Under the pieces are notes generated by a model that worked only from the letters and a program-made list of their open reading frames with translations, ran no database searches and was not told the origin of the DNA. A program made the translations under genes and the position numbers. A stretch of DNA of 64,000 nucleotides from Caenorhabditis elegans (lineage: Eukaryota; Nematoda; Chromadorea; Rhabditida; Rhabditidae). How positions within the stretch are numbered: the stretch's first letter is position 1; each line of letters begins with the position of its first letter. The DNA lies in assembly GCF_000002985.6 (NCBI RefSeq), contig NC_003283.11, positions 17,237,501 through 17,301,500 on the forward strand. Reading direction: 5' to 3'. Shown one piece after another: positions 1 through 64,000 of this stretch.

Positions 1-970
1 TACGCTGACCGATTCATGAAATGGGTCAAGCAAAACGATGAACCATTTGGAGGTTTATCTATAATATACGTTGGAGACATGCTCCAGTGTCAAATAGGGC
101 AAAAGTTTTGTTTTGGTGAGTGAATCAATATAAAACGAGTAGAAATAATATTTTTTATAGCCCAATGCTGGACAGACGTAATGTTCACCGAATTAACAGC
201 AGCACACCAACAAGACATCGACCAGGACCCTTTTTTTACAGCGCCTGGTGAGATGGAGGTTCGGTGTGAATTGTGCCAAGGTGATTGGAATATTGTGGTG
301 ATCGTGGAAAAATTTCTAACATTTGAGAGACCAAATTGTGCCGTTCTTGTGCGGTTCAATTCAACAGCGGATAAAATAAACAATGCAGTAGGTTCAAACT
401 GTAAATCACCAAAACTTAATTTTTTTCAGATCGTAAAGAAGAAATTTGAAAAGCATTTTATCGTTTACAACGAACTTTACAAACCTGCAGCAATCGATGG
501 TCCAATGCGCACAAAAATCGAAGGAGATGAAGATTACTTTTACATTGCTAGAGGGAGCCGTTCACAAGCCGATACAGATATTCCCAAAAAATTATAGTCA
601 ACGGTGGTGAGATTGGCACAGTATATGGATTCGATAGGGAAAACGAAGGATTCATTTTTCGTATAAAATAGAGTGAGTATACAATTTAATATAGGTAGTT
701 ATGCCATTTTTGCAGAACCGATCAACCACGGCGAATGGTACAAGCTGAGCCGGCATAGAACCCAGAATGGAGAGCTCGTTAATAACATTTTTGGGTTGAA
801 AGCGGCACACTCGATGAACTGCGTCAAGGGTCAAGGGTTGAATATAGATAAGGTAATCCTGGACACTTACCCTAAAATGGATCCTACCCATTTCTTCACC
901 GGAGCAAGTAGAGAGAGAGAATGGGAACCGATTTATTGGTTACACAGATTGGATCCATGGAGACTTTGAC
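1..970 (+). pseudogene. PIF1-like (SF1) helicase remnant, probably from a transposon
   Basis: Seen: the frame from base 1 reads GGLSIIYVGDMLQCQ, a Walker B/motif II-like block, then splices at 116-160 (GTGAGT...TTATAG) and 388-429 (GTAGGT...TTTCAG), both phase-compatible introns of 42-45 bp. At about 585-597 the frame hits a stop after PKKL. One base over, the text resumes as KIIVNGGEIGTVYGF, so a base has been lost in the A-run. A further piece at about 718-969 carries AHSMNCVKGQGLNIDKVILD, which resembles the C-terminal motif of PIF1-type helicases. Known: PIF1-like helicases are encoded by cellular genes and by Helitrons. Inference: the C-terminal part of a mobile-element helicase, cut by the window edge and broken by at least one frameshift plus a stop near 670. 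I saw no Rep/HUH motif or terminal hairpin, so the Helitron assignment is tentative. Confidence 0.6.
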
Positions 971-1604
971 CGAACTGTCCACAATAATCAGCGTCGGTTT
1001 GGGCATGAGAAGCAACGTCGCAATGCAATCAAATTTGTATTGTTTGCTTGATAAATTTTTTTTGGGATTTGGTGTATGTGGTATTTTTGATTGAATAATT
1101 TATTGCATTGAAAACCACCGACTGTGTACAAAAAAATTTAAAAAAAACAGACATAAGAATTAGGTGAAAAAAGTCATATGTTTCGAAAATGAAAGGCTCA
1201 AAAAAGGCCCAAAAGCAACATTTGGCCAGGCTTGCATGATCAATCAATTTTTTCTCCAAAAGACATTTGACAGTCAAACGGTAGACAAACCGGTGACACC
1301 AAGATTTTTATAGCTTGAAAAAAAGTTCTATATGGAGGGGCTTCAAGCCAAAACACGAGGCTACAGAAAACTTCCAAATAGTTATTATTAAAGTTGACAA
1401 ACCTACACTATTCTGTAAACAAACTTTTGATCTTTCATCCTCAAATTAAATTTTTATCAGGTGAAAAATTATGCAAACAGTTTTATGAATCACTGATACC
1501 GTTTCATTTTGGTTACGAAATCGTTTTTTGCTGGCTTATCAGTGAAGTGCCACGAAAATTTCCCATATAAGTAATGCCTTCATTTACAATTACTTCGTTT
1601 GAAA
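971..1604. other. Intergenic stretch upstream of the CUB-like gene
   Basis: AT-rich sequence with no convincing exon on either strand. It should include the promoter of the gene starting at 1605. I see no clear TATA box or repeat. Confidence 0.4.
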
Positions 1605-3156
1605 ATGATTGCAACTCTTCTATTTTTCATGTGCTGTTTGCATTCTACGCTGTCAAAAACACAGTGTAAGTGAGCTTAAATCATTAAATTCAGTATTTTA
1701 AACATCTGCAGATGATACGTATCCAACACTTTATGTAAACATTTTCGCCGACGACACTCAACCACGTGTTTTGGCTTGTGAACAACAGTCACTATTTATC
1801 AAAGCGGACACTAGAGTGACTGTAACAATGCTTGGTGGAATTGGAAATGACAATACAGAGTATCTGCGTGGAGCACTGTTTTTCGATGGTCCTAACACAA
1901 ACGCAACTTTTATTGGAACTGGATTTCAACTTTTAAATCGTAGCTCTCCTTTTGTGGCAAGTGGGCAATATATGACAGTTATGGGAGTTGAAACACACTC
2001 AAATTATTACTTCGCATTTCAAGATTTCGAAAATGTTAAGAATATCACACAACTTCAATGGCTACAAGAAAACGTTGTTGAATTAGATGGCGCCAATGGG
2101 ACAGTGGCTATGCAACTTTACGCACCAGGTTCCTTCGACACAAAATATGTTCTCAGTAGTTTCGAGGGCGACGGAAAATTGGATGTTTACAATGGAGTGA
2201 TCACAAAGAATCAGGCAAACCGTGTAGCTAGTTACCAGTAAGTTGTTTGATTCTATGGAGAATGTTATCACTTTGATATGCGCCCAAATAGTGTAAGAAT
2301 TTCCTGAAACTGAATAAATTCTACAGTAACCTTACAAGACCCCTACAGTACCTCTATCAAGTCACTTACACTTATCCAGTTATAACTGTAAATTGTGTAG
2401 ACGGATGTTAGTTTCCAGTTGTGTCATAAGATCTGCGAGCTCGTTTTTCATCTCTGACCCCTTTAAAAACGTTTCTAACTAATTTTCAGTGCTGGAAATT
2501 GCTCAATGAATCTACCCCAAATGTTGTTCGGTGATTTCACTACGTTTTTGTACACCGGTACCAAATCCAAGTTAGTCTTAACACATGACTATAATTCATT
2601 CTACGAAATGAATGGATTAATCGGCAGGAAGGCATTTATGGCTTCGTACTTTTATGGCACAGATTCGTCCCATCAAGGTATTGTAGCTGACTTCTCTGTG
2701 CAACGGAACAGTGGCACCAGTTTTAGAGTTTCTATTTGGTCAGACAATTTTAATGAGCAGACTAGTCAGCTGATAATCGAATGGCCAGGCTACGACAAAT
2801 ATTCTTCTAATATGTGAGTTTGTTAACTAGTTTTTGATTTTTTTTTTTTGGATGGATTTGAGTTCTTCTTCTATCAAATTTTGATTCAAAAAATTATTAT
2901 TTATCTCAATAAAGTCAGCTAAATTTGCTGGATATCATACAAATACAATATCTTCAGGTACAATATAACAAATTTATCACCAACCGGAAATTATACATTT
3001 GAAATTACAAGTTACTCGATGAGCGTGGAATATTATTTCGACTCTGAAAACACAACGTCCAAGGGAATATACATAGATGTTGAACTCATTAAAGGATCTT
3101 CCGCTTTGTATTATATCTATGTAATTGGTTTGGTGTGCCTGTGGATGATTTATTGA
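1605..3156 (+). CDS. CUB-like (DUF141) domain secreted/GPI-type protein
   Basis: Four exons fit in phase: 1605-1665, 1712-2237, 2490-2813 and 2958-3156 (introns start GTAAGT, GTAAGT, GTGAGT; acceptors CTGCAG, TTTCAG, TTCAG). Exon 1 encodes a signal peptide (MIATLLFFMCCLHSTLS). The body matches the nematode CUB-like family: a Tyr/Asn-rich beta-sandwich sequence with conserved-looking cysteines near ACEQQ and AGNCSMN, and many N-glycosylation sequons. The last ~20 residues (SSALYYIYVIGLVCLWMIY) are hydrophobic and end the protein, as in GPI-attachment signals. AATAAA follows the stop directly. Known: CUB-like genes in C. elegans are often expressed in the intestine and induced by infection or stress. 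Inference: a cell-surface or secreted protein of that type. No disabling change seen. Confidence 0.8.
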
Positions 3157-4207
3157 AAATAAATAGTCGTCATAAGTTCTTGTAAAAACATCTATTGACG
3201 AATGAAAATTTTTGAGAAGAAGCTCCAGCTTGTTATCAGCAATTACATTTGTGTACTCTTTTTGCCGTATTGTTTGAACAGTGTTATCTGTTGCCCAATG
3301 ATTAAAATGCAACGTTGAGGTGGTCGCTTCCTAATTAGAAATGGTGACAACTTCATGTCGGCCAAGAAAATTTGACTAAAAACGGCTTATTCCGACTGAA
3401 TGGGCAAGGCTTGATTATAACTTAAACAATTCAGCCTAGCGAAGTTTGCCAGAAGAAATATCCAAAGTCAATGGACAATTCTATTCGGTCTTGGCGTGGC
3501 TGAAAAAATTGGGCAATGGCTCAAGTAGGGCTCCCAGGCGCGGAATGCGGGCCTCACGCCGACGCCGCGCGCCGCTGTGTTTGTGCAGCGAAGTGCGAAG
3601 GTAGTAATTTGAAGCGGCCGACACGTTCGGAGTTTTGCGCCGCACATGCGGCGTGGGTCACGCCGTGAGGCCAGCGCAGGCGTGGAATGACAATACTGGT
3701 CACAACGTTTACAAGTAACACTCGTGTTATGATAACGTTTACAAACTTACTGTAGCTTTTGACATTTTGTGCGAAAAATGTATTGCTCATTAGGCATACT
3801 TATCATTTGTTTTTGAAATAGCCAAAATTTCAATGTCTGATAGACTACTCCATATTAAAATAACAGAGTCTATCACAAAATGTATCATTGACACAATTTG
3901 AGCTGCCCTGGTACGCTTGGCGCTCGCTGCGAGCAGAATTGCTGACCAATTGCAACTAAAAGAAACTGATAATAGCAACTGATAATATTTTTGACGTGTT
4001 GAAAAATTATGGGGAGCGTGGCAATTAGGCAACTCATGAAACAGCAGATGCCAAAAATAATCTTATGATCTATTGGAGAAATCATATTCCAAAAACTTCA
4101 TAGACCACGGTGTGGGTTTCAAAATTTAAACACAACATTTTTCATTTATTAGATTCTTCAACTCTCAATCACATGGTCTTGAAAATGTAATGATTGTTGG
4201 CATCTTT
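3157..4207. other. Intergenic stretch with one GC-rich dispersed repeat
   Basis: Contains a copy of GC-rich repeat family A (about 3527-3690). The rest is AT-rich with no supported exon. CACGGTGTGG at 4107 resembles the terminal repeat of the element at 60573-60723. Confidence 0.4.
3527..3690. repeat. GC-rich dispersed repeat, family A
   Basis: Rich in CTCACGCCG and GCGGCGTGAGGC motifs in an otherwise AT-rich region. The same motifs recur at 13984-14152 and 20231-20640. Function unknown. Confidence 0.65.
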
Positions 4208-5146
4208 TCAGTATCCTTTCCAATCACATTTAATACCAGTCAAGCCGAATCTGAAAATTTGTGCAATTTTGTTATGTTCCAATAACTCAAATTCCCAATA
4301 TCTTACATGTTGTTTTTATTATCATCTTTCATTGAAAAGGTACCATCCTTCCTGCACGTCACACTATATCCAACAGTGTTAGCAACAGTTTGTGCTCCCT
4401 TGACAGGTGTCTCACCATCTGCGTTTACAGCCTGCAATGTTTGTCTATCGATTTATTCAGAATCAAGTCTTACGATGAAACTGAATTTACAAGTGCCGAC
4501 CACCTGTTTTGTACACGTAATTTCTACAGTTGGACATCCATCCTTGTCCAGCATCCTTGGCATTGTTTTAAATAGATACGGAGCAGTATATGTAGGAGAA
4601 ATTGCATTTATATCACAAATAGCATTTGGATCACAGTCTGATGCTGAAAATGATTTGGGTTATTACAGTTTTTTAGGCATTAAGCCGAAAGCTAAACCTA
4701 AGCCTAAAATGAAGCTTAAACCTAAACCTATGCCCAAGCCTAAGCCTGAGACTAATGTAAGGCTAATAGTAAGCCTAAGCCTAAGTCAAAGCCTAAACCT
4801 AAGCCTAGGCCTAGTTTTAGTTTATCTTACGCATAGGCCCAGGTGCTTCGGTTGTTGTAGTTGTAGTTGTTGTAGTGGTCGTAGTAGTAGTAGTCGTTGT
4901 CGTCGAGGTCGGCTCTTCCGTAAGTGGTTCTGTTGTTGTGGTAATGGCCGTTGTCGTGATTGGTGCTTCCGTTGCTCTAGGACCACCAGGAGCTCCCGGA
5001 CTTCCTGGTCCAGTTGGCTCTTTTGTGGTAATTGGAACCCATGGTTCTGGATCAGTTCCAGGAGTTCCTGGCGGAGAAACTCTCGGATTACATAAATACA
5101 CAACTGACACAGAAGATAATATGAGAAGGATAAGCTTCGAGATCAT
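4208..5146 (-). CDS. Secreted DUF282 protein with threonine-rich stalk
   Basis: Four exons on the minus strand fit in phase: 5146-4831, 4643-4474, 4431-4307 and 4250-4208, total 217 aa. Exon 1 gives a signal peptide (MISKLILLILSSVSVVYLC), a Pro/Gly segment with GAPG repeats, and an 18-residue run of Thr encoded by mixed ACN codons. Exons 2-4 give a Cys-patterned domain starting SDCDPNAICDINA, then DGCPTVEITCTK, NADGETPV, TVGYSVTC and a final IKCDWKGY. This is the layout of DUF282 of nematodes. Known: DUF282 occurs in secreted Caenorhabditis proteins, sometimes with C-type lectin domains; its role is unknown. The Thr run looks like an O-glycosylated stalk (inference). Intron 1 (4830-4644) holds telomere-like repeats. 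No disabling change seen. Confidence 0.75.
4684..4815. repeat. Degenerate telomere-like repeat (CCTAAG/TTAGGC) in an intron
   Basis: Many degenerate units of AAGCCT/AACCTA, matching the nematode telomere motif TTAGGC on the opposite strand. It lies inside intron 1 of the DUF282 gene. Related short blocks occur at about 22680-22715 and 35460-35560. Confidence 0.8.
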
Positions 5147-6266
5147 AGTTTCACTGATGCTTATCCACCTGATTCACCGCTTTTTATAAGATTACAATAA
5201 AAACCCGTTGCCATAAAACTTCTTCCTGGTCCGATGCACAAAAATCAGAAAAGCGTGCTACTGCACTTGAAACGAAAGGTGGGGTTATGCAAGGAGACAA
5301 TAGTGATAAAAGCGTGTTTTGTTTATTTCCTCATTCTTTTCCCTTATCCACGGAGAATCGAAGATCAGTTGGTCAACAAATCATCAAATCATATTTTCTC
5401 TATTTTCTCCCCTATTTTGCTTACTGCAAAACTTTTGCATCCAGGTAGACCTCGTATAGAAGTCTAATAATACATTTTCACGTATCTTCGGCCAAACATC
5501 GCTAACTTTCGCTGATTGGTTTAAAAACGTTCGGAGCTGAATGTTGATTGGTTCGAAAGACTCAAAAATGCTGAAACTTATGGGGGTTTTGGCGTACTTG
5601 ATAAATTGATTAATCCATACAAATAAGCCGTTTTATTTTTCAAAAATATTATTCTTATTGTGATGTCACACATTGATAACAGTTTCGAAGAATATGATGA
5701 TTTGAAAATCAAATGATTAAAAATGATAAGAAAACGATAAAAATCAAGTTTTTATCACTATTGTCCTCTTGCATAACTATATTCTTTGTCTTACAGAGCG
5801 GATTGTATATATTTTGTTTTAGGAAGAACAACGGACCTTTCTTTCAATATTCGACGTTTCAAAATCTCTTCAAACTGCTGAAATTTGCATGGAATAAAGA
5901 TGTTATTTATTGGTTGTTCACAAAAATGTAAAAGGATTAAAAACTACTTAACTTGTTGCTCACTCTAATTAAACCTTATTTTGAAAAACGAAAAACCGTA
6001 TTTCAAATGTTTCTCGTCAATTAAATACATTCACATTGGAATCAGCTTTGTGCATTCAAAAACACTTTTTCTTTCATTTTCTGAAAACAAAACGCAATCC
6101 CTCATTTTCAAGTGTTAATACCAAAATAATGTTTAACTATTCAAAAGATTGACAAATAAAGACGTTTGCTCAAAAAAACTAAAAGCGATTAGAATATTGG
6201 CCGGCACTGTATAAATCCAACAAAAAGATACCAAAAAAAAAAAATATTAAATAAACTAATTTAAAA
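5147..6266. other. Intergenic, no gene seen
   Basis: About 1.1 kb of AT-rich DNA between two minus-strand genes, expected to carry the promoter of the DUF282 gene near 5150-5300. No motif-supported exon or clear repeat. Confidence 0.4.
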
Positions 6267-8006
6267 TTAAAAAATGAAATGGTTAATGTAATAATACGAT
6301 AGGCCAATTGTAGAGTTTTTGCTGCCCAATATATTGCAGCACAATTTGAGTGTGTTTTGCAATATAACTTGTCGATACCAATATTGAAAAAAAAACCATG
6401 AATTTTCGTATTGAATGAAAACATTTAAAAATAGATTGTTTGGCTCTCCGTCTGAAAGTCTCCAATTAAATCCATCGGTGCCGGTCGCAGAGCCGTCTGT
6501 CCATTCAAATGAGTTCAGTCGGGTGCATGTCGCGGTCACTAGCTGCCCAATACATGCGGCCGTTCTTCTAGCGCCAAGCCAATGACCACCCGTCATTGCC
6601 AATCCTGAAATTCACAGAAATCAAAACAAATCTTCTTACGAATAACTTCATTTCTAATAGTAAGTATATAATGTTGGAGAAAATTTAATTTATTTTCGTT
6701 TTTACTTACTAGTTAGTCTAAATTTTTTTGCATGTCATGGAAACGATTGGAAATGAAGATTGATAGAAAATTTGCACTTGTACATGAAACACTTGAAAAA
6801 AACTGCTTTTTTTTCATACAAATGTTTGGAAATGTATGTATGAAACATCAAAAAATACCAGCCATCATTTGCATCTCGACTTGATTTTGAATTCCGCTGA
6901 GGACTGCTCCCTGAGCACCACAAGCGGCTTGCGCATCGTACTGAGTTATACCGAAATCACGAAATGCCTAAATTGGATGTATTACAAGAATTTTCGCCTG
7001 AGATCAACAAAGGAATGAAAAGGAAATAAGAATCTATCTACAACGAAAATTATCACTTGTTTGCCCTGTCCTTGAAGTCGGCAGGGTAACGATTTTTTTC
7101 AATTTCTTCATTAGACTCAAAGTTGTCCCAAAAAACCATTTTTGGAACGAGCTTAAATACTTGTCAAAAAATGAGTTATGGTGGTTCATAAAAAATATTG
7201 CTAAAATTCAAAAGTTACATTCTTTTAGCGGTCACAGCGGTTTGAAATTACTTTTTTCTAGTTACCAGAAAAGTTATAAATTTTTGGTCCTTTTTGACAG
7301 AAATTTATCTAAAACATTAAACGGATGGTCAGCAACCAATATATGAAAAAAGGTTATATCAAAAAAAGTGTAAACCGCTATGACTCATACAAAATGGCAT
7401 AATTTTAGATTTCAGCAACATTAAGCTCATTTTTGAACTGTCATTACTTTTTTGTACATTTCTTAAAAATCTATTTATGAAAATTGGCTTTTGAGACAAA
7501 AATAATACATCCCGCGTGTGACTATGAACATTGTCTCACCTTGATGCACCATGGTCCACTAGGTCTTTCGTCAGATTGTGCCCAGCCAGTTGGGCACGGA
7601 ACTGAAAATTCAGAAAAATTGGAAGATTTTCTTGAGATATACTAACTAGGAGTCGTTGTGGTCGTGGATGTTGTTGTGGTTGTCGTGGTTGTCGTGGTTG
7701 ATGTGGCTGGAAGCTTTTAGCGATTCTCGGGGTTTTCAGAAAATATCTGGCGATAGTACTTGCACATAGATTGTGTGCGGTACAACCCGCATAATGTCGG
7801 TCACAGTACGTGATAGCCATGTGCCTCTTCTTGGTGAGTGGCTGGCAAAGGTAGGTTATTGCTACGACGATGCTAGAAAACCCCGTAAAGAAACCCCGTC
7901 CGCAGCTGTCATTTATTCAAAACGGCACAGAAATAAGTAACTCACTTTCCACTTGTTGAGTAGGGATACATGAATTGACAACAGGAAAAATGAACAAGAG
8001 AAGCAT
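6267..8006 (-). pseudogene. C-type lectin (CLEC) gene, 3' truncated
   Basis: Exons in phase on the minus strand: 8006-7946, 7706-7647, 7601-7540, 6967-6859, then 6604 downward. Exon 1 is a signal peptide (MLLLFIFPVVNSCIPTQQVE). Exon 2 is a Thr-rich linker. Exons 3-5 carry a C-type lectin-like domain of the Caenorhabditis CW type: PCPTGWAQ, WCIKAF, QAACGAQGAVLSGIQNQ, HWLGARRTAAC, FEWTDGSATGTDGFNW, GEPNN. After GEPNN (about 6435) the frame runs into unrelated AT-rich text and stops at 6267, so the final CTLD segment with the last disulfide cysteines is missing. Inference: a truncated lectin, probably a pseudogene unless a distant 3' exon exists. A paralogue lies at 10467-11515 and their upstream regions are also similar. 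Confidence 0.7.
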
Positions 8007-9807
8007 TTTCAAAAATGACACAAATCCAGACTACGCGCAGTTTTATCTCACAGGAGAAACGCTATAGTTGCGAGTGGACTGTTGAACTTTTCGGGTCCCC
8101 GCCCCTCGCATCTCCCCCACTTTTTCACAAATTAGAACGGCAGCAATGTACATGTTCTACGGCGGCGGCAAAAAAAGGAGATATCTCGGATTGCAATTTT
8201 ATTAGTCTTTTGAATTTTCTTATCATTTGCGGCTAAAGAAATACTGTTTTCTTGAATCATCGGTGTTTTTTTATTTAGCTAAAACTTTTTTACCATACCC
8301 GTCTGATTTTTTGACTCAGACCTTAAAATGACCAATTTTCAAGGGAATATGAATTTTTGAGAAATTTTATAACACGGACAGTTGACACCCAAGGCAAGTT
8401 AGTTTACAGAGTTAATATTTGATAATTGCAACTTAATCGAATGTTTTTATTATTCAAATTGCATAGGAATTGTTTATGAACATCCATAAGAACATCCATT
8501 ATGTAGTTAGAAACAACAAAATGACACAGAGAAATTAGAAATCATCCAAACCAGGGGTGCGCGCTAATCGAAAATTTCGGCAATGGGCAAATTCGGCATT
8601 TGCCGGTTTTGGAAACTTTTGGCAATCGGAAATTCTGGCACTTGCCGATTGCCGGACATTTCCGGAAATTTTCAAACCTAATAATATTTCGGAAGTTGAA
8701 AAAATTTCACCTTGTTTTTTTTAGTATTCGGTTTAATAATTTTCTAATAGAAAGCGGTCAATCCTTAATAAATTCAATAATTTTGAGCTTGAAAAGAAAA
8801 CATTGCTCAGTAAAATGCATGTTTAGGCTCTTAAATCTACAAAAAAGATCAAATTTATATTTCCGGCAATTCTGACTTATACATACCGGCAATTGGCGTT
8901 CCGGCACTTGCCGGTTTTCAAAATTTCCGACACTCTGCAATTTCGGCAATTACTGGTTTTGGAAAATTTCGGCAATCTGCGATTGCCGAAATTTCGATTG
9001 CCGCGCACCCCAGATCCAAACCTAATTTCGAATGAGTAGGTGTTGTTGATTGCTCCGATGATTTTCTGGCGCTGTCAAGTCTAGCGGACGACGGGCGCTG
9101 TACATATTTTTGTCTCGTTGCATTGTTTTGTCACCCAAACGCATGAACTTTTCCACGAGAAATAGTGTACTCCAGTCTTTGTGTAGTTTTATCACAGACT
9201 TAGCGGAGACAATATCAGATATCATCGTTGCCAGCGGACAGTCCACCTCTTTTTCACAAAGATGAACAAAGATGCAATACACATGTTTTCCGACGGCGGT
9301 GGGCAGAGATATTTCATTATTTGATTTAATTAGTCTGCCTATCATTGGTAGTTTTCAATCGCTTGCCAAGAAAATTCAATAGAATCCAGTTTATTTTTTG
9401 TAAGAGATTTTTTTTCGAAGTATTGAAACAAGATCGATGATTCTGTGATTTTGTTCCAAAAAGATTTGCCTAAAAGGATATTTTTAGACAAAGCTTGTAC
9501 AATTAATATCTATGTGTAATTGCTGTCAATTTCATTGGTTGAACTTTTAATCCAAGTTGTACCCTTTTTGAATTTTTGTAGAATCATTATGTAGATTTTC
9601 TGCAGTCACATGAAAATTATCATACAAAAATGAAGTACTGCCATTTTAAAAACCATTTTAAAAACTATGTTAAAATTTAATTTCTTGCGGTCAAAGATAA
9701 TATTGTTGCATTACTCACCAAGAAACGACACGATTTACTGATCACCCTAATACACATTTACACATTTTACACATTTCAATATCATTCATTTATTAATAAA
9801 TAAATTA
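8007..9807. other. Intergenic with a lectin-flank duplication and an inverted-repeat element
   Basis: 8010-8260 resembles the sequence upstream of the second lectin (11520-11740), and 9190-9350 is a third, more diverged copy. Between them sits a family C element (8554-9011). No coding exon supported. Confidence 0.5.
8554..9011. repeat. Inverted-repeat element, family C (GCCGAAATTTCGGC-rich)
   Basis: Starts GGGGTGCGCGCTAATCG and ends CGATTGCCGCGCACCCC, which are imperfect inverted termini. The interior is full of short TTGCCGG/CCGGCAA blocks. Related copies are at 41995-42372, 43771-44112 and 54258-54697. Confidence 0.7.
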
Positions 9808-9974
9808 TTATTCATTGTGGGGAATCACATTGGCGTTTTTCCACACCCATATCCCATGTAATGTGCTGTTCCGCATCTGCAAAAACATGGTTTCTGCATG
9901 ATTTCGGAGGTTTTTAAGCTTACGGTTGATCAGCCAATAAACCCACTCTGGCGTCAACAGCGAGACAATTATCC
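9808..9974 (-). pseudogene. Orphan last exon, possibly a serpentine receptor C-terminus
   Basis: Minus-strand frame following acceptor TTTTTAG reads GIIVSLLTPEWVYWLINRKL and then a polar tail ending at a stop at 9808. A hydrophobic segment with Pro and Tyr followed by a basic patch resembles TM7 plus the start of a nematode chemoreceptor tail. I found no matching upstream exons, so this is a fragment or a chance frame. The family is not assigned. Confidence 0.25.
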
Positions 9975-10466
9975 CTAAAAATTGAAAATTAAGTGGAAGC
10001 ATTGTACATTAAATTTTATGAATCCCCTCATTCGAGGAGATTTCTGCGTTTTCACTATTGTCAAATACTTATGATCTACTAGTTGCTGCTATTGCTATAC
10101 TTTTAATCTGCCAAGTTAAAATTGTTCGGAACTCGTAAACTTATTCACTATTAATATTTAAAAGACCTATTTTTCGGCTCTTCCCTCTTCACATGTCAGG
10201 CTTAGGAAAAGACTTCACGCAACCATTTTTGGCACTGCGCCAGATTATGCGGCTGGTGAGCGCGCTGATCATTGTTTTATCGGGAAATGCTATCACATCA
10301 AATATAGACACAACCTGCCGTCTCTGGTTTCTCTCCCGATACCCGCTTAAATTTTTAAGGATATTGTTTTTGTTCTTAAATCACTTAGCTTTGCACCTTC
10401 TCCTATTTTGGCCCATCATACCAATTAATATCTCTTCTGTTTCAAGTATTTTAGTCGAAATCTTAC
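9975..10466. other. Intergenic, no gene seen
   Basis: The plus-strand frame here (10193-10585) runs antisense through the lectin paralogue below and shows no domain. No other feature recognised. Confidence 0.35.
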
Positions 10467-11515
10467 TTATACGCTGGGTAATAAATCCCTCCATTGTTCG
10501 GGTCTCCGTTTCTCCACAAAAATCCATCGGTACCGGTCGTCGAGCCGTCTGTCCATTCAAGAGAATTCAGTGCGTTACATGTTAAGGTCAATTGCGATTC
10601 AAGACATGCGGCCGTCCTTTTAGCACCAACCCAAAATGATCCCGTTTCAGAACCGTAAAGCGAGACGTATGAATCTGGAAATTTGTTGAGGGAAAAAGTC
10701 TGATTGTGTCCAACTTCTACTCACCTTGCATGTATTGTAACTCAGCTTGATTCTGAACTCCACTAACGACTGCTCCCTCCGCAGCACAGCACTGTCCGCA
10801 ACTGTGCGATCTCCAACAGCAGTAAACACCTGAATTCATTTCATATTTCTTTGTGGGTTTCATAAACTCTGCCGATACTATAGAAACGGTGTTGGCTACT
10901 ATATGTACAAACGAATTGTGCGCTTTTGATGGTAAAAATATAAATTTGATTCATATACCCTTTACGTGGCAAGTTACAAATAACACTACTACGAAAATTT
11001 TGTTTATGGTACCATAAGAGGAATTTGCGATAATTATATGCGTTTGCTTCAGAGGTATAAAGGAACGAAATTTGTCTCACCCTAATGCACAACTTTCGAA
11101 TTGTTCCCAGTCAGTTGGGCATGGAACTGAAAATTCAGCAGAATTTGACGTTTTTTTTTTGAATATCAGAAACTTACTAGGAGTCGTTGTGGTCGTGGAT
11201 GTTGTTGTGGTTGTCGTAGTTGTCGTAGAAGTGGCTGGAAACTTTTAGCCATTTTCGGGGTATTCAGAAAATATCCGGCGATAGCGCGTGTACACAGATT
11301 GTGTGCGGCACAATCCGCAAAATGTCGGTCGCAGTACATGACAGTCATGTGCCTTCCACTTGATGAGAGGCTTGGTTATTGCAGTGGCGCTGCTAGCGAA
11401 CCCCGTCCGCAAAACTGCCATTTAGTTGAAACGGCAAAGAAATACGCAACTCACTTTCCACTTGTTGAGTAGGAATACATAAATTTACAACTGGAATAAG
11501 GAAAAAGAGAAGCAT
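10467..11515 (-). pseudogene. C-type lectin pseudogene, frameshifted
   Basis: Same exon plan as the lectin at 6267-8006: 11515-11455 (signal peptide, CIPTQQVE), 11234-11178 (Thr-rich linker), 11126-11081, 10829-10725 and 10674-10467. Exon 3 has lost the usual WCIK signature. Exon 4 changes frame: it opens as VFTAVGDRTV, but the conserved CAAEGAVVSGVQNQAE block is in another frame. Exon 5 is well preserved (FWVGAKRTAACL, LEWTDGSTTGTDGF, NGDPNN) but the domain again stops after PNN without its last cysteines. Both copies end at the same domain position, so the loss of the 3' end may predate the duplication. Confidence 0.7.
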
Positions 11516-12079
11516 TTTCAAAAATGTCTAGACTACGTGAAGTTTTATCCCTGGACTATCGTTGCCAGTGGACTGATGAACTTTTTGGATTCCCGCCCCT
11601 CGCCTCCCTCAACTTTTTCATAAAGAAGAACGGCAGCAATGTACATGTTCTACGGCGGCCCGCGAGAATAAAAAAGAGAGATATTTCGGTTTTTGATTTG
11701 ATTAGTCTGCTATCATTTGAATTTTCCAATCACTTGAGGTCTGCCAATAAAATTCACTCAGACAAACACGTTTTACGGCTGATCAATGTGAAATCGCTGT
11801 GATAATCGAAAAGATTTTATCTTGTGCTAACTATGCTCGCTTCAAATTAGTAGTGTTTTCCTTAAAAATTTTTCTGAGACCTAAAAAATTTGGTTTTCAT
11901 ATAATATTATCTTTTTGTATAAAGGCCAATTATCAGTCCAATATAGTTTGATATTCACTTTTTTCTGCTGGCGCTCGTATATCTATGTAAATTGTTTAAA
12001 AATTAGAACAAAAACTATTTAAAAATGTATCAAACAATTAATCAAATTGTGAAATTCCATGGAGCTTAATTTTTTGTCT
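11516..12079. other. Intergenic upstream of the lectin pseudogene
   Basis: First ~230 bp is the lectin 5' flank shared with 8010-8260. The rest is AT-rich with no exon seen. Confidence 0.35.
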
Positions 12080-12225
12080 AATGTTTTGAAATTGAAATGG
12101 AAGTGATATGAATTGAATAACATGTGAAGGATAAGCAACTCCTTTCCATGACGCTAAAAATTGTATTCGAGATTGCACTTGGAATAGTTCGTAGCGTAGT
12201 ACCTCTCGAGAGCGGACGTCATTTG
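12080..12225 (-). pseudogene. srh exon 1 fragment
   Basis: Reverse complement starts ATGACGTCCGCTCTCGAGAG and follows the exon 1 of the srh genes at 16599 and 18254 for about 140 bp, up to the block encoding SLPFQ. One T is missing in the stretch coding NFLAS, which creates a stop. No further exons follow. A small dead srh copy in opposite orientation to the one at 12770. Confidence 0.65.
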
Positions 12226-12769
12226 CAAATAAGCGGACAGGAGAATGGATGCAGGTTGCCTTAAATTTTGCGCGACATAAAAATTTGAAACAGGTGTAAA
12301 TTCAAGTTCACGGTCACGAAAAGCACGAACTTGTAGAATGTTTAATCTTTGTCGTAATTTCTAAAGATTTCGTCAAATCTGGGTCCTCTCTTAGCTTACA
12401 CTTATAGTTAGATTTCCTCTTTTAGACTGCCCCTGAACCCGGCCGCCCAAGGGGATCCCTGCGTCTCCCCTGACACTAACAAGAAATCCTCAAGAAGAAA
12501 AACGGTCAAACAGACCAGCTATTTTTCTGTATTTTCTATTTACATAAAAGAAGCGAATAGCTAAGTAATGAGAGAACAAAAACAAATATTCGAAAAGTAA
12601 AACATCTCGATTTATCATACCTCGGCGACTGGAGAAATAAGATGGGTATAATTTAAATTTACACAAATTATGGGGTATGAGCTGGATTCGATGATATTGT
12701 GGGAAGGGTGGTCTGACAAAGATAAAAAATCCTGTAAATCCTTCGATACTTCTGTCGGATTATTCGCAG
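12226..12769. other. Intergenic between divergent srh copies
   Basis: Contains the srh-type 5' flank on both sides (for example TTCGATACTTCTGTCGGATT just upstream of 12770). Nothing else recognised. Confidence 0.35.
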
Positions 12770-13108
12770 ATGGCGTCCGCTCTTGAGAATTACTACGCTA
12801 CGAACTATTCAAATTGCAATCTCGAATATAACTTCTTAGCATCATGGAAAGGAGTTGCATATCCTTTACATGTTATACACTCAATATCACTTCCATTTCA
12901 AATTCTTGCATTTTATGTTATCATATTCAAAACTCCAGTTACTATGAAGAATGTCAGAACCCCGTTATTGATTAACAGCTTGTTTTGCGTCTTACTTGAC
13001 CTCAGTTGGTTCGGGGTACACGTAAAACAAATCAGGAATCCCCCTCTGCAAGTAATTCCAGCAAGTCGATGTTATCCACACAAAAAAGATCGAAGACTTA
13101 TCACGTAG
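12770..13108 (+). pseudogene. srh chemoreceptor pseudogene with internal deletion
   Basis: Begins MASALENYYATNYSNC and tracks the srh exon 1 through ILAFYVIIFKTPVTM and PLLINSLFCVLLDL, then jumps directly to SWFGV. About 23 residues (TM3 region in its paralogues) are deleted and the frame diverges afterwards. No exon 2 or 3 of the family is found downstream. Non-functional. Confidence 0.75.
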
Positions 13109-13626
13109 GAATACAATTGCCGTGAACGTTGTCCACTATGGAAGAAATGCAACAAAATTACGCCATTTGTGGAAGAACTAATCAACTATATAAGAAGACG
13201 GATGGAGGAAAAAATGATCATTTCTGGTTTTAAACAATTGAACTTTCGTTGCTTGGGGATCTTTTGGCAAAAAACTTTCGGCGAACTTTTTTTTTTCTTT
13301 TTCCTTTTTAAAAGCCAAAATGCTTTGTACAAAAAAATGAGACCGCTGAAAAAAATGGCTTCTAATTAATGCCTTTTTGTTGGAGCGAGCGAACCGACAA
13401 AATTATGATCTACCGTGTATTTAAATTATGTGTTCTTTGCCAGGCGTCAACGTTATATAAAATCTAGAAAAAACGTAGAGTCTAAACTCCAGCTGTCTTC
13501 CTTCAGATTTTTAATCTGGAAAGTTCTACCTCCATAACTATTCACTCCCAAAGTTTACAACAGCTCAAACGTTACGCCACCGTTTGCATTTTATTCTATG
13601 CAATTTTATTCTGTTCAGACTTGCAA

Positions 13627-14684
13627 ATGTATAACATTATTTTTACCGAGCCACACTGGTTGATAAACAGTTATCATGCAATCGGTGCTGTTTCGCTATG
13701 TCTCAATTTGTTTGCTATTTATTTGTTAATTTTTGAATTAAAGGAGCTCGGCACCTTTCGATACTACTTGTTACTTTTTCAGGTAAGAAACTAAGAAAGG
13801 GCATTTAATTGGATCGAAGCTGACGACTGAAAAATTTTGTACAATAGAAAAAAGTATAGTAAAATCGCTTCCGGTTTTTGGAAATAAACTTAACTCACCA
13901 TCAAATCTCAACTTTTTGGGCAATGTTGTAACATACAATAGTTGAATTTATTGATTTTTTCATTGAGATGGTAGTAGAATTTAGGGCTCCCATGAGGTCG
14001 CCGCAACGCCGCCTCCGCCGGCCTCACGCCGTCACTCACGCCGCATGTAGGTATAGTGCGGCGCGGAACCCCGAACTTGTCGGCCGCTCCAAATAACTAA
14101 CAGCGGCACGCGGCGTCGGCGTGAGGCTCGCATTTCGCGCCTACTAGTATTTTTGGAACAAAATCAATAGTTTCGGTCAAATTTTTTAAAATTCAAAAAT
14201 TCGGATTCCTCTCCTATACCCCAATTTCCTGACGTAACTCAGTTCAAAATGCAAAAGAAAATCTACTGAAAGATCCCTAAAGTTGCCTATATTTTGCAGT
14301 AAAACAGGTGAACGTAAACCGAACCAAGCGAAACCTTTCGAGAATTTTCCGCAGAATTTGCCGCCCACGCAAACTTTTAGTTAATGTTTTTTGAACAATT
14401 GTTACTTTTCAGGTGATGTGTCTGATAACTGAATCTCCGAATCAAACTATGAACGGCATCGAGAAGCGATTCAAAGTCTGGTTATTCAGACGTTTGTCTC
14501 CCTTTTCTGCTCAATACCACCGGCGGTCCTCGGTCTCTCATTGCTACTAAAACTGGAAAACTCGCAGATCATCAGTGAACTTATGATCATTGGATTCTCC
14601 TGCCATTCATCAATTAACGTTATCTCATTGCTGATATTTTCTCCTCCATATCGCAGATTTTTGAGTAAGATCTTCAGAAGGTGA
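13627..14684 (+). pseudogene. sri-like chemoreceptor relic
   Basis: Piece 1 (13627-13782) encodes MYNIIFTEPHWLINSYHAIG, a TM1, and FRYYLLLFQ before a GTAAGA donor: the N-terminal signature of Srh/Sri-type receptors. Piece 2 (14413-14684) begins after TTTTCAG, then shifts one frame (one A missing near AAAGTC) into SLVIQTFVSLFCSIPPAVLG and ends with TM7-like ISLLIFSPPYRRFLSKIF. The central TM segments are missing. Assignment to sri rather than another Str-superfamily class rests on the FRYYLL.FQ and PPYRRF motifs and is moderate. A repeat copy (13984-14152) lies in the gap. Diverged flank of this unit recurs at 19950-20230. Confidence 0.55.
13984..14152. repeat. GC-rich dispersed repeat, family A
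   Basis: Shares the CATGAGGTCGCCGCAACG start and the GCGGCGTGAGGC end with the copy at 20231-20640. It lies within the sri-like relic. Confidence 0.65.
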
Positions 14685-15430
14685 TATTTTTGGAAATATA
14701 AATTGTTCTGCTTTTTCTACTTAGTATTTTTGTTTCAGAAGTCAACGGCGAATCTTCGTACATGCGCACTCGCAAAGCGGATCATGATAATTAACTGTTT
14801 TGTAAACTTTTTTTCAATTTCCGCTACCCGGTAACCACTCCCGATTTAAGAATTTCACGACGAGTCCTGATCTCTATGATCTACCTAGTACCTAAAATAT
14901 TTTTTGCCAGGTGTTAACAGCATTTTCCAGTTGTCTTCTCCCAGACTTTCAATCTAAAAAATTTGTCTTTCTCATTTTCATTCTCTTATGAAATTGTTAG
15001 AAAATCCCCGAAAATTAGAAGAAAGTTAAAGTGAGAACTTATCTTCCATCTTCAATAGCCTTTATGTTTTTTATGCGGCACTCCAGACGTTGATTTCAAC
15101 TGTCTCAGACCTGGAAATTTGTTTGTCGTCCCGGAGATTCTACAGATCACAGAATATTGAAAATCTTTGCATCATAAAATGGGTACAGAATCAAGTCATG
15201 CTATAATGATAATGATAATAATTTATTGATTTTTCTGCATTACAATTATACAGCTCGATATGAAAAGAAGAGTAAATAACTATGTCAGAAGCTGGTACAG
15301 GGTCAGGTTATTTTCTTCAACAAGATGCTATCAACTTCTTGATAATTATTCCGCGACGTACTGAAACAATTATTTGAAGCAAATATCAGAAAAGTCAGCG
15401 ATCAGATGGGATTGAACAATAACTTCAAAA
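14685..15430. other. Intergenic, no gene seen
   Basis: Contains short segments similar to the flank at 13430-13540. No supported exon. Confidence 0.35.
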
Positions 15431-16599
15431 TCATTGTCCCGTGGTGACACTGTGTCTTGTGTGGTTTGCAAGAAATGGTAACACTTTAATCGACCGTCTC
15501 CTCTCTGAAAACATTAGGTCCAAATATTTTTTATTTACTTTTCTAACAAACAAAGTGGCAACTTACTTTTGAACTCTGTTAGCATGTGACTAACGGCTTT
15601 TCTATACGGTCTATGCACAGTAACAATTGCGATACTCTCGGCGAGACCGTGAAGTCCAAGGCTACAAAATGTAACATTCATCATCGTCTGATAATAACGA
15701 CCGGTCAAATAGACAATGAAAACCCAACCTGCTGGGAGCACGGCAATTAGAGGAATAAAAATTTGGAATAAAATGCAGAAGAGAAACACTTTTTGCCTCT
15801 GTTGAGTATCTTTTGAAATTGTGTTTGAAGGTGCAATGCAAATGTAGTAGATAAGAGTCGAAACTTGAAACAGTGGAAAACTTGCGAAATAGACACCAAA
15901 AATGGGAAAAATCCAAATAAAACGTTCTATCAGAATGTTATCAGCAAGAATAATCAAGACTTCAGATGTGAAAAACTCTCTTGTTGGACATGGATGTAAT
16001 GTTAATGCAAATTGCCTTGCAGCATCTTGATCTTCGGGTATCAACTTTTCAAAATAAGTTGTCAACATCCATGGAATAAAAAATAGTGAGTAATATATCA
16101 TCCTTGTCTTTTGACGAGTTATTCGGAACTTGTTTTGAACTAAGATACTGGAGCGACATTTGAAAAAATAAACATACGATGCTCCTGTTACTGAAAAACA
16201 TTCAACTGTTTTAATAATAACTGTTCATAAAATCTTACACATCATCATCAGCCATACAAGCAGTATTTGAAGAACATTTGGTATCCCGAACCAACTGAAA
16301 ACACCGACAAAAAACACCCCGTACATTGGAAGAAAATAATAAACTGTGGAGAATATGCAAAGGAGTAAGTCGAGTAGGGCGCAAAATAAGTGATTAATCA
16401 ATAACGGGGTTTTGACGTTCTTCATAGCTACTGGAGTTTTGAAAATGATAACATAAAAGGCGAAAATTTGAAACGGAAGTGATATGAATTGAAATACATG
16501 TGAAGGATAGGCAACTCCTTTCCACGACGCCAGAAAATTGTATTCGAGATTGCAATTTGAATAGTTCGTAGCGTAGTATTTCTCTAGAGCAGACGTCAT
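15431..16599 (-). CDS. Srh-family serpentine chemoreceptor
   Basis: Three exons in phase on the minus strand: 16599-16239 (361 nt), 16190-15567 (624 nt) and 15504-15431 (74 nt), giving 352 aa. N-terminus MTSALEKYYATNYSNC, then TM1 with SLPFQIFAFYVIIFKTPVAM and TM2 PLLINHLFCALLDL. Exon 2 holds FRITRQKTR, PEDQDAARQF, HPCPTREFF, STLIYYICIAPS and a TM7 region LGLHGLAESIAIVTVHRPYR. Exon 3 is a basic tail (KRRRSIKVLPFL) ending TTGQ. This length and motif set fit the srh class of C. elegans chemoreceptors, seven-pass GPCRs usually expressed in sensory neurons. Donors and acceptors are canonical and the frame is open. Ligand unknown. Confidence 0.8.
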
Positions 16600-17138
16600 C
16601 TGCGAATAATCCGACAGGAGAATCGATGCAGGTTGCCTGGAATGCTATGTCACATATAAATTTGAAGCAGGTGAGAAGGTTACGAAAAGCATAAACTTGT
16701 CGAATATTTAATCTTTACCGTGGTTTCAAAAGAGTCTCGTCAAAACTAGGTTCTCAATATGCGGTCACTTATAGTTAGATGTTTTTTTTTTCATTCAGCT
16801 CCTGAAACATCGACTTTTTGCATCTACATAGAACAACAAGATGAACATCACAACTATTGTACTAGAACACGTCGGGCATTAGTACATCCAGAACCGCATT
16901 GACCGACGCACGGGACAATTAAAATAATACTTCCGGACTGAGAAATTAGCTGATGTCTCCGCCTTCTTCGCCACTACTGGGACTTTTCACCTGTTAGACA
17001 TTTTCAATACTATCGAACTCCAAAAAATCGCTTTTTCACTTAAGAAATGAACAATTGATTTTTTAAATAGCACTGACATCCTAGCCGAAGAGGCCATATA
17101 TATTTCTGTATCTTTGGGACATAGAGATAATGAAAATT
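16600..17138. other. srh 5' flank and unique spacer between the duplicate blocks
   Basis: 16600-16750 is promoter-proximal sequence shared with the copy at 17629-17780. The rest (about 16760-17138) shows no similarity elsewhere in the window and no exon. Confidence 0.4.
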
Positions 17139-17628
17139 TTTGACGAGTTATTCGGAACTTGTTTTGAACTAAGATACTGGAGCGACATTTGAAAAAATAA
17201 ACATACGATGCTCCTGTTACTGAAAAACATTCAACTGTTTTAATAATAACTGTTCATAAAATCTTACACATCATCATCAGCCATACAAGCAGTATTTGAA
17301 GAACATTTGGTATCCCGAACCAACTGAAAACACCGACAAAAAACACCCCGTACATTGGAAGAAAATAATAAACTGTGGAGAATGTGCAAAGGAGTAAGTC
17401 GAGTAGGGCGCAAAATAAGTGATTAATCAATAACGGGGTTTTGACGTTCTTCATAGCTACTGGAGTTTTGAAAATGATAACATAAAAGGCGAAAATTTGA
17501 AACGGAAGTGATATGAATTGAAATACATGTGAAGGATAGGCAACTCCTTTCCACGACGCCAGAAAATTGTATTCGAGATTGCAATTTGAATAGTTCGTAG
17601 CGTAGTATTTCTCTAGAGCAGACGTCAT
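17139..17628 (-). pseudogene. Partial srh duplicate (exon 1 plus start of exon 2)
   Basis: Nearly identical to 16110-16599 at an offset of exactly 1,029 bp. The encoded exon 1 differs by one residue (I to T in LLC[I/T]FSTVY). Similarity begins at TTTTGACGAGTTATTCGG, inside exon 2 after RITRQK, so the remaining exon 2 and exon 3 are absent. Inference: a recent tandem partial duplication; it cannot make a full receptor. Confidence 0.8.
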
Positions 17629-18253
17629 CTGCGAATAATCCGACAGGAGAATCGATGCAGGTTGCCTGGAATGCTATGTCACATATAAATTTGAAGCAGG
17701 TGAGAAGGTTACGAAAAGCATAAACTTGTCGAATGTTTAATCTTTGTCGTAGTTTCAAAAAAGTCTCAAAACTAGGTTCTCAAAAATATTCTTTTTTTTC
17801 CAGCCGTTGAGGTATTATAAATCGAGATTTTTAACTTTTCGAATACTTATTTTGGTTCTCACATCTCAAAGTTTTGCACTTTTTCTAATTAATGTTATGT
17901 ATTCGAGGCCGAAAAAGGAGGCGAAGACGAGTAGTTTATTATTACATAACTAAAGTAAGGAATAAATAAGTTAGTTAGAGAGTTCACGTTGTACGATCTT
18001 CTTATGTTAGCCACGTCGTGGGTCAATACACGTCGATACCCAACATGCACTTATTCTAATTAGCTACATATAAGATTTTAAAATACATACATTCCTCATC
18101 ACATCTACCCAAGCGTTCCACAGGATTTCTTGTCAGTGCTATTTAAAAATCGATTTTCGACATTTGTATTTACAGCTGCTTTTATGTTTTTATGTGGCAT
18201 AGCATTTAAAGCAACCTGCAAGTTATTCGATACTTCTATCGGATTCTTCGCAG
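17629..18253. other. Intergenic between divergent srh copies
   Basis: Contains the srh 5' flank on each side and AT-rich spacer. Likely promoter DNA of the gene at 18254. No other feature. Confidence 0.35.
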
Positions 18254-19635
18254 ATGACGTCCGCTCTAGAGAAATACTACGCTACGAACTATACCAAGTG
18301 CAATCTCGAGTATAACTTCTTAGCCTCATGGAAAGGAGTTGCCTATCCTTCACATGCTATTCAAGTCATATCACTTCCATTTCAAATTTTAGCGTTTTAT
18401 GTTATAATTTTCAAAACTCCAGTTGCTATGAAGAATGTCAGAACTCCGTTATTGGTAAACCATTTTTTCTGTGCATTTCTTGACTTAACCCTTTGCACAC
18501 TTTCCACAGTGTATTTTTTTCTTCCAATGTACGGAACATTTTTCGTCGGGGTTCTCAGCTGGTTTGGAGTACCAAATACTTTTCAAATACTCCTTGTATG
18601 GTTAATGGTGTTGTGTAAGATTTTATTATAGAAAAAATACGATCGCACAAAAATAAACAACGACGCAACGACACACCGCTGTTTTTAAGCTCCGTCTAAG
18701 ATTTCATTTGCACTGCGGCCGACGAATTTCAGTGCAAATGAAATCGTGGGCGGAGCTTCAAAACAGCGGAGTGTCGTTGCGTCGTTGTTTATTTTTGAGC
18801 GATCGTATTTTTTCTATAATATGTACAATTAAAATTAGAACATCTGAATCTATTTCAGTAACAGTCGGATCGTATCTTTATTTTTTCGAAGGTCGCTCCA
18901 GTATCCTAGTTCAGAACAAATTCCGAATAACTCGTCAAAAGACAAGGGTGATATATTACTTTCTATTTTTAATTCCATGGATGTCATCAATACTTTATGT
19001 AGTAAAGTTTATACCCGAAGATCAAGATGCTGCAAAGCAATTTGCTTTAACATTACACCCATGTCCAACAAGAGAGTTTTTCACATTTGATGTAATGATA
19101 TTCCTTGCTGATAGCATTCTGATCGAAGGTTTTATTTGGATATTCCCAATTTTTGGTATCTATAGCGCAAGTTTTATACTGTTTCAAGTTACAACTCTAA
19201 TCTACTACATTTGCATTGCACCTTCAATAACAATTTCTAAGGATACTCATCACAGACAAAAAGTGTTTCTTTTCTCTATTTTACTCCAATGTTTCATTCC
19301 TCTGACTCTTGTTTTGTGTCCAGTATTTTTGGTATTCAGTGCTCACTTGGCCGGTCTCTATTATCAAACAATGGTGAATCTTACAGTTTGTAGTGCTGGA
19401 CTTCATGGTCTTGCCGAAAGTATCGCAATTGTAACTGTGCATAGACCGTATAGGAAAGCCGTTAGTCAAATGGCTACAGAATTTAAAAGTGAGTTATCTC
19501 CTTTGTCCGATCCACTTTGTTTGTTAAAACACATATTTAGGCATAATGTTTTCAGGGAGGAGACGGGCGGTTCAAGTGTTACCGTTTCTGGCAAACCACA
19601 TGAGACACAGTGTCACCATGAGACAATCATTCTGA
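18254..19635 (+). CDS. Srh-family serpentine chemoreceptor
   Basis: Exons 18254-18614 (361 nt), 18859-19488 (630 nt) and 19556-19635 (80 nt) join in phase to 356 aa. It is a close paralogue of the minus-strand gene ending at 16599: MTSALEKYYATNYTKC, ILAFYVIIFKTPVAM, RITRQKTR, PEDQDAAKQF, TLIYYICIAPS, GLHGLAESIAIVTVHRPYR, and a tail RRRRAVQVLPFLANHMRHSV. Intron 1 is 244 bp instead of about 50 because it contains a 196-bp hairpin element (18625-18820). A longer open frame that starts inside this intron is an artefact of reading through it. Intact as far as can be seen. Confidence 0.82.
18625..18820. mobile_element. Palindromic MITE inside an srh intron
   Basis: Begins ATTATAGAAAAAATACGATCG and ends with its reverse complement. 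The arms match almost to the centre, around CACTGCGGCCGACG. It lies wholly inside intron 1 of the srh gene and is absent from the paralogous introns, so it inserted after duplication. Confidence 0.8.
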
Positions 19636-20230
19636 AACAAATGTTTCATTTCCATCTGTTCTCAGATTTTTTCAATACTTCCTTTAAGCCTTAATCTTTA
19701 AAAACCGTTTTGTGACTTTTATTCGATAAATTATATGGTTATCAGCATCGATATATTTCATGAAAACAGCTAACCGATAAGAAATCCAATAAGAAAATCC
19801 AATAGGAAAACTTGTCCAAAAAAATGTTGTCGAAAAGCCTTAATTTTTGTACAAAGATGAAGTGACTTCTGAAAAAAAGGGCGTTTCGGGCGGTCAAAAA
19901 AACTTGCAACCCCCTAATATATCAGCGAATAAGCCAACATAGTTATTATTCATTCCGTATTTAAATGATATGTTCTTCGTCAGACGTCGATGTTATATAG
20001 AATCTTGTAAAGACGTAGACTTCAATTTCCTGATGTCTTCTTTTAGAGTTTCAATCTGGAAAGTTCTCCCTAACTATTCACTCCCAAAATTCAAGACAGC
20101 TGAAAAGTTACGCCGCCCTTTGGATTTTCTTCCGTTCAATTGTCAGTTTTTTCGGTTTTCATATATACATAAACAACTCATAATTACATCATGCAATAGT
20201 TGAATTTATTCATTTTTATTGAGATGGTAC

Positions 20231-20640
20231 TAGAATTTAGGGCTCTCATGAGGTCGCCGCAACGGCGCCTCTTCCGGCCTCAGCGGTCGCCGCGCCGGCC
20301 TCACGGCGTCACTCACGCCGCATGTATTCAAATGTATAGTGCGGCGCGGAACCCCGAACATGTCGGCCGCTCCAAATAACTACACACACGGGTAGTCAGT
20401 TTGTCCCATCCGAGATTGACCACTGGAAAGTAGGGCGCCACGTGGTTTTGATGCTCTGACGTGGCAATAATTTTTTGAATAGAAAATTCACTGCATAAAT
20501 ATCTGTGACGTCAGAATTTTGAAAATTTTAGAATCCACGTATTGCGACGGCTTTAGAGGTCAATAAAATAAGGGGACACACTGATTGCTCGTGCAGATAT
20601 CGGCGCGCGGCGTGAGGCCCGCATTTTGCGATTACTAGAA
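20231..20640. repeat. GC-rich repeat family A, interrupted
   Basis: Starts CATGAGGTCGCCGC and ends GCGCGGCGTGAGGCCCGCA. Relative to the copy at 13984-14152 it contains extra sequence from about 20387 to 20594. Confidence 0.7.
20387..20594. mobile_element. Small inverted-repeat element (MITE), nested
   Basis: Ends are CACGGGTAGTCAGTTTGTCC and GGGACACACTGATTGCTCGTG, inverted repeats of each other with mismatches. A second family member is at 58664-58839 with the same ends and a similar interior. Nested within a family A repeat. Confidence 0.7.
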
Positions 20641-21680
20641 TTTTTGAGGTCAAATGCTTTAAAATTAAAACATTTGGATCCCTCTCCTATACGCCAATTT
20701 TCTGACGTAACTCAATTCAAAATGCCGAAAAAAACGCTACTGAAAAATCCTAAAAATGCCAATCAGAGTAGCAGAAGGCATCTAGTGATATATTGCGGTC
20801 CTCAATCGATGTGCACACAAAAAACCAGATCCTCTGTATTTTCCTTGGTCAGAGATCAAAGTTCAGACTACACATAAACAAACAGTGACAAATGATATAC
20901 AATCAACTTTCCATTTTTGTCATGGTGTACTTTTTCCATGCGTAATACCCAGCACTATCATCATTTCTTGTTTGCCTGCCTGCTTCTCTATGTCTGCAGA
21001 GACAGGTGCGGGAATCGATCACACCTTTTTTTTGCCAATTTTTTTTGGTACTTTTCCTTTTCTACCCGGCATATTTTCTGGAACATTTTCTTTGATAAAA
21101 ACGTGACCTTTTTCTGTATTATAGGCTTAGTAATGTTGATTTCTAAGCCTAGAAATGAAAATAGTATTATAATAAACATTCACGTGAGAATTAAATTTGA
21201 ATAATTCACTGTTTTGAATATTCTTTTCAAAACATGCGGGGTAGAAAAGGAAAAGTACCCTTTATTATTTTTATCTTAAATTTGAAAAAAAACTTATTAC
21301 CTACAGAATTTTCAATTTTCAACAAAACTCCCAAGTTTCACTATAATACTACTTTGAAATTTTTTAAAATATGTTATGACTCTGGAAACTCGAAAAAAAA
21401 TAATTTCCAGCGGCTACGGCATGGAAAAGGTGTCGGAATTTCAAGTTTGATTTTTGCTAATTTTAGATTTTTTGAAAATCTTAAGCGCCGTAAAATATTT
21501 TAGAAATTTTTTTTGAGAAGTCTCATTGCAAAAATTGACACCCATAACATTTCTGGAAAAGCGTAAAACTTTTGTTAATCGATTCCAATTCTCATATTGC
21601 TTTTTGTAAGACCTCTACGTAGTTTCTTTTAATTGTTTTGTTGATCTTCCAATTTCCGAGGTTTTTTTTTTCAGCAAAAA

Positions 21681-23034
21681 ATGAAACCAGCTAAGAAGAT
21701 ATTGAACTCTATGCCGTTGGAAATTATTCATGAAATTCTGAGCAAGCTGATCCCAATCCAGAGGTAAAACATTTCAGTGATCAACCCTTTTAATATAAAA
21801 TTTTCCAGATTAGTTATTCGAAAAGTGTCCTGTAACTTTCGTTATATAATAGATGAATACTTTGGAATTAAGGAACTCGCAATTGAGCATGGCAACTATA
21901 AACATCCCTTTCTAGCTCTGAAACTAGAAAAGGGGACCATCTCTTACATGAATTCCCGGAGCACGCGCTACGCTTGCTCCGTGCAAGTTTTGGGCAAAAG
22001 AAGGAAAATGAAGAAGGGAGACAGCGTTGACTTTGTACTCAATGATTTGTCGAATTTGATGAAGGACAAAGTGTTTAAGCTGGACGCACTGAAAATCGAA
22101 TATCCTACATGGATTTATAAAGATAATTTGGACGTTTTTGTAAGCACAATACCTTTGATTCTAAAAAGCGCTAAAAGCCTTCACGTGAAAGAAGTGGAGT
22201 TCCGAAGCGGTTGGAGCATAGAAGAAATGGCTCAAATGTTACAATGTATTGAAAAAGTGGAAGGTATTGAAATTCATAAACCTGGGCCTCTGGACGCTTT
22301 GGTTCCACTGGATCAATGGAAAATGGCAAAATCGGTGATAGCTCTTGACAAACAGAGTTTGCTGGATATAGGAAATATCTTCCATTTACATCAATTTAAG
22401 TTACAATTGGTTCGGATTTCTAGAGAAGAATTGGTGAAGATCAGAGATGTAAGTGTATTACTTTTTAAGCCAAAACCTTACGGGTCTGTAAAATTTTTCC
22501 ACAACATATTCGTAGGTGTAGGCGTAGGCAGTCAAACTTTTTTTTCATTATTTTCATTAATTTTTGTCTTTTGTGGTCGTTTTCGGCGGATTTTCAATAA
22601 ATTTTTGACCCGACTTTGGAATGCCCCAATTTTTCTGGTTTTTCGTGGATTTTCCTTTTTTTTTTCTTCATCCCGCATAAGCCTGAGCCTTAGGCTTAGC
22701 CTAAGCCAAAACCTAAACATGTAACGTGATATAAAGTTCTCAACTTTAAATTATATGTCTTGTGGAACAATTTTTTTTTAATTAGTAGTTTATTTAATTT
22801 TGATTCCAAGTCCCCATAAGTCAAATTTTTCAGGTTCTACTCAAATCCACCAATTTCGAATATGGAATAATTTACCTAGTTGAACACACTACTGAAAACA
22901 TTGGAACACTTTTCAATCCAGAATATAACGGTTTGCCAAATGGATCAATGAGATACAAAACTGGTGATAATAACTTTTTCATTTGTTTCAACTTTCATTA
23001 TTTTGAAATCAGAAAATCTGTGGAAAATACTTAG
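21681..23034 (+). CDS. F-box A-type protein (F-box + FTH/DUF38)
   Basis: Exons 21681-21763, 21809-22448 and 22834-23034 join in phase to 307 aa. Residues 1-50 form a divergent F-box (SMPLEIIHEILSKLIPIQR|LVIRKVSCNFRYIIDEYFG). The rest is a FOG-2-homology (FTH, DUF38) domain with VSTIPLILKSAKSLHVKEVE, a landmark LDQWKMAKSV around residue 185, and a C-terminal part in exon 3 ending HYFEIRKSVENT. Known: the F-box binds SKP1 in SCF ubiquitin ligases; FTH is the proposed partner-binding region (FOG-2 uses it to bind GLD-1). The sequence TTTTTTCAG just 5' of the start fits an SL1 trans-splice acceptor. Intron 2 holds telomere-like units. Intact. Confidence 0.8.
22680..22715. repeat. Short telomere-like TTAGGC repeat in an intron
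   Basis: GCCTTAGGCTTAGCCTAAGC motif inside intron 2 of the F-box gene, imperfectly inverted. Confidence 0.6.
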
Positions 23035-23173
23035 AAATGAAGCCTTAAAACTGTTTGTGTAGCAGGGCATTAATCAATTTTGTACCTTGAAACGAGCTAT
23101 GAAAATTAAGATACGTCACAATACTTCCAATTAGCTTTCAAGTAACATGTAGTCATTGCACACAGACATTATA

Positions 23174-24825
23174 TCAACATTTTTTGCTCGTTATTGAGTT
23201 CATATTCCCAGAACTTGTTACATCAATTATCGCAACTGAATTTGTCTTTTTCCAAAACAAGCCCTTAGCCGCTGTTCGGTATTCGGACGCCATAAAATAC
23301 ACAATTAAAAAATGGATGGCACCATTGATTACCGATAAAAATGAATATGTAACTGACAAATAATTAACTATAACTCTGTAAAATAACTTGATTAAAAAAT
23401 TGATAATGCCAAAGAAAGAAGTATAAATTTGGTCAGTGTGCGATCATTTTTGTCAGTGCCCTTCCAAATTTGGTCAGTGCTCACCACAAAATAAAAACTT
23501 TACCTAAAAATGGATCCCTCCAGAGTTTGAAGCATAATAATGTATGATATTCCTTGTGGTATAATTGCAACTAAAAATGAAAGAGTGACGAAGAAAACTA
23601 ATTTTGTTGTCCGCTCCTTGTCATTTTTGCTTTTAATTGTCACTTTGATCTTTTTCCATTTTTTGAGCTCAGAAACCAAGATTAAAGTTGCCACCAGAAG
23701 ATCTATAGATGGAATAAACTTGAATAATACTCCTTCGATATGTAGCATTTTTTCAATCAGCGCATTTCCCAGTTTACCAGAAAGTTCGGTTGCCAGATAA
23801 TAATACTCAATTTGTGAGTAGTTTGGCGGGAAATTTAAGCAATCTGGAGATGGGTGCCAGACGGAATTTTTGCGAATAGTGATATGATAATGGAAAAATA
23901 GCATAAATGGGGATATCAGAACAAAAATAGGAATGACTGCACATAGGCCGGCTTTTGATTTGACAAGTGAATTGATGCTGAAATATTGGGTCAGGAATTG
24001 CTAGAAGTTGGTCTTCTACCAAAATGCCTCCCGCGGCGACCTTTGCCTGGCGCAAGCTGTGCCACCTGTGTAGTACGGCGCGGAACCCGTAAAGTGTCGG
24101 CCGCGGCGAAAGAACCATCTCTCGCACTATGTCGTGTAAACACCAAGCCTTTGATTTCTCGCCGTAGTGCAGAAATGAGGCGAGAGGTCGGCAGGTTGGA
24201 AGCGGGCGTAAGGCCCCAAAACCTCGCCTGCCTCCCATGAAAGCCCTAACTCACCGCTGGTGAAATGGGTATCGCATGACCAGAGCACGAAAAAAAGTCA
24301 TAAAAACTGCAAGCCAAACTGACAAGTCTGAGGAAAGCATTTCTAATGAACTCAAGGCTAGAAAAATTGACATTTCAAGATATGATTGTGGCGGAACACT
24401 GAAATCCTCTACAAGAGTTTAAAAGTGATTAGTTTCCAAAATTTACCATTTGTCTGAAATTTCCAGCGTTGAAAATTCATCATAACACATTTTAGAAAGT
24501 GAGACAACTGTGGAAGTCATACGAAAAAAGTCACAAATTGCGATTCCGATTAAGAATACTGTAACTGACGAGTTTCTCATCGATTTTCAAGTGAGAACTG
24601 CTAAATGGAAAATATTGCCGAATAATCCAAATGTCGCAATTACAAGACTGGCATGATCAAGGTATAAACTGTACCTGCTGCAAGAAATTGACTTTAATTT
24701 GGGGTTTGGGATAAAAAAAGTACAAACCTGGCAAAATTCATGATAGAAGTCCAAAACATCTTTTCTTTTCCATCTAAATCCTCAAAACCAACGTAGTCAT
24801 AATATTCTGAGTCGCCGTTCGGCAT
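23174..24825 (-). pseudogene. Srw chemoreceptor with a single in-frame stop
   Basis: Five exons fit in phase: 24825-24728, 24674-24447, 24398-24255, 23977-23504 and 23375-23174 (381 codons). Features of srw (FMRFamide-receptor-like class) are clear: TM1 ATFGLFGNIFHLAVLT, SSVTVFLIGIAICD, LEMLSSDLSVWLAVF, FRALVMRYP, the extracellular NFPPNYSQIEYYYLATEL, FKFIPSIDLLVATLIL, and TM7 SVINGAIHFLIVYFMASEYR. The only defect seen is TGA at 24589-24587 (minus strand) in exon 2, where the paralogue at 54714-56229 has an Arg codon (LTRKSMRNSS). Intron 3 contains a family B repeat (23998-24243). Inference: a recently inactivated receptor, possibly a natural null allele. Confidence 0.8.
23998..24243. repeat. 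GC-rich dispersed repeat, family B
   Basis: Carries the family marks TGTAAACACCAAGCCT, GCGCGGAACCC and GCCTGCCTCCCATG. Other copies are at 36648-36885, 46630-46775, 50231-50460 and 51148-51264. It sits in an srw intron. Confidence 0.7.
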
Positions 24826-26565
24826 TTTAGAAGTATGTTGTTCGTTTTATATGAAATTGGACGTTCAGTTATACGTTCAGTTTCACCGAAAGCATTTTTA
24901 CATATGTTTTTTCAGACAAGGTATTTCAAAAATATGCATCATCATGCTTGTCATCAAAACAAACGTAATGAGCAAAGGTTTTTAGATTATTAGCAAAACA
25001 CAAAATATATATTCCAATCTATGTATCTGTATGACTTTTTATATCGGAAAATGTTTAAATACAAATTGTAATATGGTTCAGATAATACCAGGAACCTTTA
25101 ACCGGCATACCTGCGTCAGACCTACCATGTGCATGTTTCACGCTTGTCACGTGCCTGTATTACGTTTGCTTCTTGTCTGTATATTCTCTTGACAAATGCG
25201 AAAAATTCTGAAAATAAACACGAGAACACAATATTTCAATTTAAATAATGTTTATTTGGACAAAATCTTAAAATATAAAGAGAAGTTGCACACAAAAGTG
25301 CTAATGCAAAGCAAAAAAAAGTAGAAACAAAATCAAATATAACATAGAGAAGAATATGAAAAGTATTGACAAAATTTTCAAGCAAGTACACGATAAACGT
25401 TCCAGCAAAGGAAACAAGGAATACGCCAACCTTTTTTCGTGCAACACGAAATGAGGTGACAAGCGAATTGAGAATTTAAAAGTGCTTGTAGACGGAAACT
25501 TTGACAATAAATACGGATATCCCCACTGGGAACTCGCCAGGAAATATAAAAAAGAAGAAACCTAAAAAGTGCTGAAAACTTAAAGAGTGGGCGATAAAAT
25601 TATGATGGTGAATAAAAACAAAGTAATTTAAATTAAAAACATAAAAATTAATATTTAACAATACAACTAAACAACGGGAACAAAAATTGCATTGATCAAT
25701 CAAATTTGAATAGGCAATAACTAAACTAGCTCAGATTTAATCCTCAGCGGTTCAACTTGGGTGGGGAAGTGAAACAAAGAAAGAGTTTACGAGAAGAGGC
25801 GACGTACAATAAAATGAAAATAAGGCGACTGGGAACGTGGGGCTTATACAAGTTAGGGGATGTTTCGAAATTTTGTTTTTTTTGTTGTTTAATTTCGACT
25901 GTTTAATTATTATTGGTTCAAAATTTTAATTTTTTTTATCGTTATGGTAAAATTGGAGTCGGTAAAATTGGAGAAACGTTAAGTTTTGATTTAGCAATGA
26001 ATATTTAAAGGTTGAAAGTGATTTTTAAGTATTAAATTGTGAAGAAAAGTATGCCTCCGTTGCTGGAGTGTTCGCGGACTCTTCTTCCATAGATCGCCAT
26101 CACTTTTTCCTTTATTACTGGAACTTGGTTTAGTGAGCTACTGCCTTTGCCAACTATGGTTGTAATTTCTGTAAGTATTACATAATCAAAAGGCTTTACG
26201 CGACAAATAATTGATTCTTGAGACACGTTTCGTTTTTTTTTTTGCGTTTTGAGCATCGTGAGACCTAGGTCGCTTTTGGTCAATAAAATGTTCTATCAGA
26301 GCTGTCTAAAGTTTACTTATATTTTTTTACTAAAAGGTTATTTCAACGAATCAAAAACTAAAATTAAAACTCTTAAGACATTAAGAATAAGAAGAAAGTA
26401 CGAAATTAGAAACGTTTAGTAAGCTTGAATTTCTAAAACTTCAAACCCAGGAAATTCTTAATCTTTTAACAGAAACTATTACTCATTGCGCACCCTTTTT
26501 AGATTTATTTACGACCAGACTTTAATTTTTAATATTGAAATTATTTCATATGTTTATAAATGCAA
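24826..26565. other. Intergenic, 1.7 kb, no gene supported
   Basis: AT-rich with scattered short open frames on the minus strand that show no domain or coding pattern. One at 26283-26032 could in principle be a 3' exon of the gene at 26566-27453, via the GTTAGT donor overlapping its stop, but I cannot support it. Confidence 0.35.
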
Positions 26566-27453
26566 CTAACCTTTGTATTTTTTTCCAAGTCCAAGTTTTC
26601 CAAGTTTTTCCAAGTACTGTCCAAGATATTCTTCGATGAAATCCTCAATCTGGTCCTGCATAAGGTTGTGAAGTTCTAAGGTTGGCTGGAATCCGTATGG
26701 AATGTTCTTAAAGTCTCGCAACTGTTCATTTCTTTCATAGACATTCTTCCTGATCTTTTCTTTTTCTTTTTTAATGGCTTCATAAATTTTGTCATTGTTT
26801 TGGTTGTTACGATTCAAGTCTAGTTGTCTTTGGAATTCGGAAATTTTTTCCTGAAAAAATCACATTAATTTTGCGAAAATTGCAAGAATCAAAAGTGGAG
26901 AAACGTCTGTTTCAAATGCGAAAGGGAGTATTTTTAAAATAAAAACGGTGCGTTCAAAAAAAAATATGTTTTTTTCGTTTTTTTTTTTGAGCGCCGATTG
27001 GTAGGTCTAACAGTAAAACCGATCCAGTATTCAACCCATTTTTCCTTTCGCACATAATAAAATTATAAAAACTCACATAAGATTCTTCAATATTTTCCAA
27101 TTTCCACTTATTGGCGATTAATATTTCGCGAGCGTCGTCCAGATTATGTTTGCAATAGCATAGGATGTAGTGAGCAAACCAGGGGCTAATTCCGTATCTT
27201 GGCGTATCCATGCAGAATTCATCAACAAGGATTGCTAAATACTTTTTCTGAAAGAAAAGTTAAATCTTTATAACGAGCAAATCGTAAGAAAACAACTTAC
27301 AGAATTAAGAGACAGTTTTTTTGGAACTTTTTCAAGTTTAATAATGAGCTTATCCCATTCGATGGCTCTGTTGTAGCTCATATGATCGGTTAGTTCCTCA
27401 GTCATCCAATGCTTTGTTAATTTTATCAAGATATCCAAGTCGCGTAAATGCAT
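26566..27453 (-). CDS. Unrecognised three-exon gene, charged/coiled C-terminal half
   Basis: Exons 27453-27301, 27247-27077 and 26850-26566 join in phase 0 throughout with canonical sites, giving 202 aa. I do not recognise the family. Visible: an N-terminal helical-looking part (LKHW-type: KLTKHWMTEEL, AIEWDKLIIKLEKV), a central part with YGISPWFAHYILCYCKHN, and a strongly charged C-terminal part (IKKEKEKIRKNVYERNEQL) ending in GKLGLGKKYKG. The start follows directly after ATTTCAG, which may be an SL1 trans-splice site or an internal acceptor, so upstream exons are possible. They would lie across the tandem array at 27530-29923. A GTTAGT overlapping the stop leaves open a longer 3' end. No signal peptide or membrane segment. 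Confidence 0.55.
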
Positions 27454-27529
27454 CTGAAATATCAAAAAATTTCAAAAACTTCATTTCGCAATAAGGTAAT
27501 TATCGATATCATTGAAAAAAAGCACGCTG

Positions 27530-29923
27530 GGAAAAATCAGAAAAAGAAACTAATGAATTTTGTCAGAAAACGCAAAAACGAAAGGTTATACACGTTTGCG
27601 CTGCAATTTAAAATAAGTCGAAAATTTCAGTCATTTCTAATTTTTTTTGTTGCAAAATAAAAAAAAATAATTAAAAATTTATGAGCGTTCTATAATTTTT
27701 TAACATTTATATTCGGACATTGCGACCCACATTTGATAATTTGAAGCAAAAAACTAAAGGACTCTACTTCAAAACGAAAATTTCACATTATGATGTCACA
27801 TTATGATGTTAAAAGTAATAAAATATAAAAGGTAAACAGTGTAGAAGTGCGTAGAAGAGGCATTTTCGTTAGACAACCAATTTTTTAAGGAAAAATCAGA
27901 AAAAGAAACTAATGAATTTTGTCAGAAAACGCAAAAACGAAAGGTTATACACGTTTGCGCTGCAATTTAAAATAAGTCGAAAATTTCAGTCATTTCTAAT
28001 TTTTTTTGTTGCAAAATAAAAAAAAATAATTAAAAATTTATGAGCGTTCTATAATTTTTTAACATTTATATTCGGACATTGCGACCCACATTTGATAATT
28101 TGAAGCAAAAAACTAAAGGACTCTACTTCAAAACGAAAATTTCACATTATGATGTCACATTATGATGTTAAAAGTAATAAAATATAAAAGGTAAACAGTG
28201 TAGAAGTGCGTAGAAGAGGCATTTTCGTTAGACAACCAATTTTTTAAGGAAAAATCAGAAAAAGAAACTAATGAATTTTGTCAGAAAACGCAAAAACGAA
28301 AGGTTATACACGTTTGCGCTGCAATTTAAAATAAGTCGAAAATTTCAGTCATTTCTAATTTTTTTTGTTGCAAAATAAAAAAAAATAATTAAAAATTTAT
28401 GAGCGTTCTATAATTTTTTAACATTTATATTCGGACATTGCGACCCACATTTGATAATTTGAAGCAAAAAACTAAAGGACTCTACTTCAAAACGAAAATT
28501 TCACATTATGATGTTAAAAGTAATAAAATATAAAAGGTAAACAGTGTAGAAGTGCGTAGAAGAGGCATTTTCGTTAGACAACCAATTTTTTAAGGAAAAA
28601 TCAGAAAAAGAAACTAATGAATTTTGTCAGAAAACGCAAAAACGAAAGGTTATACACGTTTGCGCTGCAATTTAAAATAAGTCGAAAATTTCAGTCATTT
28701 CTAATTTTTTTTGTTGCAAAATAAAAAAAAATAATTAAAAATTTATGAGCGTTCTATAATTTTTTAACATTTATATTCGGACATTGCGACCCACATTTGA
28801 TAATTTGAAGCAAAAAACTAAAGGACTCTACTTCAAAACGAAAATTTCACATTATGATGTCACATTATGATGTTAAAAGTAATAAAATATAAAAGGTAAA
28901 CAGTGTAGAAGTGCGTAGAAGAGGCATTTTCGTTAGACAACCAATTTTTTAAGGAAAAATCAGAAAAAGAAACTAATGAATTTTGTCAGAAAACGCAAAA
29001 ACGAAAGGTTATACACGTTTGCGCTGCAATTTAAAATAAGTCGAAAATTTCAGTCATTTCTAATTTTTTTTGTTGCAAAATAAAAAAAAATAATTAAAAA
29101 TTTATGAGCGTTCTATAATTTTTTAACATTTATATTCGGACATTGCGACCCACATTTGATAATTTGAAGCAAAAAACTAAAGGACTCTACTTCAAAACGA
29201 AAATTTCACATTATGATGTCACATTATGATGTTAAAAGTAATAAAATATAAAAGGTAAACAGTGTAGAAGTGCGTAGAAGAGGCATTTTCGTTAGACAAC
29301 CAATTTTTTAAGGAAAAATCAGAAAAAGAAACTAATGAATTTTGTCAGAAAACGCAAAAACGAAAGGTTATACACGTTTGCGCTGCAATTTAAAATAAGT
29401 CGAAAATTTCAGTCATTTCTAATTTTTTTTGTTGCAAAATAAAAAAAAATAATTAAAAATTTATGAGCGTTCTATAATTTTTTAACATTTATATTCGGAC
29501 ATTGCGACCCACATTTGATAATTTGAAGCAAAAAACTAAAGGACTCTACTTCAAAACGAAAATTTCACATTATGATGTCACATTATGATGTTAAAAGTAA
29601 TAAAATATAAAAGGTAAACAGTGTAGAAGTGCGTAGAAGAGGCATTTTCGTTAGACAACCAATTTTTTAAGGAAAAATCAGAAAAAGAAACTAATGAATT
29701 TTGTCAGAAAACGCAAAAACGAAAGGTTATACACGTTTGCGCTGCAATTTAAAATAAGTCGAAAATTTCAGTCATTTCTAATTTTTTTTGTTGCAAAATA
29801 AAAAAAAATAATTAAAAATTTATGAGCGTTCTATAATTTTTTAACATTTATATTCGGACATTGCGACCCACATTTGATAATTTGAAGCAAAAAACTAAAG
29901 GACTCTACTTCAAAACGAAAATT
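27530..29923. repeat. Tandem array, 359-bp unit, 6.7 copies
   Basis: The unit beginning AAAAATCAGAAAAAGAAAC recurs at 27532, 27891, 28250, 28596, 28955, 29314 and 29673. Spacing is 359 bp except one 346-bp unit, which lacks 13 bp of a TGTCACATTATGA duplication. Copies look almost identical. The last one stops after CAAAACGAAAAT. The second half of the unit resembles one arm of the palindromic element at 30458-31012 (ATATTCGG...GCAAAA...GGACTCTACT). Confidence 0.9.
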
Positions 29924-30457
29924 TTGAAATTTACCTTATGAAGCAAATGATTTGAGTTTAATGCAAAAAGGATGTTTTAGCGGACTGCGAGGATAAATTG
30001 AATTGTATAAAACTAATGATGATAGCAGTCTAACCAACAAGTTTTAAACCAAAATATTTCGAAATATGGTAGTTGCTCTGTTATCAGTTTCCTCAGTCGA
30101 AACAAAATCAAACAAGACTTCAAACATTTATTCAGCGTATGCAATTTGTCGGTGAAGGGAAATATTGATTTTTCCCCGAGTTCATTAAAAAACTAGAGAA
30201 AATTCTCGAATTCTGATTTTTCAAACTACTGATAAGACCATAGTTCACACAATCTCGTATACATTTAGACTGTAGGAATTCGGAAAAACACAAAGGAATA
30301 AAGATAAATAGCTCTCTTTTTTTTAACTTGAGCTCTATCAGATTTATCTCATGAGAATTTTCACGGCAAATTTTGAACCGAGATACCGGCAAGAGCGCAG
30401 TTTCACCAGCAACCGTAAGCCAAAGCTACATGGTGAAAAACATTGTAAATCCTTAAA

Positions 30458-31012
30458 GGTGGAGTAGAGTCGATTTGCATGTTGTGCTTAAATGATATAA
30501 AATGGACCGTAGTAACCGAATATAACTGTAAAAAAAATTAAAAAAATTTCCTGGATTTTTAATGATTTTTTTAATTTTGCGAAAAAAAAAGAAATGGGCT
30601 AATTAATTTGAATTTGCCGCGCTCTTCGTACACCTGAGTTGTTGCGTATTGTGCGTCAAAACACGCTCCTGATTGCAATTTTTCTCTTTTTCTTCACATT
30701 TTTTTTTATTTTTCCGTACTTTTTGTAACAATATGAACTGAAACAATCATAATCATTGAAATTACTACAAAAAATGTGAAAGAAAAGAGAAAAATTGCAA
30801 TCAGGAGCGTATTTTGACGCACAATACGCAACAACTCAGGTGTATGAAGAGCGCGGCAAATTCAAATTAATTAGCCCATTTTTTTTTTCGCAAAATTAAA
30901 AAAATCGTTAAAAATCCAGGAAATTTTTTTAATTTTTTTTACAGTTATATTCGGTTACTACGGTCCATTTTCTATCATTTAAGCACAACATGCAAATCGA
31001 CTCTACTCCACC
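30458..31012. mobile_element. Palindromic repeat element, GGTGGAG...CTCCACC
   Basis: Begins GGTGGAGTAGAGTCGATTTG and ends with its reverse complement; the arms match through most of ~555 bp. TTTAAA follows the right end and CTTAAA precedes the left end, suggesting a TTTAAA target duplication. It is the same family as 38715-39435. Confidence 0.8.
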
Positions 31013-32035
31013 TTTAAACGAATAGCAAAATCTAGAAAACAAACTTTCAACAAAAAAATAAAGAAAGTTTAAGAATAAGGGATGTTCCTTCCACCCGTTA
31101 TCAATTTCCTCACTCTAAAATGGCACATCACGAGGCATACTATTTCCTCATTGGTGTCAGGAGTAACTAACTTATGAGTGCGTCATCTATGAGAATATTT
31201 TATGGTGACACTACCTTCTTACGAGAAAAATGAACAAACAATAAAAAATTAAGAGTTTGGAAGATTTTCAGAAGTTTCAAGAATGCTCCAAACAGTTTAT
31301 TCACACGTTAAAAAGGCGGAGAAAGGGTTGTAACAGCTTCAGAAAATTCAATCTAAAAAACAAAAATCATTTATATGTATGCTACCAGAATAAAGGGAAC
31401 ACCGTATTTTACGGGTTTAATGAAAAAACTGTTTTAAAAACGTTTACTCGTTTTTCTAATACTCTCTATCGCTTCGACTCTTTTAGCCAACCAAAATCCT
31501 GATAACTGTATTTTTTAAATGTTTGTTTGATCTGAAAACAGTAATTTTTTAAATTTTTTCTGAAAGACCTGGTTAAAAGCGTCGTTGAAAAATTCAGGCA
31601 TCTTTCAGGCACGAAATATTTTGAGTTATTTTTCATAACTTTTTACAAAAAAATCAGTTCAAATATGTACATCTCTTTCCACCTTTCCATATTTATTTTT
31701 GATTTAAAAATAGTTGTTTTATTGAACTTAGAAGTTTTGTACGTTTGCCTAAAAATTCCCTGGTTTGAAAATGGTGCAACACTTTTTACAGTGACTGAGT
31801 TCTATTTTTCACGGCCACGTAGCTAATACCAATCAACAGTGTCCTCAAGTACCGAAAAAATTTTCCAGAGATATAGTTTTTGATTCCAACCCAATTCCCA
31901 ATAATATTGAACGCTGCTGATGTTGGAAAATATATGTTTATTTTTCTCATGTGCACTTTAAATTTTGTTTCACTACACAATAATTATCTTTTGCAGCCTA
32001 AAATGAATTTGAAAATCGGAACCTTCTTATTATTA

Positions 32036-33165
32036 GGGTGTTCGATAAGTTTTTTCGTTTTTTCTCAATTTTAATTTTTTCTTAAATATTTTTTTGTGAT
32101 TACATAGTAGTCAGTGAGTAGTGAAAAATTCATAAATACCAACCAGATCCAGCAACTTCCAGACTGCATCATCTGCCTTCGAGTGGCCGAGAAGAAAAAA
32201 AAATTTTTTCGATTTTTTTGGTGTTAGGTTTGAATGGAAATGTTAGTGTTTCATGCAGTTGGAAAACTTTTGTATAACGCAGATTAAAAATACCAGGCAG
32301 CGAAAAGCATTCCTTGATATCTTAAAATTTGAAAAAGTACCGAAAATTAGTTGCAAAAATTACAATTTTCACTTCAGAGGGGTATATCTTGGAATGCGTG
32401 ACAGATTTCTATTTATGAACAACTACAAAGATGTTAAGCATTTCTAAATGAACAAATCATATGTTGAAAACTTTTTTGTATCTTTCACCGTTTAAAAGTT
32501 ATACATCGGAGAAGCCTGCCAACTCGAATTTTCTAAAGTTTTGAAAATTGGACGTTTGTCTGAATATCTCGATTTCTAGCAAATCTATCAAAAAATCTAT
32601 AACTACAAAAATAATGACCAATTATTTCTACACATATTTGTAGTTGGCCATTTTAAGATATCTTTTATAGCAACAGAGTTATTGCTTCTATAAGAAAAAA
32701 ACTGAAAAATTTGATAATTTAACAAAAAAGTTTTCAACATATGATTTGTTCATTTAGAAATGCTTAACATCTTTGTAGTTGTTCATAAATAGAAATCTGT
32801 CACGCATTCCAAGATATACCCCTCTGAAGTGAAAATTGTAATTTTTGCAACTAATTTTCGGTACTTTTTCAAATTTTAAGATATCAAGGAATGCTTTTTG
32901 CTGCCTGATATTTTTAATCTGCGTTATACAAAAGTTTTCCAACTGCATGAAACCTTAACATTTCCATTCAAACGTAAAACCAAAAAAATCGAAAAAATTA
33001 TTTTTTCTTCTCGGCCACTCGAAGGCAGATGATGCAGTCTGGAAGTTGCCGGAACTGGTTGGTATTTATAAATTTTTCACTACTCACTGACTACTATGTA
33101 ATCACAAAAAAATATTTGAGAAAAAATCAAAACTGAGAAAAAACGAAAAAACTTATCGAACACCC
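32036..33165. mobile_element. Long inverted-repeat element with mariner-like ends
   Basis: Arms 32036-32479 and 32722-33165 (444 bp each) are near-exact inverted repeats around a 242-bp loop. Ends are GGGTGTTCGATAAGTTTTTT and its complement, flanked by TA on both sides, as expected for a Tc1/mariner-type insertion. No transposase frame seen, so non-autonomous. A related end (GGTCGTTCAATAAGTTTTTT) starts immediately to the right at 33171. Confidence 0.8.
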
Positions 33166-33959
33166 TAATAGGTCGTTCAATAAGTTTTTTCGTTTTTTTC
33201 TAGTTTTGGTTTTTTCTTGGATATTATTTTGCGGTTGTATAGAAGACTGTTAGTAATGACAAGCCCAACAATATCAACCATATCGGTCAACTTTCAGATT
33301 ATTTAAAACTCAGAACTATGATGACGAAAAAAATTTTTTTTTTCGAATTTTTTCATTTCTTTGTGAAATCAAAAATTTTGTATGCGTAGAGGTATTAGAC
33401 CGTTAGTTAAATAAAACTGTGAATTTCCAGACTTAGGCATAACTTATTGGTAGCGCTACATCTGTTGGAAGTGCCGAAAACGCTTGCAAAATTGACTTTT
33501 TTATGTTTGAGCGGTGCTAACTTTGAAATGATGAGAGATATACAAAAGTAATGTATTACAACATTAATGTACACATCATCAGCTACATTTTATCAGTATA
33601 TTACATTGTTGTCCCTCCTCATGTTTCTGAGTTACAGTCGATAGAAGTGAGCTTGGTCCAATTTTCAAAAACCCTAATTTTTCACGTTTTCGTCTGTAAC
33701 TCCGAAATCAGGCGCTTGATAAAAAATCTTCAAATTAAAAATTGAGCGATTTTAAATTATAATCAGGTACACAGTTGACCGTTTTGTCATGTCTCATATG
33801 TGGGCAAAGATATGAATTGTCAAAGAAAAGTAGCGGAAATTTCAGAAAATTTTCAAAAAAACATCTGATAATACACTTTCAATTACTAGAGAGATTAAAA
33901 ACCAAAAAGGGTCTGTGCTTGTCATATCTTCACACTCAAAATATCACCTGCATATTCTA

Positions 33960-34062
33960 TGTCTTAAAATTTGGGACAACCTGCAAAGCAATCAATAGTT
34001 CAGTTAGATCATTTTCAGATAGTGTTCGGTTTGAAAAAATACTATGCTACGAACTATTTCTG
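33960..34062 (+). pseudogene. Relic of an srh 5' end
   Basis: ACAACCTGCAAAGCAATC and the following GAAAAAATACTATGCTACGAACTATT match the 5' flank and first codons of the srh family (GAAATACTACGCTACGAACTAT) but with indels and no ATG. It lies 170 bp upstream of an srh gene in the same orientation. Confidence 0.55.
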
Positions 34063-34229
34063 AGTTGTCCCGCGGTTTCTGTGAACTAATGATAATAAAA
34101 GTACAAGACAGACGGATTCAGAACTTCATATTCATATATATCACCTGCCACTCAAAAATTTCTGTGATCTGGCATTTTATGCAACTGGCAAAGGCAAAGC
34201 ATTTGATATTCGTGTTGCGTTATTCGTTG

Positions 34230-35301
34230 ATGACGTCCGCTCTCGAGAAATACTACGCTACGAACTATTCAAATTGCAATCTCGAGTATAATTTTTTAGC
34301 GTCATGGAAAGGAGTTGCCTATCCTTCACATGTTATTCAAATTTTATCACTTCCATTTCAAATTCTAGCCTTTTACGTTATTATATTTAAAACTCCAATT
34401 TCCATGAAACATGTCAAAACCTCATTATTGATTAACCACTTATTTTGCGCACTACTCGACTTATTTCTTTGCACAGTTTGCACAGTTTACTTTTTTCTTC
34501 CAATGTACGGAATGTTTTTTGTTGGACTATTCAGTTGGTTTGGGGTTCCAAATGGTGTTCAGTTACTGATTGTATGGTTGTCAATGATTTGTGAGTTTTT
34601 GAGTTTTTATAAGTAGAAATGTTAACAAAATTAGATATATTTCAGTTGCAGCAGCATCGTATGTATATCTTTTCGAAAGTCGCAATAGCACTCTGACTCA
34701 GAATAAGTTTCGAATGACTCGACGCAAAACTAGAGTGATATTCTACTCTCTGTTTTTACTACCCTGCGTATCGGTCATTTTTGTTGGAAAGTTGATACCC
34801 GAAGATCAAGATGCTGCAAAGTTATTCGCATTAATGGAATATCCATGTCCAACAAGAGAGTTTTTCACATCTGAAGTGTTAATTGTGTTTGCTGACAAGA
34901 ATATAATAGAAGGTGTTGTTCGAATTTTCCCATTTGGTTGTGCCTATATCTCAAGCTTCTTCCTTTTCCAAGTGTCTACTCTTATCTACTACATTTGTGT
35001 TGCACCTTCAAACACGACTTCAAGAGATACCCAGCAAAAACAGAAAGTGTTTCTCATTTGCATTTTACTTCAAACTTCCATTCCACTGTTTCTTGGAATG
35101 TGTCCAATAATTTTGACTTTCATGGCTTTCTTAACCGGTCACTATTATCAGGAAATGGCAAATCTTACATTCTGTAGTCTTGGACTTCACGGTCTTGCAG
35201 AAAGTATAGCTATTGTTACTGTGCATAGACCTTACCGAAAAGCCATTAGTCAGATGGTTACAGATTTGAAAAATGAGCACTTACTTTGGTTTCTTCTTTA
35301 A
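34230..35301 (+). CDS. Srh-family chemoreceptor with altered C-terminus
   Basis: Exon 1 34230-34590 and exon 2 from 34646 match the srh paralogues at 16599 and 18254 throughout (MTSALEKYYATNYSNC, ILAFYVIIFKTPISM, FRMTRRKTR, PEDQDAAKLF, STLIYYICVAPS, LGLHGLAESIAIVTVHRPYR). In the paralogues exon 2 ends with AAAA|GTGAGT or AAAA|GTAAGT. Here the same place reads AAAAATGAGC, so the GT donor is lost. Translation continues to a stop at 35301 and adds NEHLLWFLL, giving 338 aa. The usual tail exon is still present downstream (about 35320-35388: KRKSSIRVSP...VTRG) after a TTTCAG. All seven TM segments are kept, so function is possible with a different tail, or this is an early pseudogene. Confidence 0.72.
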
Positions 35302-36023
35302 AATAATTACGTTTCAGAAAGGAAAAGTTCGATTAGAGTGTCACCAATCAGTGTGCATGGAACAAGTAATAGTGTCACCAGAGGATAATGTGCTTTTTTT
35401 GCTTTTAATTGTTAAATAGGCTTTAATTAACTGAATATAGATGTTAAATAAATTTTCCAAATTAATGGTAAGCCTTATTTGAAGTTCAAGTCTAAACCTA
35501 AACTTGGGCTGTGTCAGAACCCAAGCCTGATCCTTTGGCACGTTAGTAAGCCTAAACTCTGAAATTATTATTTTTCCATTAATTTAAAAATTTATATAAC
35601 AAAAATCCTGGAAGGTGTTTGAAAGTGAAAATTACTCTCTCTGGAGCTTACTTGGTAAAAATTGGTTGAGAAATTGCAGCGAATCGCAAAACAGCTTTTC
35701 AATTCTAAAAGATTGGCTCAACTACATATCTAACACTGTTATTTTTGACATGCTCTACAGTTGTGTGTAGCTGATTGTATTGTATGGCCTCCTTTGTCCA
35801 CGAAATAGACCATGTGTGTCAGAAGGAGCTGGTCATTGTGTCCTTTGCCTTATTCAACTTATCGATTTATTGCACACCTTGCCCCTATTCTCGCGCGCAA
35901 CGGTGAACTTATCGATTCTATTTGATTCCTCGACAGTTGCTTTTTTATTGCATGTTTTTTCCTTTTTCGTGTTTTCATTATAAGCAGTGCCACTTTTTTT
36001 TTCAAAAATTGCATTTTTTTTAG
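35302..36023. other. Intergenic, with telomere-like remnants
   Basis: Includes the unused srh tail exon (35320-35388) and degenerate AAGCCT/TAAACC blocks at 35460-35560. No gene otherwise. Confidence 0.4.
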
Positions 36024-36678
36024 ATGGAACACTTTTTCCTTTGGGTAGATGTTACCCTTCTTGGACAAACCAACACGTGCAGAGAATTCAAAAATGTGCA
36101 TATCCATTTTCAACCATCTTCTTTGCAAATCATAGACGTAGATGTTTTCAGCATTATTCCATATCGAAAAGTAAAAAAATTGACACGTGGCTGGAATGTG
36201 CTCAAATTCTCACTTGTATCAGAAAGTGAGAACGACGATATGTAAGGTTTTTGTTGCATAAACTTTTAATAAATTCCTTTTTAGACAGCTAAAGGTCAAG
36301 TTCGTCACACCTTCTTTGAAAAACACCAATTCTATGATGAAAACGTTCAACGCGATGATGAAAATAACAAAGAAACGTAAGTGAGAAAGTTTTGCTTTAA
36401 ACATTTGGTATTAAAATTTAGGAATGGAGTCAGTTCAAAATAGTCCATCTTTTGGAAAGCAACTGGAAAATCGGGTTCGAATGTTTTTTGGCCTCACAAC
36501 TCCGTATGTTTTTTGGGGTATTAACATGGCAGCACGTCCGAAAATGTGCAAGTTTTTCAAAAGCGTCATAACTTTAAAACTATTTTACACAAATGATGGT
36601 GTTCGGAAAATGGGGATTTTATTTCAAAAACGGCTTTGGGAGGCAGACGCGGTTTCAGGGCCTTGCGCCTGCCTCTAA
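36024..36678 (+). CDS. Unrecognised multi-exon gene, partly overlapping a repeat
   Basis: Exons 36024-36241, 36285-36376 and 36422 onward fit in phase with good donors (GTAAGG, GTAAGT) and TTTTTAG/TTTAG acceptors. The start directly follows TTTTTTTTAG. The product begins MEHFFLWVDVTLLGQTN and continues PYRKVKKLTRGWNVLKF, then VKFVTPSLKNTNSMM and NSPSFGKQLENRVRMFFGL. I do not recognise it. Its position just upstream of an F-box/FTH pseudogene and its general character would fit a diverged FTH-type protein, but no LEQWK-like landmark is present. The third exon runs into a family B repeat at about 36648, so its 3' end is uncertain; exon 3 could instead splice onward to 36918. Confidence 0.4.
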
Positions 36679-36885
36679 CCTGCGCGCCTCACGCCGTCCT
36701 CTAGTCTCATTTTTGCACTATGGCGAGAAGTAAAAGGCTTGGTGTTTACACCACATAGTGCAAAAACATGGTTCTATCGCCGCGGCCGACGCTTTTCAGG
36801 TTCCACGCCGCACTCTACAGGAGGGGAGGCTTGCGGCGCGAGGCAGACGTTTTGGCGCATGCATGAAAGCCTTAGACCCGTGTTG
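36648..36885. repeat. GC-rich dispersed repeat, family B
   Basis: GAGGCAGACGCGGTTTCAGG, GGCTTGGTGTTTACACCAC and GCGCGAGGCAGACG mark this copy, which separates the unrecognised gene from the F-box exons. Confidence 0.65.
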
Positions 36886-36917
36886 TGTTTTTAATATTCA
36901 TAAACATGTTTTTTCAG

Positions 36918-37694
36918 TCCAAACGCTTTGTGGTCAGATGTGCCTATCAAAATACTTGCAACAATTTCAGACTATCTCAAGACAAAAGACCGGTATCTTT
37001 CTGTTTTCTTTATTAACCTATAATTCAACGTTTTTGCAGAATGAATCATCGTAAAGTATCTCGGAGTTTGCAAGATTTTGTTGACTATCAAGGATCTGGC
37101 ATAAATAGTCTCGAAATCAGCTACAGACAAAATAAAGTTTGTTTGACAATTGATAACAAACGTATAGAGTATAGAGAACAAGAAAAACGTTGCATAGTAT
37201 CATACCAGGATCAAGCAATAGTTATAGTAAAGGAGAGTCCAGAGAATATGATGCTCAACGACGTAGCCGTTCTGTTACAAAGCTCAAACGTTCAGCTGGA
37301 CAGATTTAGTTTGACTATAGACAAATGGGGAATTGGTAACGAGATAGAAATTGCCCCAATTGAGAAAATTTTGAAATCGATAAAACATCTGCGCGCCAAA
37401 AGTGTACACTTTCAATTTGTCAACGTCGAGAATACCACTTCACTTTTGCAACACTTCAAAGCTGGTTTTCTTGAGAGCATGCTTTTAGGCCTCCCTGACA
37501 TACATTGTAGCGTGTAAGCTTTTCAATTTGAAGATATGATCTATTTAGAACAGTGGAGGAAACTCAAAAAACTCACAATTTATTTTTGTCAAAAGATGCA
37601 GCCAACGAGGCTCCTTCCATGTATTGCCCATATTCCTAATGTGGAAATTTTCAATCTGAGATGTCGGTCACTGAATTTGAAAAAGGAAAATGGG
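36918..37694 (+). pseudogene. F-box/FTH gene with premature stop
   Basis: Exon 36918-36992 reads LWSDVPIKILATISDYLKT, the first half of an F-box. It joins in phase 2 to 37040, which continues MNHRKVSRSLQDFVD (second half), then an FTH domain (IEKILKSIKHLRAKSVHFQF). At 37515-37517 there is an in-frame TAA. The same frame then continues with the diagnostic FEDMIYLEQWRKLKKLTIYF, so the stop interrupts the domain. No donor/acceptor pair removes it. A further donor at about 37695 leads nowhere clear. The first exon with the start codon was not found; it may have been displaced by the family B repeat just upstream. Confidence 0.65.
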
Positions 37695-38388
37695 TAAGTT
37701 GACCGAAAGTTTAGATCTTCGAAATTCCTAATCAAAGATTTTTCAGAGTGGTAATCATATAATTTTCCTCGAGCAGATAACAATGTTTTTATTTAATTTC
37801 ATTTTTTCTAAATATATTTTAATTTAACTTTTCATGCTGAAGTAGTCCAAGAATTGTCATGTTTCACAGGTCTTGCCTAAAACAATAGCTCTCCAAGTAA
37901 ACGCTGGAGAAGTGTGATAAATCGTTACGAACTAACTTTGACAGGTGCTTTTAATGGAAGCGGGAGACTAAAATTTGATTGAAACATCTGCATAAGTTCA
38001 TGATCACATTAATCTTTTGAATATATGCTAAGTTTTGAAAATGTGGTTTAGCGTCATTGTGCAATTGATTCACAAGATAAGTCTTGCTTCGAAAACAACT
38101 ATGTGCACAGTACCGGTTCGTCGATAAAGTATAAGTTGAGAACTAGTGGTTTTAAAAACAAACGATGTATTTAATTTCCTGTCCAATACCTTTCATAGGT
38201 ATTAATAAAAATGTCTTGTGAGATGTCTGCCGCCGTAACCGTATGCTGAGCATTGCCCCTTCCTGCTTCAAAAATTATTGTTTCTCTGATACTAACATTT
38301 GCCGCAAAGCATATCAAACTCGAGACACGCCTTCCGAAACTCAGGTGAAGCTTGAGCACTTTCATTGTCAGAGACCTGAAAAAAGTGT
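37695..38388. other. Intergenic upstream of the divergent srh gene
   Basis: AT-rich with no supported exon. A missing N-terminal exon of the srh gene might lie here but I could not identify it. Confidence 0.35.
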
Positions 38389-40770
38389 ATGGAGAGCCCG
38401 GATTTCCTATTTTATACTTTACACGCAATGGGCGCTGTCACTTGTCCCCTCCAAATTCTCGGTATCTATTGCATTTTGTATAAAACTCCACACGCAATGA
38501 GTTCGGCCAAATGGGTGCTGCTTAACGCTCATATTTGGTCTCTTATATTTGATATAACAATAACTGAACTAATCATCACATTTCTAGTTTTTCCAGTTAT
38601 TGGAGCAGTTCCATTAGGAATTTTAACAAAGTGGCTCGATGTTCCCATTGGTTTCCAAGCTTATTCGATATGGACAATTTTATTCAGTAACTGATCTGAA
38701 ATGTGCGCTTTAAAGGTGGACTACACCCTGTGGGGAAATTGCTTTAAAACATGCCTCTGGGGCCACAATGACCGAATATCATGATAAAAAAAATTTAAAA
38801 AATTTTCTAAATTTTATATGATTTTTTGAAAATTGAAAAAATCTCAGTTTTCCCCTAATTATATTTGAATATCCGCCAATTGAATTCGTTCGTTGGAGCG
38901 CGCTTGCATTATTTTCATTAATTATTTTTATTAATTTTTATTATTTCACTGATTTTCATTATTTTTTAGGGTTTTTAATCGGAAAATAAAAGAAATAAAC
39001 AAGATAAATGCAGAATGTTTGTTAAAAAAATCACTGAAATTGCATAAAACTGTAAAATAAACTAATTTCAGGCTCGTCGTCGTCGGATCGCATAATTTCA
39101 AAGTTTCACACTTTCAACGACTTTTTAACAAACATTCTGCATTTATCTTGTTTATTTCTTTTATTTTCCGATTAAAAACCCTAAAAAATAAAGAAAATCA
39201 ATGAAATAATAAAAATTAATAAAAATAATTAATGAAAATAATGCAAGCGCGCTCCAACGAACGAATTCAATTGGCGGAAATTCAAATATAATTAGGGGAA
39301 AACTGAGATTTTTTCAATTTTCAAAAAATCATATAAAATTTAGAAAATTTTTTAAATTTTTTTTATCAAGATATTCGGTCATTGTGGCCCCAGAGGCATG
39401 TTTTAAAGCAATTTCCCCACAGGGTGTAGTCCACCTTTAAATAAATTTTCTCAATTTTCAGCGGTCTTGGTCTCCGACATGTTGATCTTCGAAAACAGGT
39501 ACTATCAATTATTTGGGAAACATAAAACTTGGCGTCACTTTCGAATACCAATGATTGTTATAAATTACGGAGTTGTTGCAACTTTTATGTTACCTACATA
39601 CTTGAGCATTCCTGATGATCAGTTAAAAGCTATTGATATAGCATTCAAGGTTTGGCTTTAAATATGTACAAATTTTTAAAAGATTATTTGAAAATACTTG
39701 GAACAGTCCAATCAGCTGAAATACCACAAAAGAAAAACTAGAAAAAAGGAAGATTGCAAAAATGCAATTTCCAAATACCCAACTTTCCAGCCAATCAGCG
39801 ATTCGCTCCGCCCACTTTAAAACCAATCAACGACTTTGAACTTCACACACTATATGATCGGTTTTAATGTGGGCGGAGCGAATCGCTGATTGGTTGGAAA
39901 ATTGCGTATTTGAAAAATTCGAACAGGGAGATTAGGCCAGATCTGAAAGACAAGCTTTTGAAAATTGAATTTTCTCAATCCTCCGTCGATTTTTTTTTCG
40001 TGTTTCTTTTGTGGTATTTCAGCCTATTGGACTAGTAGCCAATAATCCAGTCTTTCATTGCTCTACTTTCCAGTTAGGACTAGCGGTCATCACTAGTCAT
40101 TGAGTTGTCCCATTCTTGTCTCATTTCGAGCATAGTTAAACAAATCCTCTAAAACTGTTATGAAGCTATGAATAATGATGATGTGGGAAATTGAAACCAG
40201 AAAAAATTTCAGCAAATTCCAAGCCTCCCTACCGAGCTCCATGAACTCCATGAACTTCTTCATTTGGGCAAAAGATTATCAAGTTTTTTTGAAATCCCTA
40301 CTTTTCATCACTATCTTCGAGCTAATTCAATTCGTTCCCCTAATTATGTTAACCGATTGGAATGTGAGGACATCTATCAGAAAATCAACGCAATCACGGC
40401 AGACAATGCAGCTCCAGCTGAAATTTCTAATGACTCTTTATGCACAGGTAACCTATTGGAAAATAACTTAATCAAGCTGGGTTGATTTTAGAGCGGTGCG
40501 TTCTTCCTGGCTTGTTTCACTCCTTACGTTTATATATTGTATCCTTGTTTTACTAATTATTACAATCCAATTGCAAACAACTACATATTCATTTTCGTGG
40601 CGTCTCGCGGGTCTATGTGCACTTTAATCCTGCTCTTCGCATACAAACCGTATAAAAGAGCAGTTATCAGTATTTTTCGGAGACTATTACCCTCTTGGTG
40701 TTCGACGCAACCAGTTGCAAATTGGATTGGAACAATTATAATATCGAATCAGAACACTTCACTTTATTGA
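38389..40770 (+). CDS. Srh-family chemoreceptor, divergent, model incomplete
   Basis: Exon 1 (38389-38686): MESPDFLFYTLHAMGAVTCP, then IYCILYKTPHAM, SAKWVLLNAHIWSLIFDI and PLGILTKWLDVPIGFQ, classic srh TM1-TM3. Exon 2 (39462-39649): IFENRYYQLFGKHKTW and LPTYLSIPDDQLKA. Exon 3 (40213-40447): ASLPSSMNSMNFFIWAKD, a TM, and SRQTMQLQLKFLMTLYAQ. Exon 4 (40492-40770): TPYVYILYPCF, a TM7 and FAYKPYKRAVISIF. Exons 1-2 and 3-4 join in phase. Exon 2 (phase 0) and exon 3 (needs phase 2) do not join with any canonical sites I can see. The first exon also starts late for the family. Either a pseudogene or a gene with an unseen small exon. Introns 1 and 2 both contain palindromic elements. Confidence 0.6.
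38715..39435. mobile_element. 721-bp palindromic element in an srh intron
   Basis: Runs GGTGGACTACACCCTGTGGG ... to its reverse complement, nearly symmetrical about 39075, with TTTAAA directly on both sides (38709-38714 and 39436-39441). It fits the TTTAAA-flanked palindromic repeats known from C. elegans. It occupies intron 1 of the srh gene. Confidence 0.85.
39705..40037. mobile_element. Nested inverted-repeat elements in an srh intron
   Basis: Outer arms: AGTCCAATCAGCTGAAATAC and its near-complement ending at about 40035. Inner arms: CCAATCAGCGATTCGCTCCG (39791) and CGGAGCGAATCGCTGATTGG (about 39873-39892). An inner MITE appears to sit in an outer one, between srh exons 2 and 3. Confidence 0.6.
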
Positions 40771-40866
40771 AATTCGGCTAAAAAGCCTTTATTTCAAAAA
40801 TCGTACCTAAATCATTCGTTTTCATAAAATTAGAAAGAATTTTATATCATAGAATGTTTTATTAGT

Positions 40867-42522
40867 TCATTCAAAATCAACTCGAATAGTTGCGTTTTGG
40901 GGAACATCTGTTGTAGGAATTCTAGTCATTCGAATATGGATTTTGCCATTTTCAGTGTGAATTATCAATATCAGAGTGTTTTCTATAGAGCCAATTAACT
41001 TGAAGAACCATTTTCGACATTTGACTGCATTCTCGGTTTCAAGTAAAGGACGTCCAATAAGATCATACAAGTTCTCCAGTTCAAAGTTTTCGCAGATGAA
41101 ATGTAAACTCAGTGAGGATGCTAGGGATTTCTGAAATTCAATTTTTGTTTTAAATAACTTTGAACACTTTTTGGTAGTCGACACCCAGTTTCAGAAAATT
41201 TTGATTTTTTTTAAACTCCCTTCCTAAAAACTTGCCTGTTTCATGAAAAGCAAGTTGTCAACGGTGAAGTTTTGCAGGCAAACTTTGAGTGTTTTGAAAT
41301 GTTCGAATAATTGGTTAAAGTTCAATGGATCCGCATTGATCACACAGTCAATAACTTCGAGCTCCTCCAGATTCCTCCAGTGGTCCATCTCCGCTATTCG
41401 ATTTATTTCTATTGTCCCTCCAGTCTCCTCTTCCTTTTTTCTAGCGAATTCCAAAATCAGAAATTTCAATTTTCCAGCGTCAAAGCATTCGAGAAGCTCC
41501 AAAATTTCCGATTCGTTTCTCACGGCTAAACCTAAATTTACTAACTGGAATTTGTGGCTCCGAAGTACATTTGGCATGAGAATTTGCTTCACTTGTCTTT
41601 TTGCCTCGACTGCCTCATTGTCGTTTTCAAAATTAGGGCTATACGTGAAAAAGTTGAGACAATCTCTCTGATCTCTTAAAATGTACTGAAGATTACGCAT
41701 CAGATAGTTCATTGAAGTGTCGTCTGTCATATTCAGCTCTCGAATGCTCTGATAGTGTCCGAATTGAGCCAACTCAGTGATTTCGAGCTTGCAGCCTATT
41801 GGTTGCGGGGAGTAGTGAAAAACGGTGTGCGAGTTGAACTGTCGTATACGGAGTTTGGCATCATCACTGGACAAACTTAGTGAAATGTCATATGTTTGGA
41901 ATTTTGAATTTCTATGGTTCCGATCTACGAACTGGAGAAAGTCTTTGGAGACATTGCGGAGTGCTTCCCTGGAAAAAATGAAACATTTAAACTAGGGGTG
42001 GGCAGCAGACAATTTTTACTGGCAAACCGGCAAATTGCCGGAATTGAAAATTTTTGGCAAACCGGCAGTTGTCGAGTTGCCTAAAATTGTCGGCAAACTG
42101 TGGTTTTGCACATTTTTTCTGGAAACTTCAGATATTCAATTTTAATCAGAAAAATTAAACGCATCCTTTGAACGTGTCTCTATCATGAAATCTATCATGA
42201 AAAGCAAGCAGATACTATAAAAATACCTGAAAAATCGGGTAAAAAATTTCAAAAAGCGCTGTTTTAAGTGATTCTGTGTTATGAAAAATCCCTCTAAGGC
42301 CGACAAATCGACAGCCGGAATTAAAAATTTCCGTCAAACCGCAAATTGCCGATTTGCCGAACGGAACTTGCCATCCAAACCCTAATTTTGCTGAGTCAAC
42401 TCACACTGAGACGAATGCACAATCATTCACAATGTTCTTCATAATCTGTGGGAACCAGGTGACGAGCCGCAGCATATCAAACGGTGGTGATTTTTCTGCA
42501 TTTTCCCGTTGTTGCAATTTGA
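40867..42522 (-). CDS. F-box/FTH (DUF38) protein, unit 4 of the minus-strand array
   Basis: Exon A ends at 42405 and holds the F-box first half (PPFDMLRLVTWFPQIMKNIV). Exon B is 41968-41236: EALRNVSKDFLQFVDRNHRN, then FTH with MRNLQYILRD, MDHWRNLEELEVIDC and FEHFKTLKVC. Exon C is 41130-40867, ending with GKIHIRMTRI and VDFE. A to B joins in phase 2, B to C in phase 0. The B donor is CAG|GCAAGT, a GC-AG intron. Intron A-B contains a family C repeat (41995-42372). The 5' end is uncertain: the exon A frame is open back to about 42522 with no clear ATG. It may be spliced from the preceding FTH unit, which ends in overlapping sequence on the same strand. Likely an SCF adaptor-type protein. Confidence 0.68.
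41995..42372. repeat. Inverted-repeat element, family C
   Basis: GGGGTGGGCAGCAGACAATT start, dense CCGGCAAATTGCCGG motifs, and a GCCGAACGGAACTTGCC end. Sits in the intron of the F-box/FTH unit 4. Confidence 0.65.
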
Positions 42523-43696
42523 TGGGAAGCTCCTACAAAAACGGCAGATGTTTCATAGTAATATTTGACCTGGAGGTGTAGACTACAAACCCGCTTGAAA
42601 ATATACACTGGAACCCCTTGCCTTCCACAACATAGATAAGTTATAACTAGTTGATACTCCGTATTTTCCATTGGCAAATACCACTGCTTATTTCCCAATT
42701 CTTCATTTCCGTATTCAGCCTGAGCAGGTGTACCGAAAACGTCTTGTGATCTCGGTCCTCGTTCTCCCATATTATTGACGTCTTGACCTTCGTAAGCAAG
42801 GAAGTGAATAGCAAAGATGAAGTCAGTCGTGAAATTCGTAAAGTGCTGAAGTTTCACTTTAGTTAAATGGGAGCTCACAAAAATTGGAAACCTACCTTTT
42901 TCAATGAATTCAACTGCTCTAAATTGATTGTTGGAACAGTGAAGTTAGCCACAGAAAAATGAGAAAAATGCTCAAAATCTGACAGTGCAGTTGGAAACAC
43001 AAGCGACGGGCAGCTCATCTGTCTCACACTTTTCCACTGTTCTAGGTTGACAAGGAATTCACAAGCTTCCGGTTCGATGACTGTGCCTTTGAAAAATGGT
43101 GTTTCCAAAACAATTCCCTTAAGATCTATGAGGTCGCACCATGACAATAACGAGGCGGCGAGTTCAATGAGCGGTCGCTTCCAGAAGTATACCTCCAGAA
43201 AGTGGACTCTCAGTTTGTGATGTCGTTTTTCAAGCATTTCGACAATGTCTTGAAAAACCTTTTTATCAATGTCGTCCTCTTCAGAATCTTCGCGTAGATA
43301 TATTTTGAATCGAACCATGTTATTGTGACTCTTCAAAATCACTGTCAAATGGGAAATCGCCAACGAAACAACGTTTTCGTTTCGAGCCACCTCTTTTTGA
43401 AGATCACATTGAACCCGGCTCCCGTTCTGATAACGTTCATACTGGTGGGTTCGGCCATTTTGTTGATTTTGGAGAAAATAACTGAATCTCATGGTAATTC
43501 GGGTTTGTTCAATTGACATGTAAATCTCAGTGAGTTGTGCGCCTTTCATGGAATTCAATGTGTAAGGGAGTATCAAGGACCGAGTTGTGAAGGAACTGGA
43601 AAAATGACAAAAGTTGAGTTTTGTTTTTTAAATAAAACTTGGGACTTACAGTGGCAACATGGCTGGGTTATTGATTAGGTCAAGTGTTTGATGTTC
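42477..43696 (-). CDS. FTH (DUF38) unit 3 of the minus-strand array
   Basis: Exons 43696-43650 (linker, TLDLINNPAMLPL), 43595-42896 (main FTH) and 42845 downward (C-terminal FTH part). Main exon: RSLILPYTLNSMKGAQL, a central QDIVEMLEKRHHKLRVHFLE, the landmark LVNLEQWKSVRQM and LSDFEHFSHFSVANF, ending LEQLNSLKK before GTAGGT. The last exon reads HFTNFTTDFIFAIHFLAYEG, then DVFGTPAQAEYG and TEYQLVITYLCCGRQG. The first exon begins in phase 0 after TTTTCAG without an ATG. The preceding unit 2b ends in a phase-0 donor, so units 2b and 3 could belong to one transcript. If spliced rather than stopped at 42477, it may join unit 4 likewise. No F-box first half of its own was found. Confidence 0.6.
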
Positions 43697-43770
43697 CTGA
43701 AAATTAAAAACTATCAATTCAAGTGAGATTTTTTTTTCGGAAATGCAAATTTTACAGTCAAGTGTAGCGC

Positions 43771-44112
43771 ACCAGGGCTGTGCGGCAAACGACAATTGCC
43801 GAAGTTGCAAACGCTGAAACCTTCGGCAACCGGCAACTTCCGGTGGCCGAATCTTCGGCAACTTTTCGGCAACCGGCAACCAGGTTTCGAAGTTGTTTCT
43901 GTTAAAATTATATTTTTTGAGCGTTTTAGCAAAAATAATGGTCGTTTTTTCGTTTACGGCGAAGTATCAGCACTTTTCAGGCTCTCTGAATGCTTTTTTC
44001 TGAGCTCCAAAACGTTTGACATTGGTATCGGCAGTTGCCGAAGTTGCCGCACTCCCAAATGTTTGGCAACCGGCAATTGCCGAAGTTGCCGAACCCCAAA
44101 ATTTTCGGCAAA
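43771..44112. repeat. Family C repeat in the intron between FTH units
   Basis: Dense GGCAACCGGCAA and TTGCCGAAGTTGCCG blocks with partial inverted symmetry, between the last exon of unit 2b (ending 44264) and the first exon of unit 3. Confidence 0.6.
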
Positions 44113-44251
44113 CTTTTGGTTGCCACGGAAGAGCAAAAAATGTTTTCCCAGCAAAACAAGTTCAAGCGAATTCAGGAGTTAGTGAGGTGTCAGCGCAATA
44201 TTTATTACAATCACACCATTCAAAACTAGCATTCCTCCGAATTTCTGGAGA

Positions 44252-45396
44252 TCAAATAGTTACCTTTTCTGATACCGTTTCCACCATCGCGATACTTTCA
44301 AAAGTGAATGATTGCCCCACGGGAACACATGGGCGGTATTTTAAGAGAAGCCCAAATTTCGTGCTATGAGCCCGAATACGCCATTCCATGAGGGCATCTT
44401 CAATGCGGTCGGGTGCTCCAAACATTTCCAGTAGATTTGTAACATTCACATCTTCGTCTTTTGAAAGAGTGTCGTTGATGATAAACTTGAGCGGGATTGG
44501 AGAATTCAAGAAGTGCTGAAATTCAGAGTATTCTTGTTTTCGAATGAACAGTGGACGTGTCTATAAATTCTTGGGAATCCTTACACGGGCACAGCGGACC
44601 GGGATTGCTCAAAAGCGGCCCGAAGGTAGCTTAAATGTGCCGGCCGTTGGGCCGCTTTTGTGTAATCCCGTTTTGCATGTGATAGAAAAACGTTTCCCTC
44701 ACCTCTTTCAATATATAAAGATCTTGAATTGAAACTTGCTGTAACGTCACAGACACATTCGAAAAATGAAGCAACACTTCGATAGGAACGGATAATTGAA
44801 AAGATTCTGCTTTAAGCTCCTTGACATTCGTTGAATTTATTTCTTTCAACTCTAACTTTGCCTCCTGGACAGTAGTCTTACTCGATAGTTTCCGAAGCAA
44901 TCAGTGACAGGATTGTAAAGAACCGATTGTTTGGAGCGTGATTTTTCAAGTTCAGCTTAAAAGTTCCGACAATAAGCATCTGTGATCTTTGCTTTAAATG
45001 TGTCTCGAGATTATTCAACCAATATGGTAGAATTGTTTCATTTGAGTTATTTGGATCATCTTCTCGATTTGGCGCTGAGATCTCACCAGATTCAATTACA
45101 AACTTGTCAAACTCTTGCACACTATTCATTACGAAGTTCAGATCATCACAGGATGCAGTGACAAAGTCCTCGTCAAACACTACTTTGTGAAATTCATACT
45201 CCAACAGACATCCTTCTCTGTGATTTTTATAGCAGATGGTTTTGGTCGGCACGGATGAGTGAGTGAAGTTGATCTGAACCTGACCCTCGTCTATTTTAAC
45301 TTTGAGAGACCAGTTTTTCGACGCTTCTATTTTCTTGACGAGTGTATTTGAAATCGAGTATTTGAGAGTATTTGAAATCGGTTGGGAGATGGGGTG
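44252..45396 (-). pseudogene. FTH (DUF38) unit 2b, frameshifted
   Basis: Exon from 45396 (after TTTTTTCAG) reads HPISQPISNTLKYS, a 24-bp in-frame duplication (SISNTL repeated), IEASKNWSLKVKI, and FTH text to FFTILSLIASETIE, where it meets TAA at about 44878. The domain continues one frame over (KTTVQEAKLELKEINS ... IEVLLHFSNVSVTL ... LYILKE) to a donor at 44702. The intervening bases are too few for an intron, so this is a frameshift. The next exon, 44515-44264, gives HFLNSPIPLKFIIND and LLEMFGAPDRIEDA, then a GTAACT donor. Intron 44703-44516 contains a short hairpin (about 44600-44672). Likely dead or a damaged module of a larger gene. Confidence 0.6.
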
Positions 45397-45438
45397 CTGA
45401 AAAAAACTATTTTGCAGTACTATTGAAAGTGCCACAAC

Positions 45439-46468
45439 TCACCTCATCAACTCCAACTCAGAAGCCAACCGTCGACTGAAGTTGAATGAGCCGTACTTTC
45501 GCGGACGACAGAATATGTGTTTGGCCAGAACACAATTGTCAGAATTTGAAATCGGAATGCACCAAATTCGATCACATTGCTCTGCACTTGCATACTCTTC
45601 GTGAGCTGGTGGTCCAAAAATCTCTAGAAGTTTCTGAGCAACATTGACATTGACCTCGGAGGAACGGAGATATTGAATCTCAAACATCTGAGGGATGTCA
45701 GAAGTGATAAAATGCTGAAAAGCTTACATTTTCCAACAATAAAAAACCTCCCAGTGACTAACCTCTTTTAGAGACGTTAGATCCTCGAAACAAATCGGGT
45801 GGGCTATGATTGTTGCACGTGACAAATGCCCAAAATCCATCCTTGCGAATTTCACAGTAATATCCGACATAAAAATCATATCAGCTTGTTTCCATTGTTC
45901 CAGGCTCACAATACTTTCCAAGTTCAACGCGGTTGTCCTTTTATCCATGTCAAGCATGATAGCTTGAAGCGGGCCGGGTTCGAAAAATGAAAGTACGGAG
46001 GTCATGTAATTGATAGCGAGAGGATGGCATTTGAAATAGACACCACATACCATTGCTTTTATGGAATTTGGTTGAATAAATGCATCGAATACATTCAACA
46101 ATTCTGTATGTAGCATATCACTTTCATCTCCTACAACTCCTTCACACACTAATTTTCCGTGGAACACAAATGAAAATGATGCAAATGTACAATATCCAAT
46201 TCTGTCTAATAAGTACTTCAAGTGGGTGCAAAAAAGAGTACGATAATCTAGATTCACACTAAATTCATTTCTATTCTCAGAATCCACAGAGCATCCAGAC
46301 ATCTGTTTTTTATAATCAAAGATGGCATTTTGTTTTTCCAAGCTAGTTTTCAATTGATAAATGAGTTGAAATGTAATGGAGTCTTCTAGTATCGCTAGAA
46401 TGACTTTAATGTTCTGGCTGTCTTCGATTAATTTGACAGTCGACGAGTGATAGCTTGTCACAATTGGG
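45439..46468 (-). CDS. FTH (DUF38) unit 2a of the minus-strand array
   Basis: Main exon 46468-45763 starts in phase 2 after TTATTTCAG (PIVTSYHSSTVKLIEDSQN), with THLKYLLDRIGYCTFASFSF, VSLEQWKQADMIF and MDFGHLSRATIIA, ending LTSLKE before GTTAGT. Last exon 45714-45439 reads HFITSDIPQMFEIQYLRSSE, IFGPPAHEEYASAEQ and DRIWCIPIS, with stop at 45439 overlapped by a GTGAGT. No initiator ATG and no F-box exon is found in the 370 bp upstream, where a family B repeat (46630-46775) sits. Unit 1's final exon can splice into it in phase 2. Either a headless gene or a module of a longer transcript. Confidence 0.55.
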
Positions 46469-46629
46469 CTGAAATAATAATAATTAACTGGCAAAGAAAC
46501 CGGCAAGTTTTTCACTGCCCTAACAGTTTCCAGAAATTACACGTATCCTAACCAAAGCGTTCAGGCACATTCTAGTCTCCAAAACCAGGCAGGTAACTTT
46601 CCAAACCATATACCTATCTTCTTTCCTAC

Positions 46630-46775
46630 GGCTTCCATTCAGGCGCCATGTCTGCCTTGCGCCGCAAGCCGCGCCTCCTGTACAGTGCCGCTCGGAACCC
46701 GAAAAATGTCGGCCGTGGCGAAAGAACTATATTTGGCACATTGTGGTGTAAACACCAAGCCTTTGACTTCTCGCC
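46630..46775. repeat. GC-rich dispersed repeat, family B
   Basis: GCCATGTCTGCCTTGCGCCG, GTGTAAACACCAAGCCTTTG and the CGGCCGTGGCGAAAGAAC block. Lies between FTH units 1 and 2a. Confidence 0.65.
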
Positions 46776-46834
46776 GATCACAACTCGTTTGATAAGAGCT
46801 GATTGCAATACTGCGCCCACGTTAACATTGTTAC

Positions 46835-47917
46835 TCACTCCGAAAACTGCTTCACCGAAGGCGGCTCCCGTGTAAAAGTGAGCGAACGCAAATTTGCGTA
46901 TTCCCTCATGCACAAGTTAATTGCAATATCGTGCTTCTCGTCCATTACTTTAAATTTGTAAATGTCCTCTCCAGTTTCAGAATGATCTACATTGATTGGA
47001 TCTCCCAAGATTGTAGTTAATCCCATTTTTTGAGGACGTACCATATGAAGCCCATCAAAATCTCGATAGTGAATGACGTATTCACAAGCATGGGGACAAT
47101 CGAGGAAATGCTGTAATTTTGCAAAACTTTTAAAAAAGGAAGCCAAGTTAAAATTTAAAACTCACATTTTTCAAAAAGACCAAGTCATCAAAGTTGATCG
47201 AATTGAAAAAGCATGAGGCAGTCGACAAATGTGAGACTTGTTGAACAGGACCCGCCAAATAGAACGAGTTGATGCTCACCGCTTTGAGCTTTTTCCAGTT
47301 ATCCGATTCAACTATTTGATGGAAAATAGGCTTCTTATCTTCATCATCTTCATCCCAGTCTCTCTTCAATACCAAAACTTTTACATCCAACTGTGATATA
47401 ACTTTTTCAATAGGGTCGTCTGATGGCATCTCGAAAAGGCGCACAGAAAACTTTTTTAACGTCACATTTCTCGATTTCAGCATTTTAGCCATTTCCTCTA
47501 ATAGTAGCATTCCGACATGAGACACTACTTTGGGATTTAGTGACTTCCAACCTTTTTCGTTAACAAATTGAATAGATATATAAGAAACTGAAATTTCAGT
47601 TGCTAGTATCGCATTTAAATATTTCATGGAGGCGCTAATGTAGCCACTATCTTTGATAACCTCGTACATATGTCCACTGATCCCTGAACCATCGCCGTGA
47701 AAGCTAATCGTTATCCGGGAAGGGACTTTCCGGGTATAGATGGTTAATCGGACCGTAAACGATAATTCGGATTCCAATTCTTTTGGAGTCTTGTAGGGAA
47801 TTCAATGTGGAGGTCAAGATTTTAGATGATCTGAAGTAAGTTTTAAAAAATCAAATTGAAATTCCTCACTTTTTCTGAATGTAAAATATAACTCGCCCAT
47901 TTTTCGTGATTAGTCAT
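46835..47917 (-). pseudogene. FTH (DUF38) unit 1, probable frameshift
   Basis: Possible first exon 47917-47870 (MTNHEKWASYILHSEK). Main exon 47831-47166: its 5' part reads SSKILTSTLNSLQDSK, which aligns with TLNSMKG of unit 3, but the rest of the domain (ELESELSFTVRLTIYTRKV ... HVGMLLLEEMAKML ... FHQIVESDNWKKLKAVS) is in another frame; one base differs in the AAAAGAA run near 47783. Last exon 47110-46835: HFLDCPHACEYVIHYRDFDG to KQFSE. The stop is overlapped by a GTGAGT donor that would join unit 2a in phase. The part from 47276 up is repeated exactly in the right arm of the inverted duplication, frameshift included, so the shift predates that event. Confidence 0.55.
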
Positions 47918-48541
47918 TTTGAATACAAATAAGTAAAACACGATTAAAATAAATAACAAATATCTATCTTCAAATTTTGGTAAAGTGATTTTTTAGGTAA
48001 CACCCAACAAACAAATTAAAAAAATACCGGTTTTTTAGAAAAACTTTAAAAAATCTACATAATATTTGATAAAAACCTAACAAAACTGAACATTCAACTT
48101 TTCCGGTTAATTTAAAACTCACGTTTTGCTTTCCGGTTTTGACAATAAATGTGACAGTTTTTGGGACAAATCATTCATTTTTGAAAATTGTTATGCTTGT
48201 AGTAGTAGTATGAATATTTCCCGACGAGTGAGAATCGTAAGTTTATCAATATTCCTTATCGCACATTTCGTTAAATAAATGTAAAAAAAATTGATAACAA
48301 AATGGGAATTCGTTGTATTGCAATAAATCAAGTTTACACAAAATGCGTTTTTGACGGGAATTTAGCACTGTAATGAAACTTGTTTTAAATTTGTCCACAA
48401 AAGCTCGAAACGCATATACTTTTGGCCGATGCTGTTTAATTTTTTAAAAAAATCCAGGATTCCCCATGTTCATATATTTATTTACATATATTTATTGTTC
48501 GAAAAATAAAACGGTAGAATTGACTTCAGAAACTGAATATC

Positions 48542-48901
48542 TCATAGTAGTTGAGACAATTCTTGAATTGCTCCATTGGAAACTCCTTCCGTAAGTTTTC
48601 CAATCATATTTGAGACTCCGCCAATATCTTTAATTGAAAGCCCCTGAAAATGCTGAATATCAAAATGATACTTGTTATTTATGAATTTTATTATAGATCG
48701 CTGAGCGACTTCGAAAATTGTAGGAAATGGCTAAGAAATTCATCAAATTCATGTTGAGTGAATTATTTAATTTTCACTAACGTCACCAGTTTCTCAAATA
48801 TAATTGTTTTTTTGAAAACTCACAGGTCCTGTAGCAATTTGAGAGAATCCGAAGTTTGCTGCACAGGCGACAAGGACAAGAAGATAGACGATAAAATTCA
48901 T
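48542..48901 (-). CDS. Small secreted peptide, 59 aa (left copy)
   Basis: Two exons, 48901-48824 and 48643-48542, with a GTGAGT donor and TTTTCAG acceptor, phase 0. Product: signal peptide MNFIVYLLVLVACAANFGFS, then a short mature part (QIATGPGLSIKDIGG ... NGAIQELSQLL), no cysteines. TATAAAAAG lies about 35 bp upstream and AATAAA about 40 bp downstream, which makes a compact, real-looking gene. I do not recognise the family; nematode-specific small secreted peptides, including antimicrobial ones, have this gross form. Its mirror copy at 52594-52953 is identical as far as I can see. Confidence 0.65.
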
Positions 48902-49882
48902 GTTGACTGAGTTGTGAGTATTTATTTTACAGGGCTCTTTTTATATGAAACAGTGACAAAAGAGGGATCCAATAAAAACATGTTATTCTGAATTCTCGGA
49001 TACTCCTTTTGTATTATCTGTTTTGAGAATACAATAAGAACTGAATAGGAATTTTTTCAAAAAAAAAATTTATTACATAAAAATGACACGTTACACGAAA
49101 ACATACGAAAAGAGAGAAAATTGAATTTACAGAAAAACACGTGGAATATTTAAAAATCAGAGAAAATATCACAGAGGGATTGACTGAAAATCGAAAATAA
49201 CAAGTTTTGTTGGGTTACGAATTTTCATAGTCTCGTCCTCAGCACCTAGTTTCAATTGTTCGATTCTCTCTGGAAATTCCGATTCTTGAAAGCTTTATAA
49301 GCTTTTGAAAATGTTAAACACCCATTGGAAGTCCCAATTTGAGACGGTGGATACCAGAAATGTGTTAAACATGTTGAAACCTTAAGGTGGATTTAAGGAT
49401 TTCAGTTTAAAATGCGCTGGTCCCCCGCCAAAAAAAGACTACTGATTTCGGCGAATTTTAAATTTTGGATAATTACTTATTTGAATTATCGCATCTTGAA
49501 ACTGCGCCCATTTTTTCCGCGCCGCACTTTGAAGTGTTTTTAATTCCAAAGCAATTTTTTGTTCTTATCCAAATTTTAGAGTGAAGCACAGTTGCCTATG
49601 CACGGCCTCCTATAGCGTTAAGCCTACATGTGGTGTTCTCTTTTATAATACTATTTTTTTTAGGTAGTTGGTGTTTATGCAACAGCTAGTTCGGAATTCC
49701 CAATTCATTATTACGATTATGTTTTTCTTACTATTAATTAAAAGTTCCCACGCTCAAAACCTAGATTTTGTTCCGTTGTTATTCTGTCTGATTTGCGATA
49801 TTGTGTTTTCTGTTTTCATTCAGACCTCAACAAACTTCTGTTTTTTTTTCCTACTTTTAATTTGCAGAAACAAACCCGTCAA
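48902..49882. other. Spacer between the peptide gene and srw
   Basis: Divergent promoter region shared with the right arm. AT-rich, no exon supported. An open frame from 49668 to 50015 is the srw exon read in another frame. Confidence 0.4.
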
Positions 49883-51147
49883 ATGGATGCTAATTACGTT
49901 GAAATGTTTCCTGAATTCAGTATTGAATCGATACGTATACTTTGTGCAATTGCAAATTTTATGGGCTCCTTCAATTATTATTCAGATCATGTTCATTTTG
50001 TTGCAGTTTTTGTAGGAACGTTTCTCGGAGTTATACATTTAACGATTCTTACTAGAAAATGTATGAGATCACTGAGCATCAATGTGTTTCTAATTGGAAT
50101 TGCCGCTGCTGAAATTATCCGGGAAATTTGTATTATTATAATTTTCGTTCCATTCTTTGATTTACGTTATTTGAGCGACGAAGTTTCAGATTGGTAAACT
50201 TTAATTAAACAATTGTGTTGTACATTGTTAGAGCTGCCATGGGAGGCAGGCGCGGTTTCAGAGCTTGACGCCGGCCTCTTGTCTTGTTTTTATGTTTCTA
50301 CACTATCGCGAGAAGTCAGGCTTGGTGTTTACACCAAATAATGCAAAAGGTGGTTCTTTCGAGGCGGCTGACACTTTCAGGGTTCCGCCCGGCACTATAC
50401 AAAAGGCGCGGCTTGAGGCGGGAGGCAGGCGTTTTGGCGCCTGTATGGAAGCCCTAGTTGTAGTATTGCACGCGCCCTAATCGTGCAGTGCTTGATGTTC
50501 GGTAGAGCGCAATTACACTGATGTGCCACTAACCTGGTCCGTCCTGCGGCCGACGCTCCACGGGTGCGTATGGTGCAGGCGGTCGATTTCATTGTCTTAT
50601 TTGAGTACAAGTCTAACATTTCAGTTCCAATCCCAACTCGACTGTGGCGGTGTTTTCATATAATGTCTCGGCATCCTTCACGAGACTCACAGAAAAAATA
50701 TCAGTTTGGTACGCTGTTGCTATAGCTGTTATTCGAACTCTTATGAGATACCCAGTGAATGTTAGGTATAAAAATTTTCGTCCCCTTCGGTTTTTAGCTT
50801 ATCGCTTTCAGAATCAACTGTTTGACTCAATCCACATATGGCCTAAGAATCGTTTTATTAATCACCCTATCAATTATTCCATTTGGAGCGCTTAGCTATT
50901 TCAAGTTAAGCTCCACATCAGATAGAGGATGGACTCCATTCACAAATTGTGTAACTTTTTCGGAAAATTCGACAAAAATGAAATTCGATTCTCACTCCAC
51001 TGAATTGTTCGGAAGCACAGACGTCTACAAAATTGCTCTTCTTATTGAAGGAATTTTCTTAGAATTCACGCCATCAATTATTCTACCGATTACCACTATA
51101 AGTTTGATCATGGATTTGAGAAAAGCACGGAAAAACTCACTGGCCAC
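49883..51147 (+). pseudogene. Srw chemoreceptor truncated by the inverted duplication
   Basis: Exon 1 49883-50193: MDANYVEMFPEFSIESIRIL, TM1 FVAVFVGTFLGVIHLTILTR and SINVFLIGIAAAEIIREI. Exon 2 from 50625: TRLTEKISVWYAVAIAVIRT and LMRYPVNVR, ending before GTATAA at about 50766. Exon 3 from about 50811: INCLTQSTYGLRIVLLIT, FKLSSTSDRGWTPF, and TM5 FTPSIILPITTISLIMDLRK. After KNSLAT at 51147 the text is the right arm of the inverted duplication, so TM6, TM7 and the tail are gone. Intron 1 contains a family B repeat (50231-50460). The residual frames are open, so the break is probably recent. Confidence 0.8.
50231..50460. repeat. GC-rich dispersed repeat, family B, at the duplication edge
   Basis: GGGAGGCAGGCGCGGTTTCA to GCGGGAGGCAGGCGTTTTGG. 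The left half (to 50347) is in the inverted duplication and the right half is only in the spacer, so the breakpoint lies inside this repeat. Confidence 0.75.
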
Positions 51148-51301
51148 TTTGCATTATTTGGTGTAAACACCAAGCCTGACTTCTCGCGATAGTGTAGAAA
51201 CATAAAAACAAGACAAGAGGCCGGCGTCAAGCTCTGAAACCGCGCCTGCCTCCCATGGCAGCTCTAACAATGTACAACACAATTGTTTAATTAAAGTTTA
51301 C

Positions 51302-51612
51302 CAATCTGAAACTTCGTCGCTCAAATAACGTAAATCAAAGAATGGAACGAAAATTATAATAATACAAATTTCCCGGATAATTTCAGCAGCGGCAATTCCA
51401 ATTAGAAACACATTGATGCTCAGTGATCTCATACATTTTCTAGTAAGAATCGTTAAATGTATAACTCCGACAAACGTTCCTACAAAAACTGCAACAAAAT
51501 GAACATGATCTGAATAATAATTGAAGGAGCCCATAAAATTTGCAATTGCACAAAGTATACGTATCGATTCAATACTGAATTCAGGAAACATTTCAACGTA
51601 ATTAGCATCCAT
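51302..51612 (-). pseudogene. Inverted copy of srw exon 1
   Basis: Mirror of 49883-50193, encoding MDANYVEMFPEFSIE to SDEVSDW with one change (FVGTFVGVIH instead of FLG). No further exons follow on this strand beyond the duplicated part of the intron, so it is a fragment. Confidence 0.8.
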
Positions 51613-52593
51613 TTGACGGGTTTGTTTCTGCAAATTAAAAGTAGGAAAAAAAAACAGAAGTTTGTTGAGGTCTGAATGAAAACAGAAAACACAATATCGC
51701 AAATCAGACAGAATAACAACGGAACAAAATCTAGGTTTTGAGCGTGGGAACTTTTAATTAATAGTAAGAAAAACATAATCGTAATAATGAATTGGGAATT
51801 CCGAACTAGCTGTTGCATAAACACCAACTACCTAAAAAAAATAGTATTATAAAAGAGAACACCACATGTAGGCTTAACGCTATAGGAGGCCGTGCATAGG
51901 CAACTGTGCTTCACTCTAAAATTTGGATAAGAACAAAAAATTGCTTTGGAATTAAAAACACTTCAAAGTGCGGCGCGGAAAAAATGGGCGCAGTTTCAAG
52001 ATGCGATAATTCAAATAAGTAATTATCCAAAATTTAAAATTCGCCGAAATCAGTAGTCTTTTTTTGGCGGGGGACCAGCGCATTTTAAACTGAAATCCTT
52101 AAATCCACCTTAAGGTTTCAACATGTTTAACACATTTCTGGTATCCACCGTCTCAAATTGGGACTTCCAATGGGTGTTTAACATTTTCAAAAGCTTATAA
52201 AGCTTTCAAGAATCGGAATTTCCAGAGAGAATCGAACAATTGAAACTAGGTGCTGAGGACGAGACTATGAAAATTCGTAACCCAACAAAACTTGTTATTT
52301 TCGATTTTCAGTCAATCCCTCTGTGATATTTTCTCTGATTTTTAAATATTCCACGTGTTTTTCTGTAAATTCAATTTTCTCTCTTTTCGTATGTTTTCGT
52401 GTAACGTGTCATTTTTATGTAATAAATTTTTTTTTTGAAAAAATTCCTATTCAGTTCTTATTGTATTCTCAAAACAGATAATACAAAAGGAGTATCCGAG
52501 AATTCAGAATAACATGTTTTTATTGGATCCCTCTTTTGTCACTGTTTCATATAAAAAGAGCCCTGTAAAATAAATACTCACAACTCAGTCAAC
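51613..52593. other. Spacer of the right arm
   Basis: Mirror of 48902-49882. No exon supported. Contains the TATAAAAAG upstream of the peptide gene at about 52551. Confidence 0.4.
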
Positions 52594-52953
52594 ATGAATT
52601 TTATCGTCTATCTTCTTGTCCTTGTCGCCTGTGCAGCAAACTTCGGATTCTCTCAAATTGCTACAGGACCTGTGAGTTTTCAAAAAAACAATTATATTTG
52701 AGAAACTGGTGACGTTAGTGAAAATTAAATAATTCACTCAACATGAATTTGATGAATTTCTTAGCCATTTCCTACAATTTTCGAAGTCGCTCAGCGATCT
52801 ATAATAAAATTCATAAATAACAAGTATCATTTTGATATTCAGCATTTTCAGGGGCTTTCAATTAAAGATATTGGCGGAGTCTCAAATATGATTGGAAAAC
52901 TTACGGAAGGAGTTTCCAATGGAGCAATTCAAGAATTGTCTCAACTACTATGA
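52594..52953 (+). CDS. Small secreted peptide, 59 aa (right copy)
   Basis: Exons 52594-52671 and 52852-52953, phase 0, identical in form and predicted product to the left-arm copy. The duplication carried the whole transcription unit including about 1 kb upstream and more than 600 bp downstream, so both copies could be expressed. The effective dose of this peptide may be doubled (inference). Confidence 0.65.
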
Positions 52954-53577
52954 GATATTCAGTTTCTGAAGTCAATTCTACCGTTTTATTTTTCGAACAA
53001 TAAATATATGTAAATAAATATATGAACATGGGGAATCCTGGATTTTTTTAAAAAATTAAACAGCATCGGCCAAAAGTATATGCGTTTCGAGCTTTTGTGG
53101 ACAAATTTAAAACAAGTTTCATTACAGTGCTAAATTCCCGTCAAAAACGCATTTTGTGTAAACTTGATTTATTGCAATACAACGAATTCCCATTTTGTTA
53201 TCAATTTTTTTTACATTTATTTAACGAAATGTGCGATAAGGAATATTGATAAACTTACGATTCTCACTCGTCGGGAAATATTCATACTACTACTACAAGC
53301 ATAACAATTTTCAAAAATGAATGATTTGTCCCAAAAACTGTCACATTTATTGTCAAAACCGGAAAGCAAAACGTGAGTTTTAAATTAACCGGAAAAGTTG
53401 AATGTTCAGTTTTGTTAGGTTTTTATCAAATATTATGTAGATTTTTTAAAGTTTTTCTAAAAAACCGGTATTTTTTTAATTTGTTTGTTGGGTGTTACCT
53501 AAAAAATCACTTTACCAAAATTTGAAGATAGATATTTGTTATTTATTTTAATCGTGTTTTACTTATTTGTATTCAAA
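52954..53577. other. Spacer of the right arm downstream of the peptide gene
   Basis: Mirror of 47918-48541. Contains the AATAAA of the peptide gene. No exon seen. The left mirror has the same content. Confidence 0.4.
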
Positions 53578-54219
53578 ATGACTAATCACGAAAAATGGGC
53601 GAGTTATATTTTACATTCAGAAAAAGTGAGGAATTTCAATTTGATTTTTTAAAACTTACTTCAGATCATCTAAAATCTTGACCTCCACATTGAATTCCCT
53701 ACAAGACTCCAAAAGAATTGGAATCCGAATTATCGTTTACGGTCCGATTAACCATCTATACCCGGAAAGTCCCTTCCCGGATAACGATTAGCTTTCACGG
53801 CGATGGTTCAGGGATCAGTGGACATATGTACGAGGTTATCAAAGATAGTGGCTACATTAGCGCCTCCATGAAATATTTAAATGCGATACTAGCAACTGAA
53901 ATTTCAGTTTCTTATATATCTATTCAATTTGTTAACGAAAAAGGTTGGAAGTCACTAAATCCCAAAGTAGTGTCTCATGTCGGAATGCTACTATTAGAGG
54001 AAATGGCTAAAATGCTGAAATCGAGAAATGTGACGTTAAAAAAGTTTTCTGTGCGCCTTTTCGAGATGCCATCAGACGACCCTATTGAAAAAGTTATATC
54101 ACAGTTGGATGTAAAAGTTTTGGTATTGAAGAGAGACTGGGATGAAGATGATGAAGATAAGAAGCCTATTTTCCATCAAATAGTTGAATCGGATAACTGG
54201 AAAAAGCTCAAAGCGGTGA
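53578..54219 (+). pseudogene. Inverted partial copy of FTH unit 1
   Basis: Mirror of 47276-47917: MTNHEKWASYILHSEK, SSKILTSTLNSLQDSK, the same frameshift, then FTH text up to ESDNWKKLKAV, where the copy ends. The open frame continues to 54584 only by running into a family C repeat, so the 288-residue frame is a chimera and not a gene product. Confidence 0.75.
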
Positions 54220-54257
54220 ACTGCTACTTGCTGAGCTTTTTGTTTTTTCATTTTGTT

Positions 54258-54697
54258 TCCGCAAACGGCAAATCGACAATTTGCCGAAATTATAATTTCC
54301 GGCAGAACCGGAAAATCGGAAATTTGCCGGAATTGAACATTTCCGGTATACCGGCAAATTGGCAATGTGCCCGATTTTTAATTCCCGGCATACCGGCAAA
54401 GTGTCGATTGGCCGAATTTGCCGGAAAACGGCGATTGCCAAATATTTGTGGTTTTGCGCATTTTGTTTTGAAAATTTCAAACTTTCAAATTCAATCGGCA
54501 AAACTGTACGCATCATATAAATGTTCCTACATCTATTTCTGCAAATTGATATCCGGCAAGCGGCAATTCGGCAATTATCCGTAAATGAAATTTCCCGGCA
54601 AATCGGCAAACCGGCAAATAGTCAAAATTGAAAATTTACGTTAAATCAGCAAACCGGCAATTTGCCTATTTGCTGAACGGCAATTTCCGCCCACCCC
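54258..54697. repeat. Family C repeat at the outer edge of the right arm
   Basis: Dense CCGGCAAATTGGC/GCCGAATTTGCCGG motifs ending CGGCAATTTCCGCCCACCCCC. It begins about 40 bp beyond the end of the inverted duplication. Confidence 0.7.
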
Positions 54698-54713
54698 CAA
54701 CACAGATAATATA

Positions 54714-56229
54714 CTAAATTATGTTGTTCCGTGTTATCATATTTATATTCGCAGTATTGACTGACGAAACTTTTGAGACTGAAACGTCATTTTTCCAAAA
54801 TAATAACATTCGTTTTGCCGCTTTTCGGTATTCAGATGCCAGAAAGTAGGAAATTAGAAAATGAATAGTGCCATTAACTATTGATAAAAATGAATATATA
54901 ATGGAGAATTCATTAACTATAACTCTGGAAATTACCTTTTTTTGGAAATCAAAATTCAATTGGCTTACCTGAAAATAGAGCCCTCTAAACTTTGAAAAAT
55001 AATAATGTAGGAGACGCCTTGTGGTATGCTAGCAATGAGAAATGTTAAAGTGACAAATATTACTAATTTCGATGTTTTTTCCTTGTCACTTTTCTTTCTA
55101 ATTGTAATTTTGACATTTTTCCATTTTCGGAGCTCAAAAACCAATACTAAAGTTGCAATCGACAGAACTACCGATGGAATAAACTTGAATAATATTCCAT
55201 CAACATTTAACAATACTTCAAGCAGTTCAGTTGCCATATAATAATACTCGATTTGAGTAAAGTTGGACGGGAAACCTAAGCAAGTTGGAGACGGTTGCCA
55301 ACTGGAAATTGGCTCGATAGTTACTTGATATTGAATAAGAAACATAAATGGTAACATTATAACGGGAATAGGAATGACTGCCCAAAGACCAGCTTTCGAA
55401 GTGACGAGTGAGTTGAGTCGAAAATTAAATTTGATTTCTGACAACTTTGAAAAAAAAATTTGAAAACTGACAACAGGTAGCTTACCGCTGTTGCAAGGGG
55501 TAACGCATGACCAGAGCACGAAAGATTGTCATAAAAACTGCAAACCAAACTGGCAAGTCCGATGCAATCATTTCTAATGAACTAAAAGTTAGAAGAATTA
55601 ACATTTCCAGATAGGATTTTGGAGCCACACTGAAATGACATAAAAAGTTTGATTTTTTTCAAAATTGAAAAAAAAGTTACCAATTCTCTGGAGTATTAAG
55701 CAATACAAACTCTTCATAAAACATTTGTAAATTTGAGAAAACTGTGCCAATCATTCGAACGAGATCACAAATTGCAATTCCAATTAGGAATACAGTTACT
55801 GAAGAGTTTCTCATAGATTTCCGTGTGAGCACTGCTAAATGGAAAATGTTGCCGAATAATCCGAAGATAGCGATCACGAAACTTGCATATCCAAGAAAAA
55901 ATTTGAAATTGCTAAAAAAAAATGTTAGAAAATCAACGGGAATGATCTTATTTTATAAAAATTTCACATTGAAAATCGTTTTAAAAAAAATTTGTGACTT
56001 AACTTTTTGTGAAACCGATGCTGAAACTATCACCATTATGAAATGGTTTCACTTTTTTCAATGTAGAGCCTTTTCTTTGTAAAATCTTCAATGTTTTGGC
56101 AAAATTGTTAAAAGTGAAAGGTGTTGCATACCTGGCGAAAATCAAGACAGAAATCCAAAATCGTTTTGATTCTGAATCTAGATCACCAAAATTGATGTAG
56201 TCATATTCTGTCAAGTCGGCGTTCGACAT
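54714..56229 (-). CDS. Srw chemoreceptor, one splice acceptor doubtful
   Basis: Exons 56229-56132, 55911-55681, 55629-55486, about 55419-54969 and 54924-54714. Product features: MSNADLTEYDYINFGDLD, TM1 FVIAIFGLFGNIFHLAVLTR, SSVTVFLIGIAICDLVRM, LEMIASDLPVWFAVFM, FRALVMRYPLQQ, GFPSNFTQIEYYYMATELLE, FKFIPSVVLSIATLVL, and TM7 SIVNGTIHFLISYFLASEYR. Closest local relative is the srw pseudogene at 23174-24825. At the start of exon 4 the paralogue has TATTTCAG|CATCAATTC. Here the aligned text is AATTTTCGACTCAACTC, with no AG in the right phase. The acceptor appears mutated, or an alternative one shifts frame. Everything else is intact. Confidence 0.68.
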
Positions 56230-56912
56230 GTTAAAGAAAAAATGTTTTTCCTTCGGCTCGAGCTCTTGTCACAAACCGATTATTTATAATGAAATTGTCG
56301 TTTTTCCTGCAACTGGAGCAGTGTACTGCAGTATGAAAACAGATTAAATGGGATAATGTTTTTGGAGAAATGGTTAGAAATTATGTACCTAGTTCTTGCA
56401 TTTTTTTCTTCAGAAGTCTTGCGAGATGGAAAAAGAGCTAAAATGTGGTAGTCTAAAAAAATGATGCAAGCATGATTTCCTAGAAAATCCAGAAAAAAAC
56501 AACTCCTCGATGATGAAGAATTATAAATTAGTATGTCAAAATACAATTTTCAATTAGAATACTCGTGACAGTTGAATTGTTGTTCAGGAAATTTCGGGTG
56601 ATTCATGATTTACGATACTTCTTTTCAACTTTGAATTACCTTTCCATTAAACCTGACAAGTTGTAACGATGAGAAATCTAGAAATAATATTTAGTACCCC
56701 CCGGATCCGGCAACTATTGTGTATTCTGTAATATCACTTAATATATGTGTCCAAGTAAACTACTGCGGTATGGTAAATATTTCACCTTTTTGTACACATT
56801 TCTCAATGGTTACGTTTCATTGACTTCATTCTGGTCCAGCAACAGGAACATAACAGAAAAAATAATCGACTTCGACAAAATACATTTATGAAAAGTGGAT
56901 CAATCTACCACT
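56230..56912. other. Intergenic, no gene seen
   Basis: AT-rich. Should include the srw promoter. No supported exon or repeat. Confidence 0.35.
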
Positions 56913-59859
56913 TTAATCGGATAATGGTGATGATTTAACTCGAGTGAAGACTATTCTTTGTAACACTTCATAGTACCTAATGTGGAGACAGTGGTTGGTT
57001 TCTGGATACTCGAAAAACCACACGCTTGGATGATTGCTTGAAGGTTTTGATCTCCAAAATGGCTGTCCCAGAAATTGTATTTTGTAGAGTTCTTCCCCAA
57101 TATCGCTGGACTCAAATGATGCCACAAATTTCTCAAAGTTGTGCGAAAGAAGAAAGTCCTGAACGTATATTTTTGAAACAAACCCCCAATTAAAGTTTGA
57201 AACTGACAGTTTTCAAATGAGCAATCCCTTCCATGTTAGTTTCACATTAACCTCGGAGAAATGTCCAAAGTTTTTCATGTCAGTGGGAGCAATTGTGTGT
57301 TCTATTTCAATGAAACGTGCATTTTTCCACTGCTTCGACTGGCAGATTTCATCGATTTCTAATGGTTCAATCCAGGAGCAAGGGGTATCACTATTATCAT
57401 TGACGATTTTTTGAATACAAATAGTTTTCAACGAGAGCCAATTCAAATATGGTAAGATGGTCATCACCGTCTTTTGATTACATGCTTGCATGCTCAATGC
57501 TTTGGTAGATATCAGACGGCCAAGAGACTTCAGAATGCCATCGAGGTAATTGAAGAATAGATAAACTCTTTCTACGTAATCACTTTGTTTGTTCAACTCC
57601 ATCTGATAGTTTCCAATTCCTTGGTACTCTTGCACGAGCTCACGGAACTCGTTTTGATGCTTCACACAACTTCCCAAGGGACGTTCTTCATTGGTGTTCC
57701 GACATTGCTCACAAGTTTGACGATCTTTTTGGAGGTTTAGAAACTTCATGTACTTCGGAACCTCAGACCATTTCATATACTCGAATTCATAAAGAAAAGT
57801 ATCGTCAGAAAACTGAGGGAGCATTATCTTGAAGTTTTCAATTGGTGATTTTTGATTGACTAGATTGAGTCGCAAAAAATCTGTAGAAAAGCTCGATCGC
57901 CTATTTCCAAACCACTGGCGAAATTCTTCTTTCGAATATTCTTTGATTGCAAAAGGGTCCGGATAAAATGTCGAGCCTTCAGTGGGATGGTAATAATATT
58001 CATATGAAGGATAATTCAATTCGTCATTCATATCCAGAGACTCTCCGTCACTCCAAAACCTTTCGAACCAGTTGCGGTACACAGTTTGATAGCTAGCTAC
58101 TGATTCGATAACTTGAGATATCCCATATGCCAATTGTGAGGTAGTCGGAAGATTTCATTTCAATCTTGATAACTTCGATTTTTGGGTCCAGTTTGAAATG
58201 TTCTGCCCATTTTCGAACTTGCCTCGACACGTTGTGCACAACAGGTCTAAAATTTTGCTTAATATTATAGTTTTTATAAAAGTTAAAAGTTCAGTGAATC
58301 AGTGAAAGAAAAGCTCACATATTATTTTGTCCGACATAGCGTAATATATCTCCCATAATTAAATTGTTTGTTAATATTTCGAAGCCTCTCATATTTGTTC
58401 CCCCTGGATCTGTCTCCAATGAAAAGTGATCCAAATGCGATGTCATGTTTGTGTTATTGAGATCATCCTTAAAATTAGTTATTAAGATTATGTGGCACCC
58501 CGATTTTCCATAGCAAAGTCAGGTTTTATGAAAATGCTAAACAACTTTAATAAACGAACATCTTCACCCAATAAATGCTTCCGTGACTTTATAACCTGAT
58601 TTCGAAATACTTTCGTTTTGAGTAAACATCATTGTTTTATTATATGAAACGCTAGCCTCGTACGCACGGATGATCAGTTTGTCCCATCCCAGGTTGACTC
58701 CTAGAAATTGAGGCGCCATGTGCCTTTGAAGCTCTAACGGCACAATAATTTTGTCAACAAAAGAACATGCACTGCATAACAACTTATCCACGTATTGTTC
58801 AGACGTCAACCAAAAAAAGGACACGCTGACTACTCGTGCTTTCGGATATGTTCACATTAAGTAAAACCATACCGATTTGTTCCATTTTGACTGCTGAATA
58901 ATAATTCTTGTATCATAGATTTTGCACTCAATGTTGTCATCAACACATCGCCAATCGTAACTACTGTGTTCTTGAATACGAGGTCCAAATAATTCATCTA
59001 ATCCTCTGTCGTCGATGCTTTTCGCATTTGAACTATTGAAAATAACTTTGCAATTGTTCAGGGCCTCGCTAATTACCTGAAAAGTATAACTTGGTTAACA
59101 AGCATTTTGAAAGCTTTTCACAAACATTTTTCATATCACGAAGATCTTTAAGGGCAACTCTTCCAACTGTGAATTCCGCACTCAAGTAGTCCACCGAATT
59201 CAACTGATCGATCTCCAGCATTTCTTTGTACGTCGTTACAGGGGTTTTGAACTCATCGTCAACGAATTTAAATTCAAGCTGGCGTAATTTTCGATGATCA
59301 AAACAAGAATGGACGTTTCGAATTTGTTGTATATTTTTTACAGCTAACTGCACTTTTCCGGCGGTGATTAGGTTCACTTTCGAAATTGATACTAATTGGT
59401 CATGTAGTCGCATCAGATGTTCATCATCAAACCCCATCTGTTCAACGATAAATTCGTTCAATTTCTCTGGGTTCTTCTCCAAAATATGTTTCATCTCATC
59501 ACACAAGACATCCATACAATCTCGGTTTTTGATTCGAATTGGTTGATATGGCTCATACATTATCCAAGTATCTTTTCCCTTGTCACGATAGAAAACCTCA
59601 AACGCAGATTCTTTATTCCTGAAAATCAGACTTCATGTTTGATTGTTGTTATGGACAATCAAATTCTTCTTGGGTCTTACGAAATAACAAAAACATCCGC
59701 AAATAGGAAAAAAAATTAAAAATTGCTCGAAACAGTTTACGTCAGAGAATGAACTCACCAGGATGTCCCAAAGATCAATGATGATCTATTTTCATTCAGT
59801 CGAATAGTAAGGTGTGATATTGGAAGCGTTGGTTTTGCGAGTCTGACGGCATAGGACAT
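56913..59859 (-). pseudogene. Long two-module F-box/FTH gene, frameshifted (paralogue of the 60.8-64 kb gene)
   Basis: Exon order follows the gene at 60841-63975: first exon 59859 (MSYAVRLAKPTLPISHLTIR), then EVFYRDKGKDTWIMYEPYQP with FTH module 1 (to LRDMKN at about 59127), VISEALNNCKVIFNSS with LDELFGPRI, DDLNNTNMTSHLDHF with ILTNNLIMGDILRYVGQN, PVVHNVSRQVRKWAEHFKLD (F-box-like), and module 2 with EICQSKQWKNARFIEI, NFGHFSEVNVKL and the last exon DFLLSHNFEKFVASF to 56913. Two frame breaks are visible: near 58131, one extra G after YLTI, and near 57235, where VKLTWKGLLI stops but NMEGIAHLKT continues in another frame. A MITE (58664-58839) sits in an intron. Pseudogene. Confidence 0.7.
58664..58839. 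mobile_element. Small inverted-repeat element (MITE)
   Basis: Ends GCACGGATGATCAGTTTGTC and GGACACGCTGACTACTCGTGC. Same family as 20387-20594, with shared interior (GCACTGCATAA, CACGTATTG). Located in an intron of the F-box/FTH pseudogene. Confidence 0.7.
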
Positions 59860-60840
59860 CTGAATTCTGGAAAGTTGAATTCAAATAAAACAAAAATATC
59901 AGGAAGCAATTAAAAATTATTGAACGTATGAATATTAATTGCATATGCATTTTTAAAAGAAGAAACACTACAAAATTACGAAATTACTACAAAAATTCAA
60001 CTGATTACATTAAGAGTGAGCAAGAGTGAAGAGTGATGTGTTTACAACACGTTGAACTTTTTAGACACATGACAACACCAGTCTGTTGACATATTTGTAC
60101 TCATTTTCTCTAAGCAATTTTTGTTTAAGATGTCAGACACTGCACAAACAGCATAGTTTATTTATTTTTACTTTAGTTGAATACTATTCAATTATCATGT
60201 GATTGTGAGAATAAAGCCATAGAAATCAAGTATAGCAAGTTAACAAACCCAGAAAATATTGGTCTCACTATCTCTCTAATTTTAAGTTAATTAAAAGAAT
60301 GAGCAAAGGACATATTTCAAATATAATTCTTAATAAAACCGCATTCCTATTTCTATATATATATGTTTTTTCAAACACGTTAGAAAAGGTATTATAGTCA
60401 TTTGATAAAAACGAGGGGTGGAGAGTTTCCTACGTATAAATTTTCTGCTTATGAAATTTCGAAATTGATTTCAACATTCAAATTTTATTATTAGGAATAT
60501 TTCAATTTTCCAAGTTTTTTTTCCATTCGGCTGGTTTTTTTCTTTTCTCAATTATAAGCATGTTCAGTAAATCACGGTGTGGATTTTTAAACAAAATATC
60601 AAAAAACAAACAGAGAAAAGCTCTGAAATATTCAAAAAATGCCACGTTTCATGATATGGTTGAAAATGAAATACTTCTAGGAACATTTTTTTTTGAATTT
60701 TTGTTTTAAAAATCCACACCGTGAAATGTTGTGTTTATTTACGATTAGCAAATTTTTATACCTTTGGAAAAAAATGGTTAGTTCCAAACTGATCAGATTT
60801 ATTCAAAATATTTTTTAAAAAACGAAAAAAACATCTGTGT
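59860..60840. other. Intergenic between the two long F-box/FTH genes
   Basis: AT-rich. Contains a short inverted-repeat element (60573-60723) and a short TA run near 60355. No exon supported. Confidence 0.4.
60573..60723. mobile_element. Short inverted-repeat element
   Basis: Ends CACGGTGTGGATTTTTAAA and TTTAAAAATCCACACCGTG, an exact inverted pair about 150 bp apart. A related end occurs near 4107. Confidence 0.7.
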
Positions 60841-63800
60841 CTACAAGTTCATGGGAACGGAAGAAGCTTCCTTACGAGTGAATATAATTTTCCTAGACAA
60901 CTCATAGTACAAAATGTGAAGATAGTCGCTTGATTCCTGATACTTGAAAAACCAAACGCTCGGATGATTTGTATTCGGGTGAGTCGGTCTTCGAAAAGGC
61001 CATCCCAGCAGAGATACTTCATAGATACTCTCATCAACATTGCTGGTTTCGAAGGAAGCTTTGAACTTTACAAAGTCTTCCGAGAGTAGGAACTCCTTTA
61101 ATTATTAAAGTTTTAATCAAATTTTACTAAGTTCTAAACTCACAGTTTTCAAACACAAAATTCCTTTCATGGTCAAGCTGGCAAGCTTCACGTCAGCCTC
61201 AGAAAAATGTCCAAAGGTTTTTATGTCCGCAATATCAATAACGTGTTCTATGTCAACAATTTTAGTGCTTTTCCATTGCTCCAATTGGCATATTTCATCG
61301 ATTTCTAGTGGCTGAATCCAGGAACATGGAACTTTATTCTTGTCTTCAACAGGTTTTTGAATGGAAATACTTCTCAATGACCGCGAATCCAGGTGTGGCA
61401 AGATATGCATCATCGAACTTTGATTGTAAGCTTGAATACTCAGCGATTTGACAGGAATTTTATGACCAACAGATTTCAGAACGGTTCCAATGTAATCGAT
61501 GAATTTATCGATTCTTCGGGCGTAATCAAATTGATTCGGTAATCGTTCTTCCATTCTATTTTGACATTTTTGCATCAGCTTGTGTAGCTCAGTTTCGTGC
61601 TCAGCACAGATTCCAAAAGGCAGATTATCACCGGTTACTTCGCACTGTTCACAAATCGGAGACTTTATTTTGAGTTTCATGACGTTTCTGTACTCTGGAT
61701 CGTTATAATATGACATTGAACGAAACCACTCGAAATCCGGAGCAAACCAGGGCAACATTAATTTAAGGTAGTTGATTGGAGACTTTTGATTTAACAAGAT
61801 GAGTCGTAAATTGTCCGAAAAGCTGGACCTGTTGGCAAACACTTCGCGAAGTTCTTCTTTTGAGAATATGTTGACCGAGAAAGGGTTTGGAAAAGGATAT
61901 GTCTCAAAATTATTGAGGTAGTATATAGGAATGTGGAACAATTTGTAGGGCGGGTAGTGATATTCATTTGCAGATTCGTCGGCATCCCAATACATGTCGT
62001 ACCAATGTTTGTACATCGTGTCATAGTTGTGTTTCATATGCTTTAAATCGTCCAATACTTCAATTGTAAGATAATCGAGAGATTTCATTTGAATCGCAAG
62101 AACTTCTATTTTCGAATCCGGTTTGACTCTGTCTAAACACCTCCGAACAGGCCAGGAAACTAAGCGTAGAGCTAATCTAAAAATTTAATATTTAATGAAT
62201 TTTTTTAGACATGCGAATCCCACATAGTAGTTAATCCAACATGTTGTAATATGTTTTCTATGATTACAGCGGTTGCAAGTACTCGCAAGCCACATCCATC
62301 ATTTATATCATCCGGAATCTCTGGTGGAGTGTCGTTTCCCGTTGTTGAAGTTGTCTTGACTATTGTGTTGTTTAAATGTTTCTGAAATCAAGATAGGTAA
62401 GCCGGCTATGAAATTAGACACGATCTAACATTAGGCTAATAGTAAGCAATGCACAATTAACCAGTTATAAGGAAAATTTAGTAAGAACCAACCGGTATGG
62501 TGAACTTCTGAATTACAATTTCCGCGTCTTCGATTATACACATTACACCATCCCCCAACGCCCGAGTACTATTAGGAATGAATGGCCCGATAGGAGGCCC
62601 AAACAAATCATCCAAGGTTTCGTCAGCAATATGATTCATATTTGAACTGGAAAAAATTGCTTTGCAATTGCCTTCATAGTTGAGGGATACCTGAAAGAAC
62701 CTACCCTATCATAAGAGACTTTAAATACTGTGTCTTTGTAGAAGTACTTTCATACTTATTAATGGTGGAGTATCATCAGTGGAGAGATTGTTTTAAAAAA
62801 GCAAGATAATGGTACTATGTTATATAATTTTTTGAAGATGGCAGAATCTAAGTATTTGGCCAATTCCTATTTCAATAACCACAATGAGAATTATTTCGAT
62901 GGAGCACACTTTCACGCTTTTATTACACTAACTTAGAAGCGTGCAACCGCGCTTCATCGAGCATATTCTCTTGGCGGTAATTCAAATAGAAACTCGGTAA
63001 AAACGGAGATTCTTCCTATTTTCAAAAATCCAATAAAACTGAGAATTTTTTAATTTTCCACATGATATTTGGTCATTCTGAAACTATAAGCGTTCCTACT
63101 GGCGCTACTCCACCTTCACTAATATGTATATCTTTTTTGAAACCGCAAATTATTCTCAAATTTTATAAAACTGACAAACCTTCTTTATTGCACGTAGATC
63201 GTCAATTGAAAGATTCTCAACTTTGAATTGCACCCACATCATGTCAATAATTTCCAACTGCTCAATTTCCATAATGTCTTTAAATATATTTGCTTGACAT
63301 TCAAAATCATCGCTCACAAATTCAAACCCAATTGTGGTTAGCGTTCGAATGTTAAAGCACGAAAAAGCTTTTCGAATTTGGTGTATGTCATTTACAATTA
63401 GCTTCCCAAAAAGCGCGTTTATCTTTTTGGCTCTCGACATTGATACCAACCGATCGTATATGCTTTGCAGTTGTGTCAAGCTTAGATTTTCGTCTTCACA
63501 TCGACAAAATTCGATAACAAATTGGAATAGTTTTTCACATTCGCTGTTCAACATGATTTCCAGATCATCACACATCACATCTATGCAGTCTCGGTCTTTT
63601 ATTTTAATTGGTTGTTGTGGTTCGTAAGTTATCCAAGTATCATTTGTCCTGCCGTGATAAAATACTTCAGTTGGTTTTGTATATGAAACCCTGGAAAAAC
63701 GATGTTTTATATCAGGCCTTCCTGTTTTTTGGTTGTTTGGTTTATACAAAAAATATATATTGAAAAAAGTTTTGTGGTTTTCTCGAATTTTGTCTGACTT

Positions 63801-63975
63801 TGCGAGAAACGAAACGTTGTGTTCAACTGTTCTCAAAAAATAAACTAAAATTTTCAAAAATAAAAAACGTTTACCGTTCTGTTTCAATGATCAACGACGG
63901 GCTTTCTCCATTCAGTTTCAAAGTGATATTTGTTATTGGAGCAGTTTGTTTTGTGAGTCTAAAAGCATGTGACAT
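60841..63975 (-). CDS. Two-module F-box/FTH (DUF38) protein, 751 aa
   Basis: Six exons join in phase: 63975-63875, 63690-63180, 62690-62493, 62381-62224, 62176-61144 and 61095-60841. Module 1: MSHAFRLTKQTAPITNITLK, EVFYHGRTNDTWITYEPQQP, IHQIRKAFSCFNIRTLTTIG, IEQLEIIDMMWVQF, then DLFGPPIGPF. Linker and F-box-like part: GLRVLATAVIIENILQHVG followed by LALRLVSWPVRRCLDRVKPD. Module 2: VLAIQMKSLDYLTIEVLDD, a CEQC...C cysteine cluster, SRSIQ-type text, EICQLEQWKSTKIVDIEH and TFGHFSEADVKL, ending with HPSVWFFKYQESSDYLHILY. All frames open. The start ATG follows CATTTCAG, so it may be SL1 trans-spliced or have more 5' exons outside the window carrying an F-box for module 1. FTH proteins are usually about 300 aa with a single module. 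Role inferred: SCF substrate adaptor. Confidence 0.72.
62758..63115. repeat. Diverged palindromic-family repeat in an intron
   Basis: Starts ATGGTGGAGTATCATCAGTG and ends CTACTGGCGCTACTCCACC. The interior ATATTTGGTCATTCTGAAAC resembles the element at 38715-39435. Located between exons 2 and 3 of the 751-aa F-box/FTH gene, with weaker symmetry than the other copies. Confidence 0.6.
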
Positions 63976-64000
63976 CTGAAATGAAGAAAATTCTACTACG

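Follow-up and report, generated by a model that had tools for sequence, protein, structure and literature searches.

Young gene duplicates in Caenorhabditis elegans that are inverted and partial or chimeric have been described by Katju and Lynch (PMC2728529, PMC3449122), and in the account given in PMC2728529 newborn duplicates of this nematode are often adjacent and inverted, with inversion suggested to be part of the duplication itself. Between N2 lines, two inverted duplications are described in the text of PMC10634987, one of 5.4 kb on chromosome III and one of 12.9 kb on chromosome V, and 0 inversions are counted among 40 spontaneous structural mutations in C. elegans lines studied with long reads, at poor inversion recall (PMC13322394). 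As to break repair, the mark of C. elegans polymerase theta, as set out in PMC5068794, consists of short templated inserts derived from the flanks, overall under 25 bp, with minimal homology. Here, we describe an inverted duplication in a window of 64,000 nucleotides of C. elegans (chromosome V, contig NC_003283.11, positions 17,237,501 to 17,301,500; positions below are those of this window unless a chromosome is named). Going by its sequence, the locus appears to be a further case of young inverted partial gene duplicates, i. e., of a known kind of event. In a subject search covering capped lists of titles and the starts of abstracts, no paper was recognised as describing this locus.

Geometry of the repeat and identity of the copy

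Pairing each base i with base 101495-i defines two arms of 3,072 bp each, the left at 47276-50347 (forward strand) and the right at 51148-54219 (reverse strand), with an 800-bp spacer between them (50348-51147, forward strand). The initial annotation had claimed exactly this arrangement with its constant sum of 101495, and its further statement that a single substitution (50024 versus 51471) and no indels separate the arms holds over the entire length, with 3,071 of the 3,072 pairs complementary. Pairing is lost at the outer ends (mismatch 47275/54220) as well as at the inner ends (mismatch 50348/51147), and the same test within the spacer yields 301 non-matching pairs out of 400. A repeat finder ranked the same arm pair first, with 9 bp extra at the outer ends. 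Searched against the whole genome, the full-length arm has two matches, next to at least 51 partial matches of 40 to 735 bp (70-92 % identical), a count that is a lower bound, as 40 of the 91 candidates were scored. Chance is irrelevant for a match of 3,072 bp.

Within the 284.4 kb scanned, the 3,072-bp pair is not alone in reaching 500 bp at 95 % identity or more. An ungapped scan also recovered one inverted pair of 747 bp at 95.7 % and one of 581 bp at 99.1 % identity, both belonging to another inverted duplication at chrV 17400003-17404306 with 1.8-kb arms (94.8 %), as well as one further inverted pair of 320 bp. The duplication at chrV 17400003-17404306 looks older than the one described here.

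To determine which arm is the copy, paralogs from two C. elegans chromosomes, V and II, served as outgroups; the paralogs behind the inferred ancestral allele are 68-92 % identical, other isolates not being among them. Similarity to the chromosome II paralog spans the outer border of the left arm at 47276 (46834-47864) and similarity to the chromosome V paralog its inner border at 50347 (49625-50518), the left arm being collinear with both flanks. At the right arm, paralog similarity stops at 51149 and 54221, at most 2 bp from both borders, and collinearity with the chromosome V paralog resumes in the right flank (54350-55918, forward strand; 85 % to chrV 17511199-17512723). The left-arm base at the sole arm difference is present in all three paralog sequences, making the right-arm base at 51471 the derived one. 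Taken together, collinearity on the left only, the stop of similarity at both right borders, and the derived base on the right identify the right arm as the new inverted copy and the left arm as the original (donor), as judged against the paralog outgroups.

The broken srw gene and its three junctions

The spacer comprises the remainder of the first intron of an srw chemoreceptor gene, including a dispersed repeat, followed by the second and third srw exons as far as a break; its stretch 50614-51141 is 92 % identical to chrV 17507615-17508145. The left srw gene (49883-51166, forward strand) has predicted exons at 49883-50193, 50625-50765, and 50812-51163 and a stop at 51164-51166. These three exons are open and joined in frame as far as the break, the gene being interrupted after 51147, and the final five residues are encoded by the right arm. 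In total, the gene covers positions 1-226 of the 319 of the Srw profile (PF10324, E 1.4e-56), while positions 227-319 are missing. The right arm carries a copy of exon 1 (51302-51612, reverse strand; the mirror of 49883-50193), the remaining gene being absent. The hexamer GGCCAC (51142-51147) is not taken for a filler insertion, since it aligns codon by codon with the srw sequence of the paralogs.

The sequence expected after 51147 is found inverted just beyond the right arm as a 24-bp scrap of srw coding sequence (54220-54243, reverse strand). The scrap is identical to an srw paralog at 23 of 24 positions (E 5.6e-5) and is the only match in the window to the paralog stretch L011 6147-6700 at E up to 0.01. 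Its sole other site with at most 3 mismatches in the 284.4 kb is chrV 17508150, against a chance expectation of 1e-8 by an equal-base formula. Comparison of the paralog stretch with the window did not recover the rest of the srw 3′ end.

Three junctions can be delineated: J1 (51147/51148) leads from srw exon 3 into the inverted copy at its inner end, J2 (54219/54220) from the outer end of the copy to the scrap, and J3 (54243/54244, within a few bases) from the scrap to the repeat-rich right flank, where it sits, by eye, in a T-run and the srw 3′ end is missing. In srw, the breakpoints of J1 and J3 coincide to 2 bp, since the scrap opens with the same two bases, AC, that stand at 51146-51147, and J2 lies 24 bp from these coincident breakpoints, which makes independent events unlikely; through the displaced scrap at the far junction, J1, J2, and J3 are all linked to a single break. 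On inspection by eye, exact abutting microhomology is absent at J1 and J2, with nearby or gapped matches only, namely a GTGG (50350-50353) that pairs up with the srw end across a 2-nt gap, and GCATCA adjoining J2, which is common to the flank of the arm and srw paralog a, not b.

The copied tract ends inside genes, leaving srw exon 1 only at one end and a cut FTH frame with a recruited tail at the other. The left FTH-domain (F-box-type) gene (46838-47801, reverse strand) has two exon frames, is collinear with chromosome II and crosses the outer border of the arm; an FTH domain is matched in frame 47151-47801 (PF01827, E 2.7e-6), and frame 46838-47161 alone gives no FTH match. The right FTH frame (53694-54581, forward strand) is cut at 54219 and continues through the srw scrap into repeat sequence, and its FTH match of 12.4 bits is under the cut-off of 22. 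Complete within each arm is a small secreted-protein-like gene (left, 48542-48901, reverse strand; right, 52594-52953, forward strand; the two are mirror images) with a signal-peptide-like start by eye; it matched no Pfam family, and its first exon has relatives on chromosomes V and II in the genome search. The event would have doubled this one complete gene, left two srw fragments, and truncated one FTH frame, which appears to have recruited a new tail.

Origin of the duplication

We read the locus, with a probability of roughly 0.7, as a recent inverted partial duplication that arose from faulty repair of one break in the srw chemoreceptor gene. A one-step origin is argued from the 24-bp piece of the broken gene kept at the far junction: this short insert is templated near the break and starts at the srw break, as in polymerase-theta scars. 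A single event would be feasible via microhomology-mediated template switching with polymerase-theta-type end joining. The right-hand broken end may have been trimmed back to the T/A-run and primed on A-rich srw sequence at the break, copying 24 bases; a template switch to 47276 would then have allowed 3,072 bases of arm to be copied up to 50347, and the new end would have been joined to the left broken end, with the srw 3′ end presumably lost in the same repair event. The enzyme is a guess, as J1 and J2 lack exact abutting microhomology, and an extra synthesis step would be needed, since the 3-kb tract far exceeds the inserts of polymerase theta. The 0 inversions among 40 spontaneous structural mutations likewise speak against this reading, within the limits of the poor inversion recall behind that figure.

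Distinctly less probable is an origin in two events, i. e., a direct tandem duplication that ended 24 bp beyond the later srw break, after which the second copy was inverted and the srw 3′ end lost. Reversing 51148-54243 indeed gives srw continuing for 24 bp and then a direct arm copy from 47276, and tandem duplications of ~100 bp to 10 kb are described as building up in C. elegans helq-1 mutants (PMC8654963). However, such a history demands that an independent inversion breakpoint fell by chance at most 24 bp from the duplication junction, plus a deletion. This two-step route uses the same three junctions as a single event.

The initial annotation had offered two explanations for the identity of the arms, namely that the event is very recent or that gene conversion between them continues. 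That an old inverted repeat has been held identical by arm-to-arm conversion, a process proposed for some inverted gene pairs of C. elegans, seems unlikely to us, even though pairs are described in this species whose arms or genes are 95.7-100 % identical and whose structure is common to related species (PMC1803023). Identity holds right up to the ends of both arms, with no gradient, and the sole difference is polarised to the right (copied) arm. In addition, both the scrap and the open srw frame of the spacer lie beyond the reach of arm-to-arm conversion and are nevertheless undecayed, although these stretches outside the arms are short and the test is accordingly low-powered. Of the two options, the first is the supported one: the one derived base, the identity up to the arm ends, the undecayed scrap, and the open srw frame favour recency, which would account for arm identity with no need for conversion.

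It is very unlikely that the duplication is an assembly or clone artefact and absent from living worms. The evidence comes from a single assembly, and inverted repeats tend to rearrange in clones; against this, one base separates the two arms, and the third junction carries a 24-bp scrap that is unique in its place. Two long inverted arms flanking a spacer might also point to a mobile element bounded by long inverted repeats. This reading was rejected given the presence of two full-length copies only (a third is absent, and no further match among those listed exceeds 92 %, the outer 1.1 kb also having been searched) and given borders that coincide with a gene break and show no duplicated target, the arms moreover containing parts of three host-type genes. 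Single-strand foldback at a short inverted repeat, a separate candidate, was not supported, the spacer being 800 bp.

Possible consequences and relation to known systems

On the left, the broken srw gene continues across the spacer and reads on into the right arm; on the srw strand, AATAAA is absent between 51164 and 52400, where variant signals are present. Given this absence, a putative srw transcript could pair exon 1 with its 311-nt downstream complement (310 of 311 pairs). In chrV 17502000-17511900, which harbours two srw paralogs, 81 start positions show exact 22-nt identity to exon 1, and recent duplicates are described as targets of the ERI-6/7-type pathway (PMC3213143). We regard it as a long shot that the locus is a newborn natural source of hairpin RNA; if true, the hairpin transcript could feed Dicer and an ERI-6/7-type pathway and silence the intact srw paralogs. 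Hairpin-driven instability of this putatively hairpin-capable locus is plausible. More broadly, the locus would illustrate that a small gene can be doubled in a single repair event, with two srw fragments left behind and a new tail added to an FTH frame.

Among the systems compared, the polymerase-theta scars described in PMC5068794 share with this locus an insert of ~24 bp that derives from the flank and sits, with little homology, where a deletion was joined, whereas the 3-kb inverted copied tract is present here in addition. Yeast foldback inverted duplications, as presented in PMC10622511, are likewise break-induced, but start at short inverted repeats, their spacers measuring 6 or 35 bp, in contrast to the 800 bp found here, where no priming repeat was noticed. 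The same species also has near-identical inverted arms, separated by a short spacer, at F44E5.4/F44E5.5 and the hsp-16 locus; according to PMC1803023, however, these keep whole gene pairs and recur in related species. Here, the genes are cut and the age appears recent. The duplications between N2 lines differ in size from the present one, and their positions are not given in the text of PMC10634987. A further likeness is to the duplicates of Katju and Lynch, as described in PMC2728529 and PMC3449122, which are also adjacent and inverted, with near-zero divergence, cut genes, structurally differing copies, and recruited neighbouring sequence. Unlike in those duplicates, the breakpoint scar can be read here, in the form of the displaced 24 bp that tie the junctions to one break.

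The inverted pair and the repeats around it

The initial annotation had described an almost perfect inverted duplication with 3,072-bp arms and an 800-bp spacer, and this was borne out base for base: when each position i is paired with 101495−i, 3,071 of the 3,072 pairs between the left arm (47276-50347) and the right arm (51148-54219) are complementary, and the same pairing upholds both the single substitution noted (50024/51471) and the absence of indels. A search of the whole genome (100,286,401 bases in seven contigs, the window being chrV:17237501-17301500) returned only two full-length arm matches, and the outer 1.1 kb of the arm as a separate query agrees with two full-length copies; the 51 other arm matches listed (40 of 91 candidates scored) each span 40-735 bp at 70-92 % identity. 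A mobile element and an artefact are less likely rival explanations for the pair.

A contiguous region of 284,400 bases surrounding the locus was scanned without gaps for arms no shorter than 300 bp, at least 95 % identical and within 20 kb of each other. This yielded the 3,072-bp pair (99.97 %) and six shorter matches, three of which (747, 581, and 328 bp) belong to a single further inverted duplication, ~109 kb past the arms (chrV 17400003-17401825 and 17402473-17404306; L025 and L026). This second duplication, which was missed by a BLAST scan of the 284-kb stretch, has arms of ~1.8 kb (94.8 %, 76 mismatches, 7 gaps) and a 647-bp spacer, holds short open frames, matches repeats elsewhere in part, and looks older than the 3,072-bp pair. 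The latter is the longest and most identical pair in these 284,400 bases, not the sole one. The BLAST scan also showed short-period units arrayed in tandem over ~10 kb (chrV 17384201-17394529). Within the window, there are a tandem array of seven 359-bp units that are mostly mutually identical, with one spacing of 346 bp (27434-29970), a direct duplication of ~650 bp (16109-17702; spacing 1,029 bp, 98.6 % identity) adjoined by inverted relatives at 18218-19303, with an Srh chemoreceptor ORF at 18708-19694, and two inverted repeats (32031-33170, 449 bp, 97 %, gap 242 bp; 38709-39441, 320 bp, 99 %, gap 93 bp) that may be foldback elements.

Genes in the arms and the spacer

From its outer to its inner end, each arm carries an outward-pointing FTH-domain (F-box-type) exon (PF01827), a likewise outward-pointing small gene for a secreted-looking protein without a Pfam family, and the inward-pointing first exon of an srw chemoreceptor gene (PF10324). 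By eye, the chrII relative of the exon of the putative left FTH gene also seems to be degraded. About 30 relatives of the small gene's first exon (arm ~1535-1769, also without a Pfam family) lie in both orientations, mostly clustered, mainly at chrV 17.89-18.31 Mb and chrII 1.85-2.08 Mb. The left srw gene runs on into the spacer (50348-51147), and its three predicted exons, joined in frame, span Srw profile positions 1-226 of 319; past 51147, five residues are taken from the right arm before a stop. Two scanned pieces of paralog a, one of two srw copies (a and b) in a related chrV region, reach profile position 318, and exon 2 of the putative left gene is one codon shorter than in both paralogs. 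A further srw-type gene on the minus strand of the right flank (54965-55519; PF10324 positions 111-267), which has a 76 % relative at 23500-23771, lies on the opposite strand and is not the missing srw 3′ end.

The duplication would have doubled one complete small gene, left srw as a truncated receptor plus an isolated first exon, and produced an additional truncated FTH copy with a recruited tail. A putative read-through transcript of the left srw could fold onto the right arm; in a sequence scan of the srw strand, AATAAA was absent from 51164-52400, where variant signals are present.

Polarity of the arms and the junction scar

Two paralogous regions served as outgroups for polarity. The first (chrV 17498332-17512723) aligns collinearly, piece by piece, with window positions 40098-46503, 49625-51141, and 54350-55918 (84-92 % identity) and also holds another srw copy in direct orientation, along with some repeat matches out of order; the second (chrII at 13.77 Mb) is collinear with 46000-46537, 46834-47864, 48057-48343, and 48787-49117. 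Paralog similarity crosses both borders of the left arm (47276 falls inside 46834-47864, 50347 inside 49625-50518), and at the right arm it ends at 51149 and 54221. All three paralog sequences have the left-arm base at the one mismatched position, and the derived base therefore lies on the right arm, which is the copy. The substitution is a C/G change, an uncommon class in C. elegans (29 among 3,125 substitutions seen in mismatch-repair knockdown lines, PMC8727991), so that one may speculate about a copying error made within the duplication event itself. Window 40098-55918 and its chrV counterpart, ~210 kb apart, make up a segmental duplication that is older and spans ~15 kb (84-92 %, piecewise), the counterpart having two srw genes in direct tandem.

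The srw sequence up to 51147 reads ...CTGGCCAC, the next base already being right arm, and the paralog continues at this break point with ACAAAAAGCTCGGCAAGTAGCAGT. This stretch is found inverted at 54243-54220, immediately past the right arm (23/24 identical). At E up to 0.01, nothing else in the window matches the paralog stretch L011 6147-6700, the remainder of which encodes the srw 3′ end and is unmatched throughout the window. Allowing up to three mismatches, the scrap recurs once in 284.4 kb, namely in the paralog itself (chance expectation 1e-8 by a simple equal-base formula). Since the srw breakpoints of J1 (51147/51148) and J3 (about 54243/54244) coincide within 2 bp, with J2 (54219/54220) 24 bp off, the sequence argues for all three junctions arising from one event at one break; the rival course is a tandem duplication followed by an inversion.

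Age, proposed mechanism, and known systems

With a mutation rate of ~1.83e-9 per site per generation, obtained by dividing 4.22e-8 by about 23 (PMC8727991), a single substitution over 3,072 sites corresponds to ~89,000 generations since the duplication (95 % Poisson range ~2,250-495,500), presuming that there was no conversion and that the mismatch arose after the event. Long-term gene conversion between the arms is the rival here; the scar and the spacer frame, which are independent of the arms, are undecayed, which favours a recent origin with little power. The spacer-spanning srw differs from paralog a by 31 nonsynonymous and 20 synonymous codons in 263, and from paralog b by 40 and 36.

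For a single event at one break, we propose that the right broken end was trimmed to a T/A run and primed on A-rich srw sequence at the break, would then have copied 24 bases of srw, switched template to 47276, and copied the arm as far as 50347, whereupon the new end would have been joined onto the left broken end. The joins have suggestive, inexact homologies close by: read by eye, the srw end is matched, across a 2-nt gap, by GTGG at 50350-50353, GCATCA adjoining J2 is common to the flank of the arm and srw paralog a and absent from b, and J3 lies inside a T-run.

The locus was not found by name in the titles and abstract openings of the literature searched. Newborn C. elegans duplicates are described as often adjacent and inverted, with frequent partial or chimeric structures (PMC2728529, PMC3449122), and an inverted young duplicate such as this is therefore of a known kind. 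In C. elegans, polymerase theta is described as producing inserts derived from flanks (PMC5068794); the 24-bp scrap is of like size, whereas the 3-kb tract requires longer synthesis.
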